In this document: one piece after another, positions 1 to 64,000 of the stretch | Position numbering within the stretch: the stretch's first letter is position 1 | Layout: the number at the start of each line of letters is the position of its first letter | From: Bacteroidales bacterium | GTDB taxonomy: Bacteria > Bacteroidota > Bacteroidia > Bacteroidales > F082 | Direction of reading: 5' to 3' | Length of the DNA: 64,000 nucleotides | Assembly: GCA_024400305.1 (NCBI GenBank) | Contig: JAKSMX010000005.1 | Coordinates: 57,616-121,615, forward strand | Program-made: the position numbers and the translations under genes | The notes under the pieces: model-generated | Told to the model about the DNA's origin: nothing | What the model saw: the letters and a program-made list of their open reading frames with translations, nothing else | Database searches by the model: none

Positions 1-220
1 TGAGAAACGAAATGTCGAAATTGGCGTTTTTTGGAATCGCTATGTATTTTGAAACATATCTGACATTCGGTTCTCCTTGGTTCGCCGTTATGAGATTTGA
101 ACAGATTGGATTTTTCGATGGCGAGATTTCAAGTTTTATGGTGTCGTTGGTGGCAAAGACGATGTTGCTGATGGCGATGGCCAACAGTGTCATCAGTAGT
201 TTCTTTGCCGTGTTTTTCAT
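1..220 (-). CDS. N-terminus of a secreted protein, possibly C25 (gingipain-like) peptidase (partial)
   Basis: An open frame of 73 codons runs off the left window edge. It starts MKNTAKKLLMTLLAIAISN, a Lys-rich start followed by a hydrophobic stretch and FA-T, so a cleavable signal peptide is likely. The mature part contains GEPNVRYVSKYIAIPKNA, which resembles the G-x-P...P-x-x-A pattern of C25 peptidase propeptides. That assignment is weak because the catalytic domain lies outside the window. The start is only about 25 nt beyond the U-tract of the rpmH terminator, so transcription may come from read-through or an overlapping promoter. Confidence 0.45.
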   Translation of the reverse strand, partial: MKNTAKKLLMTLLAIAISNIVFATNDTIKLEISPSKNPICSNLITANQGEPNVRYVSKYIAIPKNANFDISFL

Positions 221-244
221 GATTCGGATTTTGTCTTTGCAGTT

Positions 245-280
245 AAAAAAAAGAGGCAATACCGATTGCCTCCTTTTTTT
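245..280 (-). terminator. Rho-independent terminator after rpmH
   Basis: The 8-bp stem gaggcaat/attgcctc (253-260 and 265-272) with a 4-nt loop is flanked by A-runs on one side and T-runs on the other. Read on the minus strand it ends in eight T residues, 35-70 nt after the rpmH stop. Confidence 0.85.
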
Positions 281-314
281 AACCTTAAATAATTATAGGT
301 ACGGCTTCGCCGAA

Positions 315-461
315 TCAATACTCGTCAGATACTGTGAGTTTTTTTCTGCCTTTGGCGCGGCGGGCTTTCAAAACCTTGCGGCCATTAGCTGTTGACATTC
401 TTTCTCTGAAACCGTGTTTGTTCTTGCGTCTCCTGTTCGATGGTTGAAATGTACGTTTCAT
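315..461 (-). CDS. rpmH: 50S ribosomal protein L34
   Basis: The 48-residue product begins [19 protein letters not shown], and the rest ([22 protein letters not shown]) is the standard L34 signature. L34 is a small, very basic protein of the large ribosomal subunit that binds 23S rRNA. The ATG at 461 is the only start giving the conserved MKRTFQP beginning. It has its own promoter-like element about 40 nt upstream and a strong terminator just downstream, so it looks monocistronic. It is not next to rnpA, dnaA or yidC as in many other bacteria, which is usual for Bacteroidetes. Confidence 0.97.
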
Positions 462-502
462 TGTCTTATGTTTATTTTTATTTTTTTCTCTTAATCAGAG
501 CG

Positions 503-510
503 CAAAATTA
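503..510 (-). promoter_or_regulatory. Bacteroidetes-type -7 element for rpmH
   Basis: On the minus strand this reads TAATTTTG, matching the TAnnTTTG -7 consensus of the Bacteroidetes primary sigma factor. No clear -33 TTG is visible. The predicted start leaves a leader of about 35-40 nt. Confidence 0.55.
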
Positions 511-631
511 GTAAATTTTTTCATTCGAAAAACATTTTCTTTGAAAAAAATATTTAAGTTGCAACATGTTGTTTATTAGTATGTTGCAACTTAATTCTCT
601 TAACTCTGTTCTCTGCTCTCTTAACTGATTG

Positions 632-2086
632 CTATTTTTCAGGCACATTTTTCAATGTTTCTGTCAGGAAATCCCAGAAAAGTTGCACCGTTTCGATGAG
701 AAGTGCTTCGTCTGGTGAATGCGGGTGCACGAGGGTCGGGCCGAATGACATCATGTCCCAGTTCGGGTATTTCGCACCGAGGATGCCGCATTCGAGGCCG
801 GCGTGTACGACCATGACTTTCGGTTCTTTGCCGAACTTGTCTTTGTACACATTCTTCATCGTGGCGAGGATGGGGCTGTTGATGTTCGGTTGCCAACCGT
901 GATATTCTCCTGATGACTCTGCGTGTGCGCCGTTGTCAATCAAGACGTTGCGGATTTCGCTCGCGAGTTTGTCTTTGAGGTCATCGACAAGGCCTCTCTG
1001 CAATGAGCAGGTGACAATCTTGCCGTTCTCCATCTTGACGATGGCGAGGTTCGATGATGTCTCGACAGTGCCTTCAAAGTCTTTCGACATGCCGATGACA
1101 CCGTTTGGATATTTCGCGATGGCTGTCATCAAATTCTTGAATGTCTTGTTGTCGATGACTTCCGCCGGCATTTCGGCTTCAGCGATTGTGACTATTGCAT
1201 CGGGTTCTGTCTCTTTGAACTGTTCTTTTACAACTGTTTCATATTCAGTGATATAAGCTTTGAGATCTTCGGCTTTTTCGGCTGGGACGACGATTGTCGC
1301 GAACGATTCGCGTGGGATAGCGTTGCGCAGACTGCCGCCGCTGATTGTGGCAAGACGGATGTCAAATTTCTGTGACACCATGATTAATAAGGTGTTCATG
1401 ATCTTGTTTGCGTTGCCTCTTCCAAGGTTGATGTCCATTCCTGAATGTCCGCCTTTAAGACCTTTTACTGCGAGTTCGAAGGCTTTCATGCCGTCGGCGA
1501 CTTTCTCCATTTTCGGGGAGAAAGTTCCTGTCGTGTCGATGCCGCCGGCGCAGCCGACGTAAAGTTCGCCTTCTGTTTCCGAGTCCATGTTGAGGAGGAT
1601 GTCACCGTGAAGAACGTCAGCCTTGAGAGCGTTGGCTCCCGTCATGCCGGTCTCTTCGTCGATGGTGAAGAGTGCTTCGATAGGGCCGTGTTCGAGTGTC
1701 TTTGATGCGAGGACACCCATTGCCGCCGCCGCACCGACGCCGTTGTCAGCACCGAGTGTCGTGCCTTTCGCACGAACCCAGCCGTTGTCAACGTAAGTCT
1801 CGATGGGGTCGTTCTCGAAATCGTGGGCGCAGTCGGCGTTTTTCTGCGGAACCATGTCGATGTGAGCCTGAAGAATCACACCACGGCGGTTCTCGTAACC
1901 AGGTGTCGCCGGCTTTCTGATGATTACGTTGCCGATTTCATCGACGATGGTTTCAAGTCCGAGGTCTTCTCCGAACTTCTTCATGAATGCAATAACTTTC
2001 GCCTCTTTTTTTGAAGGACGTGGAATCTGTGTCAGACTGTAGAAGTTTTCAAACACTTCCTGTGGTTGTAAGCCTTTAATGCTCAT
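632..2086 (-). CDS. pepD: Aminoacyl-histidine dipeptidase (cytosol nonspecific dipeptidase, M20C)
   Basis: This 484-residue product is a cytosolic zinc metallopeptidase that hydrolyses dipeptides such as Xaa-His. The metal ligands of the family are visible in order: H in QAHIDMVPQK, D in TTLGADNGVG, the catalytic E pair in TIDEETGMTGA, D in LLNMDSETEG, and the C-terminal H in VHPHSPDE. Residues about 190-395 form the inserted lid/dimerisation domain. The length is usual for the family (about 480-490). It lies 129 bp downstream of the acetyltransferase gene, on the same strand, and is probably a separate unit. It fits peptide and amino-acid fermentation. Confidence 0.95.
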   Translation of the reverse strand: MSIKGLQPQEVFENFYSLTQIPRPSKKEAKVIAFMKKFGEDLGLETIVDEIGNVIIRKPATPGYENRRGVILQAHIDMVPQKNADCAHDFENDPIETYVDNGWVRAKGTTLGADNGVGAAAAMGVLASKTLEHGPIEALFTIDEETGMTGANALKADVLHGDILLNMDSETEGELYVGCAGGIDTTGTFSPKMEKVADGMKAFELAVKGLKGGHSGMDINLGRGNANKIMNTLLIMVSQKFDIRLATISGGSLRNAIPRESFATIVVPAEKAEDLKAYITEYETVVKEQFKETEPDAIVTIAEAEMPAEVIDNKTFKNLMTAIAKYPNGVIGMSKDFEGTVETSSNLAIVKMENGKIVTCSLQRGLVDDLKDKLASEIRNVLIDNGAHAESSGEYHGWQPNINSPILATMKNVYKDKFGKEPKVMVVHAGLECGILGAKYPNWDMMSFGPTLVHPHSPDEALLIETVQLFWDFLTETLKNVPEK

Positions 2087-2215
2087 TGTGTTATCTTTTT
2101 ATTTGTGTTAAAATTACTTTTTAAAATTCAATCTGCTAAAATAGGAAATATTTCAGAAAAGCTGACAAATATTTTTGCTTTTCTTTTGAAACCTCAACTT
2201 TATAACTTTCAAACT

Positions 2216-2686
2216 TTATAACTTGTCAATGGTGCTTTCATCAAGCCGGTATATCGTCCATTCGTCCATCGATCTGGCTCCCAACGACTTGTAGAAATTT
2301 ATCGAAGGTGTGTTCCAATCGAGGCAGACCCATTCCATGCGGCCGCAGTGGCGTTTCTTCGCGAGATGCGCGAGGTGGAGCAGGAGAGCCTTGCCGTAAC
2401 CGAGGCCTCTTTTTTCAGGGATTACGAATAAATCTTCAAGATAAAGGCCTTTTCTTCCGACAAATGTCGAGAAATTGTGGAAGAACAATGCGAATCCGAC
2501 AGGTATGCCGTCTTCGCAGCCGAACACGACTTCGGCGTCTTTTTTCACAAACAACGAATCGTAAATCGTCGCTTCGTCAGCTTCGACCTCGTCAATCATT
2601 TTTTCGTAAACGGCGAGTTTCTTGATGAACTCAAGCACCAAACCCGCCTCGTTCTCTTCGGCTTTTCTTATTGTAAATGAACTCAT
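2216..2686 (-). CDS. GNAT-family N-acetyltransferase, SSAT (diamine acetyltransferase)-like
   Basis: The 156-residue protein has the GNAT fold with the acetyl-CoA loop at RGLGYGKALL. It also carries features of the spermidine/diamine acetyltransferase branch: FFHNFSTFVGRKGLYLEDLFV, WVCLDWNTPSINFYKSLGA and the C-terminal WTIYRL. Such enzymes transfer acetyl from acetyl-CoA to polyamine or thialysine amines; the actual substrate here is unknown. Its ATG overlaps the stop of the upstream iron-sulfur gene as ATGA, so it is translationally coupled to the hydrogenase-linked sensory cluster and is its last gene. Why an acetyltransferase is included there is not clear. Confidence 0.85.
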   Translation of the reverse strand: MSSFTIRKAEENEAGLVLEFIKKLAVYEKMIDEVEADEATIYDSLFVKKDAEVVFGCEDGIPVGFALFFHNFSTFVGRKGLYLEDLFVIPEKRGLGYGKALLLHLAHLAKKRHCGRMEWVCLDWNTPSINFYKSLGARSMDEWTIYRLDESTIDKL

Positions 2687-4056
2687 GATTCTTCTTCTTT
2701 CTTTCTGTGTTTGACTTTGATTTTGTCTTCTCCCCAGATGTCGTCCATGATTTTCAATGACTCGTCAAGGTCCATGGCGTTCTGTTTTTCAAGATGATGT
2801 TGGATGAACACGCATCTTGTGGCTTTGGCTCCGTTGCAGATGATGTCTTCCGCCAACGCGTCGCAGCTCGGCGCACCGCACATTCCGCAGTCAACCTGCG
2901 GGAGCATCTTCTTCAACCTGTTGATTTTGACTAATTTTTCAAGTGCCTTGGCGATGTCGCTGTCAAGGCTGATAGAACGGGCTTCGATTTCGCCTACTTC
3001 GATGTTGTCAAGCAGGAAGTCGCGCTCCTCCTCCACTTCTTTGGCGCGTGTCATCTCGCCGCGGCGTTCTTTTCCCGCAACGTAACGCGCCCTTGCGAAC
3101 ATTCTTTCGCAAGTCAGAAATCTGTTGTTGTATGTCAAAATCCCGCCAGGACAACTCTGGTCACAGGCGCGCAGTTCGAGAAATTCGACACCTTCAATCT
3201 CTTCGCTTTCAACCTTTTCTAAAAACTCTATGGAGTTGTCCATGCCGTCTATCGACAGGGAATGTTCCGACACCGATAGGCGTCTCTCGCCGTTTGTCAA
3301 AGAAGTCAGGATGCTGTCGGAATTGAGCTGTGCTACAGGCAGTTTCACCTCCTTGTAGTCGTGACCTTGCTCCTTGATTTTCTTATAGACGCGGTTGTAG
3401 AGTGAGTCCATGTTGATGACGCCGTCAACGGGAGATTTCTCTTCTCCGACAGGGCTTTTCACGGCTGCTATTTTCGCGGCGCACGGTGTGACGTAAAACA
3501 CGCCGATGTCTTCCGGCCGCCAGCCGTCTTTTTCGAGTTTCCTCCTTATATACATCGCGGTGATGTCGAGCGGTGCCTTGATTGGGATGAGATTTTCCAC
3601 CAATCCGGGGAATTTTATCTGTATGAGACGCACGATGGCCGGGCAGAATGTCGAGATGAGCGGCTTGGTGTTGTCGGCACGTTCTAATTTGTTCTTCGCT
3701 TCAGTGTAGATGGGCACCGTTATCTCTGTCTCGATGACGTGTTGGAACCCTATCTCGTTGAGTATGGCATATATACGTGAAACGCTGATGTCGTCTTTGA
3801 ACTGTCCGAGGAACACCGCGGGGATGAGAGCCACGCGGCACGGGTATTTGAAAATCTCCTCGAAGTCGTCTTGCTTGACGAAGATAGCTTTATGCGGGCA
3901 GGCGATGAAGCAGTTGCCGCAGTCGAGGCAGCGGGCTTCGTCGATATATGCTTTCCCGCCGTGTACGCGGATGGCCTCGGTAGGGCACACCCTGATGCAA
4001 TGCGAGCAGCCTTCGCAAACGTTTTCGTTTATCTGTAGAGCGTGATAAAATGCCAT
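2683..4056 (-). CDS. [FeFe]-hydrogenase-like iron-sulfur protein, probably sensory
   Basis: The 457-residue protein begins with two [4Fe-4S] motifs: C14/C17/C20/C24 and C43/C46/C49/C53. An [FeFe]-hydrogenase large-subunit domain follows (about 70-325). The Cys residues that hold the H-cluster cubane are conserved: STFCPA (138), TPCAAK (191) and ACDQSCPGG (298 and 302). The usual TSCCP loop reads STFCP, so the Cys that relays protons in active enzymes is Phe. The C-terminus has a further Fe-S motif with C390, C393, C398 and C415. Together with the neighbouring HATPase, DRTGG and PHP genes this points to a redox or H2 sensor rather than a catalytic hydrogenase; that is inference. Confidence 0.88.
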   Translation of the reverse strand: MAFYHALQINENVCEGCSHCIRVCPTEAIRVHGGKAYIDEARCLDCGNCFIACPHKAIFVKQDDFEEIFKYPCRVALIPAVFLGQFKDDISVSRIYAILNEIGFQHVIETEITVPIYTEAKNKLERADNTKPLISTFCPAIVRLIQIKFPGLVENLIPIKAPLDITAMYIRRKLEKDGWRPEDIGVFYVTPCAAKIAAVKSPVGEEKSPVDGVINMDSLYNRVYKKIKEQGHDYKEVKLPVAQLNSDSILTSLTNGERRLSVSEHSLSIDGMDNSIEFLEKVESEEIEGVEFLELRACDQSCPGGILTYNNRFLTCERMFARARYVAGKERRGEMTRAKEVEEERDFLLDNIEVGEIEARSISLDSDIAKALEKLVKINRLKKMLPQVDCGMCGAPSCDALAEDIICNGAKATRCVFIQHHLEKQNAMDLDESLKIMDDIWGEDKIKVKHRKKEEES

Positions 4057-4107
4057 AATCTCAAATTTTTAAATCTTTAAATCTTTGAATCTTTGAATCA
4101 AAGGAAT

Positions 4108-4521
4108 CTACGCTAAATTCACTTCCATTTCAACTGTCGTCCCGACTCCAACCGTGGATTGCACGTTGAGGCGGTCAACGTTTTTCTTGATGTTCGGCAG
4201 TCCCATGCCGGCGCCGAAGCCCATGTCGCGGACTTCCGGCGAGGCGGTGCTGTTGCCTTCCTGCATCGCCCAGTCGATGTCGGGGATGCCTGGACCCTTG
4301 TCGATGACGCGGAGAAGTATCTTGCCGGCGTCGATGTCGGCGGTGACCTTGCCACCGTAGGCGTGGGCGATCGCGTTGACCTCGGCCTCGTAAAGGGCGA
4401 CGACGACGCGTTTCACTATCGAAGGATTCACACTGAGTTGCTTGAGCGTCTTCTTTATCGAGCTTGAGGCCGAACCGGCATTGACGAAATCTCCTTCTAT
4501 TATTGTGTATTCTAAATGCAT
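4108..4521 (-). CDS. HATPase protein, RsbW-like (anti-sigma kinase family)
   Basis: The 137-residue protein is a stand-alone GHKL ATP-binding domain. The N box is ALYEAEVNAIAHAYGG, the G1 box DKGPGIPDID, and the G2 box FGAGMGLPNIKKNVDRL. RsbW-type proteins of this size bind ATP and phosphorylate or sequester partner proteins. The start at 4521 (MHLEYTIIEG) is chosen because a longer frame beginning at 4602 would overlap the upstream DRTGG gene by 67 bp and add residues unlike the family. It sits 51 nt upstream of the [FeFe]-hydrogenase-like gene. RsbW-like genes are recurrent neighbours of multimeric [FeFe]-hydrogenases in clostridia and Thermotogales. No anti-anti-sigma (STAS) partner is visible nearby. 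Confidence 0.88.
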   Translation of the reverse strand: MHLEYTIIEGDFVNAGSASSSIKKTLKQLSVNPSIVKRVVVALYEAEVNAIAHAYGGKVTADIDAGKILLRVIDKGPGIPDIDWAMQEGNSTASPEVRDMGFGAGMGLPNIKKNVDRLNVQSTVGVGTTVEMEVNLA

Positions 4522-4535
4522 AACAGTAATTTTAG

Positions 4536-4880
4536 TTAATAAATGGATTTCAGACCCGCTTCCCAGAGTATGCCGCACGCTTTGAACATCGAGTAGTCGC
4601 ATTCCAAAAGGACCATGTTGTTGTCTTCGGCGAGTTCAATCATTTCCGGAGTCGGTTTTTTCTTCCTTACGAACACCACGATGTCAAGATTGCCCATCTC
4701 ACACGTGCGGATTGTCTGCATGGTGCATAACCCGGTGACGATTATCGGGAAGTTGTCGTCCAATGTCAGAACCTCTGACATGAGGTCGGAGGCAAACACT
4801 ATGTCCTGTTCCTCGTTGAGACGTTCCTGTCCGCAAACCACCCTGGCGTTCAATAATTTGGCTATTTCAGATAGTTTCAT
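4536..4880 (-). CDS. DRTGG-domain protein
   Basis: The 114-residue product begins MKLSEIAKLLNARVVCGQE and consists of a single DRTGG-type domain. In larger proteins this domain lies next to CBS domains or HPr-kinase-like regions, and it is thought to bind a small ligand. Its own function is not known. It is related to the 111-residue protein at 6291-6626: both share the LxARVxxG/LGLKVLAGE start, the DL(M/L)S(E/D)V motif and a C-terminal LLECDYSMF/LQTSMPTFE stretch. It lies between the two HATPase genes, a classic arrangement near electron-bifurcating hydrogenases. Confidence 0.85.
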   Translation of the reverse strand: MKLSEIAKLLNARVVCGQERLNEEQDIVFASDLMSEVLTLDDNFPIIVTGLCTMQTIRTCEMGNLDIVVFVRKKKPTPEMIELAEDNNMVLLECDYSMFKACGILWEAGLKSIY

Positions 4881-4907
4881 TTTGTATAATGTTGATGTTA
4901 TTTGTGA

Positions 4908-5456
4908 TTATTCGTTATAATGAATCTCCTTCAGATTCTCCTGAATCATCTCCTTCAGGTATTTCATGATGTTGATGTCGTTCATTGACATTCCGTCAAG
5001 GGCTTCCTTGATCTCGTCGGTGTCGAACACAAATTCGTCATCGTCGGTGATGTGCCGGTAGATGAAGTGTATGTCTTCGTGGGCGGCGAAAAGCATCACG
5101 AGGGTGCCTGCGAGGTCGCCCATCGGCGGGCGGTCGATGTTGTCGTGCTGGAACCAGAAGTTGAGCGTGGTGCCCTTGCCGACCTCGCTCTCAATCTTCA
5201 TGCCGCCGCCGCAGTTCTCGGTGTTCATCTTGATCAAAGGCAATCCGAGCCCGACTTTCCTCGTCGTCCTCGATGTCGTCCACGGGTCGGTTACTTTGGC
5301 GAGGAACTCCGGCGACATGCCTTTGCCGTTGTCCTTGATGGTGAAGGCATATACGTTGTCTTTCAGGCTGTCCTTGATGGTCAGCTCGACAAGCGTGGAG
5401 TTGGCCGCGGTGGAATTCTCCATCAGATCATATACATGTAATGCTAATTCTTTCAT
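4908..5456 (-). CDS. HATPase-domain (histidine kinase-like ATP-binding) protein
   Basis: The 182-residue protein has a GHKL ATP-binding domain in residues 1-105. The N box is DLMENSTAANST, the G1 box KDNGKGMS, and the G2 box KVGLGLPLIKMNTENCGG. No histidine phospho-acceptor or membrane segment is present. A C-terminal extension of about 75 residues, rich in Asp and Glu, follows. The start overlaps the stop of the upstream PHP gene by 4 nt (ATGA), so translation is probably coupled. It may act with the DRTGG and RsbW-like proteins as a soluble kinase or ATP-dependent switch. This is inferred from context. Confidence 0.85.
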   Translation of the reverse strand: MKELALHVYDLMENSTAANSTLVELTIKDSLKDNVYAFTIKDNGKGMSPEFLAKVTDPWTTSRTTRKVGLGLPLIKMNTENCGGGMKIESEVGKGTTLNFWFQHDNIDRPPMGDLAGTLVMLFAAHEDIHFIYRHITDDDEFVFDTDEIKEALDGMSMNDINIMKYLKEMIQENLKEIHYNE

Positions 5457-6235
5457 CCGTATAAAAGTTGTAGTTTTTCTTGTGGTTCTGCGTCAACATA
5501 TCTGCCATCCTCGCCGTGAAGTGTCCTGCGGAACTCGTCAAAAGTGAGGTCGTACATGTGGAACACGCAGTGTACCTCTCCGATGATGTGCAGAAAATGA
5601 GCGTCGCTGCTCTTCGTGAACATGAATTTCTTCAGATATGCGAACTTCTTCAGAAAATCGGGTTTCTTGACATGCTTCGAGATCTCTAACGCGTCGGCCT
5701 TGATGTCGGGCGGAATGAAACCGAGCTGCGACATCAAGCTCGATGCCGGCTTGTTGACGTGCGCCGGCACGAAGAGACCGCCGATTTCATGCACCTTGTC
5801 GTAAAGAGTATCGAGGTCGCAGTCGAGTGCCGACCACAGCAGCCATTCCTCTTCACCGACAACCTCCTCGTCTTTATCGACGATGAGCTGGTAGCCGAAT
5901 TTCTCTTCATCCAAAGGGATGTGCGGCAGATGCTCGTCAAGGAACTCCTGGAACTTGTCGAGCTGCTCGTCGTTCTCGAAGTAGGCCAAGGCGTGAGCCT
6001 CTTCCTGTGTGGTTATCTCCACGCCTCCGATGACGAACACGCCCATCTCGCGGCCGATCTGCTGCGCCACCTTCACCTGACGGGTGCTGTTGTGGTCGCA
6101 GATGGCAATCATGTCGAGATGCAGTTTTTTCGCCTGCTCCACGATGGCGGTCGGCGACATGTAGATGTCACCGCACGGCGATAGCACCGTGTGAATATGC
6201 AGGTCAGCCCGATATTGCTTCAGTTCTGTTTCCAT
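5453..6235 (-). CDS. PHP-domain phosphoesterase-like protein
   Basis: The 260-residue protein carries PHP metal-binding motifs: ADLHIHTVLSPCGD (HxH), AICDHNS (DH), GVEITTQEEAHAL (E and H) and SSDAH near the C-terminus. PHP proteins are metal-dependent phosphatases or nucleases; the substrate here is unknown. A segment of about 65 residues between the second and third metal regions looks like an insertion. The gene is the second of the minus-strand sensory cluster, 55 nt downstream of the first DRTGG gene, and overlaps the next HATPase gene by 4 nt. PHP genes are frequent in clusters that contain RsbW-like, DRTGG and [FeFe]-hydrogenase-like genes. Confidence 0.9.
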   Translation of the reverse strand: METELKQYRADLHIHTVLSPCGDIYMSPTAIVEQAKKLHLDMIAICDHNSTRQVKVAQQIGREMGVFVIGGVEITTQEEAHALAYFENDEQLDKFQEFLDEHLPHIPLDEEKFGYQLIVDKDEEVVGEEEWLLWSALDCDLDTLYDKVHEIGGLFVPAHVNKPASSLMSQLGFIPPDIKADALEISKHVKKPDFLKKFAYLKKFMFTKSSDAHFLHIIGEVHCVFHMYDLTFDEFRRTLHGEDGRYVDAEPQEKLQLLYG

Positions 6236-6290
6236 CAGTGTGAGTTTTGAAATCTCAGGTGAATCTTGATTTCCCTCTTGACTTTCCTCC

Positions 6291-6626
6291 TTAATTTTTT
6301 AACAGATTATAAACCAACCCAGCGATTTCGAACGTCGGCATTGACGTTTGCAAAATCGGCAGCCCTTCTTCGTTTGATTGGTTGATGGTGTCTTCGTTGG
6401 CACCGAGATCTTTGACGAGGATGATGCACGACATCTCTTTTAAGGATGCCACCGCCATTACGTTTTTATGAGTCTGCAGAGTGATCCAGATATTTCCTTC
6501 TTGTGCGTTGCCCATCACGTCGCTGAGCAGGTCGGAGATGTAACATCCGTCGATTTCGCGGTCAAGGCCGTTTTCGCCTGCAAGGACTTTGAGTCCTAAT
6601 TTGTCAACTAATTCTTGTACTTTCAT
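6291..6626 (-). CDS. DRTGG-domain protein, first gene of the sensory cluster
   Basis: The 111-residue protein starts MKVQELVDKLGLKVLAGENG and is a single DRTGG domain, paralogous to the product of 4536-4880. It ends in EIAGLVYNLLKN with no other domain. It is the first gene of a run of seven minus-strand genes, with a Bacteroidetes-type promoter about 40 nt upstream. Its function is unknown. Single-domain DRTGG proteins occur next to trimeric hydrogenase and NuoE/NuoF-like genes in several anaerobes, and the hydrogenase operon is 2 kb away on the other strand. Confidence 0.85.
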   Translation of the reverse strand: MKVQELVDKLGLKVLAGENGLDREIDGCYISDLLSDVMGNAQEGNIWITLQTHKNVMAVASLKEMSCIILVKDLGANEDTINQSNEEGLPILQTSMPTFEIAGLVYNLLKN

Positions 6627-6662
6627 TTTGTTTGCAATTTATAAGTTCTTAAAAGTGGGCTG

Positions 6663-6694
6663 CAAATATATGAAATTATTTACAACATTTCAAA
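6663..6694 (-). promoter_or_regulatory. Promoter of the sensory cluster
   Basis: On the minus strand the region carries TTTG (6694-6691) and TATATTTG (6670-6663) separated by 20 nt, a good fit to the Bacteroidetes -33/-7 consensus. It would start transcription about 30 nt before the first DRTGG gene. Confidence 0.6.
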
Positions 6695-6758
6695 TTTTTT
6701 TAGAAAAATTTATTTTGAAATAACTGTTGCGATTTTCCCGTTTCGCATGAAAAAGTGT

Positions 6759-6766
6759 TATTTTTG
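6759..6766 (+). promoter_or_regulatory. -7 element of the queH transcript
   Basis: TATTTTTG matches TAnnTTTG. No convincing -33 motif is present. It implies a leader of about 95 nt before queH and makes this a divergent promoter region. Confidence 0.5.
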
Positions 6767-6867
6767 CAACGTGATTTGTCTCGTTTTTGATGTAAATTCT
6801 TTATGTGCGTTTTTTTTGATGCAGTTTTGAAATTACAATTAAACATTGATAATTAATAATTTACGTA

Positions 6868-7476
6868 ATGAAAAAAGAATTTGAGATAAAAGTGCCGGGC
6901 GGAGCTTCAAAAGTGTTGCTCCACACATGTTGCGCACCATGCTCGTCGGCGATAATCGAGTGCCTGATGAAAAACGGCATCACGCCTTACATATATTATT
7001 GTAATCCGAACATTTTCCCTTTTGAGGAATATGAAATCAGGAAGAATGAGTGTACACGCTATGCGCAATCGCTCGGTTTGCAGATAATTGACGATGATTA
7101 CGACCATGAAAAATGGCGTGTTGAGATGGCAGGTCTCGAAAACGAGCCTGAATGCGGCGGCAGATGTCTTAAATGTTTCAAATACAGATTGTTACGTACC
7201 GCAAAATATGCTCATGAGAATGGTTTTTCCGTAATTGCAACAACATTGGCGTCGAGCCGGTGGAAAAGTCTTGAGCAGATTGAGGAAGCCGGAAATTTCG
7301 CCGTGTCGCATTTCAACGATGTGGTCTTCTGGGCGCAAAACTGGAGAAAAGGCGGCCTTCAGGAACGCAGACTGCAAATAATAAAGGAATACGGCTTTTA
7401 TAACCAGCTGTACTGCGGATGTGAGTTTTCGATGAGGAAAAATGTTGTAAATGAATGCGTTGATGGTGAAAAATGA
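6868..7476 (+). CDS. queH: Epoxyqueuosine reductase QueH
   Basis: The 202-residue protein belongs to the QueH (DUF208) family, which reduces epoxyqueuosine to queuosine, the last step of tRNA wobble-base synthesis, without the cobalamin used by QueG. Conserved cysteines of the metal centres are visible: LLHTCCAPCSSA near the N-terminus, ECGGRCLKCF in the middle and LYCGCEFS near the end. The length is normal. It is followed at 10 nt by a nucleotidyltransferase-like gene on the same strand. Other queuosine genes are not in the window. Confidence 0.95.
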   Translation: MKKEFEIKVPGGASKVLLHTCCAPCSSAIIECLMKNGITPYIYYCNPNIFPFEEYEIRKNECTRYAQSLGLQIIDDDYDHEKWRVEMAGLENEPECGGRCLKCFKYRLLRTAKYAHENGFSVIATTLASSRWKSLEQIEEAGNFAVSHFNDVVFWAQNWRKGGLQERRLQIIKEYGFYNQLYCGCEFSMRKNVVNECVDGEK

Positions 7477-7486
7477 TGCTTTTAAT

Positions 7487-8560
7487 ATGACTGAACTTGA
7501 AAATGTCTTTTTTTCAATAATCAGGTCTGCAATTGGGACTGATAATGCAATTGTGTCGTTGCAACTCACTGCAAAACAATGGATTGATATTTTTCAAATG
7601 TCCAAAAAGCAAGGGCTGTCGGCTGTCATTTTTGAGGAGATAATCGCACATGACAACAACATGCCTTTCAATTTGAAAATGGAATGGGCGTTCCATTCTG
7701 ATCATATTAAAGAAAGACATGAAAGGCAACTTGCTGTAACTCAGGATTTTGCGGATTTATTAAGTGATAATGGCATCAAAATGATGCTGCTGAAAGGCAA
7801 CGGTCTCGCTTTGCTTTATCCTCGTCCCGAACTTCGTGAATGCGGCGATATTGACATTTATTGTTTCGGTGATTATGACAAAGTAAACCAACTGATTGTA
7901 AATGAAGGGATTGGAATTGATGAGGAAGACTCCAAACATGCTCATTTCTTTTTCAAAGATGTTGCTGTTGAGAATCACAGAATGTTCAACTATGAGTTGA
8001 ATGCTGCAAATAAAATCGTCAGCAGGGAGCTGATGGCTCATTTCGACGAGAACCCTGTTACCGACGAACGTATCCCGAATGTTTTCTTTGCAAACCTGAA
8101 TATCAATGCGTTATATGTGATGATGCATACGCTCAACCATTTGCCGTGGTCGGGGATACCTGTGAGGAATCTTGTTGACTGGACGCTTTTCCTGAAGGAA
8201 AATCACGAGCGGCTCGACTGGAATTATCTTGGAAATATCTGGAAGGAGTCTGGGCTTTTCAACGCGGTCGTCATCCTTTCGGAGATTTGTAAAACCCAAC
8301 TTGGGTGCAAATGGTTTGACCTTGATGCTGAAAATATAATAAAAACTAATGATTATCATTATGTTATGCATTATGTCATGAACCCTTGGGTGGAGTCTTC
8401 GGCCACCAAGAACAAATTCAGGAAGGTTCAACGGAAGATTGACCAGTATTACCGTCACAAGAAGATGCATTTCATTGTTTATCAAGAGCCTTTCCCAGAT
8501 TCGTTGCCAGAGACGTTGTTCAGATACGCTTTTAAGATAAAAAAGAAGATGGACTATTAA
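7487..8560 (+). CDS. Nucleotidyltransferase-family protein (NTP_transf_5-like)
   Basis: The 357-residue protein shows the core of the uncharacterised nucleotidyltransferase family: MLLKGNGLALLYPRPELRECGDIDIYC, with the paired Asp residues DID expected to bind metal, and the later HTLNHLPWSGIPVRNLVDW helix. The family is often found with polysaccharide or surface genes and its substrates are unknown. ATG 7487 is preferred because it lies 10 nt after the queH stop; in-frame ATGs at 7451 and 7463 would overlap queH. A terminator follows, so queH and this gene form one unit. Confidence 0.8.
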   Translation: MTELENVFFSIIRSAIGTDNAIVSLQLTAKQWIDIFQMSKKQGLSAVIFEEIIAHDNNMPFNLKMEWAFHSDHIKERHERQLAVTQDFADLLSDNGIKMMLLKGNGLALLYPRPELRECGDIDIYCFGDYDKVNQLIVNEGIGIDEEDSKHAHFFFKDVAVENHRMFNYELNAANKIVSRELMAHFDENPVTDERIPNVFFANLNINALYVMMHTLNHLPWSGIPVRNLVDWTLFLKENHERLDWNYLGNIWKESGLFNAVVILSEICKTQLGCKWFDLDAENIIKTNDYHYVMHYVMNPWVESSATKNKFRKVQRKIDQYYRHKKMHFIVYQEPFPDSLPETLFRYAFKIKKKMDY

Positions 8561-8577
8561 AAGTCCAAGAATGAAAG

Positions 8578-8607
8578 CGGAGAAGCCATTCAACATTTCT
8601 CCGTTTT
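8578..8607 (+). terminator. Terminator of the queH unit
   Basis: Stem cggagaa/ttctccg (8578-8584 and 8597-8603) with a 12-nt loop is followed by tttt. Confidence 0.75.
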
Positions 8608-8649
8608 CTTGAAACAAAAGTGAGTAAATTTTTTACGGTAAATTTTTTC

Positions 8650-8678
8650 TTGTTTATTAAAAAAGAATTGTATATTTG
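8650..8678 (+). promoter_or_regulatory. Promoter of the hydrogenase operon
   Basis: TTG at 8650-8652 and TATATTTG at 8671-8678 with an 18-nt spacer match the Bacteroidetes -33/-7 pattern. The leader to the first gene would be about 53 nt. Confidence 0.65.
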
Positions 8679-8738
8679 CCGTATGTTTGAAAAATGGAAT
8701 TTTTTATTTAATTTATTCATTAACAATATTTTACAAAT

Positions 8739-9128
8739 ATGGCAAAAATAAAATCATTGGCAGAACTGAAGGCCATGAGAGAGAATTTACAGTCAAATCT
8801 CGACCTTCGTGAAAAGAGCAACAACCCTGACGCTATGGTTCAGGTGAAAGTTGCTATGGCAACCTGCGGTATCGCCGCCGGCGCAAAACAGGTCATGGAA
8901 CACATGATGGAGAAAGCAGACCAGCTTAAGTTGGGCGTTGTTTTCACACAGACAGGCTGCATGGGCTACTGCCACGCAGAACCGACCATCGAAGTCAAAG
9001 TGCCGGGCAAGGATCCTATCGTGTTCGGTCATGTTGACAACAAGAAAGCCGACGAGATTCTCGAGAAGTACGTCATGAACAACGAGCTTGTCGAGGGCAT
9101 CATCCCGGTGAACTATGAGAAAATCTAA
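8739..9128 (+). CDS. Thioredoxin-like [2Fe-2S] ferredoxin, hydrogenase operon
   Basis: The 129-residue protein has a C-terminal thioredoxin-like [2Fe-2S] ferredoxin domain of the NuoE type with ATCGIAAGA (first Cys) and QTGCMGYCHAEP (a Cys pair). The first 35 residues are helical and charged. It resembles the N-terminal ferredoxin domain of HydB. As the first gene of the operon, 28 nt before hydB, it probably passes electrons to or from the hydrogenase complex. Stand-alone ferredoxins of this kind accompany HydABC in several anaerobes. Whether it is a stable subunit or an exchangeable carrier cannot be told from sequence. Confidence 0.88.
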   Translation: MAKIKSLAELKAMRENLQSNLDLREKSNNPDAMVQVKVAMATCGIAAGAKQVMEHMMEKADQLKLGVVFTQTGCMGYCHAEPTIEVKVPGKDPIVFGHVDNKKADEILEKYVMNNELVEGIIPVNYEKI

Positions 9129-9156
9129 TCATTCATTCTAATTTGGAGGACTTTAT

Positions 9157-10971
9157 ATGACAAAAATCAAAACGCACGTGCTTTGCTGCGGTGGTACCGG
9201 CTGTAAGGCATCTGCAAGTGATGAGATTATTGCAAACTTTGAAAGAATCTTGAAGGAAAAAGGTTTGCAGGACGAAGTACAGGTCATCAGAACCGGCTGC
9301 TTCGGCTTCTGCGAAAAGGGACCTATCGTGAAGATGCTTCCTGACAACACTTTCTACACACAGGTGAAGCCTGAAGACGTCGAGAAGATTGTCAACGAAC
9401 ACATCATCAAGGGACGTAAGGTCACAGACCTTCTTTACCTCGACCCTGAAAACAAACAGCACGTCTCCGACTCAAAGCACATGGGCTTCTACAAGAAACA
9501 GCTCCGTATCGCTTTGCGTAACTGCGGTTTCATCAACCCGGAGAACATTGAAGAATACATCTCACGCGGTGGTTATGAGGCTATCGCAAAAGTGTTGTCA
9601 GAGATGACACCACAGGATGTGATCGACTTGGTCACCAAGTCAGGTCTCCGCGGCCGTGGCGGCGCGGGTTTCCCGACAGGCGTGAAATGGGGTCTCTGTG
9701 CGAAGAACAAGGCCGACCAGAAATACGTCATCTGCAACGCTGACGAAGGCGACCCGGGCGCGTTCATGGACCGTTCCATCATGGAAGGTGACCCGAACTC
9801 AATCATCGAGGCTATGGCTATCTGCGGCTACGCCATCGGCGCATCAAAGGGTCTCGTCTATATCCGTGCTGAATATCCTTTGGCAATCCACCGTCTCCAA
9901 GTCGCTATCGCACAGGCTCGCGAAATCGGCCTCCTCGGTGACGACATCCTCGGAAGCGGATTCAACTTCGATATCGAGCTCCGCTACGGTGCCGGCGCAT
10001 TCGTCTGCGGTGAAGAGACAGCTCTTATCCACTCAATGGAAGGCAAACGCGGTGAACCGACTTTGAAACCACCATTCCCGGCCGTTTCAGGTTACATGGG
10101 CAAACCGTCTAACGTCAATAACGTCGAGACATTCGCCAACATCCCGATCATCATCACAAAGGGTGCCGAATGGTTCTCAACAATCGGCTCGGAGAAGTCA
10201 AAGGGCACGAAGGTGTTCGCATTGGCAGGCCAGATCAACAACGTCGGCCTTATCGAAGTGCCTATGGGAACAACACTCCGCGACATCATCTTCGAAATCG
10301 GCGGCGGCATCAAGGGCGGACGTAAGTTCAAAGCCGTTCAGACAGGCGGTCCTTCAGGCGGCTGCTTGACAGAGAAACACCTCGACACAGCTATCGATTA
10401 CGACAGCTTGATGGCAGCCGGCTCAATGATGGGCTCTGGCGGTATGGTCGTCATGGACGACACATCATGCATGGTCGCCATCGCGAAGTTCTACCTCGAA
10501 TTCACATGCGAAGAGAGCTGCGGCAAATGCTCACCATGCCGTATCGGTAACAAGAGAATGCTCGAAATCCTCACCAAGATCACCGAAGGCAACGGAACAA
10601 TGGACGACCTCCAGGAACTCCGCAACCTCGCGGCAGTCATCAAAGACACTGCATTGTGCGGTCTCGGCCAGACATCACCGAACCCGGTTCTGTCAACACT
10701 CGACAACTTCTGGGATGAATACGTTGAGCACGTCGTCGATAAGAAGTGCCGCGCCGGTGTCTGCAAGAAACTCATGAGCTACGTCATCGACAAAGATAAA
10801 TGTATCGGCTGCGGCAAGTGCGCGAAAAACTGCCCGGCGGAAGCAATCTCAAAGACAAACTACATCGCCGAAGGTCACAAGTTGCCATCGATGGCTATCG
10901 ACACAACGAAGTGCATCAAGTGCGGCGCTTGCATAAGCGGTTGTAAATTTGAAGCCATTTCTATCAAATAA
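9157..10971 (+). CDS. hydB: NADH-binding subunit HydB of trimeric [FeFe]-hydrogenase
   Basis: The 604-residue protein has the full domain order of HydB. First comes a thioredoxin-like [2Fe-2S] domain (CCGGTGCKAS, TGCFGFC). Next is a NuoF core that binds FMN and NADH (GRGGAGFPTG, CNADEGDPGAFMDRS, CGEETALIHSMEGKRG), with its [4Fe-4S] motif SCGKCSPCRIG. The C-terminus carries two more ferredoxin motifs (CIGCGKCAKNCP and CIKCGACISGC). It would couple NAD(H) to the iron-sulfur chain of the complex, allowing NADH and ferredoxin oxidation to be coupled to H2 evolution. Its start follows a ggagg-rich stretch, unusual for Bacteroidetes. Confidence 0.95.
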   Translation: MTKIKTHVLCCGGTGCKASASDEIIANFERILKEKGLQDEVQVIRTGCFGFCEKGPIVKMLPDNTFYTQVKPEDVEKIVNEHIIKGRKVTDLLYLDPENKQHVSDSKHMGFYKKQLRIALRNCGFINPENIEEYISRGGYEAIAKVLSEMTPQDVIDLVTKSGLRGRGGAGFPTGVKWGLCAKNKADQKYVICNADEGDPGAFMDRSIMEGDPNSIIEAMAICGYAIGASKGLVYIRAEYPLAIHRLQVAIAQAREIGLLGDDILGSGFNFDIELRYGAGAFVCGEETALIHSMEGKRGEPTLKPPFPAVSGYMGKPSNVNNVETFANIPIIITKGAEWFSTIGSEKSKGTKVFALAGQINNVGLIEVPMGTTLRDIIFEIGGGIKGGRKFKAVQTGGPSGGCLTEKHLDTAIDYDSLMAAGSMMGSGGMVVMDDTSCMVAIAKFYLEFTCEESCGKCSPCRIGNKRMLEILTKITEGNGTMDDLQELRNLAAVIKDTALCGLGQTSPNPVLSTLDNFWDEYVEHVVDKKCRAGVCKKLMSYVIDKDKCIGCGKCAKNCPAEAISKTNYIAEGHKLPSMAIDTTKCIKCGACISGCKFEAISIK

Positions 10972-10992
10972 AATAGAGGAGGATATAATAAT

Positions 10993-12780
10993 ATGATTAA
11001 CGTAACAATAGATAACAAAAAGATTCAGGTCGAAGAAGGCACAACAATTTTGAAAGCTGCCCGTCAGGCCGGTATTCATATTCCTACCCTCTGCTATTTC
11101 GAGTTGGCAGGAATGAAATTTGAGAACAAACCAGGTGGATGCCGTGTTTGCGTTGTCGAAATCACAAAGGATTTCAACGGCAAGCCACGTCGTAACCTCG
11201 CCCCGGCATGTGCCACAGACTGCGTCGAGGGCATGGAAGTCTTGACACACAGCCCGCGCGTCATCAACGCACGCCGCACCGTTGTCGAACTCATCCTCAG
11301 CGACCACCCGAACGATTGCTTGCAGTGCGAGAAGAGCGGCGACTGCGAACTTCAGGCTTTGGCCCAGAAGCTCGGCATCCGCAACATCCCGTTCAAAGGT
11401 GCACAGTCAACATACCGTAAGGATCAGACCTTGTCGGTCATGCGCGACGTTGACAAATGCGTCATGTGCCGCCGTTGCGAGACAATGTGTAACAATATCC
11501 AGAGCGTCGGCGCTTTGTCAGCCGTCAACCGTGGCTTCAATGCCGTCGTCGCCCCTGCATTCGAGATGAACCTCGGTGATTCAAGCTGCGTCAACTGCGG
11601 ACAGTGCGTCCAGGTTTGCCCTGTCGGCGCCTTGACATTGGTTGACAACATCTCCGACGTGATGAACGCCATCAACGACCCGACCAAGACCGTCGTCGTG
11701 CAGACAGCTCCGGCAGTCCGCGTCGCCCTCGGCGAAGAGTTCGGCATGGAACCTGGCACAATCGTCACAGGCAAGATGGCAGCCGCTCTCCGTCAGCTCG
11801 GCTTCGACTACGTGTTCGATACCGACTGGAGCGCTGACCTCACCATCATGGAGGAAGGCACAGAACTTCTCGGCCGCGTGAAGAAGGTTCTGAACGGCGA
11901 AAAGGCAACTCTGCCGCTGTTCACATCATGCTGCCCGGGCTGGGTGAGCTTCTACGAGAAGAACTTCCCGGATATGCTCGACTACCCGTCAACAGCCAAG
12001 TCACCACAACAGATGTTCGGTGCTGTCGCAAAGAACTTCTTCGCACAGAAGATCGGCGTGAAGAGAGAAGACATGGTCGTCGTCTCCATCATGCCTTGCT
12101 TGGCAAAGAAGAGCGAATGCGCACGCGACGAGTTCAAGGTGAACGGCAATCCTGATGTCGATTTCTCATTGACAACACGCGAGCTGGCTCACATGATCAA
12201 ACAGTATAACATTGACCTCAACAACCTCGAAGAGGCCGACTTCGACAGCCCGCTCGGTCAGTCAACAGGTGCTGCAGTCATCTTCGGCGCGACAGGCGGT
12301 GTCATGGAAGCAGCTGTCCGTACAGCTTACGAAATCTATACAGGCAAACCTCTCGCCAACATCGACCTCGAAGTCGTCCGCGGCCTCGAAGGCACGAAGG
12401 AAGCCACCGTTGACTTCAACGGTCTCCCGGTTCATGTCGGCGTTTGCTACGGCCTTGCCAACGCACGTAAGTTGATGGAAGAAGTCCGCAACGGCAACCC
12501 GCGCGGATTCCACTTCATCGAGGTCATGGCTTGCCCTGGCGGCTGCATCGGCGGCGCAGGTCAACCTTACCACCATGGCAACAGCGACATCATCCGCAAA
12601 CGTATGGAAGCCACATACCGTGAGGATGCCGGCAAACCGATCCGCAAGTCACACGAGAACCCTGACATCATCGCGATTTACAAGGAGTACTACGGTGAAC
12701 CATGCGGCCACCTCAGCCACGAACAGCTCCACACACATTACTTTGACAGATCACAACACGTTGAGGCTTGTGGTGAATAA
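10993..12780 (+). CDS. hydA: Catalytic [FeFe]-hydrogenase subunit HydA
   Basis: The 595-residue protein starts with a [2Fe-2S] domain (C34, C50, C53, C73), followed by a His-ligated cluster (DHPNDCLQCEKSGDC) and two [4Fe-4S] motifs (CVMCRRCETMC, CVNCGQCVQVCP). The H-cluster domain has all three intact signatures: TSCCPGW near residue 311, MPCLAKKSE near 367, and EVMACPGGCIGGAGQP near 512. The C-terminal small-subunit-like tail ends GEPCGHLSHEQLHTHY. It is therefore predicted to be active in H2 production or oxidation, in contrast to the related protein at 2683-4056. Maturation genes hydEFG are not in this window. Confidence 0.96.
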   Translation: MINVTIDNKKIQVEEGTTILKAARQAGIHIPTLCYFELAGMKFENKPGGCRVCVVEITKDFNGKPRRNLAPACATDCVEGMEVLTHSPRVINARRTVVELILSDHPNDCLQCEKSGDCELQALAQKLGIRNIPFKGAQSTYRKDQTLSVMRDVDKCVMCRRCETMCNNIQSVGALSAVNRGFNAVVAPAFEMNLGDSSCVNCGQCVQVCPVGALTLVDNISDVMNAINDPTKTVVVQTAPAVRVALGEEFGMEPGTIVTGKMAAALRQLGFDYVFDTDWSADLTIMEEGTELLGRVKKVLNGEKATLPLFTSCCPGWVSFYEKNFPDMLDYPSTAKSPQQMFGAVAKNFFAQKIGVKREDMVVVSIMPCLAKKSECARDEFKVNGNPDVDFSLTTRELAHMIKQYNIDLNNLEEADFDSPLGQSTGAAVIFGATGGVMEAAVRTAYEIYTGKPLANIDLEVVRGLEGTKEATVDFNGLPVHVGVCYGLANARKLMEEVRNGNPRGFHFIEVMACPGGCIGGAGQPYHHGNSDIIRKRMEATYREDAGKPIRKSHENPDIIAIYKEYYGEPCGHLSHEQLHTHYFDRSQHVEACGE

Positions 12781-12809
12781 TGTTGTAAATAAATAGAAAG
12801 GATATAAAT

Positions 12810-13286
12810 ATGGCAACAATTAAATTATCAGAATCAAAGATAAACTTCATCAAAGACGTTTGCAAATCGTTCCGTAATGACGGTGGTGAGGTCATCAACG
12901 TGCTTCACAAAGTACAGGGTGAATACGGCTATCTTTCGGCTGAAGTCCAGCAGGTCATCGCCGAGGAACTCCACATCCCGGTATCAAGGGTGTATGGCAT
13001 CGTGTCGTTCTACTCATTCTTCACAATGGTTCCGAAAGGTAAGAACCCGATTTCAGTATGTCTCGGCACGGCTTGCTATGTCCGTGGCGCTGAAAAGGTT
13101 CTCGACGAACTGAAACGCCAGCTCAAGATCGAGGTCGGCGGCACTACTGAAGACGGCAACTTCTCGTTGAACGTCCTCCGCTGCGTCGGCGCCTGCGGTC
13201 TCGCACCTGTCATGATGGTCGGCGACAAGGTCTATGGCCGTCTGACACCGGACAAGGTCAAAGAGATTTTGGCTGAATACAAATAA
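12810..13286 (+). CDS. hydC: NuoE-like [2Fe-2S] subunit HydC
   Basis: The 158-residue protein is a NuoE homologue: an N-terminal helical bundle (VQGEYGYLSAEVQQVIAEELHIP), then a thioredoxin-like domain with the four Cys of a [2Fe-2S] centre in CLGTACYVRGA and CVGACGLAPV. It is the third core subunit of the trimeric hydrogenase. It is the last gene of the operon, whereas hydC often comes first in clostridia and Thermotoga. It starts 29 nt after hydA and is followed by a terminator-like hairpin. Confidence 0.95.
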   Translation: MATIKLSESKINFIKDVCKSFRNDGGEVINVLHKVQGEYGYLSAEVQQVIAEELHIPVSRVYGIVSFYSFFTMVPKGKNPISVCLGTACYVRGAEKVLDELKRQLKIEVGGTTEDGNFSLNVLRCVGACGLAPVMMVGDKVYGRLTPDKVKEILAEYK

Positions 13287-13311
13287 TAGGGTACACCTTA
13301 TTGATTAATAC

Positions 13312-13340
13312 GTAGAGCCGTCACAATGTGGCGGCTCTAC
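13312..13340 (+). terminator. Terminator of the hydrogenase operon
   Basis: A perfect 9-bp stem gtagagccg/cggctctac (13312-13320, 13332-13340), extended by a few inner pairs, follows hydC by 25 nt. Only a short T-run comes after it. Confidence 0.75.
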
Positions 13341-13399
13341 ATTTTAAAAAAAAAGGTTGTGTGGACGGAATTTTTTTCGTTCGCACAGATTTTTTGGTG

Positions 13400-13457
13400 T
13401 AATGGACAAAAATTAGGTTTTTTCAGAGATGTTATGCGCTAATGGACAAAAATTAGG
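13400..13457. repeat. Two direct copies of an 18-bp IS end
   Basis: taatggacaaaaattagg occurs at 13400-13417 and again at 13440-13457, 40 bp apart. An inverted copy with two mismatches is at 14105-14122, so these look like terminal repeats of the insertion sequence, with one end doubled. A weaker inverted match (ttaatttgtcc) is near 13492-13502. Confidence 0.75.
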
Positions 13458-14122
13458 ATGTTTATTTTCCTGATATTGCATCACGTCCGTTATTAATTTG
13501 TCCCCGTCAGCCGAAACGGAGCATGGCTCTGCTGGGGAGCAACCTTGCGAGGGATAGGCAGGCGCAATACGGCAGACGTAAAGGCAAGAGCGAATCTTGG
13601 CAGTTCGCCCTTTCTGTTTGCCGGATGCTTCGTGCCTTAAAAAACCCGTCGATCAGCTTTTTCTTCCGCTCCTCCGAAAGCCCGTTGTGGTTCCTCAGCC
13701 AGTTCTTTTGCGAAGCCCGCCCTCGTGCTTCCGACAAGTCGTAACGACAACGCCCTCAACGCGATGGCGGTCGGGAGCTTCGGCTTCTTGGTCAGGTATA
13801 AGGTGACCGTCTCCGTCTTGACATACCTGATCAGCAGGACCGCTCCGTCGAGCGTGTTCTTGAAGACCATCACGCCGAATTTCCGCCCTAAATATGTGGT
13901 GTCCATGACCACATTCGCCACCGGGGAGAAAGTGTCTTTGCGCCCAAGAAACTGACGTCCGCAGGCATGGCATTTGTATAGCTGACGGCCTTGACTGCGC
14001 CCGTTTTTGGTTGTTATCGGCTGCCACAAAATTTACACTTTTTTTGTTCATGACTTTTGAACGCTCAAATCGCCTGTATATTCTATGGCTTCCGAAGATT
14101 TCACCCTAATTATTGTCTATTA
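13440..14122 (-). mobile_element. Internally deleted insertion sequence with terminal inverted repeats
   Basis: A 683-bp element is bounded by 18-bp inverted ends (13440-13457 and 14105-14122, 16 of 18 matching). It contains fragments of a zinc-ribbon DDE transposase read on the minus strand. If the outer direct repeat at 13400 is the true end, the element is 723 bp. The coding part is too short and frameshifted for an active transposase. It sits between two convergent transcription units (hydrogenase operon and ribosomal operon), a neutral landing site. Confidence 0.7.
13507..14051 (-). pseudogene. Transposase remnant (zinc-ribbon, DDE type)
   Basis: Three pieces are seen in different frames. 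Near 14051-14020 is a KKCKFCGSR start that hits a stop. In a second frame (14029 down to about 13760) comes GRQLYKCHACGRQFLGRKD, completing a zinc ribbon, then VVMDTTYLGRKFGVMVFKN, which contains the first catalytic Asp, then ILLIRYVKTETVTLYL-type sequence. In a third frame (13737-13507) is a basic segment with HNGLSEERKKKLIDGFF. The middle catalytic region is missing. At least two frameshifts and one internal deletion make this non-functional. The exact IS family was not determined. Confidence 0.75.
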
Positions 14123-14161
14123 CCCCGTTTTTTTATTTTTTCTGCCAGACACGCATGCCGC

Positions 14162-14200
14162 GTACCCGGTTACCGAGGTACTGCCCTGCGGGCAGCCCGC
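14162..14200. other. GC-rich competing hairpins beside the IS
   Basis: gtacccggttaccgaggtac (14162-14181) forms a stem. Directly after it, ctgccc/gggcag (14181-14186, 14190-14195) competes with gcgggc/gcccgc (14188-14193, 14195-14200). The base composition is richer in GC than the surroundings. No gene is seen in 14123-14240. Confidence 0.5.
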
Positions 14201-14240
14201 AAGTCCGTCCGCACCAGCGGTTTGGGTTTGGGTTAATAAA

Positions 14241-14270
14241 GAGCTGGCGCAAGACATCTTGCGCCAGCTC
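14241..14270 (-). terminator. Terminator of the ribosomal protein operon
   Basis: A perfect 14-bp stem gagctggcgcaaga/tcttgcgccagctc lies 32 nt after the rplQ stop. On the minus strand it is followed by TTTATTAA. It marks the end of the long str-S10-spc-alpha region. Confidence 0.9.
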
Positions 14271-14301
14271 TATATTGAATTCAGTCTTAAGACCTTATTC
14301 C

Positions 14302-14766
14302 TTATTCAGCTTTCGGAGCTTCTTCTGCAGGAGCTGCTGCTTTTTTCTTACCGCCACGACGTGTTGTCTTGGTTGTCTTTGCAGCTGCTTTGGCGTTTGT
14401 ATAGACCTCGTTGTAGTCAACAAGTTCCATCATGCACATTTCTGCGCTGTCACCTGCGCGGAGGCCGAGTTTGATGATACGGGTGTAACCGCCCGGGCGG
14501 TTAGCGACCTTCTGGCTGATTTCGCGGAAGAGTTCGGTGACTGCATATTTGTTCTGCAAGTCAGCGAACACGACACGGCGTGAATTTGTTGAGTCGTCTT
14601 TGGAACGTGTGATCATCGGCTCGACGTATTTGCGCAAAGCCTTGGCTTTAGCGACTGTTGTGACGATGCGTTTCTCAAGGATCAATGATGATGCCATGTT
14701 TGAGAGCATTGAGTTGCGGTGAGCTGCTTTTCTTCCTAAATGATTGATTTTCTTATTGTGTCTCAT
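14302..14766 (-). CDS. rplQ: 50S ribosomal protein L17
   Basis: The 154-residue product has the L17 core: [20 protein letters not shown], then the [18 protein letters not shown] and [19 protein letters not shown] regions. The C-terminus is an Ala/Lys/Glu-rich tail ([28 protein letters not shown]), longer than in Escherichia coli (127 residues) but common in Bacteroidetes. L17 lies at the exit-tunnel side of the large subunit. It is the last gene of the operon, 5 nt after rpoA. Confidence 0.98.
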
Positions 14767-14771
14767 CTCTA

Positions 14772-15764
14772 TTATTCCTTATCTAATTTATATTTGCTGA
14801 TATTCATTCCAAATTCGAGTCCTTTGCCTTTGACCAATTCTTCAAGTTCGGTGAGTGACTTCTTACCGAAGTTACGGAACTTGAGCAGGTCGGCTTTGTT
14901 AAGGGCGACGAGTTCACCGATTGTTTCGACTTCGGCTGCCTTGAGGCAGTTGAGTGCGCGAACTGAAAGATCCATATCGACAAGCTTTGTCTTGAGGAGT
15001 TGACGGATGTGCAACGAGCCTTCGTCAAAGTCCTCGGAGACGGTCTTCTGTTCATCCATCAGGGTGATGCGTTCGTCAGAGAACAGCATGAAGTGGTAGA
15101 TGAGGATTTTCGCAGCTTCCGTCATGGCATCCTTCGGATTTATTGAGCCATCAGTCTCGATGTCAAGGAGGAGCTTTTCGTAGTCGGTCTTTTGTTCGAC
15201 ACGGTAGTTCTCGACCTTGAAGCTGACGTTTCTGATAGGTGTATGGATAGAATCGATTGCGATTGTGTTCATCGGTGCGCTGAGGACTTTGTTCTCTTCG
15301 GCGTTGACATAACCTCTGCCCTTGTTGATGGTGATGTCGATGGTGATTTTCACCGACTTGTCCATGTGGCAGATGACGAGTTCCGGGTTCAGCACTTGGA
15401 ACACCGAGAGGAACTTGTTGATGTCACCGGCGACGAACTCTTCCTGGTCGCCTATGACGACGGTGGCTTTCTCGTATGTCTCGCCCGGAATCTGCTGTTT
15501 GAAGCGAACCTGTTTGAATTTGAGCACTATGTCGGTGAGGTCCTCGATGACGCCAGGTATCGGCGCCATTTCGTGTTCAACGCCTTCAATGCGTATCGAA
15601 GTTATTGCGAAGCCTTCGAGCGATGAGAGGAGCACTCTTCTCAAGGCGTTGCCGATTGTCATGCCGTAGCCTGGTTCCAGCGGGCGGAACTCGAAGACAC
15701 CGTGACGGTCTGTCGATTCTACCATGACGACCTTGTCAGGTCTTTGAAATGCTAATATTGCCAT
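14772..15764 (-). CDS. rpoA: RNA polymerase alpha subunit
   Basis: The 330-residue protein has an N-terminal assembly domain ([23 protein letters not shown], the dimerisation signature) and a C-terminal domain with helix-hairpin-helix ([39 protein letters not shown]), which contacts upstream DNA and regulators. Length is as in other Bacteroidetes. It lies between rpsD and rplQ, the conserved alpha-operon order. Confidence 0.98.
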
Positions 15765-15783
15765 AATATCAGTTTATATTCGA

Positions 15784-16389
15784 TTATTTAGAATACAACT
15801 CAACAATCAGTTGTTCATTGATGGTTTCAGGAATGTCCTCGCGGTTAGGATAGCTCATGAACTTTCCTGTGAGGCTTGCTGAATCCCATTCTAACCATGA
15901 AAAACCACATGAGCGGCCTTCCACTGAATTTGTGATGACTTCCAAACTCTTTGATCTTTCGCGTACTGCCACGATGTCGCCCGGTTTCAACATTGCCGAT
16001 GGGATGTTGAGGACTCTGCCGTTGACTGTGATGTGGCGGTGGCTCACGAGCTGACGTGCTGCGTCACGTGTCGGGGCGATGCCGAGACGATAGACGACGT
16101 TGTCGAGACGTGATTCGATGAGCTGGAGCAAAATCTCACCTGTGACACCCTGCTTTGTCGAAGCCAAGGCGTAAGTCTTTCTGAACTGGCGCTCGAGGAT
16201 GCCGTATGTGTATTTTGCCTTCTGTTTTTCATTCAACTGCATGCCGTATTCAGAAACTTTCTTGCGTTTCTTTGCGGCACCATGTTGTCCCGGAGGGAAA
16301 TTTCTTTTTTCGTAATACTTGTCTGAACCGTAGATTGGTTCACCGAACTTACGAGCGATTTTTGTTTTAGGACCTGTATATCTTGCCAT
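15784..16389 (-). CDS. rpsD: 30S ribosomal protein S4
   Basis: The 201-residue protein starts [21 protein letters not shown] and contains the S4 RNA-binding domain ([31 protein letters not shown]). S4 nucleates assembly of the 30S body and in many bacteria represses its own operon. The N-terminus lacks the zinc-binding CxxC motif present in some S4 proteins. It is 19 nt upstream of rpoA. Confidence 0.98.
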
Positions 16390-16421
16390 AACTTTTTCTT
16401 TTTAAATTGTTAAACAAAAAA

Positions 16422-16811
16422 TTACACTCTTCTGCGCTTTGGCGGGCGGCATCCGTTGTGCGGCAACGGTGTGACATCGACGATTTCTGTTACTTCGACA
16501 CCTGTTGAGTGGATTGCACGGATGGCTGACTCACGGCCTGCGCCTGGTCCCTTGACGAATACTTTAACTTTGCGTAATCCCAGGTCGTATGCTGTCTTTG
16601 TGCATTCTTCTGCTGCCATCTGGGCTGCGTAAGGGGTGTTCTTCTTCGAACCCTTGAAGCCCATCTTTCCGGCTGATGCCCATGATATGACCTGTCCTTC
16701 ATTGTTTGTTAATGAAATGATGATGTTATTGAAGGAAGCTTTGATGAAGGCTTTGCCCTGTGCTTCAATCTTTACAACACGTTTCTTAACTGTTTTTGTG
16801 TTTTTTGCCAT
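16422..16811 (-). CDS. rpsK: 30S ribosomal protein S11
   Basis: The 129-residue protein carries the S11 core: [57 protein letters not shown], and the C-terminal [19 protein letters not shown]11 lies in the platform of the small subunit near the E site. It is separated from the upstream rpsM by 121 bp, a long gap for this operon, which holds an inverted repeat. Confidence 0.98.
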
Positions 16812-16872
16812 TTTTTTAATTAAACTTTTTTAATGGTATTTGATATGATCCGACCCCTTTGCAAGAGATTGA

Positions 16873-16926
16873 AGTGTGGAGAGTGAAGTTTGAAGTCGCC
16901 CGACTCCACTCTTAACTCTCAACACT
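16873..16926 (-). promoter_or_regulatory. Inverted repeat between rpsM and rpsK
   Basis: agtgtggagagt (16873-16884) and actctcaacact (16915-16926) pair at 11 of 12 positions. A second small stem agtcg/cgact (16894-16898, 16901-16905) is nested inside. It could be an intra-operon regulatory or processing hairpin. No T-run follows, so it is not a typical terminator. Confidence 0.5.
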
Positions 16927-16932
16927 CAACAC

Positions 16933-17310
16933 TTACTTAGTGGCCTTCTTTTTATTTGCAACGGTCTTCTTGCGGCCCTTGCGGGTACGTGCGTTGTTCT
17001 TTGTGCTCTGGCCACGGAGTGGCAGGCCTGAACGGTGGCGGATTCCTCTGTAGCAACCGATATCCATCAAACGTTTGATGTTGATCTGGATCTCGCTGCG
17101 GAGTTCACCTTCCGTCTTGTACTGTTCGGCGATGATGTTACGGATTGCGTTCTGCTCATCGTCTGTCCAGTCCTGGACTTTCTTCTCAAATTCAACATTG
17201 GCTTCCTTGAGGATAGCCTTTGCTGCTGAACGGCCGATACCGTAAATGTAGGTCAATGAAATCTGACCCTGCTTATTGTTCGGGATATCTACACCAGCAA
17301 TTCTAGCCAT
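16933..17310 (-). CDS. rpsM: 30S ribosomal protein S13
   Basis: The 125-residue protein begins [30 protein letters not shown] (helix-two-turns-helix) and has [31 protein letters not shown], the S13 signature, followed by a basic tail. S13 contacts the large subunit and P-site tRNA from the head of the 30S subunit. Preceded by rpmJ at 17 nt. Confidence 0.98.
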
Positions 17311-17327
17311 AATTTCCTTTTTTTTAA

Positions 17328-17444
17328 TTAACCCTGACGTTGATTTTCTTTCGGGTTCTTTTTGTTAATTACATACAATTTACCTTTGCGACGCACAATG
17401 ATGCAATCGGCTGATCTCTTCTTTATTGATGCTCTGACTTTCAT
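17328..17444 (-). CDS. rpmJ: 50S ribosomal protein L36 (zinc-free form)
   Basis: This gene is easily missed because it is only 38 codons. The product [19 protein letters not shown]... ends [11 protein letters not shown], a clear L36. The usual zinc ligands (three Cys and one His) are mostly replaced, with only C14 left, so this is the C-minus form that does not bind zinc. The position between infA and rpsM is the conserved one. ATG at 17444 gives the standard MKVRAS start. Confidence 0.96.
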
Positions 17445-17478
17445 TTTATCTTTTATTTAATTTTGTCTTCACATTTTT

Positions 17479-17697
17479 CTATTTATATCTGAAACTTATA
17501 CGTCCTTTTGTCAGATCGTAAGGTGACATTTCAACTTTCACTTTATCACCCGGGAGGATCTTGATATAGTGCATCCTCATTTTTCCGGAGATGTGCGCAA
17601 TGATCTGGATCCCGTTTTCAAGTTCCACTCTGAACATTGCGTTACCCAATGATTCAACGACTGTACCGTCCTGTTCTATTGATGACTGTTTTGGCAT
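17479..17697 (-). CDS. infA: Translation initiation factor IF-1
   Basis: The 72-residue product is one OB-fold domain: [29 protein letters not shown], then [38 protein letters not shown], the canonical IF-1. It binds the 30S A site during initiation. It lies 11 nt after map, the usual spc-operon order in Bacteroidetes. Confidence 0.98.
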
Positions 17698-17708
17698 ATA
17701 ATTTCTTT

Positions 17709-18485
17709 TTATTTGTTATTTTCCACTGCCTCTGCCCATTCAAAACTTGATAATATCTCGGCTTTGCCTTTGCGCACCGCGATATCGTGTTCGAAGTGAG
17801 CGGCGGGTTTTCTGTCACGCGTGGTGATTGTCCATCCGTCACGTTCTTGTACGATTTCCTTTTTGCCGAGGGTTATCATCGGTTCTATTGCGAGTACCAT
17901 GCCTTCGACCAGCTTGGGGCCTGTGCCGCGTCTTCCGTAGTTAGGCACCTGCGGGTCTTCGTGCATCTTGCGTCCGACGCCGTGTCCGACGAGTTCCCTG
18001 ACAACTCCGTAACCGAATGCTTGAGTATAGGTCTGTACCGCATACCCGATGTCTCCGACTCGGTTTCCGACCACCGCCGCCTCGATGCCTTTGTAGAGAG
18101 ACTCCTTCGTTCTCTGGAGAAGGAGGCGTGTCTCTTCCGCAACTTCACCGCAGCAGAATGTGTAGGCCGAATCACCGACGTAGCCATTGAGCACCGTGCC
18201 ACAGTCTATCGAAACGATGTCTCCGTCACGAAGCTCGTAGTTTCCGGGGATGCCGTGAACCACCTGCTCGTTGACCGAGATGCACAGGCTTCCGGGAAAT
18301 CCCTCGTAGCCCTTGAAGGCTGGCGTTGCACCATTGTCTCTGATGAACTCTTCTGCGAGTCTGTCGAGATCGATGGTTCGGACTCCCGGACGCACATGCT
18401 TCCCCACTTCGCCGAGGGTCTTGCCCACGAGCAAAGCGGCTTGTCTCAGCAATTCGATTTCGTTATCTGTTCTGAAATGAATCAT
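17709..18485 (-). CDS. map: Methionine aminopeptidase, type I
   Basis: The 258-residue enzyme removes the initiator Met from new proteins. The metal ligands are visible: D in [14 protein letters not shown] (two Asp, 11 residues apart), H in [15 protein letters not shown], and E in [11 protein letters not shown] and near the C-terminus. The substrate-pocket His is in [10 protein letters not shown]. No N-terminal extension or zinc finger is present, so it is type Ia. It lies between secY and infA, matching its coupling to protein synthesis. Confidence 0.97.
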
Positions 18486-18499
18486 AGACCTTATGGAAA

Positions 18500-19906
18500 T
18501 TACATTCTACCCATACGTCCCTTGATACGACCTGACTTGGTAAGACCGTCATAATGGCGCATAAGGAGATGGCTTTCAATTTGTTGCAATGTGTCCAAAA
18601 CCACACCGACGAGAATCAGCAGTGAAGTGCCGCCATAGAACTGGCTGAACTGATGGTTGACACCGAGAGTGGAGACGATAGCAGGCATGATAGCGACCAC
18701 ACCGATGAAGAGTGCTCCGGGGAGTGTGATTCTTGACATGACAGTGTCGAAGTACTCCTGTGTCTTCTTGCCAGGCTTCACGCCCGGAATGAAACCGCCG
18801 TTCTTCTTGATGTCTTCCGCCATCTGTGCCGGGTTGATGGTCACAGCTGTGTAGAAGTATGTGAAAGCGACGATGAAGATGAAGAACACGAGGTTGTACC
18901 AGAAGCCGTTCATGTTTGTCATTGCCCTCCAGAATCCGCCGAGGTTTTCAGCCTGTGAGAATCCGATGATTGTGATTGGCACAAAGAGGATGGCCTGGGC
19001 GAAGATGATTGGCATGACACCTGCTGCATTGACTTTTAACGGGATATACTGGCGGACTCCGCCGTACTGCTTGTTGCCGACGACGCGCTTTGCATACTGT
19101 ACCGGTATCTTGCGTGTGCCTTGGACGAGCATTATTGTCATGATGATGACGAGTACGAGGAATACGATTTCCAGCAAGAAGAAGATCGGGCCGCCTGTGC
19201 CTTCAGTGAAGCGTGAGGCGATTTCAGCAAACAGCGCGAAAGGAAGACGAGCGATGATACCAATCATGATGATGAGTGATATGCCGTTGCCGATACCTTT
19301 GTCTGTAATGCGTTCGCCGAGCCACATGATGAACAATGTTCCTGCGATGAGGATAATCACTGATGATATCCAGAAGAACAATGTAGGGGCTGCGCCTGTG
19401 AATGGATAGATTGCTTCAGCTGGCATCTGGACGCGGAGGTTGGCGATGTAACCTGGAGCCTGGACTGCCACGATGAGCACCGTGAGGTAACGAGTGATTT
19501 GGTTGATCTTGCGACGGCCGCTCTCGCCTTCCTTCTGCAAACGCTGGAAGTAAGGGATTGCCATGCCGAGCAACTGGATGATAATGCTTGCGGTGATGTA
19601 CGGCATGATACCGAGGGCAAACACCGAAGCATTAGCAAACGCACCACCTGAGAACATATTCAACAAACCAAGGAGACCAGAGCTGCTTTGATTCTTCAAA
19701 GCGGACAGTGCGTTCGGGTCAACACCGGGGAGGACGACATACGATCCGAAACGGTAGATCAAGATGATCAACAGCGTGTAAAGGATGCGTTTGCGAAGCT
19801 CCTCGATCTTAAAGATATTTTGGATGTTTTCTCTGAGTCTCTTGTTCATCCACAGTAAACCTGCGACAACGACACAGACCAAAATAACGATTAATAACTC
19901 CTTCAT
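18500..19906 (-). CDS. secY: Protein translocase channel subunit SecY
   Basis: The 468-residue membrane protein has the ten transmembrane segments of SecY, the plug region after LRKRILYTLLIILIYRFGSYVVLPGVDP, and the C-terminal LDTLQQIESHLLMRHYDGL. From ATG 19906 the product has an additional hydrophobic stretch (residues 2-19, MKELLIVILVCVVVAGLLW). From the internal ATG at 19849 (MNKRLRENIQNIFKIEELR) it would match the usual SecY start. The upstream ATG lies 20 nt after rplO, the more natural spacing. Which start is used is unresolved. It translocates unfolded proteins with SecA, SecE and the SecDF at 43875. Confidence 0.96.
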   Translation of the reverse strand: MKELLIVILVCVVVAGLLWMNKRLRENIQNIFKIEELRKRILYTLLIILIYRFGSYVVLPGVDPNALSALKNQSSSGLLGLLNMFSGGAFANASVFALGIMPYITASIIIQLLGMAIPYFQRLQKEGESGRRKINQITRYLTVLIVAVQAPGYIANLRVQMPAEAIYPFTGAAPTLFFWISSVIILIAGTLFIMWLGERITDKGIGNGISLIIMIGIIARLPFALFAEIASRFTEGTGGPIFFLLEIVFLVLVIIMTIMLVQGTRKIPVQYAKRVVGNKQYGGVRQYIPLKVNAAGVMPIIFAQAILFVPITIIGFSQAENLGGFWRAMTNMNGFWYNLVFFIFIVAFTYFYTAVTINPAQMAEDIKKNGGFIPGVKPGKKTQEYFDTVMSRITLPGALFIGVVAIMPAIVSTLGVNHQFSQFYGGTSLLILVGVVLDTLQQIESHLLMRHYDGLTKSGRIKGRMGRM

Positions 19907-19926
19907 ATCTCTTTAGTTTAAGTTGA

Positions 19927-20370
19927 TTAGATTTTCTCAATAGTACCACCAGCCTTTGCGATGGCTTCCTCCGCGCTCTTCGAGAATGCGTGAGCCTTCA
20001 CTGTGACTGCTGTTGTCAATTCACCGTTTCCGAGAATTTTAACTAATTCATTTTTACCTGCGAGACCGCTCTTCATCAGTTCCTCAGGTGTGATTGTTGT
20101 TAATCCGTTGTTGGCCAAGTCCTGGATTGACTCAATGTTGACAGCGCGGTAGCTGACACGGTTGATGTTCTTGAATCCGAACTTAGGGACGAGACGCTGG
20201 AGAGGCATCTGGCCGCCCTCGAAACCAATCTTGTGTTTGTTTCCTGAGCGCTGGCCGGCACCCTTGTGACCGCGTGTTGATGTCCCGCCGTAGCCAGAAC
20301 CCTGTCCGCGACCGATTCTCTTGCGTTCCCTCACGGAACCTTTTGCCGGTTTAAGATTACTAAGATCCAT
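19927..20370 (-). CDS. rplO: 50S ribosomal protein L15
   Basis: The 147-residue protein has the glycine-rich, basic N-terminus of L15 (GSVRERKRIGRGQGSGYGGTSTRGHKG) and the C-terminal AHAFSKSAEEAIAKAGGTIEKI. L15 binds 23S rRNA and joins late in assembly. It precedes secY by 20 nt, as in most bacteria. Confidence 0.98.
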   Translation of the reverse strand: MDLSNLKPAKGSVRERKRIGRGQGSGYGGTSTRGHKGAGQRSGNKHKIGFEGGQMPLQRLVPKFGFKNINRVSYRAVNIESIQDLANNGLTTITPEELMKSGLAGKNELVKILGNGELTTAVTVKAHAFSKSAEEAIAKAGGTIEKI

Positions 20371-20398
20371 AATAGTTCAAAATTTCTTAGTTTAACAA

Positions 20399-20581
20399 TT
20401 AGATTTCTTCGATTTTGAGAAGATGCTCGATCTTCCTGACCATGCCAGCCATTGACGGATTTTCCATGTCAACCTCGACTGACTGGTGCATTCTTCTTAT
20501 TTTCAAGCACTTCAGAGTGTCTTTCTGATCCTGTGGTCTGCCGATGCCACTTCTAATCTGGGTGATTCTTACTTTTTTCAT
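20399..20581 (-). CDS. rpmD: 50S ribosomal protein L30
   Basis: The 60-residue product MKKVRITQIRSGIGRPQDQK...LKIRRMHQSVEV is L30. The start at 20581 is chosen by homology; an upstream in-frame ATG at 20617 would overlap rpsE and add residues that do not belong to the family. It lies 13 nt after rpsE. Confidence 0.96.
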   Translation of the reverse strand: MKKVRITQIRSGIGRPQDQKDTLKCLKIRRMHQSVEVDMENPSMAGMVRKIEHLLKIEEI

Positions 20582-20594
20582 AGTTACATTTAGA

Positions 20595-21113
20595 TTATCC
20601 GTTAAACACCACATCAATATCCACGCCTCTCATCTGTGCGACAGTGCGTGCATCGCGCATCTTTGACAACGCGTCGAATGTAGCCTTGACGACCGAGTGA
20701 GGGTTTGATGAACCTTTAGACTTTGCGAGAACGTTCTTCACGCCGACGCTTTCGAGGACGGCACGCATTGCGCCGCCTGCGATGACGCCGGTACCAGGTG
20801 TTGCCGGCTGGATGTAAACGTTAGCTCCACAGTACTTGCCATACTGTTCGTGAGGGAGCGTACCGTTGATGACCGGAACCTTGATGAGGTTCTTCTTTGC
20901 ATCTTCAGCGCCTTTCTGGATGGCGGCCTGTACTTCCTTGGCTTTGCCAAGACCGTAACCAACCACGCCATTCTCGTTGCCGACGACGACGATAGCTGCG
21001 AATGTGAAGGCACGACCGCCCTTGGTGACCTTTGTCACGCGGCTTACGTGAACCATACGTTCTTTAAGTTCGATTTCCGAGCTTTTCACTTTTTTTACGT
21101 TGACTTCTGCCAT
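20595..21113 (-). CDS. rpsE: 30S ribosomal protein S5
   Basis: The 172-residue protein has the S5 double-stranded RNA-binding signature ([32 protein letters not shown]) and the C-terminal loop [27 protein letters not shown]5 is part of the mRNA entry channel and affects decoding accuracy. The gene is 4 nt downstream of rplR. Confidence 0.98.
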
Positions 21114-21117
21114 AGCT

Positions 21118-21471
21118 TTAGAATTTTAATCCACCATTACGAGCGCCTTCTGCGAGAGACTTCACTCTACCATGATACAAATAACCGTTACGATCGAACA
21201 CCACTGTTTCAATGCCGGCTGCCTTTGCCTTCTCGGCGATGAGGTTGCCGACCTTGTTAGCCTTCTCGATCTTTGTAATCTTTTCTTCATCGATTCCGTT
21301 CTCGCGTGAGCTGGCCGCCAAAAGCGTCCTGCCCGCCTCATCGTCGATGAGCTGAACATAAATCGACTTATTGCTTCTAAAGACAGACATTCTCGGACGT
21401 GCCGCCGTGCCGCTGATGACCTTACGGATACGTCTCTTGATGTTTAATCTTCTTTCGATCTTCTTATTCAT
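21118..21471 (-). CDS. rplR: 50S ribosomal protein L18
   Basis: The 117-residue protein begins with a basic helix ([21 protein letters not shown]) followed by [20 protein letters not shown] and ends [26 protein letters not shown], typical of L18, which binds 5S rRNA with L5. It overlaps no neighbour and sits 25 nt after rplF. Confidence 0.98.
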
Positions 21472-21496
21472 CTTTCTTGCGTTTTAGAATTAAACA

Positions 21497-22057
21497 TTAT
21501 TTACCTGCTGCCTTGCCAGCCTTGCGGCGGATGACTTCACCCTCGAACTTGATACCCTTGCCCTTGTAAGGTTCAGGACGTCTGTATGAGCGGATCTTTG
21601 CCGCTACCTGACCGAGCAATTGCTTGTCGTACGAACGGAGCTTCAAAATCGGGTTCTTACCTCTTTCGTTGATGGTCTCGCAGGTGATTTCCTCCGAGAA
21701 TGCCATAACCATGTTGTGTGAGAAACCGAGACCGAGCTCAAGCTGTTTGCCGTTGGCCTTGGCTTCGGCCTTGTAACCGACGCCGACGAACTCCATGACG
21801 AGTTCAAAGCCTTCCGAGACACCCTTCACCATGTTGAAGAACAATGCGCGGTAGAGGCCGTGCTTTGCTGACGCCTTCTCGACGTTTGCCGGTTCAACGA
21901 TGATGTGGCCGTCTTCTATCTTAACGTTGACGTCGCCGCGGAAGTCCTGGCTGAGTGTGCCGAGCTTTCCCTTGACTGTGAGAACGTTTCCATTCAATGT
22001 AACCTCGACGCCTGCCGGGATTGCGATTGGTAATTTACCTATTCTTGATAATGCCAT
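21497..22057 (-). CDS. rplF: 50S ribosomal protein L6
   Basis: The 186-residue protein shows the two-fold repeated L6 structure and its signature PEPYKGKGIKFEGEVIRRKAGKAAGK near the C-terminus. L6 lies by the factor-binding site near the sarcin-ricin loop. A ggagga-like stretch 10 nt upstream of the ATG is unusual for this genome, where most starts lack a clear Shine-Dalgarno. Confidence 0.98.
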   Translation of the reverse strand: MALSRIGKLPIAIPAGVEVTLNGNVLTVKGKLGTLSQDFRGDVNVKIEDGHIIVEPANVEKASAKHGLYRALFFNMVKGVSEGFELVMEFVGVGYKAEAKANGKQLELGLGFSHNMVMAFSEEITCETINERGKNPILKLRSYDKQLLGQVAAKIRSYRRPEPYKGKGIKFEGEVIRRKAGKAAGK

Positions 22058-22075
22058 AGCTGTTTCCTCCTGTCT

Positions 22076-22474
22076 TTATGATACATAGCATAACACTTCG
22101 CCTCCGATATGGAGTTGACGAGCTTCCTTATCAGTCATGATGCCTCTTGAAGTTGAGATGATCGCGATGCCGAGACCGTTCATCACTCTTGGGAGGTTTT
22201 CCGCGTCAGCGTACTGACGGAGACCTGGGCGTGAAACGCGGTCGATTGTCACGATTGCTGACTGTTTTGTCACAGGGTGGTATTTAAGAGCGATCTTAAT
22301 TGTACCCTGAGGTCCTTCTTCCACGAATTTGTAGTTGAGGATATAGCCTTTTTCAAAGAGGATCTTTGTGATGGCTTTCTTTGTGTTTGAAGCCGGGACT
22401 TCCACGATTCTATGTTTAGCATTGACGGCATTACGAACGCGTGTCAAAAAATCTGCTATAGGGTCTGTAATCAT
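22076..22474 (-). CDS. rpsH: 30S ribosomal protein S8
   Basis: The 132-residue protein starts [16 protein letters not shown] and ends with the conserved [28 protein letters not shown]8 binds central-domain 16S rRNA and in enterobacteria represses the spc operon. No equivalent S8-binding hairpin was identified near rplE here. Confidence 0.98.
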
Positions 22475-22499
22475 AGTTTTAATCCTTTCTTACTTAATA

Positions 22500-22769
22500 T
22501 TACCAACTTGCTTTCTTAACACCTGGGATCAAACCTTTGAGGGCCATTTCACGGAAGTTGATACGTGAGATGCCGAACTGACGCATATAACCTTTTGGAC
22601 GTCCTGTAAGTTGACAACGATTGTGCACACGGATCGGAGATGCGTTTCTCGGAAGTTTCTGGAGGCCGATGTAGTCGCCAGCTTCCTTGAGAGCAGCGCG
22701 TTTTTCAGCGTATTTCTCCACCATCGCCATTCTTTTGCGCTCACGCGCTTTCATTGATTCTTTTGCCAT
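22500..22769 (-). CDS. rpsN: 30S ribosomal protein S14 (zinc-free form)
   Basis: The 89-residue product has the S14 C-terminal signature [40 protein letters not shown]. It is the longer, C-minus type, with a single Cys and no CxxC pairs, so it should not bind zinc. It lies between rplE and rpsH. Confidence 0.98.
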
Positions 22770-22775
22770 ATCTTA

Positions 22776-23333
22776 CTATTTTTTCTGGTTTTTAAATGGA
22801 AGACCAAACTGCTTCAACAAGGCCATTGCTTCCTTGTCGGTGTTCGCTGATGTGACGAAGGTGATATCCATGCCGTTGATCTTGTTGACCTTGTCCATGT
22901 CGATCTCCGGGAAGATGATCTGCTCGGTGATGCCGAAGCTGTAGTTGCCGCGGCCGTCGAAACCTTTGTCGTTGATACCTCTGAAGTCACGAACACGCGG
23001 GAGGGCGACAGCGACTAAGCGTTCGAGAAATTCGTACATTCTGTCACCGCGCAACGTCACGCGCACGCCGATCGGGTTGCCACGACGGAGTTTGAAGTTT
23101 GACACGTCGTGTCTTGAGATTGTCGGGACGGCTTTCTGTCCGGTGATAGCTGTCATTTCCTCTACACCATAGTCAATCAGTTTCTTGTCGGCGAGAGCTG
23201 CGCCGATGCCCTGATTGAGCGAAATTTTCAAAAGCCGTGGAACCTGCATCACAGTCTTGTACTGGAATTCCTTCATCAATGCAGGCACGATTTCGCTCTT
23301 ATACTGTTCTCTGAGTTTGGGTTGATAGTTCAT
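22776..23333 (-). CDS. rplE: 50S ribosomal protein L5
   Basis: The 185-residue protein contains the L5 signature around [18 protein letters not shown] and the C-terminal [29 protein letters not shown]. It binds 5S rRNA and contacts P-site tRNA. Its ATG shares one base with the rplX stop (TAATG), so the two are translationally coupled. Confidence 0.98.
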
Positions 23334-23653
23334 TACTTAATAACCTCCCCTGATTTTTTTGAATAACGGATTGATTTGCCATTTTCATCTTTTTTACGGC
23401 CGATGCGACCGGCTACGCCATTCTTGTCGCAGACCATGATATTGCTGACATGAATGGAAGCTTCCTTCTTGATGATACCGCCTTTAGGGTTCTCGGTGCT
23501 CGGCTTCGTGTGTTTTGACACGAGGTTGACGCCGTCAACGATGGCACGCTGCTTTTCAGGATTCACGCTGAGAACCGTGCCTCTCTTACCCTTCTGGGTT
23601 CCTGATATGATGACCACGCTGTCACCTTTCTTTAAGAACATTTTGCTACTCAT
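23333..23653 (-). CDS. rplX: 50S ribosomal protein L24
   Basis: The 106-residue protein has an N-terminal KOW motif ([38 protein letters not shown]) and the conserved [17 protein letters not shown]24 is an early assembly protein near the tunnel exit. Its stop overlaps the rplE start. Confidence 0.98.
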
Positions 23654-23670
23654 AACTTTTCCCTTTCATA

Positions 23671-24039
23671 TTAAAGTACCTCAGGAGCAAGAGATACGAT
23701 TTTCATGTACTGTTTCTCACGTAATTCTCTCGCAACCGGTCCGAAGATACGAGTTCCTACCATTTCGCCCTGTCCGTTGAGGAGGACGCATGCGTTGTCG
23801 TCGAAGCGGATGTATGATCCGTCGGCGCGGCGTGTCTCCTTCTTTGTGCGGACGACGACTGCTTTGAATACCGTGCCCTTCTTCGCGTTACCGCTTGGGA
23901 GAGCGTCCTTAACTGAAACCACGATGACGTCGCCGATACGGGCATAACGTTTTTTGGTTCCGCCTAATACTCTGATGCAGAGTACTTCCTTTGCACCGCT
24001 GTTGTCGGCTACTGCAAGTCTTGATTCTTGTTGTAACAT
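23671..24039 (-). CDS. rplN: 50S ribosomal protein L14
   Basis: The 122-residue protein begins [27 protein letters not shown] and ends [24 protein letters not shown], full-length L14, which bridges the two subunits. The ATG overlaps the rpsQ stop by one base (TAATG). Confidence 0.98.
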
Positions 24040-24296
24040 TACTTGGCCCTTTCTATTATTTCAACGAGTCTCCAACGTTTCTTGCTGCTGAGCGGACGGG
24101 TCTCCATGATGCGCACGGTGTCGCCGATGTTGCATTCATTGTTCTCGTCGTGAGCGAAGAAACGTGTTGATTTCTTAACGAATTTACCGTAAATCGGGTG
24201 TTTTGTGCGACGTTCAATCACAACGACGATCGTCTTGTCCATCTTATTGCTGGCAACAACACCAATTCTCTCTTTTCTAAGATTTCTTTCTTCCAT
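24039..24296 (-). CDS. rpsQ: 30S ribosomal protein S17
   Basis: The 85-residue OB-fold protein starts [38 protein letters not shown] and ends [20 protein letters not shown], matching S17, a primary 16S rRNA binder. It is located 21 nt after rpmC. Confidence 0.98.
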
Positions 24297-24317
24297 GTTT
24301 ATTCCTTTCGTCGTTTG

Positions 24318-24524
24318 TTATTTAACGTTCTTTTCTGCATTCTGACGCTTTGTGAGCTCTGTCAGGATACGTGCGATCTGTTTGCGGGTTGCTCCGAGCT
24401 TATTCGGATTATCCAATGGGGAAACTGCATGTTGCATTTTCATCTTCACGTATTCGAGGCGCAGTGTCTCAACGCGTTCCATCAGATCAGCAGTACTTAA
24501 TTCATTGATCGATTCTTTCTTCAT
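24318..24524 (-). CDS. rpmC: 50S ribosomal protein L29
   Basis: The 68-residue, two-helix product (MKKESINELSTADLMERVETLR, then RKQIARILTELTKRQ) is L29, located at the tunnel exit. It lies 14 nt after rplP in the usual S10 operon order. Confidence 0.97.
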   Translation of the reverse strand: MKKESINELSTADLMERVETLRLEYVKMKMQHAVSPLDNPNKLGATRKQIARILTELTKRQNAEKNVK

Positions 24525-24538
24525 AGTGCCAACTGTTT

Positions 24539-24958
24539 TTATTCGACATAATCTCTTCTAACCACGAACTTTGTTGTTACAGGGAGCTTTTGAGCGGCTA
24601 AACGGAGAGCCTCTTTGGCAACTGCCAACGGCACGCCTTCAGCTTCGAAAAGCATGTGACCTGGGGTGACGCGAGCCACGAAGTACTCGACATCTCCTTT
24701 ACCTTTACCCATACGAACCTCGAGAGGCTTCTTGGTGATAGGTTTGTCAGGGAATATCCTGATCCAGATCTGTCCTTCACGTTTCATGTGACGTGTGACA
24801 GCTTGACGGGCAGCCTCAATCTGGCGGGCTGTAATCAGACATTCCTCCATCGTTTTAATTCCAAAAGAACCGAAGGCGAGTTCATGGCCGCGGAACGCGT
24901 TTCCTTTCATCTTGCCTTTCTGGGGCCTTCTGTATCTTGATCTTTTAGGTTGTAACAT
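24539..24958 (-). CDS. rplP: 50S ribosomal protein L16
   Basis: The 139-residue protein starts [24 protein letters not shown] and carries [32 protein letters not shown], the L16 signature. It contacts A-site tRNA. A 54-bp gap separates it from rpsC. Confidence 0.98.
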
Positions 24959-25012
24959 CGTTATTTGATTTTATATTACCTTATTTAATTTTGCAGACAT
25001 GCTCGCATGTCT

Positions 25013-25759
25013 TTACTTATTGTTGCTTGGACGTTTGTTGCGACGTGGTGCACCGCCGTTCGGCTTTCTGTCCTGGCCGCCCTGCTTTTTCTGATTAGCC
25101 GGCTGGCTTGACGTTGGCACTAATTCCGGACGACCGTAGATCTCGCCTTTGCAGATCCACACCTTGATACCGATACGACCGTATGAAGTATGTGCTTCAA
25201 CGAGTGAGTAGTCGATGTCGGCGCGGAGTGTGTGCAACGGGATACGACCTTCCTTGATTGATTCTGAACGTGCGATTTCCGCACCGCCGATACGGCCTGA
25301 CGCGATGACCTTGATGCCCTCGGCACCAATTCTCATTGTATCCTGAACGGCCTTCTTCATGGCGCGGCGGTATGCCACACGACCTTCAATCTGCTTCGCG
25401 ATTGAGCTTGCCACGATGAACGCGTCAAGTTCAGGGCGTTTGATTTCGCTGATGTTGATCTGGATGTCTTTGCCGATGAGCTTCTTCACTTCTTCTTTGA
25501 GTTTTTCAACTTCCGTGCCGCCCTTGCCGATGATAACACCCGGACGGGCTGTGAAGATTGTCACGGTAACGAGCTTTATCGAGCGTTCGATTCCGATTTT
25601 CGAGATGCCGGCCTTGCCACCGAGACGTGCGTTAAGATACTTGCGGATCTTATCGTCTTCACCGATGTTCTTGGCTGTATCCTTGCCACAGTACCAGTTT
25701 GAGTCCCAACCTTTGATGACTCCAAGTCTTAGACCTATTGGATGAGTTTTCTGTCCCAT
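25013..25759 (-). CDS. rpsC: 30S ribosomal protein S3
   Basis: The 248-residue protein contains a KH domain with the GKGG loop ([16 protein letters not shown]) and the C-terminal S3 domain ending [16 protein letters not shown]. An extra basic, Asn/Gln-rich tail of about 35 residues follows ([21 protein letters not shown]), as is common in Bacteroidetes. S3 is part of the mRNA entry helicase. Confidence 0.98.
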
Positions 25760-25771
25760 TTTAATCTTTTT

Positions 25772-26203
25772 TTATTCTTCAACATTAGCTTCTGCGGCTT
25801 TCATATCTGCGATTCTGCTATCGACTATGATAGTCACGTGGTTAGAGCGTTTGCGGATGCGGTGAGCGCGGCCCTGCGGTGCAGGCTGGATACGTTTGAG
25901 CGTACGGCCCTCATCGACAAATATCTCTTTTACGTACAGGTTGGCGTCTTCAAGACGTTTACCTTCATTCTTGGCTTCCCAGTTGGCGATTGCCGAGCGG
26001 AGTAACTTGTACACCGGTTTGGCTGCCGCCTTTGGTGAGTATAATAAGGCATGAAGTGCAAGTTCCACTTTCATTCCTCTGATCATGTCAGCAACAAGGC
26101 GCATCTTGAACGGTGAAGTTGGAACGTCGCTGAGTCTTGCCATCGCGACCTGCTTCTTTGCTGCCTTTCTTGCTTCTGCTGCGTTATGTTTTCTTGCTCC
26201 CAT
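25772..26203 (-). CDS. rplV: 50S ribosomal protein L22
   Basis: The 143-residue protein includes the L22 core ([24 protein letters not shown], and [24 protein letters not shown], the loop reaching the peptide tunnel). The short acidic tail is [12 protein letters not shown]. It is 8 nt after rpsS. Confidence 0.98.
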
Positions 26204-26211
26204 CTTACTTA

Positions 26212-26487
26212 TTATTTAACATCTTTTCTATTTCCGGAGTGGCCTCTGAATGTACGTGTCGGGGCGAATTCGCCGAGCTTGTGACCGACCATGTTTTCTG
26301 TGACATAAACCGGGATGAATTTATTACCGTTGTGAACAGCTATTGTTTGTCCAACGAAATCAGGAGAAATCATTGAAGCTCTTGACCAAGTCTTGATCAC
26401 GGTCTTCTTTCCTGTTGCTACATTATCCAGAACTCTCTGTTCGAGTTTATAATGGATATATGGTCCTTTTTTAAGTGAACGACTCAT
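26212..26487 (-). CDS. rpsS: 30S ribosomal protein S19
   Basis: The 91-residue protein begins [19 protein letters not shown] and has [20 protein letters not shown] and [19 protein letters not shown], the complete S19 pattern. It lies in the head of the 30S subunit with S13. Confidence 0.98.
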
Positions 26488-26510
26488 AATTTTCTTATTT
26501 TACTTGGTTA

Positions 26511-27335
26511 TTACTTCTTGCGTCTCTCAATGATATACTTGTTCGATGCGTTCTTTGGGTGACGTGTCTTGTAGCCCTTTGCCGGCAAGCCCTTGCGGCT
26601 TCTCGGATGGCCACCTGACGCACGGCCTTCACCACCACCCATCGGGTGATCGACTGGGTTCATGACGACGCCACGGACGCGTGGACGACGGCCCAACCAG
26701 CGGCTGCGGCCCGCTTTGCCTGACTTCTCGAGGTTGTGGTCAGCGTTCGACACCGTGCCGATTGTAGCCCTGCAAGCCTGAAGGACGAGACGTGTCTCAC
26801 CTGAAGGCATCTTAAGGATGGCGTACTTGCCATCACGTGACATCAGCTGAGCGTATGCGCCTGCGCTGCGTGCCATCTTGGCACCCTGACCCGGACGGAG
26901 CTCGATGTTGTGGATGATTGTACCGAACGGAACATCGCTCAAGAACAATGTGTTACCGATGTTCGGCGTGGCATCCTTGCCCGACATCACTTTTTGTCCG
27001 ACTTTCAAGCCCTGAGGTGCGATGATGTAACGCTTCTCGCCGTCGGCGTAGAACACCAACGCGATGCGCGCTGTGCGGTTCGGATCGTATTCGATAGTTC
27101 TTACTGTACCTTCGATGCCGTCCTTATCGCGCTTGAAGTCGATAATTCTGTATTTCTGTTTGTGTCCGCCACCTATGTTGCGAACAGTCATTTTACCAGT
27201 GTTGTTACGGCCGCCGGTGCTCTTCTTCGGGGCGAGCAGCGATCTCTCCGGCTTGTTGGTCGTAATCTCGTCAAATGCGCTGATAACTTTGAAGCGCTGA
27301 CCTGGAGTTGTCGGTTTATATTTCTTTAAAGCCAT
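26511..27335 (-). CDS. rplB: 50S ribosomal protein L2
   Basis: The 274-residue protein has the RNA-binding domain ([34 protein letters not shown]) and the C-terminal signature [24 protein letters not shown], including the conserved His near the peptidyl-transferase centre. It is 2 nt after rplW, so the two are tightly coupled. Confidence 0.98.
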
Positions 27336-27337
27336 CT

Positions 27338-27628
27338 TTAAATGTTGCTAAAAAAGTCAATTGTTTCACCTTTCGCCAATGTCACGATTGCCTTCTTGTA
27401 AGCGTCTCTCTGTCCGGCGACAACGCCGCCTTTCGTATAGCGTGACTTGACTTTTCCATCATATCTCATTGTGTTGACTGCTGTCACATTCACATTGTAG
27501 AGTTCCTCGACAGCTGCCTTGATCTGCAACTTGTTTGCGCGGACGTCAACGATGAATCCGTACTTGTTCAGCTTCTCGCTGATTGCGGTCATCTTTTCCG
27601 TAATAATAGGTTTCTTTATGATAATCAT
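27338..27628 (-). CDS. rplW: 50S ribosomal protein L23
   Basis: The 96-residue protein starts [18 protein letters not shown] and has [23 protein letters not shown], typical of L23, the docking site for trigger factor and SRP at the tunnel exit. It lies 20 nt after rplD. Confidence 0.98.
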
Positions 27629-27648
27629 CTCTTCTAATTTTTAACGGT

Positions 27649-28275
27649 TTATCCAAGAATGTCTTCAATAGGTTTGACTGCGCTCTCCAAGATGAAAATG
27701 TTCTTGGCGTTCAGAATATCATAAGTGTTGATGTTACGGGCAAGGGCCACTGTCGTACGTTCGATGTTCCTTGCTGACAGAACAACGTTCATGTCTGTTT
27801 CCGGGAACAGGAACATGTTCTTCTTGCCGTTCACTTTAAGGTTGTTCAAGACTTCAACCATCTTCTTCGTCTTGATTGTGTCGAATGTGAAGTCTTCGAG
27901 AATCACGATCTCATTTGCCGCCATCTTTGTTGACAGAGCTGAACGACGGGCCAGGAGTCTGACTTTCTTGTTCAACTTGAAACCGTAATCGCGTGGTTTA
28001 GGACCGAATACGCGTGCACCGCCTCTGAGAAGTGGCGAGTTGATGTCACCACGACGTGCGCCGCCAGTGCCTTTCTGACGGATAAGTTTGCGTGTGCTGC
28101 CAGCGATTTCGCTGCGTTCCTTTGACTTGTGCGTGCCCTGGCGTTTGTTCGCCATGATGAGCTTGGTGTCGAGGTACATGCAATGGTCGTTTGGCTCGAT
28201 GCCGAACACATTGTCATTCAACTGAACCTTGCGTCCCGTTGTTTCACCGGTAATCTTTAAAACTTCTAACTCCAT
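27649..28275 (-). CDS. rplD: 50S ribosomal protein L4
   Basis: The 208-residue protein has the long L4 loop ([46 protein letters not shown]) that reaches into the exit tunnel. Its first ten bases overlap the end of rplC, suggesting translational coupling. In enterobacteria L4 represses the S10 operon; no such leader was recognised here. Confidence 0.98.
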
Positions 28276-28895
28276 CTCTCAATTTTTAAATAGCCGTTCT
28301 TTGCTCCCGGTACTGAACCTTTAACAACTAACAAATTCTTCTCCGGAACGATTTTCATAATTTGGAGGTTAATGGCTTTAACCTTGCGGTTGCCCATCTG
28401 GCCGCCCATGCGGAGGCCTTTGAACACTCTCGAAGGATAAGCGCAAGCTCCGATTGAACCTGGTTTTCTCAAACGGTTGTGCTGACCGTGAGTTGACTGT
28501 CCGACGCCATTGAAATGATGGCGTTTCACGACACCCTGGAAGCCCTTACCTTTGCTGATGCCGCTGACGTCAACAAATTCGCCTTCCATGAATACATCGA
28601 CGGTGAGTGTCTCTCCGAGGCTCTTTCTGTGTCCTTCCTCGAAACGAGTAAATTCCCTAACCAATTTCTTAGGCGTCGTGCCGGCTTTCTCGAAATGTTT
28701 CTGCATAGCCAGAGGTGTGTTCTTCACCTTCTTCTCGTCAAACGCCAATTGGATAGCATCGTAACCGTCTTTCTCTTTTGTTTTAACTTGGGTTACTACA
28801 CATGGACCTGCTTCAATGACTGTCACCGGCACGTTCTTGCCGTTGGCGTCATAAATGCTGGTCATCCCAATCTTTTTTCCTAGTATTCCTGACAT
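28266..28895 (-). CDS. rplC: 50S ribosomal protein L3
   Basis: The 209-residue protein contains the L3 signature [40 protein letters not shown], with the Gln that is N5-methylated in other bacteria lying in the GQSTHGQ segment. L3 starts 50S assembly. It lies 35 nt after rpsJ. Confidence 0.98.
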
Positions 28896-28930
28896 TGCTA
28901 ATACTTTAAGCTTTTAATTACTAGATAGTT

Positions 28931-29239
28931 TTACAATAATTTAATTTCTACATCCACGCCGTTAGGCATCTCCAATTTCATCAAAGCGTCAATCTGCTGG
29001 GAAGTCGCGTTGTAGATGTCCAACAATCTCTTGTGGTAACACAACTCGAACTGCTCACGCGATTTCTTGTGAACGAATGTGGAGCGCAAAACCGTGTAGA
29101 TCTTCTTGTCGGTCGGGAGCGGGATAGGACCGCTGACGACTGCACCAGTCATTTTGATGGTTTTCACGATCTTCTCGGCTGACTTGTCAACCAAGTTGTG
29201 GTCGTGCGACTTGAGTTTAATTCTAATTCTTTGGCTCAT
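28931..29239 (-). CDS. rpsJ: 30S ribosomal protein S10
   Basis: The 102-residue protein begins [25 protein letters not shown] and has [41 protein letters not shown], the S10 hallmark. It also acts with NusB in antitermination. It is 62 nt after fusA, so the str and S10 groups form one continuous run. Confidence 0.98.
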
Positions 29240-29301
29240 AAGAATTTGTCGTTAATTTTATTTTTTGTCTTACCTTTTTATTCTTACTTTCCTGTCTTCT
29301 C

Positions 29302-31425
29302 TTAAAAGAAGAAATATATTCCCTTCGCTTTCTTGATGACAACATCGGCCAGCGCCGCCGGTACTTCAGCGTAATGGCTGAACTCCATGTTGAACGTGCC
29401 TCTGCCTTGCGTCAAGGTGCGAAGCGTTGTGATGTATCCGAACATCTCTGCCAGAGGGGCGTCGGCCTTGACGACCTGAAGCCCGTGGTCGATATCCACA
29501 TTGTGCAGTACCGCCCTGCGTCTGTTAAGGTCGCCTGTCACCTCTCCGAGATAGTCGGCCGGAACATGAACCTCAACTTTCATCACAGGTTCCATCACGA
29601 CGGATCCGGCGAGTGCGCCCGCCTCCCTGAAGCCGATGCGTGCCGCACTTTCAAACGAAAGGTCGTCACTGTCAACAGGATGCGAGCTGCCGTCAATGAG
29701 GCGTACCTTGACGGAATCCATCGGGAAACTTGCCAAGACGCCGTTCGACATTGAACTGCGGAACCCTTTTTCAACAGGTGCGATGAACTCCTTCGGAATG
29801 CTCGCGCCTTTGATGTCGTTGACGAACTGCAACCCAGACATGCCGTCATCGGCAGGTCCGATTTCAAATTCGATGTCTGCGAACTTGCCCTTGCCACCGT
29901 TCTGTTTCTTGTATGTCTCACGGTAGCGGACAGTCTTCGTAAATGACTCTTTATATGCCACCTGCGGCTGACCCTCGTTGATTTCGACGCCGAACTCTCT
30001 CTTGAGACGGTCAACGATGATGTCGAGATGAAGCTCACCCATGCCGGAAATGATTGTCTGACCGGAGTTCTCGTCTGTTGACACCTTGAATGTCGGGTCT
30101 TCTTCCGAAAGCTTTGCCAATGCGATGGTGAGTTTCTCCATGTCGGCCTGTGTCTTAGGCTCGACGGCGACCTGCACCACCGGTTCCGGGAACTTGATGT
30201 TTTCGAGGATGATAGGATTCTTCTCAAATGCGAGGGTGTCGCCGGTCCTGATCTCTCTGAAGCCTACTGCCGCGGCGATGTCGCCGGCCTCGATCTTGTC
30301 GAGCGGGGTCTGCTTGTTTGCGTTCATCTGAACGATCTTGTTGATGCGTTCGCGTTTGCCTGTGGAGACATTGAGGACTGTCTGACCTGCTTCGAGTGTT
30401 CCTGAATAGACGCGGAAGAATGCGAGTTTGCCGACATACGGGTCTGTCGCGATCTTGAACGCGAGTGCGCAGAAAGGCTCTTTCGGGTCAGCCTTGCGAT
30501 TCTCTTCTTTTTCAGTCTTAGGGTTGATGCCCTTGACGTCTTCTATATCAAGAGGGCTTGGAAGGTAGCGGACTACACCGTCGAGGAGCGGTTGTACTCC
30601 TTTGTTTTTAAATGAAGCTCCGCACATCACAGGGCATATACGCAGTTCTAATGTTGCCTTTCTGATTTCCGCGATAAGTTCATCCTCTGTGATGGAGTCT
30701 GGATCGACCATGAATTTTTCAAAGAGAGCTTCGTTGTCTTCAGCAGCGCCTTCTAAGAGTCTGAGGCGGTATTCTGCTGCGAGTTCAGCCAGTTCCGCAG
30801 GGATTTCGACTTCGTCGAATTGGGTGCCGAGTTCGTCTTCACCCCATACGAGAGCTTTGTTCTTGATAAGGTCTATGACGCCGATGAAACCGTCCTCCTC
30901 CCCTATCGGGATTTGCACTGGTACCGGTTTCGCATCGAGTTTGTCTTTGATCTGCTCTAAAACTTTGTAGAAGTCCGCGCCGCTGCGGTCCATTTTGTTG
31001 ACGAAGCAGATGCGCGGCACATTGTATCTGTCGGCTTGGCGCCAAACGGTTTCAGACTGTGGCTCGACACCGCCGACAGCGCAGAAGATTGCTATTGCGC
31101 CGTCGAGAACCCTGAGCGATCTCTCCACTTCGACCGTGAAGTCAACGTGGCCGGGGGTGTCTATTATGTTAATCTTGAATTGGTTATCGTCGTGATTCCA
31201 ATACACCGTCGTGGCTGCTGATGTGATGGTGATGCCGCGTTCCTGTTCCTGGACCATCCAGTCCATCGTCGCAGCACCGTCATGAACCTCGCCGATACGA
31301 TGGTTACGACCTGTATAATAAAGGATACGCTCGGTCGTAGTCGTCTTGCCGGCATCAATGTGTGCCATTATGCCGATGTTGCGGGTGCGACCGAGGATTG
31401 CCATATTATTTGTATCGTTTGCCAT
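29302..31425 (-). CDS. fusA: Translation elongation factor G
   Basis: The 707-residue GTPase has G1 [16 protein letters not shown]2 ([11 protein letters not shown]), G3 DTPGHVDF and G4 NKMDRSGAD, followed by domains II-V of EF-G ([29 protein letters not shown] in domain IV). It translocates tRNA and mRNA. It sits between rpsG and rpsJ and is of normal length; no fusidic-acid-type change was looked for in detail. Confidence 0.98.
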
Positions 31426-31452
31426 CTTCTTGAAATATCATTTACGTTTCTG

Positions 31453-31920
31453 TTAGAATCTGAAGTGTGAGAATGCCTTGTTGGCATCGGCCATTCTGTG
31501 GATTTCTTCCTTCTTCTTGAAAGCTGCGCCTTCTTCCTTATAAGCCTGCATGATCTCACCTGCAAGTTTCTCGCCCATTGATCTCTCGTGGCGCTTGCGT
31601 GCGTAACCGATAAGGTTCTTCATGCCCATGCTCTGCTTGCGTGAAGGGCGGATTTCCGATGGAATCTGGAATGTCGCACCACCGATACGACGGCTTCTGA
31701 CCTCGACCTGCGGGGTGACGTTTGCCAATGCTTTTTTCCAAACCTCAAGCGGGTCCTCGTTCAACTTAGTCTGAACGATTTCCATTGCCTGGTAGAAAAT
31801 TTCGTAAGCAAGGTTCTTCTTTCCTTCGAGCATGATGTTGTTCACGAACTTTGTGACATTGACATCACCGTACTTCGGATCCGGAAGGATGATTCTTTTC
31901 TTTGGTTTAGCTTTTCTCAT
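31453..31920 (-). CDS. rpsG: 30S ribosomal protein S7
   Basis: The 155-residue protein has the signature [30 protein letters not shown] and the basic [35 protein letters not shown]7 organises the 30S head and in Escherichia coli represses the str operon by binding between rpsL and rpsG. Here that gap is only 22 nt, so any such control would need a different site. Confidence 0.98.
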
Positions 31921-31942
31921 TTCCTAATCGTTTTACTAAGTT

Positions 31943-32344
31943 CTACTTCTTACCTTTTGCCGGTGCTGCACCCTTTTTCGGACGTTTCGCACCATACTTT
32001 GACCTGCGCTGACGGCGACCTTCGACACCTGCTGTGTCCAATGTGCCGCGGATGATGTGATAACGCACACCCGGAAGATCCTTGACACGGCCTCCCCTGA
32101 TCATGACGATCGAGTGCTCCTGAAGATTGTGACCTTCGCCCGGAATGTAGGCGTTGACTTCTTTTTGGTTTGTCAGACGAACCCTCGCGACCTTACGCAT
32201 GGCCGAGTTAGGCTTCTTAGGTGTTGTGGTATAAACACGAACACACACGCCGCGGCGCTGCGGGCAAGAATCCAAGGCAGGAGATTTACTCTTGTCTTCC
32301 AATTTCTGACGTCCCTTGCGGACTAACTGCTGAATTGTTGGCAT
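31943..32344 (-). CDS. rpsL: 30S ribosomal protein S12
   Basis: The 133-residue protein begins [24 protein letters not shown] and contains both accuracy loops: [20 protein letters not shown] and [17 protein letters not shown]. Lys is present in each loop, the streptomycin-sensitive state. A basic tail of Ala/Lys/Gly is added at the end. It is the first gene of the 18-kb ribosomal run and has an unusually long leader of about 285 nt with strong secondary structure. Confidence 0.98.
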
Positions 32345-32390
32345 TCTTTAATTGCGTTTAAATTTTTAATTTTTAATTATTAAACTCTTC

Positions 32391-32405
32391 AAGGTCAGTG
32401 ACCTT
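32391..32405. repeat. Perfect 15-bp palindrome before rpsL
   Basis: aaggtcagtgacctt is fully palindromic around the central base and lies 46 nt upstream of the rpsL ATG, inside the leader. It could be a protein-binding site or a short hairpin at the 3' end of the leader. Confidence 0.6.
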
Positions 32406-32470
32406 TACTCAATTTTTTATGAAAACGAATGGTAACTGGTGACTCGAAATCACACATAGCAAGGATTGAT

Positions 32471-32620
32471 AAGTCTTGGTTCAAGACTTCTTCGCGACTT
32501 TCTTCATCGCCTTTCTCTAAACACACCGCGAAGAATTTATTCAGAACATTTCGCGATGAAGAAACCTTTAACGTTTAACTTATCAGGTCCCTTACTATTT
32601 GTAAATGAGGCAACATTTAC
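32471..32620 (-). promoter_or_regulatory. Structured leader RNA upstream of rpsL
   Basis: In the direction of transcription there is first a hairpin GTAAATG/CATTTAC (32620-32601). Then come stem a, 12 perfect pairs (TTTCTTCATCGC at 32564-32553 with its complement at 32510-32499), and stem b, 9 perfect pairs (TTCTTCGCG at 32535-32527 with 32496-32488). They alternate as a-b-a'-b', so a and b can form a pseudoknot or exclude each other. A perfect 8-bp hairpin (32489-32471, loop 3) follows at once. A nested alternative with 2-nt bulges is also possible because a and b are similar. Autoregulation of the str operon is inferred. Confidence 0.65.
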
Positions 32621-32636
32621 TACCTTTTTCGGAGTG

Positions 32637-32662
32637 CAAAATTACAACATTTTTTAATACAA
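32637..32662 (-). promoter_or_regulatory. Promoter of the ribosomal protein operon
   Basis: On the minus strand TAATTTTG (32644-32637) matches the -7 consensus, with TTG (32662-32660) 15 nt upstream after a T-run. Transcription would start near 32630. Confidence 0.6.
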
Positions 32663-32933
32663 AAAACTTTTTTATGAAATTTTTTAAAAATATTTTATTT
32701 CGCGTCATAATACTGGCTTTTACAAGAATTTCAACACTCTTTTTTTTAAACAAAAAAAGCCTGAAACGAGAAAATAGCCCGACATAATTCAACATTTTCA
32801 TCAGAAATGACATCAAGATTGATTATGTTTCAGACGCTTGTCCAAACGAAAAAAAAGCGTTTTTCACACCTTATTATATATACGCCACAAAGACTTGTAT
32901 GAAACATGACACAGATATGAAAAAAAATACTCG
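32663..32933. other. AT-rich spacer between divergent promoters
   Basis: About 270 bp of strongly AT-rich sequence lies between the rpsL and uvrD promoters. No open frame of credible composition, RNA gene or repeat was seen in it. Confidence 0.5.
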
Positions 32934-32960
32934 TTGCAAGATGATTTTTTATTATCTTTG
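32934..32960 (+). promoter_or_regulatory. Promoter of uvrD
   Basis: TTG at 32934-32936 and TATCTTTG at 32953-32960 with a 16-nt spacer. The leader would be about 15 nt. Confidence 0.65.
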
Positions 32961-32981
32961 CCGCCTGAAAATTTTTGAAAC

Positions 32982-35339
32982 GTGTCAGACATTCTTGAGA
33001 AACTGAACGGGCCTCAGCGCGAGGCCGTGACGACGATTGAAGGCCCGGTGATGGTCATAGCCGGCGCAGGTTCCGGCAAGACCCGCGCCCTCACCCACCG
33101 CATCGCCTACATGATACAGCAGGGCATCAACCCGTTCTCCATCATGGCGTTGACGTTCACCAACAAGGCCGCGAAGGAGATGAAGGAGCGCATCATGCAG
33201 CTCGTCGAGCCGGGTGCGGCGCGCAACGTGTGGATGGGGACGTTCCACTCCATATTCGCGCGCATACTGCGCATCGAAGCGGCAAACCTCGGCTACACAC
33301 CCGACTTCACAATATACGACACCGACGACTCGAAGTCGCTGGTGAACAACATTCTGAAAGAGATGCAGCTCGACAGCAAGGCATACCCCACGAAATACGT
33401 GCTTCACCGCATCTCGATGGCGAAGTCGGCGCTTTACACCGCCGAAGACTACTGCGACAACGCCGACATCCAGGAGCAGGATCGCCGCGCGCAGAAACCG
33501 CTGACCGGCGAGATCTTCAAGCTCTACAACGCTCGCCTGAAACGCGCCAACGCGATGGACTTCGACGACATCCTTTTCAACACAAACGTGCTGCTCCGTG
33601 ACTTCCCGGAGATACTCTTCAAATACCAGAGGCATTTCGAATACATCCTCGTTGACGAGTACCAGGACACCAACTACGCGCAATACCTTATTATCAAAAG
33701 AATCGCAGCGATGCGCGAAAACATCTGCGTGGTCGGCGACGACGCGCAGAGCATCTACGGTTTCCGCGGCGCCAACATACAGAACATCCTGAATTTCAAG
33801 GTCGATTATCCGAGCCACAAGCTGATTCGCCTCGAGCAGAACTACCGCTCGACGAAGACAATCGTCAACGCGGCGAACAGCGTCATCGCCAACAACAAGG
33901 ACCAGATCAAGAAAAACGTGTGGTCCGACAAGGAAGAGGGCGAGCTCATCACCCTGATGCGCGCCAGCTCCGACAACGAGGAAGGCACCCTGGTCGCCAA
34001 CTCCATCTTCGGCTTCAAGATGTCGCGCCAGCTCAACAACCGCGACTTCGTGATACTCTACCGCACCAACGCACAGTCGCGTTCCATCGAAGAGGCCCTG
34101 CGCAAACAGGACATACCTTATAAAATATATGGCGGGCTTTCGTTCTACGACCGCAAGGAGGTGAAAGACCTCCTCGCCTACTGCCGCGTCACCATCAACC
34201 CATACGACGAGCAGGCCCTGATGCGAATCATCAACTACCCGGTCAGGGGAATCGGCGAGACGACGAAGCAGAAACTGCAGGTGCTGGCGCAGCAACAGAA
34301 CAAGACGGTGTGGGACATCATGGTATCCCTCGACGAGATGAACAGGGATTTCAACATGGGGACGCTCACGAAGCTGCGTGAGTTCACCACGATGATTCAG
34401 AGTTTCCAGACCCAGATCGAAAAGATGACCGCCTTCGAGCTTGCGAAACACATCACCAGCACGATAGGGCTTCTCAAAGTCTTGAAAGACGAAGACACGC
34501 CCGAAGCCGAGACGAGAGTGCAGAACGTGGAGGAGCTTCTCAACGCCATCATGGAGTTCTCCGACAAACAGGTCGATGAAGTCACCGGCGAGCAGATGAC
34601 GGTGAGCCTTCCGAAGTTCATGGAGGACGTGGCATTGCTCACCGACCAGGACAAGAAAGAAGACGAGAACGCCGACCTCGTGACGCTTATGACGATCCAC
34701 AGCGCGAAAGGCCTGGAGTTCCCCTACGTTTATATCGTCGGCCTTGAAGAGAACCTCTTCCCCGGCATACAGTCGCTCAGCACGCGCGAAGATCTGGAGG
34801 AGGAACGCAGGTTGTTTTACGTCGCCATCACGCGGGCCGAGACGAAGCTCATCCTCAGCTACGCCGAGAGCCGCTACCGCTGGGGCAACCTCTCGCTCAG
34901 CGAGCCGTCGCGTTTCATCGAGGAGATAAATCCGGATTTGATCGAGAAGACGAAAAAAGCATCATTCAGAGGGACGACGATAAAAGAAGAACGCAGATAC
35001 AACCCGTTCGGAACGAATCGCGGATCCTGGTCGGAATCTTACGGAAGACGTGAAACGGGAGATGACAGACGAAACGCCTACGGTCATTCAGAAAAGCCGA
35101 GGGTTCCGGAGACGCCGAAGACTTCAGCCGCGCCGCAAGCATCAGACGCCGATTTCGCACCCGCGGACCCGGAAGCAATCAATGTCGGGCAACGCGTGCT
35201 TCACCAGAAGTTCGGGCAGGGCACCGTGGTGAAGGTCGAAGGCACCGGCCCGAACAAAAAGGCCTCCGTCGCGTTCGACACCTGCGGGACGAAACTTCTC
35301 ATGCTTAAATTCGCAAAACTGAACATTTACAAAGGATAA
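32982..35339 (+). CDS. uvrD: UvrD/PcrA-type 3'-5' DNA helicase
   Basis: The 785-residue superfamily 1 helicase has all motifs: AGAGSGKTRALT (I), TFTNKAAKEMKERI (Ia), DEYQDTN (II), VGDDAQSIYGFRGA (III), QNYRS (IV), LMTIHSAKGLEFPYVYIVGLEE (V) and YVAITRAETKLILSY (VI). The C-terminus carries the Tudor-like segment VGQRVLHQKFGQGTVVKVEG that lets PcrA bind RNA polymerase. It unwinds DNA in repair and resolves conflicts with transcription. Start is GTG at 32982. It could equally be named pcrA. Confidence 0.96.
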   Translation: MSDILEKLNGPQREAVTTIEGPVMVIAGAGSGKTRALTHRIAYMIQQGINPFSIMALTFTNKAAKEMKERIMQLVEPGAARNVWMGTFHSIFARILRIEAANLGYTPDFTIYDTDDSKSLVNNILKEMQLDSKAYPTKYVLHRISMAKSALYTAEDYCDNADIQEQDRRAQKPLTGEIFKLYNARLKRANAMDFDDILFNTNVLLRDFPEILFKYQRHFEYILVDEYQDTNYAQYLIIKRIAAMRENICVVGDDAQSIYGFRGANIQNILNFKVDYPSHKLIRLEQNYRSTKTIVNAANSVIANNKDQIKKNVWSDKEEGELITLMRASSDNEEGTLVANSIFGFKMSRQLNNRDFVILYRTNAQSRSIEEALRKQDIPYKIYGGLSFYDRKEVKDLLAYCRVTINPYDEQALMRIINYPVRGIGETTKQKLQVLAQQQNKTVWDIMVSLDEMNRDFNMGTLTKLREFTTMIQSFQTQIEKMTAFELAKHITSTIGLLKVLKDEDTPEAETRVQNVEELLNAIMEFSDKQVDEVTGEQMTVSLPKFMEDVALLTDQDKKEDENADLVTLMTIHSAKGLEFPYVYIVGLEENLFPGIQSLSTREDLEEERRLFYVAITRAETKLILSYAESRYRWGNLSLSEPSRFIEEINPDLIEKTKKASFRGTTIKEERRYNPFGTNRGSWSESYGRRETGDDRRNAYGHSEKPRVPETPKTSAAPQASDADFAPADPEAINVGQRVLHQKFGQGTVVKVEGTGPNKKASVAFDTCGTKLLMLKFAKLNIYKG

Positions 35340-35359
35340 ACTATACAACAACACATATT

Positions 35360-36016
35360 ATGGATTACAACACAGGACGCGAGCAAATCGTGATATCAGA
35401 ATACGGACGCAACATCCAGATGATGATACGTCACCTGATGGAGATAGAGAACCGCCGCCAGCGCACCGAGGCCGCCTATTTCGTAGTCAACGTGATGGCG
35501 CAGATGAACCCGCAGGTCAAGGAGTCTAATGACTACAACCACAAACTATGGGACCATCTTCACATCATAGCCAACTATGAACTTGACGTTGACGGCCCGT
35601 ACCCGAAGCCGACACCAGAGATGCAGAAGAAGAGACCCGACCACATCGGGTATCAGAAGAACAGCATCCGCTACGGACATTACGGACAATACATCTATGA
35701 CATCGTGAAGAAAGTCAAGGAGATGGAGGACGGCCCGAAGAAAAAGGCAATCTTGGTGAACATCGCCAACCAGATGAAACGCGACTACCTGAACTGGAAC
35801 CGTGACACCGTCAACGACCTGCTGATTCTCGATGACCTCTACAAGATCTCCGACGGCGAGATAACGCTCCCTATCGACACGAAGCTGACTCCAACCAACG
35901 AGATTCTCGGCAAGGTCCCCCAACAGCAGCAACAGCAGAAGAAAAAAGGCGGCAAGAAGAAGAATCAAGTATCAGCCAAGAGCGGCAACCCGAACAGACC
36001 CATCAAGAAAAACTGA
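35360..36016 (+). CDS. DUF4290 family protein
   Basis: The 218-residue protein MDYNTGREQIVISEYGRNIQ... belongs to a Bacteroidetes-specific family of unknown role (DUF4290). It is soluble, without signal peptide or membrane segment. Conserved parts include YNHKLWDHLHIIANYELDVD and YGHYGQYI. The last 40 residues are low complexity (six Gln in a row, then KKKGGKKK). It is followed 60 nt later by murA on the same strand, an order often kept in this phylum, so a link with cell-wall synthesis is possible but unproven. Confidence 0.88.
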   Translation: MDYNTGREQIVISEYGRNIQMMIRHLMEIENRRQRTEAAYFVVNVMAQMNPQVKESNDYNHKLWDHLHIIANYELDVDGPYPKPTPEMQKKRPDHIGYQKNSIRYGHYGQYIYDIVKKVKEMEDGPKKKAILVNIANQMKRDYLNWNRDTVNDLLILDDLYKISDGEITLPIDTKLTPTNEILGKVPQQQQQQKKKGGKKKNQVSAKSGNPNRPIKKN

Positions 36017-36076
36017 CTGAAAGTGTGGGGTGTTGAGAGTTGAGAGATTAATTAAAAATTTTAAAAAAAAAGAATC

Positions 36077-37387
36077 ATGTCTTCATTCAGAATCAAAGGC
36101 GGGAGCAAACTCAATGGCATCATCGTGCCGCAGGGTGCGAAAAACGAGGCGATGCAGGTGCTTTGCGCCGCGCTTCTCACCGACGAGCCTGTGACAATCA
36201 CGAATTTGCCGGACATCCTCGACATCAACAACCTCATCGAGCTGATGAAGGGCATGGGTGTCGATGTGAAACGCACAAGCAAGAGCGAGGTGACGTTGCA
36301 GGCCAAAGACATAAACCATGAATATTTCGACACCGAGGACTTCCACGAGCGCGCCACACGGCTGCGCGGCAGCGTGATGATTCTCGGCCCGCTTTTAGCC
36401 AGATTCGGCAACGGTTACATGCCGCGTCCTGGCGGCGACAAGATAGGACGCCGCCGTCTCGACACACATCTCATCGGATTGCAGAACCTCGGCGCCACGA
36501 TGGAGACGACAGACATGGAATACTGCTACCACCTCATCGCACCTAAAGACGGACTGAAAGGCACATACATGCTCCTCGATGAGGCGTCGGTGACTGGCAC
36601 CGCCAACATCGTGATGGCTGCGGTGATGGCGAGAGGCACCACAACGATCTTCAACGCCGCATGTGAGCCGTATCTCGTGCAGCTTTGCAGGATGCTCATC
36701 TCCATGGGCGCGAAAATCGACGGCGTGGGATCCAACCTCCTCCGCATCACCGGCGTGGAGAAGCTTCACGGCACCACACACCGCCTGCTCGCCGACATGA
36801 TCGAAGTCGGCTCTTTCATCGGCCTCGCCGCCATGACAGGCTCCGACATCACCATCAAGGAAGCAGGGATACAAGACCTCGGCATCATTCCGGCCACCTT
36901 CAGGAAACTCGGAATCAAAATGGAGTTCATCGGCGACGACATCCACATCCCGGCGCAACAGCATTACGAGGTCGAGACCTTCCTGGACGGGAGCATCCTC
37001 ACCATCGCCGACGCACCGTGGCCGGGCTTCACCCCCGACCTGATCAGCATAGTGCTCGTAGTGGCGACACAGGCGAAAGGAACAGTGCTCATCCACCAGA
37101 AAATGTTCGAGAGCCGCCTTTTCTTCGTCGACAAGCTCATCGACATGGGCGCGCAGGTGATTCTCTGCGACCCGCACCGCGCCAACGTCATCGGCCTCGA
37201 CAGAAGCCACCAACTCAAAGGACTGCGGATGGCATCGCCCGACATCAGAGCCGGCGTCGCGCTGCTCATCGCGGCACTATCCGCCAGCGGGACTTCTATA
37301 ATCGACAACATCGACCAGATAGACCGCGGCTACCAGGACATCGACACGAGACTGCGCAAACTCGGCGCCGACATTGAAAGAATCTAA
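36077..37387 (+). CDS. murA: UDP-N-acetylglucosamine 1-carboxyvinyltransferase
   Basis: The 436-residue enzyme adds enolpyruvate to UDP-GlcNAc, the first committed step of peptidoglycan synthesis. It has the N-terminal KLNGIIVPQGAKNEAMQ and the catalytic loop RPGGDKIGRRRLDTHL. In fosfomycin-sensitive MurA this loop has Cys (GGCAIGARP); here Asp takes its place, so intrinsic fosfomycin resistance is expected. The C-terminal part (RGYQDIDTRLRKLGADIERI) is complete. Confidence 0.96.
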   Translation: MSSFRIKGGSKLNGIIVPQGAKNEAMQVLCAALLTDEPVTITNLPDILDINNLIELMKGMGVDVKRTSKSEVTLQAKDINHEYFDTEDFHERATRLRGSVMILGPLLARFGNGYMPRPGGDKIGRRRLDTHLIGLQNLGATMETTDMEYCYHLIAPKDGLKGTYMLLDEASVTGTANIVMAAVMARGTTTIFNAACEPYLVQLCRMLISMGAKIDGVGSNLLRITGVEKLHGTTHRLLADMIEVGSFIGLAAMTGSDITIKEAGIQDLGIIPATFRKLGIKMEFIGDDIHIPAQQHYEVETFLDGSILTIADAPWPGFTPDLISIVLVVATQAKGTVLIHQKMFESRLFFVDKLIDMGAQVILCDPHRANVIGLDRSHQLKGLRMASPDIRAGVALLIAALSASGTSIIDNIDQIDRGYQDIDTRLRKLGADIERI

Positions 37388-37417
37388 CAATACAGAAAAA
37401 ATCATACGACATCAAAC

Positions 37418-39430
37418 GTGAAAAAACTTCTCGCAATAATCCTCACCTTATTAATTAATACAGCGATGTTCGCCCAAGACGGCGCCGTCATAATCGACGA
37501 GCATTTTGACGGCGCTTCGATGCCGGAAGGCTGGACAACATTCGGAGAAGGCACCGGCAACTGGTGCATTTCCAACACGTCAAACGCAGGCGGCACGGAA
37601 AACGAGGTGAACCTCCGGCACGACACACCCACATTCAACGGCACGACACGTCTTGCAGCACCAGCGATGAACCTCAACGGCGTCAACAGCATCATCGTAC
37701 AGTTCAAATTCCATTTCGAAAACTACCTCGGCACTCATAAGTTAGGCGTCGCCACCTCCAAAGACGGCGGCGTCACCTGGCATCAAGCATGGCAGGAAGG
37801 CTTCTCCTCAAACGGGGTTTACACCGTTGACGAGCTGCTCTCAACACCCGACATGAACAACGGCAACGTGCTTGTCGCAATATATTATACCGGGAACTCG
37901 GAGTTTTTCTACAACCTATATTTTGACGACATAAGAATCATCGCATTGAAAAACAACGATGCAAGTCTCAACGAAATCAATGTCCTTGACAAACTCCCGA
38001 TGCGTGGCAATGAGATTTCATTCACCCTGACCAATTCAGGACACGATGTCATCAACTCCATCGAGGCACAATATCATTTCGATGACGAAGAAATTGTCAC
38101 TGAAACCTTCCAGACACATCTGGAATCTCTTGAATCTCAGACACTCACATTCTCAAAAAAGAAAAATCTCAATCCAGACGCGAACACCTGTCATGTTGAA
38201 ATCACGAAAGTGAACGGTGTCCCCGACGATGACCAGACGAACAACCACTTGGATAAAAACGTCTTCGTCGGCTACGGCAGCACCCCAAGAACCGTGATGA
38301 TTGAGCATTTCTCAAGCTGCACCTGCCCGCACTGCCCCAACGCGGATGCTGTAATGGCGACCTTGACCGCAAGCAACCCGGGCAAATTCGCATACGTGAA
38401 ATACGAGATGAACTGGCCAGGTCCCGGCGATCCGTATTACACGGAAGACGGCCAGGCCATGAGGGATTATTACAATGTCACAGGCATCCCCAACCTGTTT
38501 TTCGACAGCAAAGACATTTATTTTATTGATGTTTCACAAGAAAACTTCGATTCACTGTACGCATCATGCGCTTTCGCAGACATAAAAGGCTCATTTACAA
38601 TGAGTGGCAGCGTGATAAACATAGTGATTGACGTGACATCGCATTTCAACATGGACGGCTGCAAGCTGATGGTTTCAGTCAACGAAAAGACGACAACCGA
38701 AAACGTCCGCGAGGAATTTCACCATGTCATGATGAAAATGCTTCCGGATGCAAACGGCACCGACCTAACATTGAATCCGATGGAAACCAAACACTTTGAA
38801 TTCTCACATGACATGTCGGGGACATTCGTCGAGGAACTCGACGACCTCGAAGTCGCAGCCTGGATTCATAAAAGAGACACAAAAGAGATTATCAACAGCC
38901 ACTTCCTATATGAAAACGTGACCGGCATCAATCCGGCGAGGAACATCCAAATGACCGACAACCAAGACGGTACGATTACAGTATCATGGGAATCACCAAA
39001 CAGCGGCAGTCCTGACGGCTATGATTTGCACATCAACGGAGAAAAATTTTTGAACAACTCAAGCGAAACATCCTATACATTTGATTCTGAAGCAGATACA
39101 TATTATATTGCAGAAGTAACCGCCCGTTATGGGAACAACGTTTCAGTAAAGGAGATCTCTGACTTGTACATTCCAATGGCAACAGACGAAAATTCAACCC
39201 CGTCAATCAAGATTCATCCAAATCCATTTGACAATCAATTTGTTATCAATGAAAATGACATTGTTGAAGTAAGCATTTTCAACATCAGCGGTCAGATTGT
39301 CCTTGAAAAAAAATATTATTCCGCAAGCAATGTAACAATAAGCACTGAAAGTTTCAATCCAGGCGTTTACATCGTCAAAGTTTCAACCAAAAAAGGCGAA
39401 ACAAACAAAAAAATCATCAAGAAACAATGA
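37418..39430 (+). CDS. Secreted Omp28-like protein with type IX secretion sorting tail
   Basis: The 670-residue protein starts at GTG 37418 with a signal peptide (MKKLLAIILTLLINTAMFAQ). Residues about 22-175 look like a jelly-roll/MAM-type adhesion domain (DEHFDGASMPEGWTTFGEGTGNW). A thioredoxin-like Omp28 domain follows from about 285 with ERFSSCTCPHC-type CxxC (CTCPHC). A fibronectin-III-like segment is near 510-600, and the last 75 residues (IKIHPNPFDNQFVI..., GVYIVKVSTKKGETNKKIIKKQ) are a type A T9SS sorting domain. It is likely exported through the outer membrane. Function unknown. Confidence 0.88.
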   Translation: MKKLLAIILTLLINTAMFAQDGAVIIDEHFDGASMPEGWTTFGEGTGNWCISNTSNAGGTENEVNLRHDTPTFNGTTRLAAPAMNLNGVNSIIVQFKFHFENYLGTHKLGVATSKDGGVTWHQAWQEGFSSNGVYTVDELLSTPDMNNGNVLVAIYYTGNSEFFYNLYFDDIRIIALKNNDASLNEINVLDKLPMRGNEISFTLTNSGHDVINSIEAQYHFDDEEIVTETFQTHLESLESQTLTFSKKKNLNPDANTCHVEITKVNGVPDDDQTNNHLDKNVFVGYGSTPRTVMIEHFSSCTCPHCPNADAVMATLTASNPGKFAYVKYEMNWPGPGDPYYTEDGQAMRDYYNVTGIPNLFFDSKDIYFIDVSQENFDSLYASCAFADIKGSFTMSGSVINIVIDVTSHFNMDGCKLMVSVNEKTTTENVREEFHHVMMKMLPDANGTDLTLNPMETKHFEFSHDMSGTFVEELDDLEVAAWIHKRDTKEIINSHFLYENVTGINPARNIQMTDNQDGTITVSWESPNSGSPDGYDLHINGEKFLNNSSETSYTFDSEADTYYIAEVTARYGNNVSVKEISDLYIPMATDENSTPSIKIHPNPFDNQFVINENDIVEVSIFNISGQIVLEKKYYSASNVTISTESFNPGVYIVKVSTKKGETNKKIIKKQ

Positions 39431-39434
39431 CAAA

Positions 39435-39466
39435 TTGTCACTTCGGACATTATGGCAATATTTTTG
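39435..39466 (+). promoter_or_regulatory. Promoter of grpE-dnaJ
   Basis: TTG at 39435-39437 and TATTTTTG at 39459-39466 with a 21-nt spacer, 45 nt before grpE. Confidence 0.6.
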
Positions 39467-39511
39467 CTTGTGGCTTGCGTCATTTATGTAAATAATTAAA
39501 AAATATATACT

Positions 39512-40120
39512 ATGGGAGACAAGAAAAAGAACAAGAAAGATTCTCAAGACGTTGAGAATAAAGAAGTTAAAAAGGAGTTTAAGGATTTTGAGGAGATCAA
39601 GGACACCGAAGAGCCTAAAGAGTCCAAGGAAAATGAGGAATCCAAGAAGGCGGAGGAAGTAAAAGAAGAGAAAGACCCGTTGGCAGAACTTCAGGACAAA
39701 TACAATGAATTGAATGACAAATATATACGTCTATATTCAGAATACGACAACTACCGCAAGCGCACCGCCAACGAAAAAATCGAACTGATAAAGACGGCTT
39801 CAGAAAGCACGATTTCCACGATGCTGCCCATCCTCGACGACTTCGAGCGCGCGCTTCCGACCATGGAGAAGAGTGAAGACAAAAGCAACTACGAAGGTGC
39901 TTTGTTGATTTACAACAAGTTAAAAAAGGCTTTGGAGCAGAAAGGCCTCGAAGAGATCAACGCCAACGGTGCGGAATTCAACACCGACGAGCATGAAGCC
40001 CTGACGCAGATTCCGGCTCCGGAAGAGAGTCTGAAAGGCAAGGTGATGGATGTCATTCAGAAAGGGTACAAACTTAACGGCAAGGTGATACGCTACGCTC
40101 GCGTGGTTGTCGGATGCTAA
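39512..40120 (+). CDS. grpE: Nucleotide exchange factor GrpE
   Basis: The 202-residue protein has a very acidic/Lys-rich N-terminal tail (residues 1-60), a long coiled coil ([31 protein letters not shown]) and the C-terminal beta domain ([49 protein letters not shown]). It releases ADP from DnaK. dnaK itself is not in the window. dnaJ begins 26 nt downstream. Confidence 0.97.
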
Positions 40121-40146
40121 CAAATCAAGCTACAAAGCTTTGCAAA

Positions 40147-41298
40147 ATGGAAAAGAGAGATTATTACGAGGTGCTGGAGGTTGAGAAGAACGCCACAGCC
40201 GATGAAATCAAGAAAGCATACAGGAAGAAAGCCTTGCAATACCACCCTGACCGAAATCCCGGCGACAAGGAAGCCGAGGAAAAGTTCAAGGAGGCGGCGG
40301 AGGCCTACAGCGTGTTGAGTGACGAGAACAAACGCGCGCGCTACGACCGTTTCGGTTTCGCCGGCGCGCAAGGCCAGGACTTCAGCGGAGCGTCGATGAG
40401 CGACATCTTCGGTCAGTTCGGCGACATCCTGAACGACCTGTTGAACAACAGCTTCGGCGGCGGATTCAGCGGCTTCAGCGGTTTCGGCGGCGGCGGACAG
40501 CGTTCGGCCTATCGCGGCTCAAACCTCCGTCTTAAAGTCAAACTCACTCTCGACGAAGTCAGCACCGGCGTCAAGAAAAAAGTCAAGGTCAACAAGTACG
40601 TGCCTTGCTCAAAATGCGGCGGCAGCGGCTCCGAGGACGGAAAGACGGAGACATGCCCTACATGCCACGGCAGAGGCCAGGTCGTGACTTCAAGACAGTC
40701 GTTCTTCGGCCAGATGCAGACCGTCTCGGTCTGCCCGACATGCAAAGGAGAAGGCCACATCATAAAAAAGAAATGCACCTGCTGCAACGGCGAAGGCATC
40801 GTCAAGGGCGAGGAGATCATTGAACTCGACATCCCGGCGGGCGTGGCTGAAGGGATGCAGCTTTCCGTGAGAGGCAAAGGCAACGCCGGCGCACACAACG
40901 GCGTTCCGGGCGACCTTCTCATCCTCATCGAAGAGATAAAAGACGAAAGACTCGAACGCGACGGCAACAACCTGATTTACAATCTATTCGTCAGCGTCCC
41001 GCAGGCGGCACTCGGCTGCAACGTCGATGTCCCATGCGTCGGCGGAACCGTCAACATCAAGATCCCGGCCGGAACACAAAGCGGCGACATCATCCGACTC
41101 CGGGGCAAAGGACTTCCGGAAATCAACAGTTACGGCAAAGGCGAACTCGTCGTTAATGTGAACGTCTGGACACCAAAGAGACTCTCCAAAGACGAAGAAC
41201 AGATGATGAAGACGCTTCTCAACAGCGACAACTTCAAGCCGAAGCCGGGAGCGAACGACAAGAGCGCATTCGATAAAATCAGAGACTTCTTCAGTTAA
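40147..41298 (+). CDS. dnaJ: Chaperone DnaJ
   Basis: The 383-residue protein has the J domain ([37 protein letters not shown] intact), a Gly/Phe-rich linker ([14 protein letters not shown]), four zinc-finger repeats ([32 protein letters not shown]) and the client-binding C-terminal domain. The ATG at 40147 gives the standard start; a longer frame at 40114 overlaps grpE. Confidence 0.97.
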
Positions 41299-41398
41299 GC
41301 AGGAGTTTGAGAAATTTGAGGTGGGTTGAGAAAGTAAACTTAACAGACTTACGAACACTGGAACATTGGACGCGGCTGGTCCGAAGACAAATTTTAGT

Positions 41399-42313
41399 AT
41401 GAACTACTTAGAAATCAAGAACGTAAACAAGTCGTACGGCAGCAAAAAAGTTTTGGACGACATCTCCATCTCCGTGCCGAAGCAGAGCATTTACGGCTTG
41501 CTCGGCCCGAACGGAGCCGGAAAGACGACACTCATCAGGATAATAAACCAGATAACGATGCCCGACACGGGGCAGCTTCTCCTCAACGGCAGGCCGCTGT
41601 CGCCCGGCGACGTGGCTATAATCGGATACCTTCCGGAAGAACGCGGCCTTTACAAAAAGATGAAAGTCGGCGAACAGGCGATTTATCTCGCGCAGCTGAA
41701 AGGCCTCGACAAAAACACCGCCGACAAACGGCTCCGCCACTGGTTCGTGAAGTTCGGCATCACCGGATGGTGGGACAAGAAAGTGGAGGAACTCAGCAAA
41801 GGCATGCAGCAGAAAGTGCAGTTCATCGTCACAGTGATACACGAGCCGAAGCTCCTCATTTTCGACGAGCCGTTCTCCGGCTTCGACCCCGTGAACGTAA
41901 ATCTTTTGAAAAAAGAGATTCTGCAACTTCGCGAAGATGGAGCGACGATTCTGTTCTCCACCCACAACATGGCATCCGTCGAGGAACTTTGCGACAACAT
42001 CATGCTTATTAATAAAGGTGTGAAAATCCTTGAGGGCGGTGTCAACGAGATAAAGCAGCAGTACAAGACACATAAATACGAGATGGTCATCAGACCTTTC
42101 AAAGAAGGAATCAACATTCCTGAAGGACACACCATCCTTTCCATGGACAATGACAGGGACGGAAACATCCGCATCACCGTTCAGTCAGAAAACTCCAACG
42201 CACTGATTAAGAATATTTTAAATGAAGGCGATTTGATTTCATACAACGAGATACTGCCTTCGATGAATGACATCTTCATCAACTTGGTCACACCCAATTC
42301 GTCAAACTCCTAA
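41399..42313 (+). CDS. ABC transporter ATP-binding protein (NatA type)
   Basis: The 304-residue protein has Walker A (GLLGPNGAGKTTLIR), the Q loop, the signature ELSKGMQQKV and Walker B (LLIFDEPFSGFDP), then the H loop (STHNM). A C-terminal domain of about 90 residues follows, as in Na+/drug exporters of the NatA type. It pairs with the permease 12 nt downstream. The substrate is unknown. Start 41399 (MNYLEIKNVNKSYG) is preferred to the upstream ATG at 41366. Confidence 0.93.
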   Translation: MNYLEIKNVNKSYGSKKVLDDISISVPKQSIYGLLGPNGAGKTTLIRIINQITMPDTGQLLLNGRPLSPGDVAIIGYLPEERGLYKKMKVGEQAIYLAQLKGLDKNTADKRLRHWFVKFGITGWWDKKVEELSKGMQQKVQFIVTVIHEPKLLIFDEPFSGFDPVNVNLLKKEILQLREDGATILFSTHNMASVEELCDNIMLINKGVKILEGGVNEIKQQYKTHKYEMVIRPFKEGINIPEGHTILSMDNDRDGNIRITVQSENSNALIKNILNEGDLISYNEILPSMNDIFINLVTPNSSNS

Positions 42314-42325
42314 AAATCCCCTGTC

Positions 42326-43648
42326 ATGAAAATCGGAATAATTATTAAGAGAGAATATCTGACACGCGTCAAGAAAAAATCATTTCTCATCATAACGTTC
42401 CTCACCCCCATCCTGTTTGCCGCATTGATGCTTCTGCCTTCAATCCTGATGGTCAACTCCGAGAAATTCGAGGAGAAGAAAGTCATTGCGGTCTGCGACG
42501 AGTCGGGGATGTTCAAAGGGAAGTTTGAAGACACCGACGCCAACAGTTTCCTCTATCTTGACCAGGACTTCAACGATGTGAAAAACCTTGTGAAAGAAGG
42601 AATTTATGACGGCGTGCTTTACATTCCGGCAACCGAGCTCAACATTCCGACCAACGCCGAGATATACAGCAAGATCCCGATGCCGATGACCTTGACGAGC
42701 CATATCAAGTCATCGATGAAGCAAGTCATTGAACATCAGAAACTTTTAGCTTTCGGCATTGACCCAGACATCGTCAGGTCGGCGATGTCAACAGCGATAA
42801 CGTTGCAGACGGTGCGCATGGACGAGGTGAACGGCGAGGAAATAGAGAAGAAGAGTTTCGGCGAATTGGAGATGATGCTCGGACTTCTACTTGCAGTCAT
42901 AATATATTTCGCGATATTCCTTTTCGGCGGTCAGGTGATGCGAGGTGTCATTGAGGAAAAGACGAACAGAATCATCGAGGTGCTAATCTGCTCCGTGAAG
43001 CCCTTTGAACTGATGATGGGCAAGATCATCGGCATCGCCTTGGTCGGGCTGACGCAGTTTGTACTCTGGGTAGTGCTTTCCCTGGGAATCTACACAGTTG
43101 CGACGGTGGCCACAGGAACGCCGGATTTGTTGTCTAACGGAACTGTCATGTCGGAGCAAATCACTGATGTCCAGCAGATTGCGCAAGACAACGGTATGAC
43201 AAAAGAGATAATGGATGTCGTCAATTCCATTAATTTCAGCGTGATTCTGTGGTCGTTCCTGTTTTATTTCATCGGCGGGTACCTTCTTTATGCGTCGATG
43301 TTCGCAGCGACGGGTTCGGCCTGCGACAACGAGACCGACTCACAGCAGTTCACGCTGCCTATTTCCGCGCCGTTGATTTTATCAATAATATTTGCGACAA
43401 CGATAGCGAATGCGCCGAACAGCAGTCTGAGCATCTGGCTTTCGATGATTCCGTTCACATCACCGATTGCGATGATGTTAAGGATTCCATACGGGGTGCC
43501 ATATTGGCAGATTGGACTGTCGTTGGCGATTTTAGCATTGACATTCATTCTTTTCACATGGTTTGCCGCCAAGATATACCGCACGGGCATCTTGATGTAC
43601 GGAAAGAAAATCAGTTGGAAGGAGCTTCTGAAATGGTTGAGATATTAG
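42326..43648 (+). CDS. ABC transporter permease (NatB type, ABC2 membrane family)
   Basis: The 440-residue protein has one N-terminal membrane segment (FLIITFLTPILFAALMLLPSI), a large periplasmic domain of about 150 residues and five or six C-terminal membrane segments starting near LEMMLGLLLAVIIYFAIFLFGGQVMRGVIEEKTNRIIEVLICSVKP. The EEKTNRIIE motif is typical of ABC2 permeases. It forms an exporter with the preceding ATPase. Confidence 0.93.
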   Translation: MKIGIIIKREYLTRVKKKSFLIITFLTPILFAALMLLPSILMVNSEKFEEKKVIAVCDESGMFKGKFEDTDANSFLYLDQDFNDVKNLVKEGIYDGVLYIPATELNIPTNAEIYSKIPMPMTLTSHIKSSMKQVIEHQKLLAFGIDPDIVRSAMSTAITLQTVRMDEVNGEEIEKKSFGELEMMLGLLLAVIIYFAIFLFGGQVMRGVIEEKTNRIIEVLICSVKPFELMMGKIIGIALVGLTQFVLWVVLSLGIYTVATVATGTPDLLSNGTVMSEQITDVQQIAQDNGMTKEIMDVVNSINFSVILWSFLFYFIGGYLLYASMFAATGSACDNETDSQQFTLPISAPLILSIIFATTIANAPNSSLSIWLSMIPFTSPIAMMLRIPYGVPYWQIGLSLAILALTFILFTWFAAKIYRTGILMYGKKISWKELLKWLRY

Positions 43649-43668
43649 ATGAGAGAGAAGAGCAAAGA

Positions 43669-43728
43669 GAATCGCGTAGCGATTCCATATCCGTAGATAA
43701 TCGCGTAGCGATTCCATATCCGTGGATA
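43669..43728. repeat. Two copies of a palindromic intergenic repeat (CGCGTAGCG type)
   Basis: The unit aatcgcgtagcgatt followed by ccatatccgt occurs at 43670-43694 and 43699-43723, nearly identical. The first 15 bases form a hairpin (aatcgc/gcgatt). Related copies lie at 51942 and 52007. Confidence 0.8.
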
Positions 43729-43780
43729 AATACGGCATTTGTTTTCATTGGAATGCGCATTTATTTTTATGAAAAAATAT

Positions 43781-43811
43781 TTGGTGGCAATGTAAAAATG
43801 TCGTATTTTTG
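43781..43811 (+). promoter_or_regulatory. Promoter of secDF
   Basis: TTG at 43781-43783 and TATTTTTG at 43804-43811, 20-nt spacer, then a leader of about 55 nt. Confidence 0.6.
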
Positions 43812-43874
43812 CACGCTAAAAAATTATAATCAGAAATTAACAAATAAACAGTTTAATAATCAAATTCAATTACA

Positions 43875-46800
43875 ATGCAAAACAAAGGAGTCATTAAGCT
43901 TTTGGCATTATTATTGGCGATCTTTACGGTGTACCAGTTGTCATTCACGTTCGTGACAAAGCACATCGAAAGCAAAGCCGAGAAATACGCCAAAGGTCAG
44001 GAATCACTCACATTAGCCACAAAGATGGCTAACGGAGATCAGAAAGCTTACGAAGAATTGTTGGATTCAATCCAGACGGCGAGAGAGACTTACTATCTCG
44101 ATTCAGTAGGCACAGTTAAAGTTTACATGTGGCAGGACTACCGCAAGTGCAAGGAGCAGGAGCTCAACCTCGGCCTTGACCTTAAAGGTGGCATGAACGT
44201 TATGATGGAAGTGTCGGTACCAGACATCATCTACGCTCTTTCAGGCAACGCACAGACAAAAGACGAGACATTCAGAAAAGCGATGGAAGAGGCGAAGGCA
44301 CAGCACCTCAACAGCCAGAAGGACTTCGTTGACCTTTTCGGCGAGGCTTACCAGAAACTCGACCCCAACGCCCGCCTTGCTTCAATTTTCCTTTATGAGT
44401 TCAAAGACAAAGGCATCACCGTCAACTCGACGAACGAAGAAGTCCTAAAGGTCATCAAGGAAGAGACAAGCGGCGCAATCGACCGTTCATATCAGATTTT
44501 GAGAACACGTATCGACCGTTTCGGTGTCGCACAGCCGAACATCCAGAAGCTTGAAGGTTCAGGCCGTATCTTGGTCGAGCTTCCGGGCATCAAGGATCCG
44601 AAGCGTGTCCGCAAACTCCTTCAGGGAACGGCCCAGCTCGAGTTCTGGGAGACATACAACTTCAATGAGATCTACCAGCATTTTGAAGAAGCCAACGCAC
44701 GTCTCGCCGAGATCGAGAAGGCGATGACAACGGATGCCGCCGAAGAGACAGATACAGTTGAAGAAGAAGGCGAAGACCTCGCACTCCTCAACCAGATGTC
44801 AGCTGAAGACTCACTGAAGAAGGCACAGACCGACGCTCTCGAATCATTCCAGAAGAACAACCCGCTTTACGCAGTCCTTCAGCCGTCATATTACACGAAT
44901 GCCAACGGCATGATGGCTCCGGCACAGACAGCACGCGTCGGTTCAGCTCTCGTGAAAGACACAGCAAACGTCAACAGAATGCTCAAGAAAGTCAGCACGA
45001 TATTCCCGCGTAACATGCGTTTCGCATGGTGTGTGAAGCCGACCACGACAGAAAGCGGCGCTGAATACATCGACCTCGTCGCACTCAAGGCCAACCGCGA
45101 CAACAAATGCTCACTCGGCGGCGAAGTCATCACCGAGGCACGTCAGGACTACGATCCTAACGGCCGCGTCGAAGTCACAATCCAGATGAACTCAGAAGGT
45201 GCGAAGGCATGGAAACGCCTGACAGGTGACAATATCGGTCGTCAGGTCGCCATCGTCCTTGACAACTACGTATATTCATATCCTGTCGTCAACGATGAGA
45301 TCCCCGGCGGTCGCTCACAGATCTCTGGCGGTGACATGACAGTTGAAGAGGCTCAGGACTTGGCTAACATCCTGAAAGCCGGCAAGTTGCCGGCTCCGGC
45401 GAGAATCCTCGAAGAGAACGTCGTCGGTCCTTCACTCGGTCAGGAAGCCATCACATCAGGTTTCTGGTCATTCATCATCGCATTCTGCCTCGTTCTTCTT
45501 TACATGCTGTTCTTCTACAGCAAGGCAGGTGTCGCAGCCGACATCGCGTTGCTCGTGAACATCGTGTTCTTCTTCGGTGTCATCGCGTCATTCGGCACAG
45601 TGCTCACGCTCCCTGGCATCGCAGGTATAGTGTTGACATTGGGTATGGCCGTTGACTCGAACGTCATCATCTTCGAGCGTATCAAAGAGGAGGTCGCATC
45701 AGGCAAAGGCTTGCGTCTCGCAGTAGCCGACGGTTTCAAGGCAGCTTATTCAGCCATCCTCGACGGTCAGATCACCACATTCCTCACAGGTCTCATCCTC
45801 TTCGAGTTCGGAACAGGCCCTGTCCAAGGTTTCGCAACGACATTGATGATCGGTATCTGCACATCATTGTTCACTTCAATCTTCATCACACGTCTCATCC
45901 TTGAAGGATGGCTCGCAAAAGGCAAGGACATCAAGTTCTCGACCGACATGACACGCGACTTCATGAAGCACGCAAACTTCGACTTCATCAAGTTCCGCAA
46001 GACAGCCTTCATAATCGGCGGCGCAATGATTCTCGTGAGCGCAATCTCACTCTGCACATTGAAACTCAACCTCGGCATCGACTTCAAGGGCGGACGTAAC
46101 TACGTCATCCGTTTCGACAAGGAAGTCAACGACAATGAGGTACGTGAGGCTCTCACAGCCATCGACATCTTCCAGGCAGCCAACGAGACACCACTCGTGA
46201 AGACATTCGGCCCAGCCAACCAGGTGAAGGTCACGACCAAGTACATGGTTGACAACGATGACCCCGAAGTTGACGCACAGATTCAGGAGATGTTCTTCGA
46301 GGCATTGAAGGGATTCTACACAAGCAACGTGACATACCAGCAGTTCTCGTCAGACGACGTCTCAATCGGCATCATGAGTTCACAGAAAGTCGGCGGCACC
46401 ATCGCTGACGACGTGACACGCAAGGCCGTCTGGGCAGTCATTTTCTCATTGGTGGTCATCTTCGTCTATATCGCAATCCGTTTCAGAAGATGGCAGTACG
46501 GTGTGTCGTCAATCATCGCATTGGCACACGATACAATCATCGTAATCGGTCTGTATTCACTGCTTTACAGCGTCATGCCATTCTCAATGGAGGTTGACCA
46601 GTCGTTCATCGCGGCGGTGCTGACAATCATCGGTTACTCAATCAACAACACCGTGGTTATCTTCGACCGTATCCGTGAGAACGTCGCCCTCTATCCGAAG
46701 AGAACATGGTACGAGAGAATCAACAACGGTGTCAACAGCACGTTGATGCGTTCAATCAACACGTCAGGCACAACATTGGTCGTGTTGCTCGCAATCTTCA

Positions 46801-46967
46801 TTTTCGGCGGCGAGACAATCCGCGGATTCGTGTTCGCATTGCTCGTCGGTATCATCGCCGGTACATTCTCATCACTCTTCATCGCATCACCGTTCGCCTA
46901 CATCCTTTTCAAAGGCAAAGAGCAGGATGCCAAGTTGCTTGAAGAAGACAACCGCAAGAGAAAATAA
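43875..46967 (+). CDS. secDF: Fused SecD-SecF protein translocase subunit
   Basis: The 1030-residue protein joins SecD (residues 1 to about 620; N-terminal membrane segment, large periplasmic P1 domain, then GLDLKGGMNVMMEVS and five membrane segments with VLTLGMAVDSNVIIFERIKEE) to SecF (about 650-1010; LGIDFKGGRNYVIRF, TIIGYSINNTVVIFDRIREN). It uses the proton gradient to pull exported proteins across the inner membrane. Fusion is the rule in Bacteroidetes. A loop rich in Glu (residues about 285-310) is added in the periplasmic domain. Confidence 0.97.
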   Translation: MQNKGVIKLLALLLAIFTVYQLSFTFVTKHIESKAEKYAKGQESLTLATKMANGDQKAYEELLDSIQTARETYYLDSVGTVKVYMWQDYRKCKEQELNLGLDLKGGMNVMMEVSVPDIIYALSGNAQTKDETFRKAMEEAKAQHLNSQKDFVDLFGEAYQKLDPNARLASIFLYEFKDKGITVNSTNEEVLKVIKEETSGAIDRSYQILRTRIDRFGVAQPNIQKLEGSGRILVELPGIKDPKRVRKLLQGTAQLEFWETYNFNEIYQHFEEANARLAEIEKAMTTDAAEETDTVEEEGEDLALLNQMSAEDSLKKAQTDALESFQKNNPLYAVLQPSYYTNANGMMAPAQTARVGSALVKDTANVNRMLKKVSTIFPRNMRFAWCVKPTTTESGAEYIDLVALKANRDNKCSLGGEVITEARQDYDPNGRVEVTIQMNSEGAKAWKRLTGDNIGRQVAIVLDNYVYSYPVVNDEIPGGRSQISGGDMTVEEAQDLANILKAGKLPAPARILEENVVGPSLGQEAITSGFWSFIIAFCLVLLYMLFFYSKAGVAADIALLVNIVFFFGVIASFGTVLTLPGIAGIVLTLGMAVDSNVIIFERIKEEVASGKGLRLAVADGFKAAYSAILDGQITTFLTGLILFEFGTGPVQGFATTLMIGICTSLFTSIFITRLILEGWLAKGKDIKFSTDMTRDFMKHANFDFIKFRKTAFIIGGAMILVSAISLCTLKLNLGIDFKGGRNYVIRFDKEVNDNEVREALTAIDIFQAANETPLVKTFGPANQVKVTTKYMVDNDDPEVDAQIQEMFFEALKGFYTSNVTYQQFSSDDVSIGIMSSQKVGGTIADDVTRKAVWAVIFSLVVIFVYIAIRFRRWQYGVSSIIALAHDTIIVIGLYSLLYSVMPFSMEVDQSFIAAVLTIIGYSINNTVVIFDRIRENVALYPKRTWYERINNGVNSTLMRSINTSGTTLVVLLAIFIFGGETIRGFVFALLVGIIAGTFSSLFIASPFAYILFKGKEQDAKLLEEDNRKRK

Positions 46968-46990
46968 TTGTTAATACATTAAATTGAATG

Positions 46991-47018
46991 GAGACGGGGT
47001 ACATTGCGACTCCGTCTC
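46991..47018 (+). terminator. Terminator of secDF
   Basis: Stem gagacgg/ccgtctc (46991-46997, 47012-47018) followed by ttttttatt, 24 nt after the stop. Confidence 0.85.
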
Positions 47019-47095
47019 TTTTTTATTCTCCTCTCCTCTCTTAACTTTCCTCTCACGTCTCCAATCTTTTTTATGATTTATATCAAAAAAAAATG

Positions 47096-47103
47096 TAATT
47101 TTG
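47096..47103 (+). promoter_or_regulatory. -7 element of the PorE-like gene
   Basis: TAATTTTG matches TAnnTTTG and lies 38 nt before the ATG at 47142. No clear -33 motif. Confidence 0.5.
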
Positions 47104-47141
47104 CAAGATTATTTTCGTTAGACTCAACAAAAGGAAAATTT

Positions 47142-49604
47142 ATGTCAAAGAAACTATTGCTCATATTGGCACTGATACTTTTCGGTTCATCACAACAGAT
47201 TGAGGCACAACGCAAAAGCCCTGCAAAGAACGCCGACATACTATTTGAACGCGGGCAGTATTTCAACGCCATCGAACGTTATAAAAAGGCCTATAAGAAA
47301 ACCGGCAGCAAGAAATACGAACAGGAACGCATCCGTATCACCTTCCAACTCGGCGAATGCTACCGCCTCACCGACAACCCGCGTCAGGCGGCGGCACAAT
47401 ACAAGAGAGTGGTGAAGACCGATTTCCCGCTTGAGAAGCCTGAGGTGTATCTGCATTACGCCGACATGCTGAAACGTAACGAGAAATACAATGAGGCGCT
47501 TGAGTTTTACGAGATGTACAGACAAGCCGTCCCTGACGACCCGCGAGCAGAACTCGCAGCCGCCGACATAGAACACATCCAGGAATGGATGGAATTTCCT
47601 TCAAAATACGAAGTAACAAGACTTAAGGTATTGAATTCCAAAGCGTCAGACTTCGGAATCGCTTGGACCAACAACCAATATAACGAAGTGATCTTCAGCT
47701 CCACCCGCGACGGCGGAGTCCACAACGAGAAAGACGCCATCACAGGGCAGAAGTTCGCCGACTTTTACACGTCGCGCCAGGACAGGCAAGGTGTATGGGA
47801 CAAGCCAACGCTCACCGACGAGGAAGGCGGCCTCAACTCACAGGGAAGCGAAGGCGTGCCGTTCTTCAACAAGTCGTTCTCGACGGTTTATTTCACACGC
47901 TGCGGCAACGCAAAGAAACGGCAGTCGGGCTGTGAGATTGTGAAGTCGTCACACGCCGGCGGTGCTTTCGGCGAGCCGGACATCGTGAAAATCGCGAGCA
48001 TCGACTCCCTCGACGTCATCGGACATCCAACATTGTCGCAGGACGAGTCGGTCATCTATTTCGCGGCCAACCGCAAAGGCGGCTTCGGCGGCAAGGACAT
48101 CTGGATGGCGATGAAAGGCGATGACGGGACATTCGGACGCCCGTTCAACCTCGGTGACGTCATCAACACGCAAGGCGACGAGATGTTCCCGTTCCTGCGC
48201 AACGACAGCACCTTGTATTTCGCCTCCGACGGACACGGCGGCATGGGCGGGCTCGACATCTTCGTGACGACCATCGACACAGCAGGCAACTGGGGAGAAC
48301 CCGTAAACCTCAGGTATCCAATAAATTCCATCGGCAACGACTACGGGATAACATTCCACCCGACAGAAGAACGCGGTTTCTTCATCTCGAACCGCGACAG
48401 CCGCAACGGCCTCGATGACGACATCTATTATTTCATCGAGCCACCGGTTCTGTTCACCGTCAACGGCACCGTCAAAGACCCGAACACACTTCAGTTCGTC
48501 ACCGGCGCAAACGTGAAAATATCAGGCTCCGACGGCTCGTCGGCCACCACACTCTCAAGTGAGAACGGCGGTTTCCAATTCACGAGCAGCCAGCTCGCCC
48601 TCGGGAACGTTTACGTCCTCACCATCGACAAGCCGAACTATTTCACAACTACCGACACCATCAGCACCATCGGGCTTGAGTTCAGCCACGATTTCCAGAA
48701 AGAATATGAGCTGATGATGATTCCTGACGAGGCCGTGGTGCTTCCGGAGATTCAGTACGAACTCGGGAAATGGGATTTGCAGCCTCAATTTGAGGACTCA
48801 CTGCAAGGCCTCGTCGAACTTCTCCAGCTGAATCCTAACATCACCGTGGAGCTTGGCTCACACACCGACTTCCGCGACACCGACGCACGCAATGACATCC
48901 TTTCACAGAAACGCGCGCAGTCGGTGTGCGATTATCTTGTAATAAGAGGCATCGACCCGCTGCGCCTCACCGCAAAAGGATACGGTGAACGCAAGCCAAG
49001 AACGCTCAACAAAGACTTCACGTTCAACGATTATACATTCAAAGCCGGCACCGTCCTGACTGAAGACTTCATTGTTTCGCTGAACACCAAGGAATTGCAA
49101 GAATACGCCCATCAGCTGAACAGAAGGACGGAATTTAGAGTCATCAGTAAAGATTACATACCAAGAAATGCCATAAGCGATGATCAAAATGTCGCCATCA
49201 GCATGAATCCTAACGACAACAAAGTTGCATTCACACAGGATGAGAAAACCGGACTTTTCAAATTCAAGTCGATTATCAACGCATACACTGAGACTGTCTG
49301 TTACGACAAAGACAGCGATTTCAGCGTTTCGCAGAAAAAAGTGATGCAGCTGCTCAAAGACGGCCACATCTCGAAAAACGATTTCATCGGCGACAACATC
49401 GAAAGGATAATCACCGCCGGTGCCGTCATGAATCGTGCAGTGTTCAAAATCAAGGAGATGTACATCGCCGACAGGAAAGTTGAAAACATTGAAGTCACCG
49501 TATATAACAATCAAGTTGAAGACTGGGTCATCGGATCAAAAGACCTGAAGAAATTCGGCAGCTTCGAGTTTAACACAAACGAAAAGAAACTCATTTTCAA
49601 GTAA
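47142..49604 (+). CDS. PorE-like OmpA-family protein (TPR, beta-propeller, CRD, OmpA)
   Basis: The 820-residue protein starts with a signal peptide (MSKKLLLILALILFGSSQQIEAQ); this start is preferred to 47004, which gives a false N-terminal extension. Domains in order: TPR repeats (about 25-135), a PD40-type beta-propeller (about 155-430, blades such as VIYFAANRKGGFGGKDIW), a carboxypeptidase-like regulatory domain (about 440-520) and an OmpA peptidoglycan-binding domain (about 540-670, ELGSHTDFRDTDARNDILSQKRAQSV). This is the order in PorE of the type IX secretion system. An extra C-terminal domain of about 130 residues resembles a retropepsin without its DTG motif. Confidence 0.88.
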   Translation: MSKKLLLILALILFGSSQQIEAQRKSPAKNADILFERGQYFNAIERYKKAYKKTGSKKYEQERIRITFQLGECYRLTDNPRQAAAQYKRVVKTDFPLEKPEVYLHYADMLKRNEKYNEALEFYEMYRQAVPDDPRAELAAADIEHIQEWMEFPSKYEVTRLKVLNSKASDFGIAWTNNQYNEVIFSSTRDGGVHNEKDAITGQKFADFYTSRQDRQGVWDKPTLTDEEGGLNSQGSEGVPFFNKSFSTVYFTRCGNAKKRQSGCEIVKSSHAGGAFGEPDIVKIASIDSLDVIGHPTLSQDESVIYFAANRKGGFGGKDIWMAMKGDDGTFGRPFNLGDVINTQGDEMFPFLRNDSTLYFASDGHGGMGGLDIFVTTIDTAGNWGEPVNLRYPINSIGNDYGITFHPTEERGFFISNRDSRNGLDDDIYYFIEPPVLFTVNGTVKDPNTLQFVTGANVKISGSDGSSATTLSSENGGFQFTSSQLALGNVYVLTIDKPNYFTTTDTISTIGLEFSHDFQKEYELMMIPDEAVVLPEIQYELGKWDLQPQFEDSLQGLVELLQLNPNITVELGSHTDFRDTDARNDILSQKRAQSVCDYLVIRGIDPLRLTAKGYGERKPRTLNKDFTFNDYTFKAGTVLTEDFIVSLNTKELQEYAHQLNRRTEFRVISKDYIPRNAISDDQNVAISMNPNDNKVAFTQDEKTGLFKFKSIINAYTETVCYDKDSDFSVSQKKVMQLLKDGHISKNDFIGDNIERIITAGAVMNRAVFKIKEMYIADRKVENIEVTVYNNQVEDWVIGSKDLKKFGSFEFNTNEKKLIFK

Positions 49605-49642
49605 TTAGGTATTTAGAAGTTTGAGGTAATCAGGTATTCAAG

Positions 49643-49676
49643 CACCTCAAACACCTAAACACCTCAAACACCTAAA
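49643..49676. repeat. Tandem 17-bp repeat before purM
   Basis: cacctcaaacacctaaa occurs twice in tandem (49643-49659, 49660-49676). An inverted copy of its core, gtttgaggt, lies at 49619-49627, so alternative hairpins are possible just upstream of the purM start. Confidence 0.7.
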
Positions 49677-49684
49677 CATCTGAC

Positions 49685-50848
49685 ATGATAGAAAAACGTT
49701 ATAGCCTTCGTGGTGTCTCGGCGGAGAAAGAAGACATCCACAATGCAATAAAAAATCTCGATAAAGGGTTGTATCCCAATGCTTTCTGCAAAATCATCCC
49801 CGACATACTCGGCGGCGATGATGAATATTGCAACATCATGCATGCCGACGGTGCCGGAACGAAGTCGTCGCTCGCATATCTTTATTGGAAAGAAACCGGT
49901 GACCTCTCGGTATGGGCAGGCATCGCACAGGACGCCGTCGTCATGAACACCGACGACTTGATGTGCATCGGCGCCACCGACAAGATGCTGCTTTCCTCGA
50001 CCATAGGGCGCAACAAGAACCTCATCCCCGGCGAGGTCATCTCCGCCGTCATCAACGGGACCGAGGAGTTCCTCGCAAAACTGCGTTCACTTGGAGTCGG
50101 CATTTATCTCACCGGCGGCGAGACCGCTGATGTGGGCGACTTGGTGAGAACCATCATCGTTGACAGCACCGTCACCACGAGGATGAAACGCTCCGAAGTC
50201 ATTGAGAACCATATCACTCCCGGCGATGTCATCGTCGGTTTCGCATCATACGGACAGGCCACATACGAAGACAGATACAACGGAGGCATGGGCAGCAACG
50301 GACTGACATCAGCGCGTCACGACGTGCTCGGACATTATCTCGCCGAGAAATACACCGAGAGCTACGACCATTCGATCCCGGAAGACCTGATTTATTCCGG
50401 CAACCACACGCTCACGGAAGCCACATCGGTTGAAGGTGTCGATGTCGGGAAACTCATCCTCGCCCCCACCCGCACCTACCTGCCGATGATGGTTCCGATT
50501 CTCGAAAACCTCCGCGGACACATCAACGGCATCATCCATTGCAGCGGCGGCGCACAGACAAAAGTGACGCATTTCATTGACAATCTTCATATTATCAAAG
50601 ACAACATGATTGAGATACCGCCATTGTTCCAGATGATACAAGAGTCGTCAGGCACCGACTGGCAGGAGATGTACAAGGTCTTCAACATGGGTTCGCGTCT
50701 TGAGATTTACACCGACGAGAGATCAGCGGAAGAGATGATAGAGATTGCCAACTCATTCAACATCAACGCACAGATAATAGGACACGTCGAGGCGTCCGAC
50801 AGGAAACGCCTCACCATCAAGAGTAAACACGGAATATTTGAATACTAA
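49685..50848 (+). CDS. purM: Phosphoribosylformylglycinamidine cyclo-ligase (AIR synthase)
   Basis: The 387-residue protein has the PurM features DGAGTKSSLAYLYWKETGD, MNTDDLMCIGA, LTGGETADVGDLV and the C-terminal NMGSRLEIYTDE. It makes aminoimidazole ribonucleotide in purine synthesis. It is longer than the about 345 residues of Escherichia coli PurM and of the Bacteroidetes form. Its stop overlaps the prfA start by one base. Confidence 0.9.
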   Translation: MIEKRYSLRGVSAEKEDIHNAIKNLDKGLYPNAFCKIIPDILGGDDEYCNIMHADGAGTKSSLAYLYWKETGDLSVWAGIAQDAVVMNTDDLMCIGATDKMLLSSTIGRNKNLIPGEVISAVINGTEEFLAKLRSLGVGIYLTGGETADVGDLVRTIIVDSTVTTRMKRSEVIENHITPGDVIVGFASYGQATYEDRYNGGMGSNGLTSARHDVLGHYLAEKYTESYDHSIPEDLIYSGNHTLTEATSVEGVDVGKLILAPTRTYLPMMVPILENLRGHINGIIHCSGGAQTKVTHFIDNLHIIKDNMIEIPPLFQMIQESSGTDWQEMYKVFNMGSRLEIYTDERSAEEMIEIANSFNINAQIIGHVEASDRKRLTIKSKHGIFEY

Positions 50849-51927
50849 TGGAAATAATTGACAAGTTAGAAGAGATAAAAGAACGTTGGGAGGCCTTGCG
50901 CGAGCAGCTCAACGACCCTAATTTGATGAACGACATGAAACGTTACGTCAAGGTCAACAAAGATTACAAAGACCTTGAGCCTGTGGTGGATGCGTTCAAC
51001 CAATACAAGAACTACCTCGCGAACATCGACGAGGCGAAAGACATTCTGAAGACAGAGAAAGACGAGGACATGCGCGAGATGGCGCAGGAGGAACTCGACA
51101 AGGCCACCGAGAAGTCGGCGAAGCTCGAAGAAGACATCCGCCTGATGCTCATCCCCCAAGACCCGACCGACGGCAAGAACGCCGTGATGGAGATCCGTGC
51201 CGGCACAGGCGGCGACGAGGCTGCCATCTTTGCCGGCGACCTCTACAGGATGTATATCAAGTTCTGCGAGACGAGAAACTGGAAGGTCGAGACCGTCGAT
51301 GCCAACGAAGGCACTGCCGGAGGCTTCAAGGAAATAGTGTTCAACGTCATCGGCGACGGCGCATACGGAATCCTGAAATTCGAGTCGGGAGTACACCGCG
51401 TGCAGCGCGTGCCGAAGACCGAGACACAAGGACGCATCCACACATCAGCCGCATCAGTGGTCGTGCTTCCAGAAGCCGAAGAGTTCGATGTCGAACTGCT
51501 CGACAAAGACATCAAGAAAGAGGTGTATTGTGCCGCGTCAGGTCCTGGCGGGCAATGCGTCAACACCACATACAGCGCAGTCCGTCTCACCCACATTCCG
51601 ACAGGCGTGGTGGTGAGCTGCATCGACGAGCGTTCACAGGCCAAGAACATGGCCAAGGCCATGAAAATCCTCAGAACACGCATCTACGAGCAGGAATACA
51701 ACAAGTATATGGAAGAGGTATGCTCGAAACGCAAGACCATGGTCTCAACCGGCGACCGCTCGGCGAAGATACGCACGTACAACTATCCGCAGGGGCGCGT
51801 CACCGACCACCGCATCGGCTTCACTGTCTATAACCTCACCTCCGTCATGGACGGCGACCTGACATCATTCATCGAGAACCTCCAGATGGCCGAAAACGCC
51901 GAGAGGTTGAAGGAGAGCATGGAATAG
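50848..51927 (+). CDS. prfA: Peptide chain release factor 1
   Basis: The 359-residue protein has the PCRF domain (GTGGDEAAIFAGDLYRMY), the GGQ peptidyl-hydrolysis motif in SGPGGQCVNTTYSAVRLTH and DERSQAKNMAKAMKILRTR. Its length and lack of a programmed frameshift identify it as RF1, which reads UAA and UAG, rather than RF2. Translationally coupled to purM (TAATG). Confidence 0.96.
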   Translation: MEIIDKLEEIKERWEALREQLNDPNLMNDMKRYVKVNKDYKDLEPVVDAFNQYKNYLANIDEAKDILKTEKDEDMREMAQEELDKATEKSAKLEEDIRLMLIPQDPTDGKNAVMEIRAGTGGDEAAIFAGDLYRMYIKFCETRNWKVETVDANEGTAGGFKEIVFNVIGDGAYGILKFESGVHRVQRVPKTETQGRIHTSAASVVVLPEAEEFDVELLDKDIKKEVYCAASGPGGQCVNTTYSAVRLTHIPTGVVVSCIDERSQAKNMAKAMKILRTRIYEQEYNKYMEEVCSKRKTMVSTGDRSAKIRTYNYPQGRVTDHRIGFTVYNLTSVMDGDLTSFIENLQMAENAERLKESME

Positions 51928-51940
51928 AGATTAAAAAAGA

Positions 51941-52033
51941 GAACCGCATAGCGGTTCCACATCCGTAGCACATGGATTTTACATGTGGAAATGAATAGTA
52001 ACAATGAACCGCATAGCGGTTCCATATCCGTAA
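51941..52033. repeat. Two further copies of the palindromic intergenic repeat (CGCATAGCG type)
   Basis: gaaccgcatagcggttcca followed by (c/t)atccgta occurs at 51941-51967 and 52006-52032. The stem is aaccgc/gcggtt, against aatcgc/gcgatt at 43670: both stem strands changed together. A small hairpin cacatg/catgtg lies between the copies. Confidence 0.8.
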
Positions 52034-52037
52034 CAAC

Positions 52038-52847
52038 ATGAATAAACAGCAAATCATAAATCAAATCCACGCCAAGAGATCGTTCCTTTGCGTCGGTCTC
52101 GACACAGACATCAAGAAAATACCGCAACATCTTCTCAATGAGGAAGACCCTGTCTTCGCCTTCAACAAGGCCATCATCGACGCTACAGCTAAATACGCCA
52201 TCGCCTTCAAGCCGAACACGGCATTTTACGAGGTGTATGGCGCGAGAGGCTGGGCAAGTCTCGAAAAGACAATCAATTACATCAAGACGAATTACCCGGA
52301 GATGTTCGTCATCGCCGACGCAAAACGCGGCGACATCGGCAACACATCCGCCAACTACGCACGCGCTTTCTTCGAGACATTGAAAGCCGACGCCATCACA
52401 GTGGCTCCTTACATGGGCGTCGATTCCGTCGAGCCGTTCCTCGGCTTCAACGACAAATGGGTGATTCTTCTTGCCCTGACATCAAACAAAGGCTCGAAGG
52501 ATTTCCAATACCTCAACATCAAAGGCAAGGAATTATATAAGAATGTCTTGGCGAAGTCGGCTGAATGGGCTGGCAGCGACAAGATGATGTACGTTGTCGG
52601 TGCGACACATCCAGAGGAACTCGGCGAGATTCGCAAGTTGTTGCCGGAGCATTTCCTTCTCGTCCCTGGTGTCGGGGCGCAAGGCGGCGACCTTCAGGCT
52701 GTCGCGAAGTTCGGCCTCAACAAAGACTGCGGCCTCATCGTCAACTCGTCACGCGGCATAATTTACGCCTCCAACAGCGAGGACTTCGCCGAAAGAGCCG
52801 CCGAAGAAGCAAGGAAACTGCAGGAACAGATGGCTGCCGTTTTGTAG
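52038..52847 (+). CDS. pyrF: Orotidine 5'-phosphate decarboxylase
   Basis: The 269-residue enzyme makes UMP. It shows [24 protein letters not shown] and the catalytic [11 protein letters not shown], followed by VAPYMGVDS and [10 protein letters not shown]. It is the longer type 2 family found in Bacteroidetes. The start lies just after a palindromic repeat. Confidence 0.96.
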
Positions 52848-52876
52848 TAAAAAGTTATAAAGTATAAAGTTAAAAG

Positions 52877-52909
52877 AGCGCAAAGCGGACAAGATGTTTG
52901 CTTTGCGCT
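52877..52909 (+). terminator. Terminator of pyrF
   Basis: A 10-bp stem agcgcaaagc/gctttgcgct (52877-52886, 52900-52909) followed by six T residues. Confidence 0.88.
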
Positions 52910-52952
52910 TTTTTCGTGTGTAAATGTTTTGAAAGTATTCGATCTATAAATC

Positions 52953-52978
52953 AAATATTTAAGCCTTTTCCGCCTCAA
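52953..52978 (-). pseudogene. Remnant of the 5' end of a sigma-factor gene
   Basis: On the minus strand TTG 52978 starts MRRKRLKYL..., whose first eight residues are those of the sigma factor at 61157 (MRRKRLKYF). The DNA shares a 19-bp identical stretch (aaatatttaagccttttcc). It lies 78 nt after the first TPR gene, the place the sigma gene has behind the second TPR gene. The homology stops at once, so only a few codons remain. Confidence 0.6.
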
Positions 52979-53056
52979 CTAACAAGTAGTTTTTTAACAC
53001 AAGTTTCACAAGCATTATCACAAGTCACACAAGTTTTCACCCAATCACCTAACAAC

Positions 53057-55051
53057 CTATTCACCTAACCTCCCCTTCCCTTCATACTTCTTCGCCATCC
53101 GCTTCTTCCCTATCTTCTTGTAAAAATTCGCGACATGGGCACATGTCGTTTTGTATGTTCCACGATATATCTCATTGTTTTCATCATAAAAAGTCTTTGC
53201 GATATTATATGCTTTCAGAGTATATTGTTCACCTTTTTCCGTGTCACCGAGGGCGAAACAGGCCTTTCCCATGCGGACGTAACAGTTAATGAGATGAAAT
53301 TTGTAAATTCTCAACCTGTCGGCCGATTTCTCATAGATTTCCATGCCTTTGTTGTAATGTTCGAAAGCCCCGGTGTAATCTTTCCTGCTGAAGAACACAT
53401 CGCCGTACGTCTCGTTCGCCGAAGCGTAAATCTCCTCATAACATCCGTTGTCGCCGCCGTATTTCACGCACAAATCCAGAAGTTTCTCGTATGTCGCGGA
53501 AGCCTCATCATCCTCTCTGAGAAACACCTCCGCCTTTGCGAGCCGGTAAAGCGCATACAGATACACATCCAATTCGTAATTGACGAACTCGTGTGCATCC
53601 ATGACCTTGAGCGCATCAACAAACGCGGTTTTGGCTTCCTGATAATTCTTAAGTTCCATGTAGATGTTGCCTTTTTTCGTTTTGAAATCCGCGATTCTCG
53701 GGGCATATTTCTTCGGATCCTGCGGCATGATGCGTGTTTCTATCTCGATGGCCTTGTCGATACATGCCATGGCGGAGTCGTTTTTCCCTTGGTCAGACAG
53801 GATGATGCTCAGGCTCGACAGCGAGTTGGCGTATTCACCGCTGAATTTATCATCAGCCTCATAAAGTTTCCTCCTTATCTCGACAGATTTTTTTACGACT
53901 TTCTCCGCCTTCTCATACTCACAATTCTCATAATACATGGTGCCGAGTTCATGAATCGGATAGTTTATAAGCACATAGAAATACGAGTCGCTCACCTCGT
54001 TGCCGAGTCCGTCTTCGGCTGATTTTATCGCCTTTTCAAAAAAACTGCGGGCTCTGTCAAGATCCTTGATGCGGATGACCATACGACCCATATTCAAATA
54101 TATGTATGACATGTGAATCTTTGAACTGCAATTTCTTTCGGCGATCATCCCGTACTTCATCACTTTTTCGATATTGACCTCATCGGAGAAGAACCTGACC
54201 GTCTGTGCGAGAACATAGTTGTTGGTCGAGTCGGCTTCTACTATTTTTTCGTACATCTGTCCAATGATTCGTCTGTTTTCCGGTCCGCCCACGACAGTCC
54301 TGATGTTGATTTCGTCAAGCATCCCTGGAATCAGTGCTTTTATTGAAGCGTTGACCTCATTTCTCTGCAAAATCTTATTTGATAGTCGTTCAAAAGAATT
54401 GTAGTTCACATACACATTCAATGCGCCTTCGATGTCGCCGTTGTCAAGGGCGGCGAAAGCGCGGCGGCCCACCGAGTCCATGTCGTCTTTGTTAATCCTC
54501 GAGAACTTGTCGGCATATTCCGCAATCTTCGAATTGGCGTTTTTCAGGTCTTCTTCAGCTTTCACGGCTCTTTGCTCGTATTCCGCAAGCGGAATCTCGT
54601 TTTTTGCGAGCTGCGACTTCAACTCCTCAATCTGTTTCTTGTAAACGCCCACCTGATAGTTGTCGAATATCTCGTAATAGCTGGCGCGCGCCTCCGCAAG
54701 TTTCGCAGGCGGCGCTACGACAATCTTCAATGTGTCTTTTTCGGTCAGGACGATGCCATCCCTAATCAGTTGGTTGTTCACCACTTCGTAGCCCGACTTG
54801 TAAACACGGAGGTTATACACCACGTCGCCTTTCTTCTTCTTGGCGAAATTCAGGATGAAGACCCCGTCATTGCCGCTGACGGCTGGCTGCACGTCATCCG
54901 ACGAGACGGCCTCGATGCTCGCGCCGGAGACAGTCTTGCCATTTGAATTAATCTCAACTACCACGCCGACCTGCCGCACCTGGGCAGACAGGGTGCAAAC
55001 ATTTAACAGACAAACTGTTACAAGAATAATTTTAAGATATTTTGCTGTCAT
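53057..55051 (-). CDS. Secreted coiled-coil/TPR protein, module copy 1
   Basis: The 664-residue product begins with a signal peptide (MTAKYLKIILVTVCLLNVCTLSAQ). Residues about 25-105 form a carboxypeptidase regulatory-like domain (GVVVEINSNGKTVSGASIEAV). A charged coiled coil follows at about 115-180, then at least eight TPR-like helical repeats to the end. ATG 55051 is preferred to 55066 because the promoter (-7 at 55081) would start RNA near 55067. The N-terminal 90 residues are identical to those of the paralogue at 61192-63201 while the repeats have diverged. Function unknown; a periplasmic or surface sensing scaffold is one possibility. Confidence 0.85.
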   Translation of the reverse strand: MTAKYLKIILVTVCLLNVCTLSAQVRQVGVVVEINSNGKTVSGASIEAVSSDDVQPAVSGNDGVFILNFAKKKKGDVVYNLRVYKSGYEVVNNQLIRDGIVLTEKDTLKIVVAPPAKLAEARASYYEIFDNYQVGVYKKQIEELKSQLAKNEIPLAEYEQRAVKAEEDLKNANSKIAEYADKFSRINKDDMDSVGRRAFAALDNGDIEGALNVYVNYNSFERLSNKILQRNEVNASIKALIPGMLDEINIRTVVGGPENRRIIGQMYEKIVEADSTNNYVLAQTVRFFSDEVNIEKVMKYGMIAERNCSSKIHMSYIYLNMGRMVIRIKDLDRARSFFEKAIKSAEDGLGNEVSDSYFYVLINYPIHELGTMYYENCEYEKAEKVVKKSVEIRRKLYEADDKFSGEYANSLSSLSIILSDQGKNDSAMACIDKAIEIETRIMPQDPKKYAPRIADFKTKKGNIYMELKNYQEAKTAFVDALKVMDAHEFVNYELDVYLYALYRLAKAEVFLREDDEASATYEKLLDLCVKYGGDNGCYEEIYASANETYGDVFFSRKDYTGAFEHYNKGMEIYEKSADRLRIYKFHLINCYVRMGKACFALGDTEKGEQYTLKAYNIAKTFYDENNEIYRGTYKTTCAHVANFYKKIGKKRMAKKYEGKGRLGE
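54786..55045 (-). repeat. 260-bp block identical to 62936-63195
   Basis: Every base of 54786-55045 matches 62936-63195 (offset 8150). Just outside, in the direction of the gene interior, similarity drops sharply. It encodes the signal peptide and regulatory-like domain of both TPR proteins. Confidence 0.9.
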
Positions 55052-55073
55052 AAAACAAATAAACAATGAGCTG

Positions 55074-55081
55074 CAAAATTA
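55074..55081 (-). promoter_or_regulatory. -7 element of TPR gene copy 1
   Basis: TAATTTTG on the minus strand, 23 nt before the ATG at 55051. The corresponding element of copy 2 is at 63224-63231. Confidence 0.6.
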
Positions 55082-55154
55082 ATAATTTTTCCGAATCAGG
55101 GAAAAAACTTTTCAGACAACGATCGTATGAATTTTTTTCATCGCAGCATGCACA

Positions 55155-55403
55155 TCAAGTCACACAATTATCCTGCTCACCTGATTTGCTTTTTTCATTC
55201 AGCAGTGCCGAATATTCCGCAAAAAAGTCATAATCAAGCAATTGCGATATTTTTAACAACAAGTCGGTATCGATATATTTCCTATGGAAAATCTTATAGA
55301 CGTTGTCGCGACAAAATCCCAACTTGTCAGAAAACCACTTGACACAGTGCCCCTGCTCGTCAAGTTTCTCACGTATTTTCTCACCAATGTGAATCTCTTC
55401 CAT
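55155..55403 (-). CDS. Small XRE-type (helix-turn-helix) regulator, module copy 1
   Basis: The 82-residue protein starts MEEIHIGEKIREKLDEQGHCVKWFSDKLG and continues FCRDNVYKIFHRKYIDTDLLLKISQLLDYDFF, a compact five-helix Cro/C1-type DNA-binding fold without a second domain. It is about 84% identical to the protein at 63306-63554. The frame could extend to 55451, but that part differs mainly at non-silent positions between the copies, so ATG 55403 is used. It lies 103 nt upstream of the TPR start and probably controls that gene. Confidence 0.85.
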   Translation of the reverse strand: MEEIHIGEKIREKLDEQGHCVKWFSDKLGFCRDNVYKIFHRKYIDTDLLLKISQLLDYDFFAEYSALLNEKSKSGEQDNCVT

Positions 55404-55755
55404 ATAAAAGTGTTTTAACAATAGAGGGAGTGAGACTTCGAAATCTGACAAAATTTTTCAAAAATTTTTCAAATCATTGTTAATTTCAACATTGGAATGA
55501 CATTTCAGAGGGGGAGGGAACTTTTCAAGTGGTTTGGAATTGATAAGTTAGAAAAGAATTAGGTACAATATCCGATGTTCAGGATAGATTTCGCACAAGA
55601 AGGCGGTTTCAAGGATTCTGAAGGTTTGAAGAAGATAACTCCATCATATTTAGATGTGTGGAAGGAGTTTTAGACGTTTGAAAAAAAATTTCAAAAAACA
55701 GCTCCAAGTCACAAAAGATTTATATCTTTGCAGCCGGTATCAAAGACAAAAAGTT
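55404..55755. other. Intergenic region of 352 bp between XRE and Rpn genes
   Basis: It contains an imperfect palindrome near the XRE start (agacttcgaaatct, 55433-55446), AT-rich sequence, a 32-codon plus-strand open frame (55575-55673, MFRIDFAQEGGFKDSEGLKK, ending VWKEF) that may be the tail of a lost gene, and the Rpn promoter. Confidence 0.5.
55723..55730 (+). promoter_or_regulatory. -7 element of the Rpn-family gene
   Basis: TATCTTTG followed by CAGCCG, 25 nt before the ATG. The same TATCTTTGCAGCCG precedes the AAA-ATPase gene at 63771. Confidence 0.6.
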
Positions 55756-56628
55756 ATGACTACATTATTCGACTACAGTGGAACACGTTACATCAATCCG
55801 CTTACAGACTTTGGTTTCAAGAGAATCTTCGGTGACAAGGAAGTGATGAAGGCGTTTCTCACCGACCTGCTCCAGCCAAGTTCTCCGATAAAGGATCTAA
55901 TTTTCCTTGACAAAGAGTTAGGTCCTGACAATGAGACATTTAGAGGTGTCATATACGACCTGCGCTGCATGACCGAAGACGGAGGCGAATTTATCGTTGA
56001 GATGCAAAACCGCGGACAGGAACATTTCAGCGAGAGAATCCTTTATTATCTGTCACGTTCGTTTTCAAACCAGAAAGGACATAGTGACAAGGATTGGGAC
56101 TATAGCCTGAAACCGATTTACGGCGTTTTTTTCCTGAATTTTCACATGAAAGGGTTCAAACCTCGTTACTTGAGGACAATTCAGATGACCGTCAGCGAGA
56201 CAGGCGAGTTGTTTTCTGACAAACTAAAGGCTTTTACATTAGAGATTCCCGATTTCAAAGACAAGTCAGAAGATTACCCAAAGACAATGATTGAATACTG
56301 GCTGTACATCTTGGCTAACATGCAGAATTTCAAGGGGCAATTGCCTTTCACACAAAAACAGCCTGTATTCAAGAAGGTGGGCATGATTTCAGAAATAGCT
56401 CACCTGACCCCCGATGACCTACGGTCATACGACAAGAACATGGACACCATCCGCACGAACAACGAGGTCATGAGTTTTGCCAAAAATGAAGGCAGGAGTG
56501 AAGGTATAAAAGAAGGTATAAAAGAGGGAATCCATAAGGTCGCCGCAAGCATGAAAAAAATGGGACTACCGATGTCGCAAATCACACAGGCGACCGGACT
56601 GTCAGAAGATGAAATTGCCGCATTGTAA
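55756..56628 (+). CDS. Rpn-family PD-(D/E)XK nuclease / putative transposase
   Basis: The 290-residue protein begins MTTLFDYSGTRYINPLTDFGFKRIFGDKEVMKAFLTDLL, the hallmark of the Rpn (recombination-promoting nuclease, PDDEXK_2) family. The catalytic pattern is visible as D/E residues in IYDLRCMTEDGGEFIVEMQNRGQ (D...ExQ). The C-terminus has the repeated GIKEGIKEGI hinge and a short helix typical of the family. Related proteins cleave DNA and promote RecA-independent recombination; many act as selfish or toxin-like genes. Start 55756 is used instead of 55654. Confidence 0.88.
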   Translation: MTTLFDYSGTRYINPLTDFGFKRIFGDKEVMKAFLTDLLQPSSPIKDLIFLDKELGPDNETFRGVIYDLRCMTEDGGEFIVEMQNRGQEHFSERILYYLSRSFSNQKGHSDKDWDYSLKPIYGVFFLNFHMKGFKPRYLRTIQMTVSETGELFSDKLKAFTLEIPDFKDKSEDYPKTMIEYWLYILANMQNFKGQLPFTQKQPVFKKVGMISEIAHLTPDDLRSYDKNMDTIRTNNEVMSFAKNEGRSEGIKEGIKEGIHKVAASMKKMGLPMSQITQATGLSEDEIAAL

Positions 56629-56670
56629 TCACAAAGTTCTTTCACCTCCTCTCGTATGGACAAACAAAAA

Positions 56671-56698
56671 GGCTGACGCATCACAAGGAGCGCCAGCC
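56671..56698. terminator. Bidirectional terminator between Rpn and Omp28-like genes
   Basis: ggctgacgc/gcgccagcc (56671-56679, 56690-56698) pairs except for one central mismatch and stands between convergent genes. Confidence 0.7.
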
Positions 56699-56727
56699 TC
56701 TCTAATCTCTTATCTATAATCTCTAAA

Positions 56728-58488
56728 CTATCTTGCGATAGTGACTTTCTGCGTCTTCACAGCACCGTCGTTGGCAACGACCTTGACGAAATAAACGCCA
56801 TTGTCGAACGAAGCGACGTTTACAACTGTTTTGACAGAACCTTCGACGTTGGCGACCATCTGACCGAGAGAGTTGTAAATTTCAACCGCCTTGATGTTTT
56901 CACCTTCAACGAAGATTGTGTTGTTAGCCGGGTTAGGATAGACTTTCATGCCGTCCAGTCCGTTCTCGCCGATCAAATCCTGACCTTTGTTAATCCTGAT
57001 GAGTTCTGAACCATGTGCGCCGAAACCGCCGTTGTCCTGATCCTGACCGAGGATATACACATCATTGACTTTGATCTTGTACCAGCCTTCACCGTATGTG
57101 CAGCAGATACCGTTGTCGTTGCTGTCGTAGATGTTGAACAGGTAATCAGCACCTGTAGGGACATCTTCGATTGTCTCGACATGAAGCTGTGTTGAACCCG
57201 ATGCGATGAGGTGTGCGTACGGGCCGCCTTCCGCGATGACTTCACCGAGTGAGTTGACGACATCCCATGTGGTCTGTTCGCCGAACTGGTCCTGATTGAT
57301 GTAAATCTTCATTGTTGTTGTTGCACCATCAACCGGCTCCGTCTCCGTCCATTCATCGCAGACTGCTGTGAAATTCACCTCGTAAGGATAATCCTGACCG
57401 TTGGCCTTCACGATTGTGAGCTTGCCGGCGTGCGTTCCGAATGGAATCTCCATGTCAAAAGAGACATCTTCCTTCTGTCTCGGTTCGAGCACACCGTTCC
57501 ATTCATACTCTTCGACAGCGTTGCCGACTTCGACTTTATACTGGATTGATGTGAGGTTTTCTGTTCCGCCGTTCTGCAAGCCGAAATCGAATGTCTTGAC
57601 CTGGCTGCAGACCGCCACGGCACGCTGGCTGACGCTCTTAATGACAGGATAGATAGGCTCGTTTGAACCCTCCGATTTCTCAAGCATGTTGGCCGAAAGG
57701 ATATTGCGTGCAGGGGTGTTCGTCGTTCTTGCGCAGACGAAAGCGAGGAAGTGGACGTTTTCAATATCAACTTCGACACCATTCGGTGAGCCGATCATCT
57801 CAGGAATAGCGTATGTATATTCCTTTGTGATGAGTGTGCCAGCTGTCGTAGGGGTGATCGGGTCGCCCCATGCGCTCTCGCCGATCACGTCGCGGAGGAT
57901 ATGCATGTGGCAGTACTGACCGCCGACCCACTGCGACGGGTTTGAAGAGCCACCGCTCTGTGAACCCCAGATGCTGTCCTGAAGCATATAGACAGTGAGA
58001 TAGTTCGTTGACTCTGTGCTGTTTCCGGTGTAATAGACCTCAACTGTGATGCTGGCTTCGCGCGTCTCCGGGTCAATGACGACCTGTCCGCCGACGTTAA
58101 GCTCTGAAGCCTGTGCCAGATGCTGTGAAGTGAGGCCGTTCCATGCGCTGCGGCTCTGGCCGGATGATGTCGAACGGTTGACGACACCCGTCGGATAACC
58201 ACTGATGGAGAATCCGCCGTGGATGGTGTTGCCGTCCGTAGTGTTGAAGTTCGGATAACTTGTCGGAGCATAGCCACCAGCGTGAATGTTGACCGCCCAT
58301 ACCCTGTCAGGATTATTGGCGCAAATCTGGTTTGCAATAAGGTGTCCGTCAGGGCAATAGCCGCAGTTACGGCCCGTGAACTCTTCAATGACGACGTTCC
58401 TGTTTGCAGGCTCCGTCGATACGAACATCTGTGCGCTTGCCATGAAGCCGGCTACAAGTCCTAATACGAGAAATGTAAATTTTTTCAT
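56728..58488 (-). CDS. Omp28-like thioredoxin-fold protein with type IX secretion sorting tail
   Basis: The 586-residue protein has a signal peptide (MKKFTFLVLGLVAGFMASAQ). The Omp28-like thioredoxin-fold domain follows (residues about 25-230) with EEFTGRNCGYCPDGH, a CGYC redox motif. The middle is beta-rich. The last 75 residues (MKVYPNPANNTIFVEGENIKAVEIYNSLGQMV..., GVYFVKVVANDGAVKTQKVTIAR) form a type A T9SS sorting domain. It is shorter than, and only distantly similar to, the protein at 37418. Likely a surface or outer-membrane-associated protein of unknown role. Confidence 0.9.
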   Translation of the reverse strand: MKKFTFLVLGLVAGFMASAQMFVSTEPANRNVVIEEFTGRNCGYCPDGHLIANQICANNPDRVWAVNIHAGGYAPTSYPNFNTTDGNTIHGGFSISGYPTGVVNRSTSSGQSRSAWNGLTSQHLAQASELNVGGQVVIDPETREASITVEVYYTGNSTESTNYLTVYMLQDSIWGSQSGGSSNPSQWVGGQYCHMHILRDVIGESAWGDPITPTTAGTLITKEYTYAIPEMIGSPNGVEVDIENVHFLAFVCARTTNTPARNILSANMLEKSEGSNEPIYPVIKSVSQRAVAVCSQVKTFDFGLQNGGTENLTSIQYKVEVGNAVEEYEWNGVLEPRQKEDVSFDMEIPFGTHAGKLTIVKANGQDYPYEVNFTAVCDEWTETEPVDGATTTMKIYINQDQFGEQTTWDVVNSLGEVIAEGGPYAHLIASGSTQLHVETIEDVPTGADYLFNIYDSNDNGICCTYGEGWYKIKVNDVYILGQDQDNGGFGAHGSELIRINKGQDLIGENGLDGMKVYPNPANNTIFVEGENIKAVEIYNSLGQMVANVEGSVKTVVNVASFDNGVYFVKVVANDGAVKTQKVTIAR

Positions 58489-58594
58489 TTTTTCTTTGAT
58501 TATTTGTTAATGATTATGACTTTTTGAGATTTTCTCATTTATCAGAAGAAAGAGAAGACCGTTTTTTCGCTCTCCTCTTTCCACTTTCCACTTA

Positions 58595-59626
58595 CTAAAG
58601 TTCAACTTCTGTGTTCCAGCCGAACTCGTCTTTCTCTGCGCCTGTCTGGATGCCGCGGAGCTTGTTGTAAAGCTTCTGGCTCCACGGACCCGGCTTGCCG
58701 TCACCGAACTGGTATGACTTGCCTGTGTCAGGGTCATCAATGCGTGAGATAGGGCTGATGACTGCTGCCGTTCCGCATGCGCCGGCTTCCTCGAATGTGG
58801 CGAGTTCCTCTTCAGCGATTGGACGGCGTTCGACCTTCATGCCGAGGCTTTCTGCGAGCTGCATCAGGCTCTTGTTGGTGATTGAAGGAAGAATTGATGT
58901 TGATTTCGGAGTGATGTATGTATTGTCTTTGATGGCGAAGAAGTTGGCTGCGCCGGCTTCGTCGATGTATTTCTTTTCCTTCGCGTCGAGATAGAACTCG
59001 CATGCGTACTGACCGCCGTGGCAGGCTTCCATGTGGGCGCGCAATGATGCCGCGTAGTTGCCGCCGACCTTGTAGATACCTGTTCCGAGAGGTGCCGAAC
59101 GGTCGTACTTGCGTGTGATGACGTATGGGTTTGCCATGAAACCGCCCTTGAAGTACGGGCCCACAGGTGTGGCGAACACGACGAACAGATATTCATCAGC
59201 CGGTTTCACGCCGACGCGGGCGCCTGTGCCGATGAGCAACGGACGGAGGTACAACGAAGCGCCGCTCTCGTATGTCGGGACGAACTCCTTGTTGACCTGG
59301 ACGCACTTGATCATGGCTTCTTTGAATTTCTCCATCGGGAAACGTGGCATGCAGATGCCGTCGCATGATGTCTCGAGACGTTTTGCATTCTCTTCCATGC
59401 GGAAAATGCGGACCTTGCCGTCAACGCCGCGGTGAGCCTTCAAGCCCTCGAAAGCCTCCTGACCATAGTGCAGGCATGTGGCAGCCATGTGGATGTTGAT
59501 TGTCTCTTCAGAGCAGATTTCAAGTTCGCCCCACTCACCATTACGGTAATAGCAGCGGACGTTGTAGTTGGTTTTCAAATAACCGAACGGGAGTGAACCC
59601 CAGTCAATGTCTTTAGTGTTTTGCAT
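58595..59626 (-). CDS. ilvE: Branched-chain amino acid aminotransferase
   Basis: The 343-residue enzyme is fold-type IV PLP aminotransferase. It shows CLHYGQEAFEGLKAHRG, GTGIYKVGGNYAASLRAHMEA (catalytic Lys in this region: KVGGNYA), EKKYIDEAGAANFFAI and ILPSITNKSLMQLA. It interconverts Leu, Ile and Val and their 2-oxo acids. ATG 59626 (MQNTKDIDWGSLPFG) matches the family start; 59674 would add an unrelated segment. A Bacteroidetes -7 box is 46 nt upstream. Confidence 0.96.
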   Translation of the reverse strand: MQNTKDIDWGSLPFGYLKTNYNVRCYYRNGEWGELEICSEETINIHMAATCLHYGQEAFEGLKAHRGVDGKVRIFRMEENAKRLETSCDGICMPRFPMEKFKEAMIKCVQVNKEFVPTYESGASLYLRPLLIGTGARVGVKPADEYLFVVFATPVGPYFKGGFMANPYVITRKYDRSAPLGTGIYKVGGNYAASLRAHMEACHGGQYACEFYLDAKEKKYIDEAGAANFFAIKDNTYITPKSTSILPSITNKSLMQLAESLGMKVERRPIAEEELATFEEAGACGTAAVISPISRIDDPDTGKSYQFGDGKPGPWSQKLYNKLRGIQTGAEKDEFGWNTEVEL

Positions 59627-59671
59627 GATATTTTTATTTTTTGAGTTGATAAATTCATTTTTTTCAAATTG

Positions 59672-59679
59672 CAAAGATA
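59672..59679 (-). promoter_or_regulatory. -7 element of ilvE
   Basis: On the minus strand TATCTTTG. Leader of about 40 nt. Confidence 0.6.
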
Positions 59680-59740
59680 CAATTTTTTTTATAATGAACC
59701 AGATACTTCAAAATATTTTAAATATCTCGAAAACCGCAAT

Positions 59741-60580
59741 TTATTTTTCACATCTCAACACGACATTCCATCCGCAAGTGTTTGACGGACGATATGTTCC
59801 GGTCCAAAGCTCGAAGCCGTCCTTATAAATATTCATCCTTTGGCTCTCCATCTGCTTCGCCATCGGTATGTCAATACGGAAGCTGCCAGTTTCGTCAGTC
59901 TGCGCCTTGATGTCCTGCACGATTACAGTCGCCCCGGCCACGGGGGTTCCCTGTTCGTCGATGACGTTGCCGAAGATGACGCCGAGGCTGTTGTCGCGGC
60001 GCAACGGCAGCGTCAGTGATTTCCTTATCTCCAGCGTCGTGTCAACGGTCTGATAGCCAGACGATTCGAGAACGATGTGCATCATCTTGTACTTGTCGCC
60101 GAAAGAAATGTTTTCTATCAGGACAGTCATGTCTTCCCTGCTCACCGGCACCCTGACAGGTTCATTTCCGTTGATACTATATGTGACATTGCCTTTTTCA
60201 AACGGAAGCGACGGGATGGCAAATCCGGGGTCTTCCGTCACATTCACCTTGACATCCAATGGCTTGAAGACATTCCAGCAGATGACGAAAACGAGCGACG
60301 CCGTCGCGAACAGCGCACTCAGGTAAGCCAGCCGTCTCTTGCGTTTCGCCTTGCCGTCGATGATGCCGTCCATGACGAGGCGGCGGACAACGATGTCGTA
60401 TGCCATTTCAGAGAACCGCTCCGCCGCAATCTTCTGGAACGCTATCGCGCGGCTCGCCTCGACAGCCTCCTCCAATGCCTTTTCATTTGACGCGAAATAT
60501 GTCTTGACGAGGCCTTTTTCATCCTCGTCGGCCATTCCGTCAAGATAGCGGGCAAGCAGCTCTTCCGGTAACTTATCCAT
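59741..60580 (-). CDS. Membrane protein with regulatory-like domain, probable anti-sigma factor
   Basis: The 279-residue protein has a cytoplasmic N-terminus of about 90 residues (LPEELLARYLDGMADEDEKGLVKTYFAS, like the start of many anti-sigma factors), one membrane segment (YLSALFATASLVFVICWNVF) and an outer part with a PEGA-like region (about 140-195) and a carboxypeptidase regulatory-like domain (about 200-275, GVIFGNVIDEQGTPVAGATVIVQD). ATG 60580 overlaps the stop of the sigma gene (ATGGATAA). Its place and topology suggest it holds the sigma factor inactive. Unlike FecR-type anti-sigma factors it lacks a FecR domain. Confidence 0.75.
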   Translation of the reverse strand: MDKLPEELLARYLDGMADEDEKGLVKTYFASNEKALEEAVEASRAIAFQKIAAERFSEMAYDIVVRRLVMDGIIDGKAKRKRRLAYLSALFATASLVFVICWNVFKPLDVKVNVTEDPGFAIPSLPFEKGNVTYSINGNEPVRVPVSREDMTVLIENISFGDKYKMMHIVLESSGYQTVDTTLEIRKSLTLPLRRDNSLGVIFGNVIDEQGTPVAGATVIVQDIKAQTDETGSFRIDIPMAKQMESQRMNIYKDGFELWTGTYRPSNTCGWNVVLRCEK

Positions 60581-61157
60581 TCTTTCTGACATATCTTCCG
60601 TCAATTAATTTCTTCAACTCAACCTTCGCCCTCTTCGAAATAGTATAGACATTTTCGATGCTGACTCCCATGGATCTCGCGATTTCGTCAGATTTCATGC
60701 CTTTCCATTCCGACAAAAGGACGTATTTAAATCTCGCGTTTTCGATACTGTTGATTGCGTCGAGAAGCTCAAAACGCAGCAGATGCGCATTGCCATCCTC
60801 AAACTCAACAATATTCTCGTCAAGCAAAACCGCCTTGTCGTCAGTCGTGGCGACACTTTTCTTCTTCTCATCAAAAAATCTCACCAAGACAGTTGACAGC
60901 CAAGTATCAAGACTTGACAAGAAATTGAACTTCCTCAATTTCTCCCAGCCATTTCTGTGCAAAAATAAATAAAATTCAGTTATCAGTTCCTCTTTTTTGA
61001 CATTAGACGAGAACGTGCGCCTGATGATGAATGAGAAAAGCTTGTCGCAGCGGTAAAACAGAAGGTACTCGATGGCGTCTTCGTCATTGTTCATGACAGC
61101 CTCAAGCAATTCCCTGTCGGACAGCGACCTGAAATATTTAAGCCTTTTCCTTCTCAC
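60573..61157 (-). CDS. RNA polymerase sigma factor, ECF type
   Basis: The 194-residue protein has a sigma region 2-like part (ELLEAVMNNDEDAIEYLLFYRCDKLFSFIIRR) and a C-terminal region 4 (LLSEWKGMKSDEIARSMGVSIENVYTISKRAKVELKKLID) with a helix-turn-helix. Start is GTG 61157, 34 nt after the TPR gene; an internal start is unlikely because the MRRKRLKY start is conserved in a remnant at 52978. It forms an operon with the TPR gene upstream and the membrane protein downstream. Region 2 is divergent, so the assignment rests mainly on region 4 and context. Confidence 0.8.
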   Translation of the reverse strand: MRRKRLKYFRSLSDRELLEAVMNNDEDAIEYLLFYRCDKLFSFIIRRTFSSNVKKEELITEFYLFLHRNGWEKLRKFNFLSSLDTWLSTVLVRFFDEKKKSVATTDDKAVLLDENIVEFEDGNAHLLRFELLDAINSIENARFKYVLLSEWKGMKSDEIARSMGVSIENVYTISKRAKVELKKLIDGRYVRKNG

Positions 61158-61191
61158 CTTTCAGCTCTGCAACTTTATTTCAACACACGTC

Positions 61192-63201
61192 TCAACTTTC
61201 AGTTCTCAGCCTTTTGACTTTCTCGCCTATCATCTCGTACTTCTTCGCCGTCCTTTTCTTTCCTATCCTCCTATAGAACTTCGACATTTCGACGCACACC
61301 TTCTCAAAGAGCTCGTGATGTCCGTCGTGGTCTTCATCGTACAGTTCCTTCGCCTTCGCGTAGGCGTTGAGGTAGGCGTTCTCCGCTTTTTCCTTGTCAT
61401 TCATCGCGAGATATGTCATGCCGATGCAAGCGTAGCAATTCGGCAGGTCCTTCCTCAGCTTCATCACCTTCCCGCACGATTTCTCCATTATGTCCTTAGC
61501 CGTCTCAAAATGGATTATCGACGATTCATAGTCTTTTTTTCTGTAGAGCACGTTGCCGTAAAGCACTTCGGCGAGTTCAAGGTCCACGTCGAGCACACCT
61601 TTGTCGTTGTTGTCGGTGTAGAATCTGACCACGCGTTCGCACACCACCGCCGCCTCGTCGTATTCTTTAAGGAGCCACTCGGCTTTGGCGAATTGCCTAT
61701 TGGCATACATATACAGCCTGTATTCGCCTTTGGGCAGATCGGTGTCCTCATAGATAGACAATGCTTCGGCATAGACTTCCTTCGCCATGGCGAAATCATC
61801 CATCTCCATGCAGATATTGCCCTTCAGCGTGTGGAAATGGGCGAACAGCGTCGCGAACTCCTTCGGGTCGTTCTGGTACGTGCGTCTCAAGACCGTTATC
61901 GCCTCATCGATGGCCGCCATCGCCTCGTCGTACTTCAGCTGGTCGCACAGGATCACGGAGAGTGCCGAGAGCGAGTTGGCGTATTCGTCGTCGTAGGCGG
62001 AGTCGATCTCCGAGAGACGTCTCCTGACCTCGATGGCCTTTCTGAATGTCTGCTCCGCATCCTTGTATTCGCAGGCGTTATAGTACATCATGCCGAGCGC
62101 GTGCAAAGGGTAGTTAATCTTGTGCAGGTAGAACTTCTCGTCCATGCCTTTCTTCTTTTCGGCGTCGATGATAGCCATCGACTTCTCAAAATACAGCCTG
62201 CTCTTGTCAAAATCCTTGGCTTCCATATAAGCTCTGCCGAGATACATGAAGATGGAGACCAGGGCGAACTGGTGGTCGCTGTTCCGTTCGGCCATCCTGC
62301 CGTAGCTGATGACCTTGTCGATGTCGATCTCTTCGTCGAAGAACCTCACCGCGTCGTGGATGTAAATGGCGTTTGTCGTGTCCGACTCGACGATCTTATC
62401 GTACATCTGTCCGACGATCCGCCGGTTCTCCTTGCCGCCGACGAGCATACGCAGCTCTATCTCCTCATACATCCCGGGAATCAGCTCACTGATGGAGGCG
62501 TTGGCCTCGTTGCGCTGGTCGATCTTGAGCGACAGTCGTTCGAGGGAGTTGAAGTCGGAATAGACCTTCAACGCGCCTTCGATGTCGCCGTTGTCGAGAG
62601 CGTCGAATGCGTGACGGCTCACCGAGTCCATGTCGTCTTTGTTAATCCTCGAGAACCTGTCGGCATAGTCCGCGATTTTCGAGTTGGCGTTTTTCAGGTC
62701 ATTCTCCGCTACCCTGACACGCTCCTCGTATTCGGAGAGTGTTATCTCCTTGCCCGCGAGCTGCGCCTTCAGGCTCTCGACCTGTCTCTTATAGACGCCG
62801 ACCTGGTAGTTGTCGAAGATCTCGTAGTAGTTCGCGCGCGCCTCGGCAAGTTTCGCAGGCGGCGCAAGCACAATCTTCAGCGTGTCGCGATCGGTGAGAA
62901 CCACTCCGTCATTGATCTGTCTGGTGTTCACCACCTCGTAGCCCGACTTGTAAACACGGAGGTTATACACCACGTCGCCTTTCTTCTTCTTGGCGAAATT
63001 CAGGATGAAGACCCCGTCATTGCCGCTGACGGCTGGCTGCACGTCATCCGACGAGACGGCCTCGATGCTCGCGCCGGAGACAGTCTTGCCATTTGAATTA
63101 ATCTCAACTACCACGCCGACCTGCCGCACCTGGGCAGACAGGGTGCAAACATTTAACAGACAAACTGTTACAAGAATAATTTTAAGATATTTTGCAGTCA
63201 T
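61192..63201 (-). CDS. Secreted coiled-coil/TPR protein, module copy 2
   Basis: The 669-residue paralogue of the protein at 53057-55051 has the same signal peptide and regulatory-like domain (first 90 residues identical), a coiled coil (YKRQVESLKAQLAGKEITLSEYEERVRVAENDLKN) and about eight TPR-like repeats that have diverged (for example GMMYYNACEYKDAEQTFRKAIEVRRRL). ATG 63201 is chosen for the same reason as in copy 1. It is the first gene of an operon with the sigma factor and its probable anti-sigma factor, so it may supply the outside signal to that pair. Confidence 0.85.
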   Translation of the reverse strand: MTAKYLKIILVTVCLLNVCTLSAQVRQVGVVVEINSNGKTVSGASIEAVSSDDVQPAVSGNDGVFILNFAKKKKGDVVYNLRVYKSGYEVVNTRQINDGVVLTDRDTLKIVLAPPAKLAEARANYYEIFDNYQVGVYKRQVESLKAQLAGKEITLSEYEERVRVAENDLKNANSKIADYADRFSRINKDDMDSVSRHAFDALDNGDIEGALKVYSDFNSLERLSLKIDQRNEANASISELIPGMYEEIELRMLVGGKENRRIVGQMYDKIVESDTTNAIYIHDAVRFFDEEIDIDKVISYGRMAERNSDHQFALVSIFMYLGRAYMEAKDFDKSRLYFEKSMAIIDAEKKKGMDEKFYLHKINYPLHALGMMYYNACEYKDAEQTFRKAIEVRRRLSEIDSAYDDEYANSLSALSVILCDQLKYDEAMAAIDEAITVLRRTYQNDPKEFATLFAHFHTLKGNICMEMDDFAMAKEVYAEALSIYEDTDLPKGEYRLYMYANRQFAKAEWLLKEYDEAAVVCERVVRFYTDNNDKGVLDVDLELAEVLYGNVLYRKKDYESSIIHFETAKDIMEKSCGKVMKLRKDLPNCYACIGMTYLAMNDKEKAENAYLNAYAKAKELYDEDHDGHHELFEKVCVEMSKFYRRIGKKRTAKKYEMIGEKVKRLRTES
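62936..63195 (-). repeat. 260-bp block identical to 54786-55045
   Basis: Perfect match to the block in TPR copy 1, with sharply lower similarity on the inner side. Confidence 0.9.
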
Positions 63202-63223
63202 AAAACAATTAAACAATGACTTG

Positions 63224-63231
63224 CAAAATTA
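63224..63231 (-). promoter_or_regulatory. -7 element of TPR gene copy 2
   Basis: TAATTTTG on the minus strand, 23 nt before the ATG at 63201, as in copy 1. Confidence 0.6.
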
Positions 63232-63305
63232 ATATTTTTTCCAAATCAAGAAAAAAAATTTTTTCAGACAACGATCGTATGAATTTTTCCATCGCAGCAT
63301 GCACA

Positions 63306-63554
63306 TCAGGTCACACGATTATCCTGCCCGCCAGATTTATTTTTCTTATTCAGCAGCGCCGAATATTCCGCAAAGAAATCATAATCAAGCAACATCGATA
63401 TTTTCAACAGCAAACCAGTGTCGATGTACTTCCTTTGGAATATCTTATAGACGTTGTCGCGGCAACACCCTAACTTGCCAGAAAACCACTTGATGCAGCA
63501 CCCCCGCTCATCAAGTTTCTCGCGTATTTTCTCACCGATATGAAGTTCTTCCAT
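63306..63554 (-). CDS. Small XRE-type (helix-turn-helix) regulator, module copy 2
   Basis: The 82-residue protein MEELHIGEKIREKLDERGCC... has 69 of 82 residues identical to the copy at 55155-55403. Changes lie in the first helix turn, the recognition-helix region (GCCRDNVYKIFQRK against GFCRDNVYKIFHRK) and the C-terminus. It has no other domain. It lies 105 nt upstream of TPR copy 2 and is the probable regulator of that gene. Confidence 0.85.
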   Translation of the reverse strand: MEELHIGEKIREKLDERGCCIKWFSGKLGCCRDNVYKIFQRKYIDTGLLLKISMLLDYDFFAEYSALLNKKNKSGGQDNRVT

Positions 63555-63770
63555 ATAAAAACGTTTTATCAATAGAGGGTGTGAGACTTCAAAATCTGAC
63601 AATTTTTTTAAAAATTTTTCAAACCGTTTCAAATTTCGCAAAATCGTCGCACGAATTTCATAAAACGAGCATCTGTAACCGCAGCCCGCCCATCCGCGAA
63701 GCGATTCACATTGCGCAGCATCACATTAAAAAAATCCTCGCTGAAGCATCGCTGTCTGCCGTACTTTTGT

Positions 63771-63778
63771 TATCTTTG
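63771..63778 (+). promoter_or_regulatory. -7 element of the AAA-ATPase gene
   Basis: TATCTTTG followed by CAGCCG, 22 nt before the ATG at 63801. Confidence 0.6.
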
Positions 63779-63800
63779 CAGCCGAAAAAACATCACAGTT

Positions 63801-64000
63801 ATGAAGTACCCCATCGGAACCCAGACGTTCAGCACCATCATCGAAAACGGGATGGTATATGTCGATAAGACCGCCCTTGTTTACGACCTCGCGCAGAAAC
63901 ATATTTGTTTCCTGTGCCGTCCGCGCAGGTTCGGAAAATCATTGTTAATATCAACGCTTGAAAGCTATTTCAAAGGCGAGAAGGAGCTTTTCAAAGGATT
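63801..64000 (+). CDS. AAA-ATPase-like / PD-(D/E)XK nuclease (DUF1703) protein, N-terminus (partial)
   Basis: The 66 codons in the window begin [24 protein letters not shown] and contain [24 protein letters not shown]. This is the typical start of the AAA_ATPase-like family whose C-terminal part carries a PD-(D/E)XK nuclease-like domain (DUF1703). The Walker A is the family form RPRRFGKS. The rest of the gene lies beyond the right edge. The role of these abundant Bacteroidales proteins is not known; a link to mobile DNA or conflict systems is likely. Confidence 0.85.

Follow-up and report, generated by a model that had tools for sequence, protein, structure and literature searches.

The Dma/Das system of Bacteroides pairs an ECF21 sigma factor with a dual membrane-spanning anti-sigma factor (PMC13088901), and a related pair responds to toxins and to stress on the envelope (PMC9308784). 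CASP/Craspase combines a TPR-CHAT protease, the inhibitor Csx30, and an ECF sigma factor (PMC10028731), caspase/EACC2 systems contain ECF sigma and TPR genes (PMC8195603), and metacaspase operons with sigma factors have also been described (PMC3501461). Throughout, statements on these systems refer to the available parts of the papers. The locus analyzed here lies in the window, the whole 64,000-nt stretch of Bacteroidales DNA under study; the source is a gut bacterium.

Like Dma/Das, the window locus encodes a Bacteroidota ECF-like sigma factor next to a putative membrane anti-sigma factor predicted to reach far outwards (PMC13088901). Dma has a beta-barrel at its C terminus and a long disordered tether, whereas the modeled anti-sigma factor of the window ends in two small beta domains, and, unlike Dma/Das, the window locus also encodes a separate, exported-looking protein adjoining the anti-sigma factor, in which a regulatory-like domain (CRD) is joined to a variable part (CRD-X). 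CASP/Craspase similarly pairs a TPR/caspase-like module with an inhibitor of an ECF sigma factor, but it is CRISPR guided, whereas the CRD-X protein of the window has an apparent signal peptide and no recognized protease domain (PMC10028731). The caspase/EACC2 and metacaspase operons likewise bring sigma, caspase, and TPR parts together; the pair of CRDs distinguishes the window locus from both (PMC8195603, PMC3501461), and the word anti-sigma is absent from the available part of the caspase/EACC2 paper (PMC8195603). PG1058 of the type IX secretion system resembles the CRD-TPR protein of the window in holding TPRs and a CRD in one Bacteroidetes protein, but it additionally has a beta-propeller and an OmpA-like domain, and the link to a sigma factor is a feature of the window locus (PMC5053529). 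Literature searches over titles and the starts of abstracts found no paper on a CRD-X/sigma/anti-sigma trio, and a search combining anti-sigma, ECF, caspase, and Bacteroidetes likewise found none. Surface signaling of the SusC/FecR type is a further system for comparison. The outer CRD of the window anti-sigma factor shares its fold with the N-terminal extension of SusC (9hfj, 6ytc), and NCBIfam SusC/RagA matched the protein over the CRD only, far below the cutoff (E 0.0037). Pfam gave no FecR match in this protein at E 1, and no TonB-dependent transducer was recognized by eye among the open reading frames between 50 and 64 kb of the window.

A conserved trio of CRD-X, sigma, and anti-sigma genes

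A single scan of a genome collection provided 26 sigma loci for comparison, and 25 of them carry the trio of CRD-X, sigma, and anti-sigma genes, with X being a long TPR array in 6, a short tail in 10, and a caspase in 9. The offset between the sigma and anti-sigma genes, measured from longest-ORF starts, lies between -81 and +23 nt in all 26. Of 173 genomes of the family searched, 22 gave a sigma match at E ≤ 1e-36, and in every one of them a CRD-X match adjoined the sigma gene. An earlier note on this DNA had proposed that the TPR protein, the sigma factor, and the CRD membrane protein belong together, and these counts agree with that proposal. As judged from gene neighborhoods, the unit is the trio rather than an XRE-TPR module.

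Organization of the window locus

The same note had described two modules of a small XRE regulator and a TPR protein 8.15 kb apart, the second continuing into a sigma gene and a one-pass membrane protein gene, and both descriptions are borne out by the gene coordinates and by the repeat spacing of 8,150 to 8,153 nt (Table 1). The element TAATTTTG before both TPR genes fits the Bacteroidetes primary -7 box consensus, TAnnTTTG. In four sister species, all represented by metagenome-assembled genomes, TATCTTTG occupies the position of the element before TPR2.

Table 1. Features of the locus, in window coordinates
Feature	Position	Strand	Remark
XRE2, XRE-like small HTH protein, copy 2 (82 aa)	63306-63554	-	Weak HTH_26; multicopy family
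TAATTTTG, promoter-like element before TPR2	63224-63231	-	22 nt 5' of start codon
TPR2, CRD-coiled coil-TPR protein, copy 2, sigma-linked	61192-63201	-	TPR version A; Pfam, model
260-bp exact repeat, copy 2 side	62936-63195	-	
ECF-like sigma factor (194 aa)	60573-61157	-	
Putative anti-sigma membrane protein	59741-60604	-	
XRE1, XRE-like small HTH protein, copy 1	55155-55403	-	
TAATTTTG, promoter-like element before TPR1	55074-55081	-	Identical to TPR2 element
TPR1, CRD-coiled coil-TPR protein, copy 1	53057-55051	-	TPR version C; no intact sigma gene after it
260-bp exact repeat, copy 1 side	54786-55045	-	Signal peptide and most of CRD
Vestige of sigma gene start adjoining copy 1	52955-52978	-	LRRKRLKY vs VRRKRLKY

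The note had also counted XRE as a member of the module, a claim that the related loci do not support. An XRE gene lies about 104 nt upstream of the TPR gene in both window copies and somewhere within the fetched stretch at 11 of the 26 sigma loci, as might be expected if XRE regulated TPR transcription and the TPR-XRE pair were the functional unit, one such pair having happened to gain the sigma pair. However, XRE stands directly upstream of the CRD-X gene in none of the 25 related trios; its relatives (E 1e-5) number up to 20 per genome and were found in 93 of the 173 family genomes, beside varied genes; and a promoter-like element of their own precedes the TPR genes, also in relatives with no adjoining XRE. 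We therefore consider a TPR-XRE unit very improbable. The closest XRE of two sister species heads a stretch containing a CXXX-repeat RiPP cluster (NCBIfam was run on one of the two). XRE was rejected as a core part because the family is multicopy and mostly located elsewhere, and it is probably a neighbor outside the relay proposed below. A general rule that XRE heads operons for exported proteins was also rejected, since only 12 of 32 XRE neighbors were on the same strand and exported-looking by a crude script. The contig ends 446 nt beyond XRE2, and this, together with the exact 260-bp repeat, leaves some assembly doubt over which XRE is paired with which TPR gene.

Domain structure of the encoded proteins

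Pfam clearly recognizes the TPR arrays (best E, 4.7e-25). In the model of TPR2 (mean pLDDT, 88), the CRD spans residues ~24 to 112 and is followed by long helices (114 to 183) and a TPR superhelix (~238 to 667); the protein carries an apparent signal peptide, signal peptides having been assessed by eye. The CRD of the TPR protein received no Pfam score at E 1, and profile-profile comparison paired it with the membrane-protein CRD at 92% probability, so the matching regulatory-like domains reported in the earlier note appear to be homologous. The CHAT protease domain is absent from the TPR proteins by Pfam and NCBIfam, which gave TPR and weak helical matches only. The XRE proteins are weak Pfam matches (HTH_26, E 0.05 to 0.08). 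Region 4 of the sigma factor scores above the Pfam cutoff (Sigma70_r4_2, 29.5 versus 25.7 bits), a PF04542 search of the genome for region 2 did not list the gene, and the protein falls under the NCBIfam sigma70-ECF cutoff (35.2 versus 42.9 bits); a profile of its relatives aligns with E. coli sigma-E (1or7) over positions 10 to 189 (E 5e-5).

The membrane protein gene overlaps the sigma gene by 32 nt if counted from a TTG start or by 20 nt from an alternative ATG, the position at which its relatives begin. The 287-aa model has a helical inner part, a hydrophobic membrane helix (87 to 113), and two outer beta domains, the first at 116 to 201 and the second, the CRD, at 206 to 287, and by this prediction a single membrane helix separates the inner from the outer parts; residues 1 to 90 are modeled with low to moderate confidence (pLDDT block means, 40 to 77). 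The CRD matches CarboxypepD_reg (1.6e-7) at 32.0 bits, slightly below the cutoff of 32.3. Pfam recognized no anti-sigma domain in the protein, and zf-HC2 was found in one relative below the cutoff (E 0.055). The fold matches shown for the model include no anti-sigma-domain entry, which is no evidence against such a domain because the outer domains fill the match list, and the search of solved structures by sequence gave nothing useful (best E, 0.19).

Mosaic structure of copy 1 and exchange of TPR versions

The most informative feature of the locus, absent from the earlier note, is the uneven likeness of its two copies. The TPR genes are 98 to 100% identical along their first ~265 nt, and from nt 897 on identity falls to 43 to 60% per 90-nt interval. 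Over that same part, TPR1 is 96 to 100% identical per 90-nt interval to the sigma-linked TPR gene of a sister species (G092). Since TPR1 matches G092 there and shares an identical 260 bp with copy 2 at its 5' end, the sequences argue that TPR versions have passed between species and that sigma and anti-sigma stayed put. In two species, sigma and anti-sigma are nearly identical and the sensing part is of a different version, the deviating version being common to a more distant species, and TPR versions are shared within another two pairs of species as well. Beside copy 1, the sigma gene persists as its first eight codons, so that what the earlier note had taken for a free-standing second module is, on this comparison, a truncated copy broken off a sigma-linked locus.

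It is the CRD end rather than the sensor that has been homogenized between the two copies. Versions differ to nearly the same degree in the A and B helices of the TPRs (0.556 and 0.577), and a claim of selection on the ligand face, the TPR groove, was therefore dropped. Among pairs with a sigma identity of at least 60%, the mismatch is reversed in the caspase loci L158 and L160 (sigma 64%, CRD-caspase 85 to 94% identical) and takes a milder form in L144 and L151 (sigma 82%, tail 55%), and several short-tail and caspase pairs diverge roughly in step with sigma. Version exchange as a family-wide rule is thus not supported, the clear pattern of same sigma, different sensor being seen in the clade of the window. 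A mobile element as carrier was rejected: the viral contigs searched held no relative of the TPR protein and the plasmids searched no relative of the sigma factor.

A proposed envelope relay and its alternatives

We propose, with a probability of roughly 60%, that the locus encodes a relay from an envelope sensor to a sigma factor in which the sensor can be swapped. The proposal builds on features supported at the sequence level, namely, the conserved trio, the homology of the CRDs, the domain swap, the mosaic gene, and the sigma vestige. From these we infer that the CRD-X protein is exported and docks through its CRD and coiled coil onto the outer CRD module of the anti-sigma factor; a cue would be read by its C-terminal domain, the TPR superhelix here and a caspase or short tail in relatives, and this reading would make the anti-sigma factor release the ECF-like sigma factor. 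The presumed docking end is conserved; the presumed sensing end occurs in sharply divergent versions, which enter the locus by recombination and pass from one species to another. Copy 1 would be a sigma-less relic of a relay locus with another sensor version; any use of it belongs to what we infer. Because very different versions of the sensing part have been passed between species, it resembles a rapidly changing receptor more than a simple duplicate of a module. For a sigma/anti-sigma pair, one would ordinarily expect the sensing partner to evolve together with the operon it belongs to. If the relay reading is correct, a sigma factor around which TPR, caspase, and C39 parts are exchanged would also tie envelope signaling to protease and defense modules in the Bacteroidales.

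Regulated proteolysis, which could be combined with the relay, is an unlikely alternative. The CRD-X slot would be filled by a protease or by an adaptor for one: caspase members would cut the outer part of the anti-sigma factor, or anti-sigma factors with a C39 domain would cleave themselves, and in the window the TPR protein would be an adaptor for a protease encoded elsewhere. The His and Cys motifs of the caspase are conserved in all nine caspase-type loci; sequence searches gave no solved relative of the CRD-caspase at E 0.01. A C39 domain is present in 9 of the 25 anti-sigma factors, none of them in caspase-type loci, and its Cys, His, and one Asp are kept in all 18 sequences of the alignment (one locus counted twice), so that 19 of the 25 trios have a protease domain in or near them, counting L161, a locus with a separate caspase gene. 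A TPR-CHAT protease that cleaves a sigma inhibitor offers a precedent (PMC10028731). However, six trios, including the four closest to the window, have neither protease; Pfam finds no C39 domain in the window anti-sigma factor; the PA2778-family cysteine peptidase matches of the TPR proteins in NCBIfam (E 0.04 to 0.29) lie over the TPR part and are not near the cutoff; and the exported-looking caspase and the C39 domain, which precedes the membrane helix, would lie on opposite sides of the membrane. Similarly unlikely is plain duplication with neutral decay, copy 1 being a dying fragment and the mosaic a product of ordinary recombination with no function. The near-complete loss of the sigma gene fits it, as does the presence of a second close copy only in the genome of the window among five close species (one of which, G088, has a genome 83% complete, and another, G086, one further match at only 29% identity). 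Against it, copy 1 retains an open frame of 664 codons, version sharing is repeated in other species pairs, and TPR1 and the G092 TPR part differ with a pN of 0.00 to 0.01 and a pS of 0.04 to 0.05, although this distance is too short to say much on selection. With a second close copy in one of five close species, a standing archive is not supported, and we regard as doubtful a conflict-derived envelope relay whose TPR sensor is swapped between a sigma-linked expression site and a sigma-less storage copy, as well as between species, so that lineages would change the input of the sigma factor while its output stays the same.

The relay could also be combined with a defense origin, in which the sigma pair derives from cytoplasmic conflict regulators, has become tied to the envelope here, and serves an operon that acts as an immune-type alarm. 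This origin is rather improbable: PADLOC gave zero matches for the four window proteins tested, no effector of the kinds listed below adjoins the window trio, and the five effector-linked kin are only 28 to 35% identical. It draws on distant kin, the nine best other genomes of a search of the order (one the same locus as L146), whose sigma factors are 28 to 41% identical to that of the window (E down to 1.3e-45). In all nine, the gene after sigma matches a C39 piece, confirmed by Pfam in three of four tested, and in five of the nine, Pfam places a gene for a dynamin, M48 peptidase, Hsp70, TIR, TIR-SIR2 (its SIR2 part below the cutoff), or nSTAND protein near the locus.

Gene content of the window

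The window holds two XRE-TPR pairs spaced 8.15 kb apart, and the second pair continues into a sigma gene and a gene for a one-pass membrane protein (a putative anti-sigma factor), as the earlier note had described.

Genes of the two XRE-TPR copies (window coordinates)
Gene	Position	Strand	Copy	Remark
XRE1	55155-55403	minus	copy 1	
TPR1	53057-55051	minus	copy 1	
XRE2	63306-63554	minus	copy 2	
TPR2	61192-63201	minus	copy 2	
ECF-like sigma	60573-61157	minus	copy 2 side	
One-pass membrane protein	59741-60604	minus		overlaps sigma by 20-32 nt, depending on start chosen

TPR repeats are unambiguous in both TPR proteins. Region 4 of the window sigma factor scores above the Pfam cut-off and region 2 is not recognized by Pfam; a profile made from its relatives can be aligned with sigma-E across positions 10-189. 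The XRE proteins give only weak Pfam matches (E 0.05-0.08), and signal peptides were judged by eye. The genome assembly comprises 2.86 Mb in 76 contigs. Because the two copies share an identical 260-bp stretch and the contig ends 446 nt past XRE2, there is some doubt about which XRE gene goes with which TPR gene; the TPR2-sigma link and the sigma vestige in copy 1 are free of that doubt. Among named relatives, the nearest four are Bacteroidales or Bacteroidia assembled from metagenomes; two have horse faeces in their titles, and one bears the name Candidatus Limimorpha caballi. The named genomes carry the label MAG or uncultured, and each species is represented by a single genome.

A conserved trio

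A single scan of genome contigs with a sigma profile, which relied on two peptide patterns, yielded 26 sigma loci. In 25 of them sigma is followed by a membrane protein bearing a regulatory-like domain of the CarboxypepD_reg type (CRD), and the locus also encodes an exported-looking protein with an N-terminal CRD of the TPR2 type (CRD-X); the remaining locus, L165, shows only a partial anti-sigma match. CRD-X precedes sigma in 16 loci, X being a long TPR region in 6 and a short tail in 10 (the one short tail tested gave a weak TPR match). In the other 9 a CRD-caspase protein follows the anti-sigma gene, and the His (SGHG or AGHG) and Cys (DACFSG) motifs are kept in all 9. In 9 of the 25 trios, none of them of the caspase layout, the anti-sigma protein has a C39 peptidase domain ahead of its membrane helix. 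Of the 173 family genomes covered by a second search, 22 gave a sigma match of E 1e-36 or lower, and all 22 have an adjoining CRD-X match; this set overlaps that of the scan (7 of 7 pairs checked were the same assemblies).

An exported-looking protein of ~490 aa precedes all 10 short-type trios (L144, L145, L147-L149, L151, L152, L157, L159, and L161), an LPP-like gene directly follows 8 of the 10, and DUF4384, caspase, or PEGA/FGE-sulfatase genes lie further on in some.

XRE as a neighbor

The proposal that XRE and CRD-TPR form a module was not borne out: XRE lies directly upstream of CRD-X in 0 of the 25 trios, and in 11 of the 26 sigma loci it is present at some point within the stretch that was fetched (up to 20.6 kb). 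XRE2 has relatives (E 1e-5) in 93 of the 173 family genomes, yet in only 2 of 16 genera, with up to 20 per genome. In the sister species G088 and G086, the closest XRE gene is followed by two genes for exported-looking proteins and by a CXXX-repeat RiPP cluster (gene names from NCBIfam, for G086) that ends before the TPR gene. All six compared TPR genes have, close before the start codon, an element fitting the Bacteroidetes primary -7 box, TAnnTTTG.

Elsewhere in the window's own genome, an XRE relative lies ahead of a CXXX-repeat RiPP cluster (peptide, radical SAM maturase, second maturase; L021, C11: 17000-28000). At L019 (C56: 48000-57000) another XRE relative precedes a NusG-like gene and a gene that fuses a weak sigma region 2 match to an M48 peptidase; a dynamin-like GTPase gene (below the Pfam cut-off) and one resembling a transposase gene are located further along.

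Exchange of TPR versions

The six TPR genes fall into three C-terminal classes: A (copy 2 and G045), B (G088 and G086), and C (copy 1 and G092). Between classes, the difference rises from 0.07-0.11 over residues 1-216 to 0.25 over residues 217-306 and 0.54-0.57 beyond. In same-class pairs, synonymous difference (pS) at residues 331-665 was 0.04-0.05 versus 0.46 for sigma, 0.17-0.33 versus 0.46, and 0.24-0.26 versus 0.42; in different-class pairs this TPR part is near saturation even where sigma is near-identical. G088 and G092 have a pS of 0.06 in sigma, 0.08 in anti-sigma, and 0.79-0.82 in the TPR part. Their whole TPR genes differ, the CRD end included (pS 0.59-0.70), so exchange there was not limited to the sensor. 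In copy 1, all 66 informative sites ahead of nt 266 agree with copy 2, and past that point 642 of 663 agree with G092; 0 of 2,000 shuffles attained the breakpoint statistic. The two copies also share the identical 260-bp stretch. Thus, the CRD end was passed between copies 1 and 2, and the TPR part between species. Other branches are mixed: L145 and L148 change together (sigma 97%, tail 88%), the tail is faster in L144-L145 (74% and 42%) and L144-L151 (82% and 55%), and the mismatch is reversed in L158-L160 (sigma 64%, CRD-caspase 85-94%).

Copy 1 is a sigma-linked locus that has been broken off. It is inserted between pyrF and an Rpn-family gene, a site without such an insert in three sister species (G045, G088, and G086), and was found in one species only. 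It ends in the TPR-sigma intergenic stretch plus the first eight sigma codons (LRRKRLKY versus VRRKRLKY) and is 94% identical to the sigma-linked locus of G092 over 2,081 bp.

The divergent neighbor of copy 1 encodes an Rpn-family recombination-promoting nuclease (55654-56628) and that of copy 2 an AAA-ATPase_like protein (63711-64000); a ~59-bp piece upstream of XRE1 resembles the latter region. An Omp28-like protein with a type IX secretion sorting domain is encoded between the copies (56728-58488). Two near-identical 30-bp copies (93%; 51941-51970 and 52006-52035) containing GAACCGCATAGCGGTTC lie just before pyrF.

Proposed signaling route and distant relatives

Sequence comparison establishes the trio, its common CRD, the swapped C terminus, and the mosaic. 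In the mechanism that we propose, the CRD-X protein would be exported and would dock via its CRD, a cue would be bound by the TPR part, and sigma would be released. A serious rival is signaling through a protease, since a caspase or C39 domain is found within or close to 19 of the 25 trios; the six that have neither are L140-L143 (the closest kin of the window), L149, and L159.

At E 1e-8, sigma matches were found in 17 genomes (the window's own included) of 393 drawn from the order. Of the 16 others, the nine with the best matches had their loci fetched (L175 among them is the L146 locus again), and each of the nine has a match to the C39 piece in the gene that follows sigma. C39 was confirmed by Pfam in three of the four tested (L178 was negative). 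Across 18 aligned sequences, one locus being counted twice, the C39 Cys and His and one Asp never vary. By Pfam, five of the nine loci have dynamin (L177), M48 peptidase (L178), Hsp70-like (L179), TIR and nSTAND (L180), or TIR-SIR2 and nSTAND (L181) genes nearby, and hydropathy gave no strong membrane helix in the seven distant members L177-L183. The sigma family may thus have originated among cytoplasmic conflict regulators; the branch to which the window belongs is an envelope version lacking C39. At L181 (7035-8036), the gene after sigma joins a C39-like and a RyR domain and lies upstream of the TIR-SIR2 and nSTAND genes.

Follow-up and report, generated by a model that had tools for sequence, protein, structure and literature searches.

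An ECF-type sigma/anti-sigma pair of Bacteroidales and its exported CRD-TPR neighbour with an exchangeable body: a candidate envelope-to-sigma relay

Introduction

The locus described here raises the question of which genes around an ECF-type sigma factor belong together, and in particular whether an exported repeat protein, or the small regulator gene standing in front of it, takes part in the same system. By the window we mean the whole stretch of 64,000 nucleotides analysed, which belongs to a genome of 2.86 Mb that is 98.8% complete; all loci considered come from metagenome assemblies. The original prediction saw in this stretch a duplicated module of an XRE regulator and a TPR protein, one copy of which had been wired to a sigma/anti-sigma pair.

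The locus and its gene products

Six genes lie in two minus-strand blocks 8.15 kb apart, and both predicted units of an XRE gene and an exported CRD-coiled-coil-TPR protein consist of real genes. The order in copy 2 is XRE2 (63306..63554, a small HTH-like regulator of 82 aa from its ATG, in an open frame extending to 63641), TPR2 (61192..63216, likely ATG start at 63201, body class B, as defined below), the ECF-type sigma gene (60573..61157, 194 aa) and the membrane anti-sigma gene (59741..60604, 287 aa); 34 bp separate TPR2 from the sigma gene, which the anti-sigma gene overlaps by 32 bp. Copy 1 comprises XRE1 (55155..55403, open frame extending to 55451) and TPR1 (53057..55066, likely ATG start at 55051, body class A) without a full sigma gene, and only copy 2, as had been claimed, runs on into genes for an ECF-type sigma factor and a one-pass anti-sigma. 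No third copy occurs in the window's genome at E <= 0.001. Just before TPR2 a minus-strand TAnnTTTGC box (63223..63231; copy-1 equivalent 55073-55081), kept in all six aligned TPR upstream regions, presumably resembles the Bacteroidota -7 promoter box. Rfam gave nothing at gathering scores across 49000-64000, sigma was in no plasmid record and TPR2 in no phage record.

The sigma product matches the profiles of 6in7, 6jbq and 1or7 over nearly its full length (E 2e-6 to 5e-6) and NCBIfam sigma70-ECF at E 9e-9, which is below that model's cut-off, while Pfam detects region 4 only; judged by its sequence, it has the Sigma-70 regions 2 and 4 and the similarity to ECF factors by which an ECF sigma is recognised. 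The anti-sigma consists of a cytosolic helical domain, a TM helix at about residues 85-113 and two outer beta domains, of which the last is a CRD, and on this layout, together with its position adjoining sigma, it is predicted to be a one-pass anti-sigma; Pfam finds no anti-sigma domain in it. Its outer two-domain region is strongly conserved, and it keeps a linker that aligns with the C39-bearing form described below. The head of TPR2 and the outer CRD of the anti-sigma align with an hhalign probability of 77 and can be assigned to one superfamily, a weak piece of evidence in itself, CRDs occurring widely in the envelopes of Bacteroidota. The TPR part has the peptide-bound TPR domain of LGN among its top structural matches (4wne, TMt 0.83), and the head is modelled by AlphaFold2 with low to middling confidence (block means 51-82). 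The TPR protein has no T9SS tail by Pfam and no lipobox by inspection, and a PDB sequence search with the head and outer-domain profiles gave nothing credible. XRE2, compared with Cro/C1-type HTH families, reaches only E 0.1 (HTH_26, below the gathering score). With PADLOC neither TPR2 and XRE2 nor the sigma and anti-sigma have a match that is credible, a Cas11b assignment of sigma (E 0.0014) being read as chance. The scanned downstream neighbours in the window (aminotransferase-like, Omp28/T9SS-tail and Rpn genes) include no TonB-dependent receptor.

Elsewhere in the window, the gene at 47004-49604 encodes a TPR/PD40/CRD/OmpA protein with the domain make-up of PG1058, which we take to be PorE, and that at 56728-58488 an Omp28-like protein with a T9SS sorting tail; by these products, proteins of the T9SS type are present in the host.

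The conserved unit

A profile built from nine members of the sigma family retrieved 27 loci from the GTDB collection, and their neighbours were scored with phmmer at E <= 0.001. In 24 of these loci sigma has, on its own strand, an anti-sigma gene no more than 500 bp away and a gene for a CRD-head protein no more than 2.5 kb away. Behind the CRD head follows a TPR part in 5 of them, a caspase in 8 (Pfam Peptidase_C14, seen in the one that was checked) and a short tail in 11 (proteins of 316-356 aa). In the remaining three (L068, L069, L071) sigma is paired with a C39-bearing protein; GTPase or SrfB/Virul_Fac genes adjoin L071 and the G014 locus. The caspase-like protein of the related locus L050 matches NCBIfam caspase_w_EACC1 at E 1e-13, below the cut-off.

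A C39 peptidase domain is inserted before the TM helix in 8 of the 24 anti-sigmas; this C39-type cysteine peptidase lies between the cytosolic domain and the helix in L049-L053, L055, L056 and L063.

Within the genus (99 genomes, the window's own included) TPR2 has matches in 16 at E <= 1e-30, sigma in 27 and the anti-sigma in 23 at E <= 1e-12; by our own reading all 25 sigma places at E <= 1e-30 adjoin an anti-sigma match. The full CRD-TPR protein at E <= 1e-30 is confined to 6 of the 99 (the window's genome, G065, G088, G089, G093 and G014), four of which, G065, G088, G089 and G093, share coordinates with the genomes behind L048, L047, L045 and L046. Of 60 relatives sampled first, 21 had a match to TPR2 and 27 one to sigma (E <= 0.001). 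The conserved unit is sigma, anti-sigma and a protein with the same exported CRD head, and the idea that these three belong together, one part of the original prediction, is borne out by the 24 of 27 loci and by the 25 of 25 sigma places beside an anti-sigma.

Replacement of the TPR body

The comparison of TPR bodies took in ten database proteins, both copies in the window and six loci; several of the database proteins are near-copies of loci and not independent (P0005 and L047, for example, lie on contigs of equal length). The bodies form class A (copy 1, L046, P0006, P0007, P0010), class B (copy 2, L048, P0001-P0003), class C (L045, L047, P0004, P0005) and class D (P0008, P0009), with the bodies of L051 and G014 falling outside all of these; two more protein searches for further classes gave distant relatives and fragments only. 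Within a class identity is 87-100% at residues 301-490 and 75-100% at residues 491-674 (68% for the two class-D members), between classes 39-56% and 32-58%; from one locus to another, members of a class agree at 87-99%.

At the syntenic sigma-linked site the classes are C, A, C, B and B in L045, L046, L047, L048 and the window. Between L045 and L046 the sigma DNA is 98% identical and the TPR body protein only 42%; per 100 bp, identity is 49-59% in the body and rises to 97-100% across sigma, the change falling at the sigma start, and dS is 0.06 for sigma, 0.09 for anti-sigma and 0.13 for BCAT (a gene name that, like pyrF and htpG below, comes from our own reading of the sequences), with the body saturated. 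In a tree of sigma, anti-sigma and BCAT, L045 groups with L046, and a grouping of L045 with L047 is rejected (AU p 3e-35); in the body tree the partner of L045 is L047, and its grouping with L046 is rejected (AU p 9e-5). Each tree has five rows, with a long L046 branch in the body tree and L047 and L048 flagged for letter make-up. Rapid evolution of the body in place of replacement was considered and rejected, because synonymous sites between classes are saturated or nearly so while the adjacent sigma gene of L045 and L046 has a dS of 0.06. Class bodies are under purifying selection (W2 against L048, dN 0.07 and dS 0.28). These comparisons demonstrate that the TPR body has been replaced by recombination between loci.

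A triplet test of L045 with L047 and L046 as parents finds no breakpoint inside the gene (5000 of 5000 permutations reach the statistic), and therefore the swap there lies at or beyond the gene's ends. The TPR gene of L047 is itself a mosaic near residue 276-300 (0 of 5000 permutations as extreme), with more than one break, since its first 50 residues are again L045-like (23:2 sites). Over 41 pairs with sigma identity of at least 70%, five of the six near TPR pairs (sigma 87-99%) have tails only 46-57% identical; caspase tails are 68-83% identical in five pairs (sigma 71-74%), short tails 83-97% in the four pairs with sigma at or above 94%, and those of more distant short-tail pairs down to 27%. 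No sharp allele replacement was seen in the caspase and short-tail kinds, the caspase pairs lacking near-identical sigmas. One class C locus and one class A locus have anti-sigmas that are 96% identical, and since the anti-sigma does not co-vary with the body class, only the head could dock on it.

Such exchange could, in principle, have nothing to do with signalling. The TPR gene could be cargo of a hypervariable site that ends by chance at a conserved sigma pair, its product sending no signal to sigma, and the facts that L045 and L046 are unlike over the entire stretch upstream of sigma, that XRE-headed cargo varies among relatives and that copy 1 stands without a sigma gene would all fit; however, a CRD head within 2.5 kb and on the same strand in 24 of 27 loci, surviving the change from a TPR to a caspase tail, and gaps between TPR protein and sigma of just 34 to about 165 bp in the near group speak against chance, and we consider this explanation rather unlikely, if worth keeping in mind. 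Alternatively, the TPR protein could be the target of diversifying selection, as an envelope antigen or the target of a phage or toxin, merely co-expressed by a stress-sensing sigma pair. Discrete allele classes common to several species would agree with this, as would the sigma/anti-sigma pair of Bacteroidales induced by an antibacterial toxin that is reported in the accessible part of PMC9308784; yet a periplasmic protein showing neither T9SS tail nor lipobox would make a poor antigen, and the constant head stays linked to the sigma pair across deep divergence, which makes the explanation improbable.

Origin of copy 1

The XRE genes of the two copies are about 85% identical in DNA, and the TPR proteins share 38% beyond residue 300. 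From residue 301 on, the DNA of TPR1 is 99% identical to the TPR gene of L046, which adjoins sigma, and in front lies a minus-strand tract of 260 bp identical to copy 2 (54786..55045, signal peptide and CRD), read as gene conversion. A triplet test places one breakpoint between 54788 and 54785, as extreme a value arising in 0 of 10000 permutations, the informative sites being 127:8 copy-2-like before 54788 and 24:672 L046-like after it. Behind TPR1 there remains a remnant of about 28 bp of a sigma-gene start (52953..52980, minus strand). The insert as a whole extends approximately over 52914..55677, its edges uncertain by tens of bases, and L113, L045 and L047 lack it between pyrF and the Rpn nuclease gene. 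Given the mosaic and the sigma remnant, the best account of copy 1 is that of a cassette derived from a sigma-linked unit, with the resident head in front. Class A stands beside a full sigma gene in one assembly (L046), an arrangement supported by the sigma-start remnant behind TPR1; the TPR match in that genome (G061) is reported with one TGA, which is placed outside the TPR frame, since the 664-aa frame there is open.

The insertion site has features of its own. A gene for an Rpn-family recombination-promoting nuclease (55654-56628) directly adjoins it and is also present in relatives without the insert. A dispersed intergenic repeat with a unit of about AAAAACTCGTGCAACTTGTGTTAAA, often in two copies, occurs at 52990-53037 and at loci L137-L156, and one copy sits at the empty copy-1 site of L045. 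A pattern search found no match to the repeat in the window, and it is described from the matches of a 117-bp query, of which the window's genome has 27 and four relatives have 15-40; by our reading an ATG comes within about 15 bp behind at least 7 of the 20 copies fetched.

The XRE gene and its neighbourhoods

The XRE gene behaves differently from the rest. None is found at the four nearest syntenic loci (tblastn best E 1.7, with 2.1-5.9 kb upstream of TPR covered), and the orthologues of these relatives, at 70-78% identity, stand elsewhere at the head of other genes, contrary to the notion of an XRE-TPR module as a unit. In two of the four, a full CXXX-repeat peptide cassette (a 233-aa precursor with a Tat-like start, a TIGR04115 radical SAM enzyme, TIGR04119 and TIGR04116) separates TPR from the orthologue, which lies 6.4 kb upstream. 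In another it lies on another contig, heading a surface-type protein that reads like an LRR surface protein; in the remaining one, also on another contig and with an internal stop, it precedes a gene set with a caspase relative. Two other families in that set we label LPP20 and DUF271 on our own account, the LPP20-labelled protein having no NCBIfam match. A gene of 387-399 aa, the same in every case, and an htpG-like gene lie near each of the four orthologues.

Six matches to this XRE occur in the window's genome, two of them at the TPR genes. Others stand before surface-type genes (L079), before a CXXX-repeat peptide operon (L080) and near a sigma-like/M48 fusion (L078), and the sixth, on contig C1, is more distant (30%, E 5e-7). 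In L078 (2899-12564) the M48 peptidase fusion near the XRE has a start resembling sigma region 2 (below cut-off) and is followed by GTPase-like and DUF4407 genes. An XRE lies within 8 kb in 5 of the 27 sigma loci, all caspase-type and with the XRE downstream, a count limited by contig ends; in G014 two such XREs are divergent from the CRD-TPR-sigma unit.

Because its orthologues head differing cargo at the same site, the XRE marks a variable site, and it is mostly a chance neighbour of the TPR-sigma unit here. The genes had been predicted not to occur independently of each other in most genomes, which holds for CRD protein and sigma and fails for the XRE; for the XRE with TPR, G014 gives partial support. 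An ancestral XRE-TPR module was accordingly rejected, the orthologues of near relatives heading other genes. That the XRE controls a two-gene XRE-TPR module, one copy being wired to the sigma pair, is most improbable, for all that it directly precedes TPR in both window copies and that two XREs are divergent from the CRD-TPR gene in G014, since four of four nearest relatives lack an XRE directly at TPR, with orthologues heading other cargo, and copy 1 with its sigma remnant derives from the sigma-linked unit rather than being its ancestor.

A proposed relay from envelope to sigma

Gene order, domain anatomy, the conservation of CRD head, sigma and anti-sigma, and the replacement of the TPR body are observed. 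We propose, with a probability of about one half, that they form a relay from envelope to sigma, in which a constant CRD head docks and an exchangeable TPR arm recognises. The CRD-TPR protein would be exported to the periplasm by its signal peptide, where the constant head and a helix pair would dock on the constant outer two-domain region of the anti-sigma and the TPR superhelix would bind a variable peptide or protein; binding of this ligand could alter the dock such that the anti-sigma releases sigma, which would then transcribe its own operon and envelope genes. Copy 1, an imported class-A body behind the resident head, would be a second receptor for the same anti-sigma or a donor cassette, and the XRE part of the neighbouring variable-cargo site.

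That the exported protein is the input is best supported by the occurrence of one outer region and its CRD-head partners with two cytosolic outputs. L041 and L042 encode TIR-like proteins that match the anti-sigma across the TM helix and outer region (L041, BLASTP 2e-9 over 235 aa); the TIR-like protein is of the ThsB type by PADLOC (E 1e-6), and these proteins adjoin two CRD-head proteins, one of which is TPR-like by homology to TPR2. This shared outer region, the common superfamily of head and outer CRD, and the LGN-like fold of the TPR part favour the relay. The parallel units (L041 3716-8051, L042 9496-13805, L044 1-3516) all read CRD-head, CRD-TPR-like and then TIR-like TM protein.

More speculatively, and with a good deal less confidence, the relay could belong to a wider polymorphic-receptor system with a constant CRD head, a swappable TPR arm existing in few ancient allele classes shared across species, interchangeable outputs (sigma via anti-sigma, TIR, caspase) and extra arms as unlinked cassettes such as copy 1, in which at least class C may read a radical-SAM-modified CXXX-repeat peptide encoded upstream. 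A CXXX-repeat peptide operon is directly upstream in both class-C loci seen. The operon, with its 233-aa Cys-rich precursor, precedes the class-C TPR-sigma-anti-sigma genes in L108 and L109 (the L045 and L047 genomes).

That relatives among some animal-gut bacteria exchange the repeat protein as a cassette suggests signalling through a recognition part that can be replaced. If the TPR arm is the input, the stimulus of an ECF sigma would be changed by swapping one gene segment while sigma and anti-sigma stay constant. This would parallel allele-swapping recognition systems and give genetic access to the signals, for the most part unknown, to which sigma factors of Bacteroidota respond. Coupling of this outer region to TIR would join transcriptional and TIR-based envelope responses.

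Relation to known systems

The composition is rated a variant of ECF/anti-sigma signalling; literature searches of partial coverage found no paper describing it, and the accessible parts of PMC8195603, PMC8999054, PMC13088901 and PMC9308784 contain no exchangeable TPR part with a CRD head next to an anti-sigma of the one-pass type.

PG1058 of the T9SS likewise combines periplasmic TPR and CRD in one protein, but, according to the accessible part of PMC5053529, carries a beta-propeller and an OmpA domain and serves as a T9SS scaffold with no sigma link. The EACC2/caspase systems, described with an ECF sigma and a TPR protein in PMC8195603, and other diversifying conflict systems (PMC7159879), as far as the accessible text goes, share a constant core with a variable part, caspase and TIR outputs, an ECF sigma and a TPR protein; in contrast to the present case, 'carboxypeptidase' and 'periplasmic' never occur in the accessible main text of PMC8195603, nor 'sigma factor' and 'anti-sigma' in the accessible text of PMC7159879. 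ECF54, with CHAT and peptidase context, also has caspase-like neighbours of an ECF sigma, but is described in the accessible part of PMC8999054 as being without an anti-sigma, whereas a membrane anti-sigma is the rule here.

Envelope-sensing sigma pairs of Bacteroidota are represented, in the accessible parts of the two papers, by Dma (PMC13088901) and by the BcpT-induced pair, which responds to an antibacterial toxin (PMC9308784). In the dual membrane-spanning anti-sigmas (Dma) of Bacteroides a single chain extends to the outer membrane (PMC13088901, accessible part), whereas the anti-sigma here, at 287 aa, has no outer-membrane beta-barrel at its C-terminus, ends in a CRD and has a separate exported protein alongside. 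With ECF sigma and one-pass anti-sigma pairs in general the locus shares the ECF-type sigma, the membrane anti-sigma with a cytosolic helical domain and the overlapping genes; it differs in the C39 peptidase domain inserted in 8 of 24 anti-sigmas and in that the neighbouring gene, the putative input, encodes an exported CRD protein with interchangeable tails.
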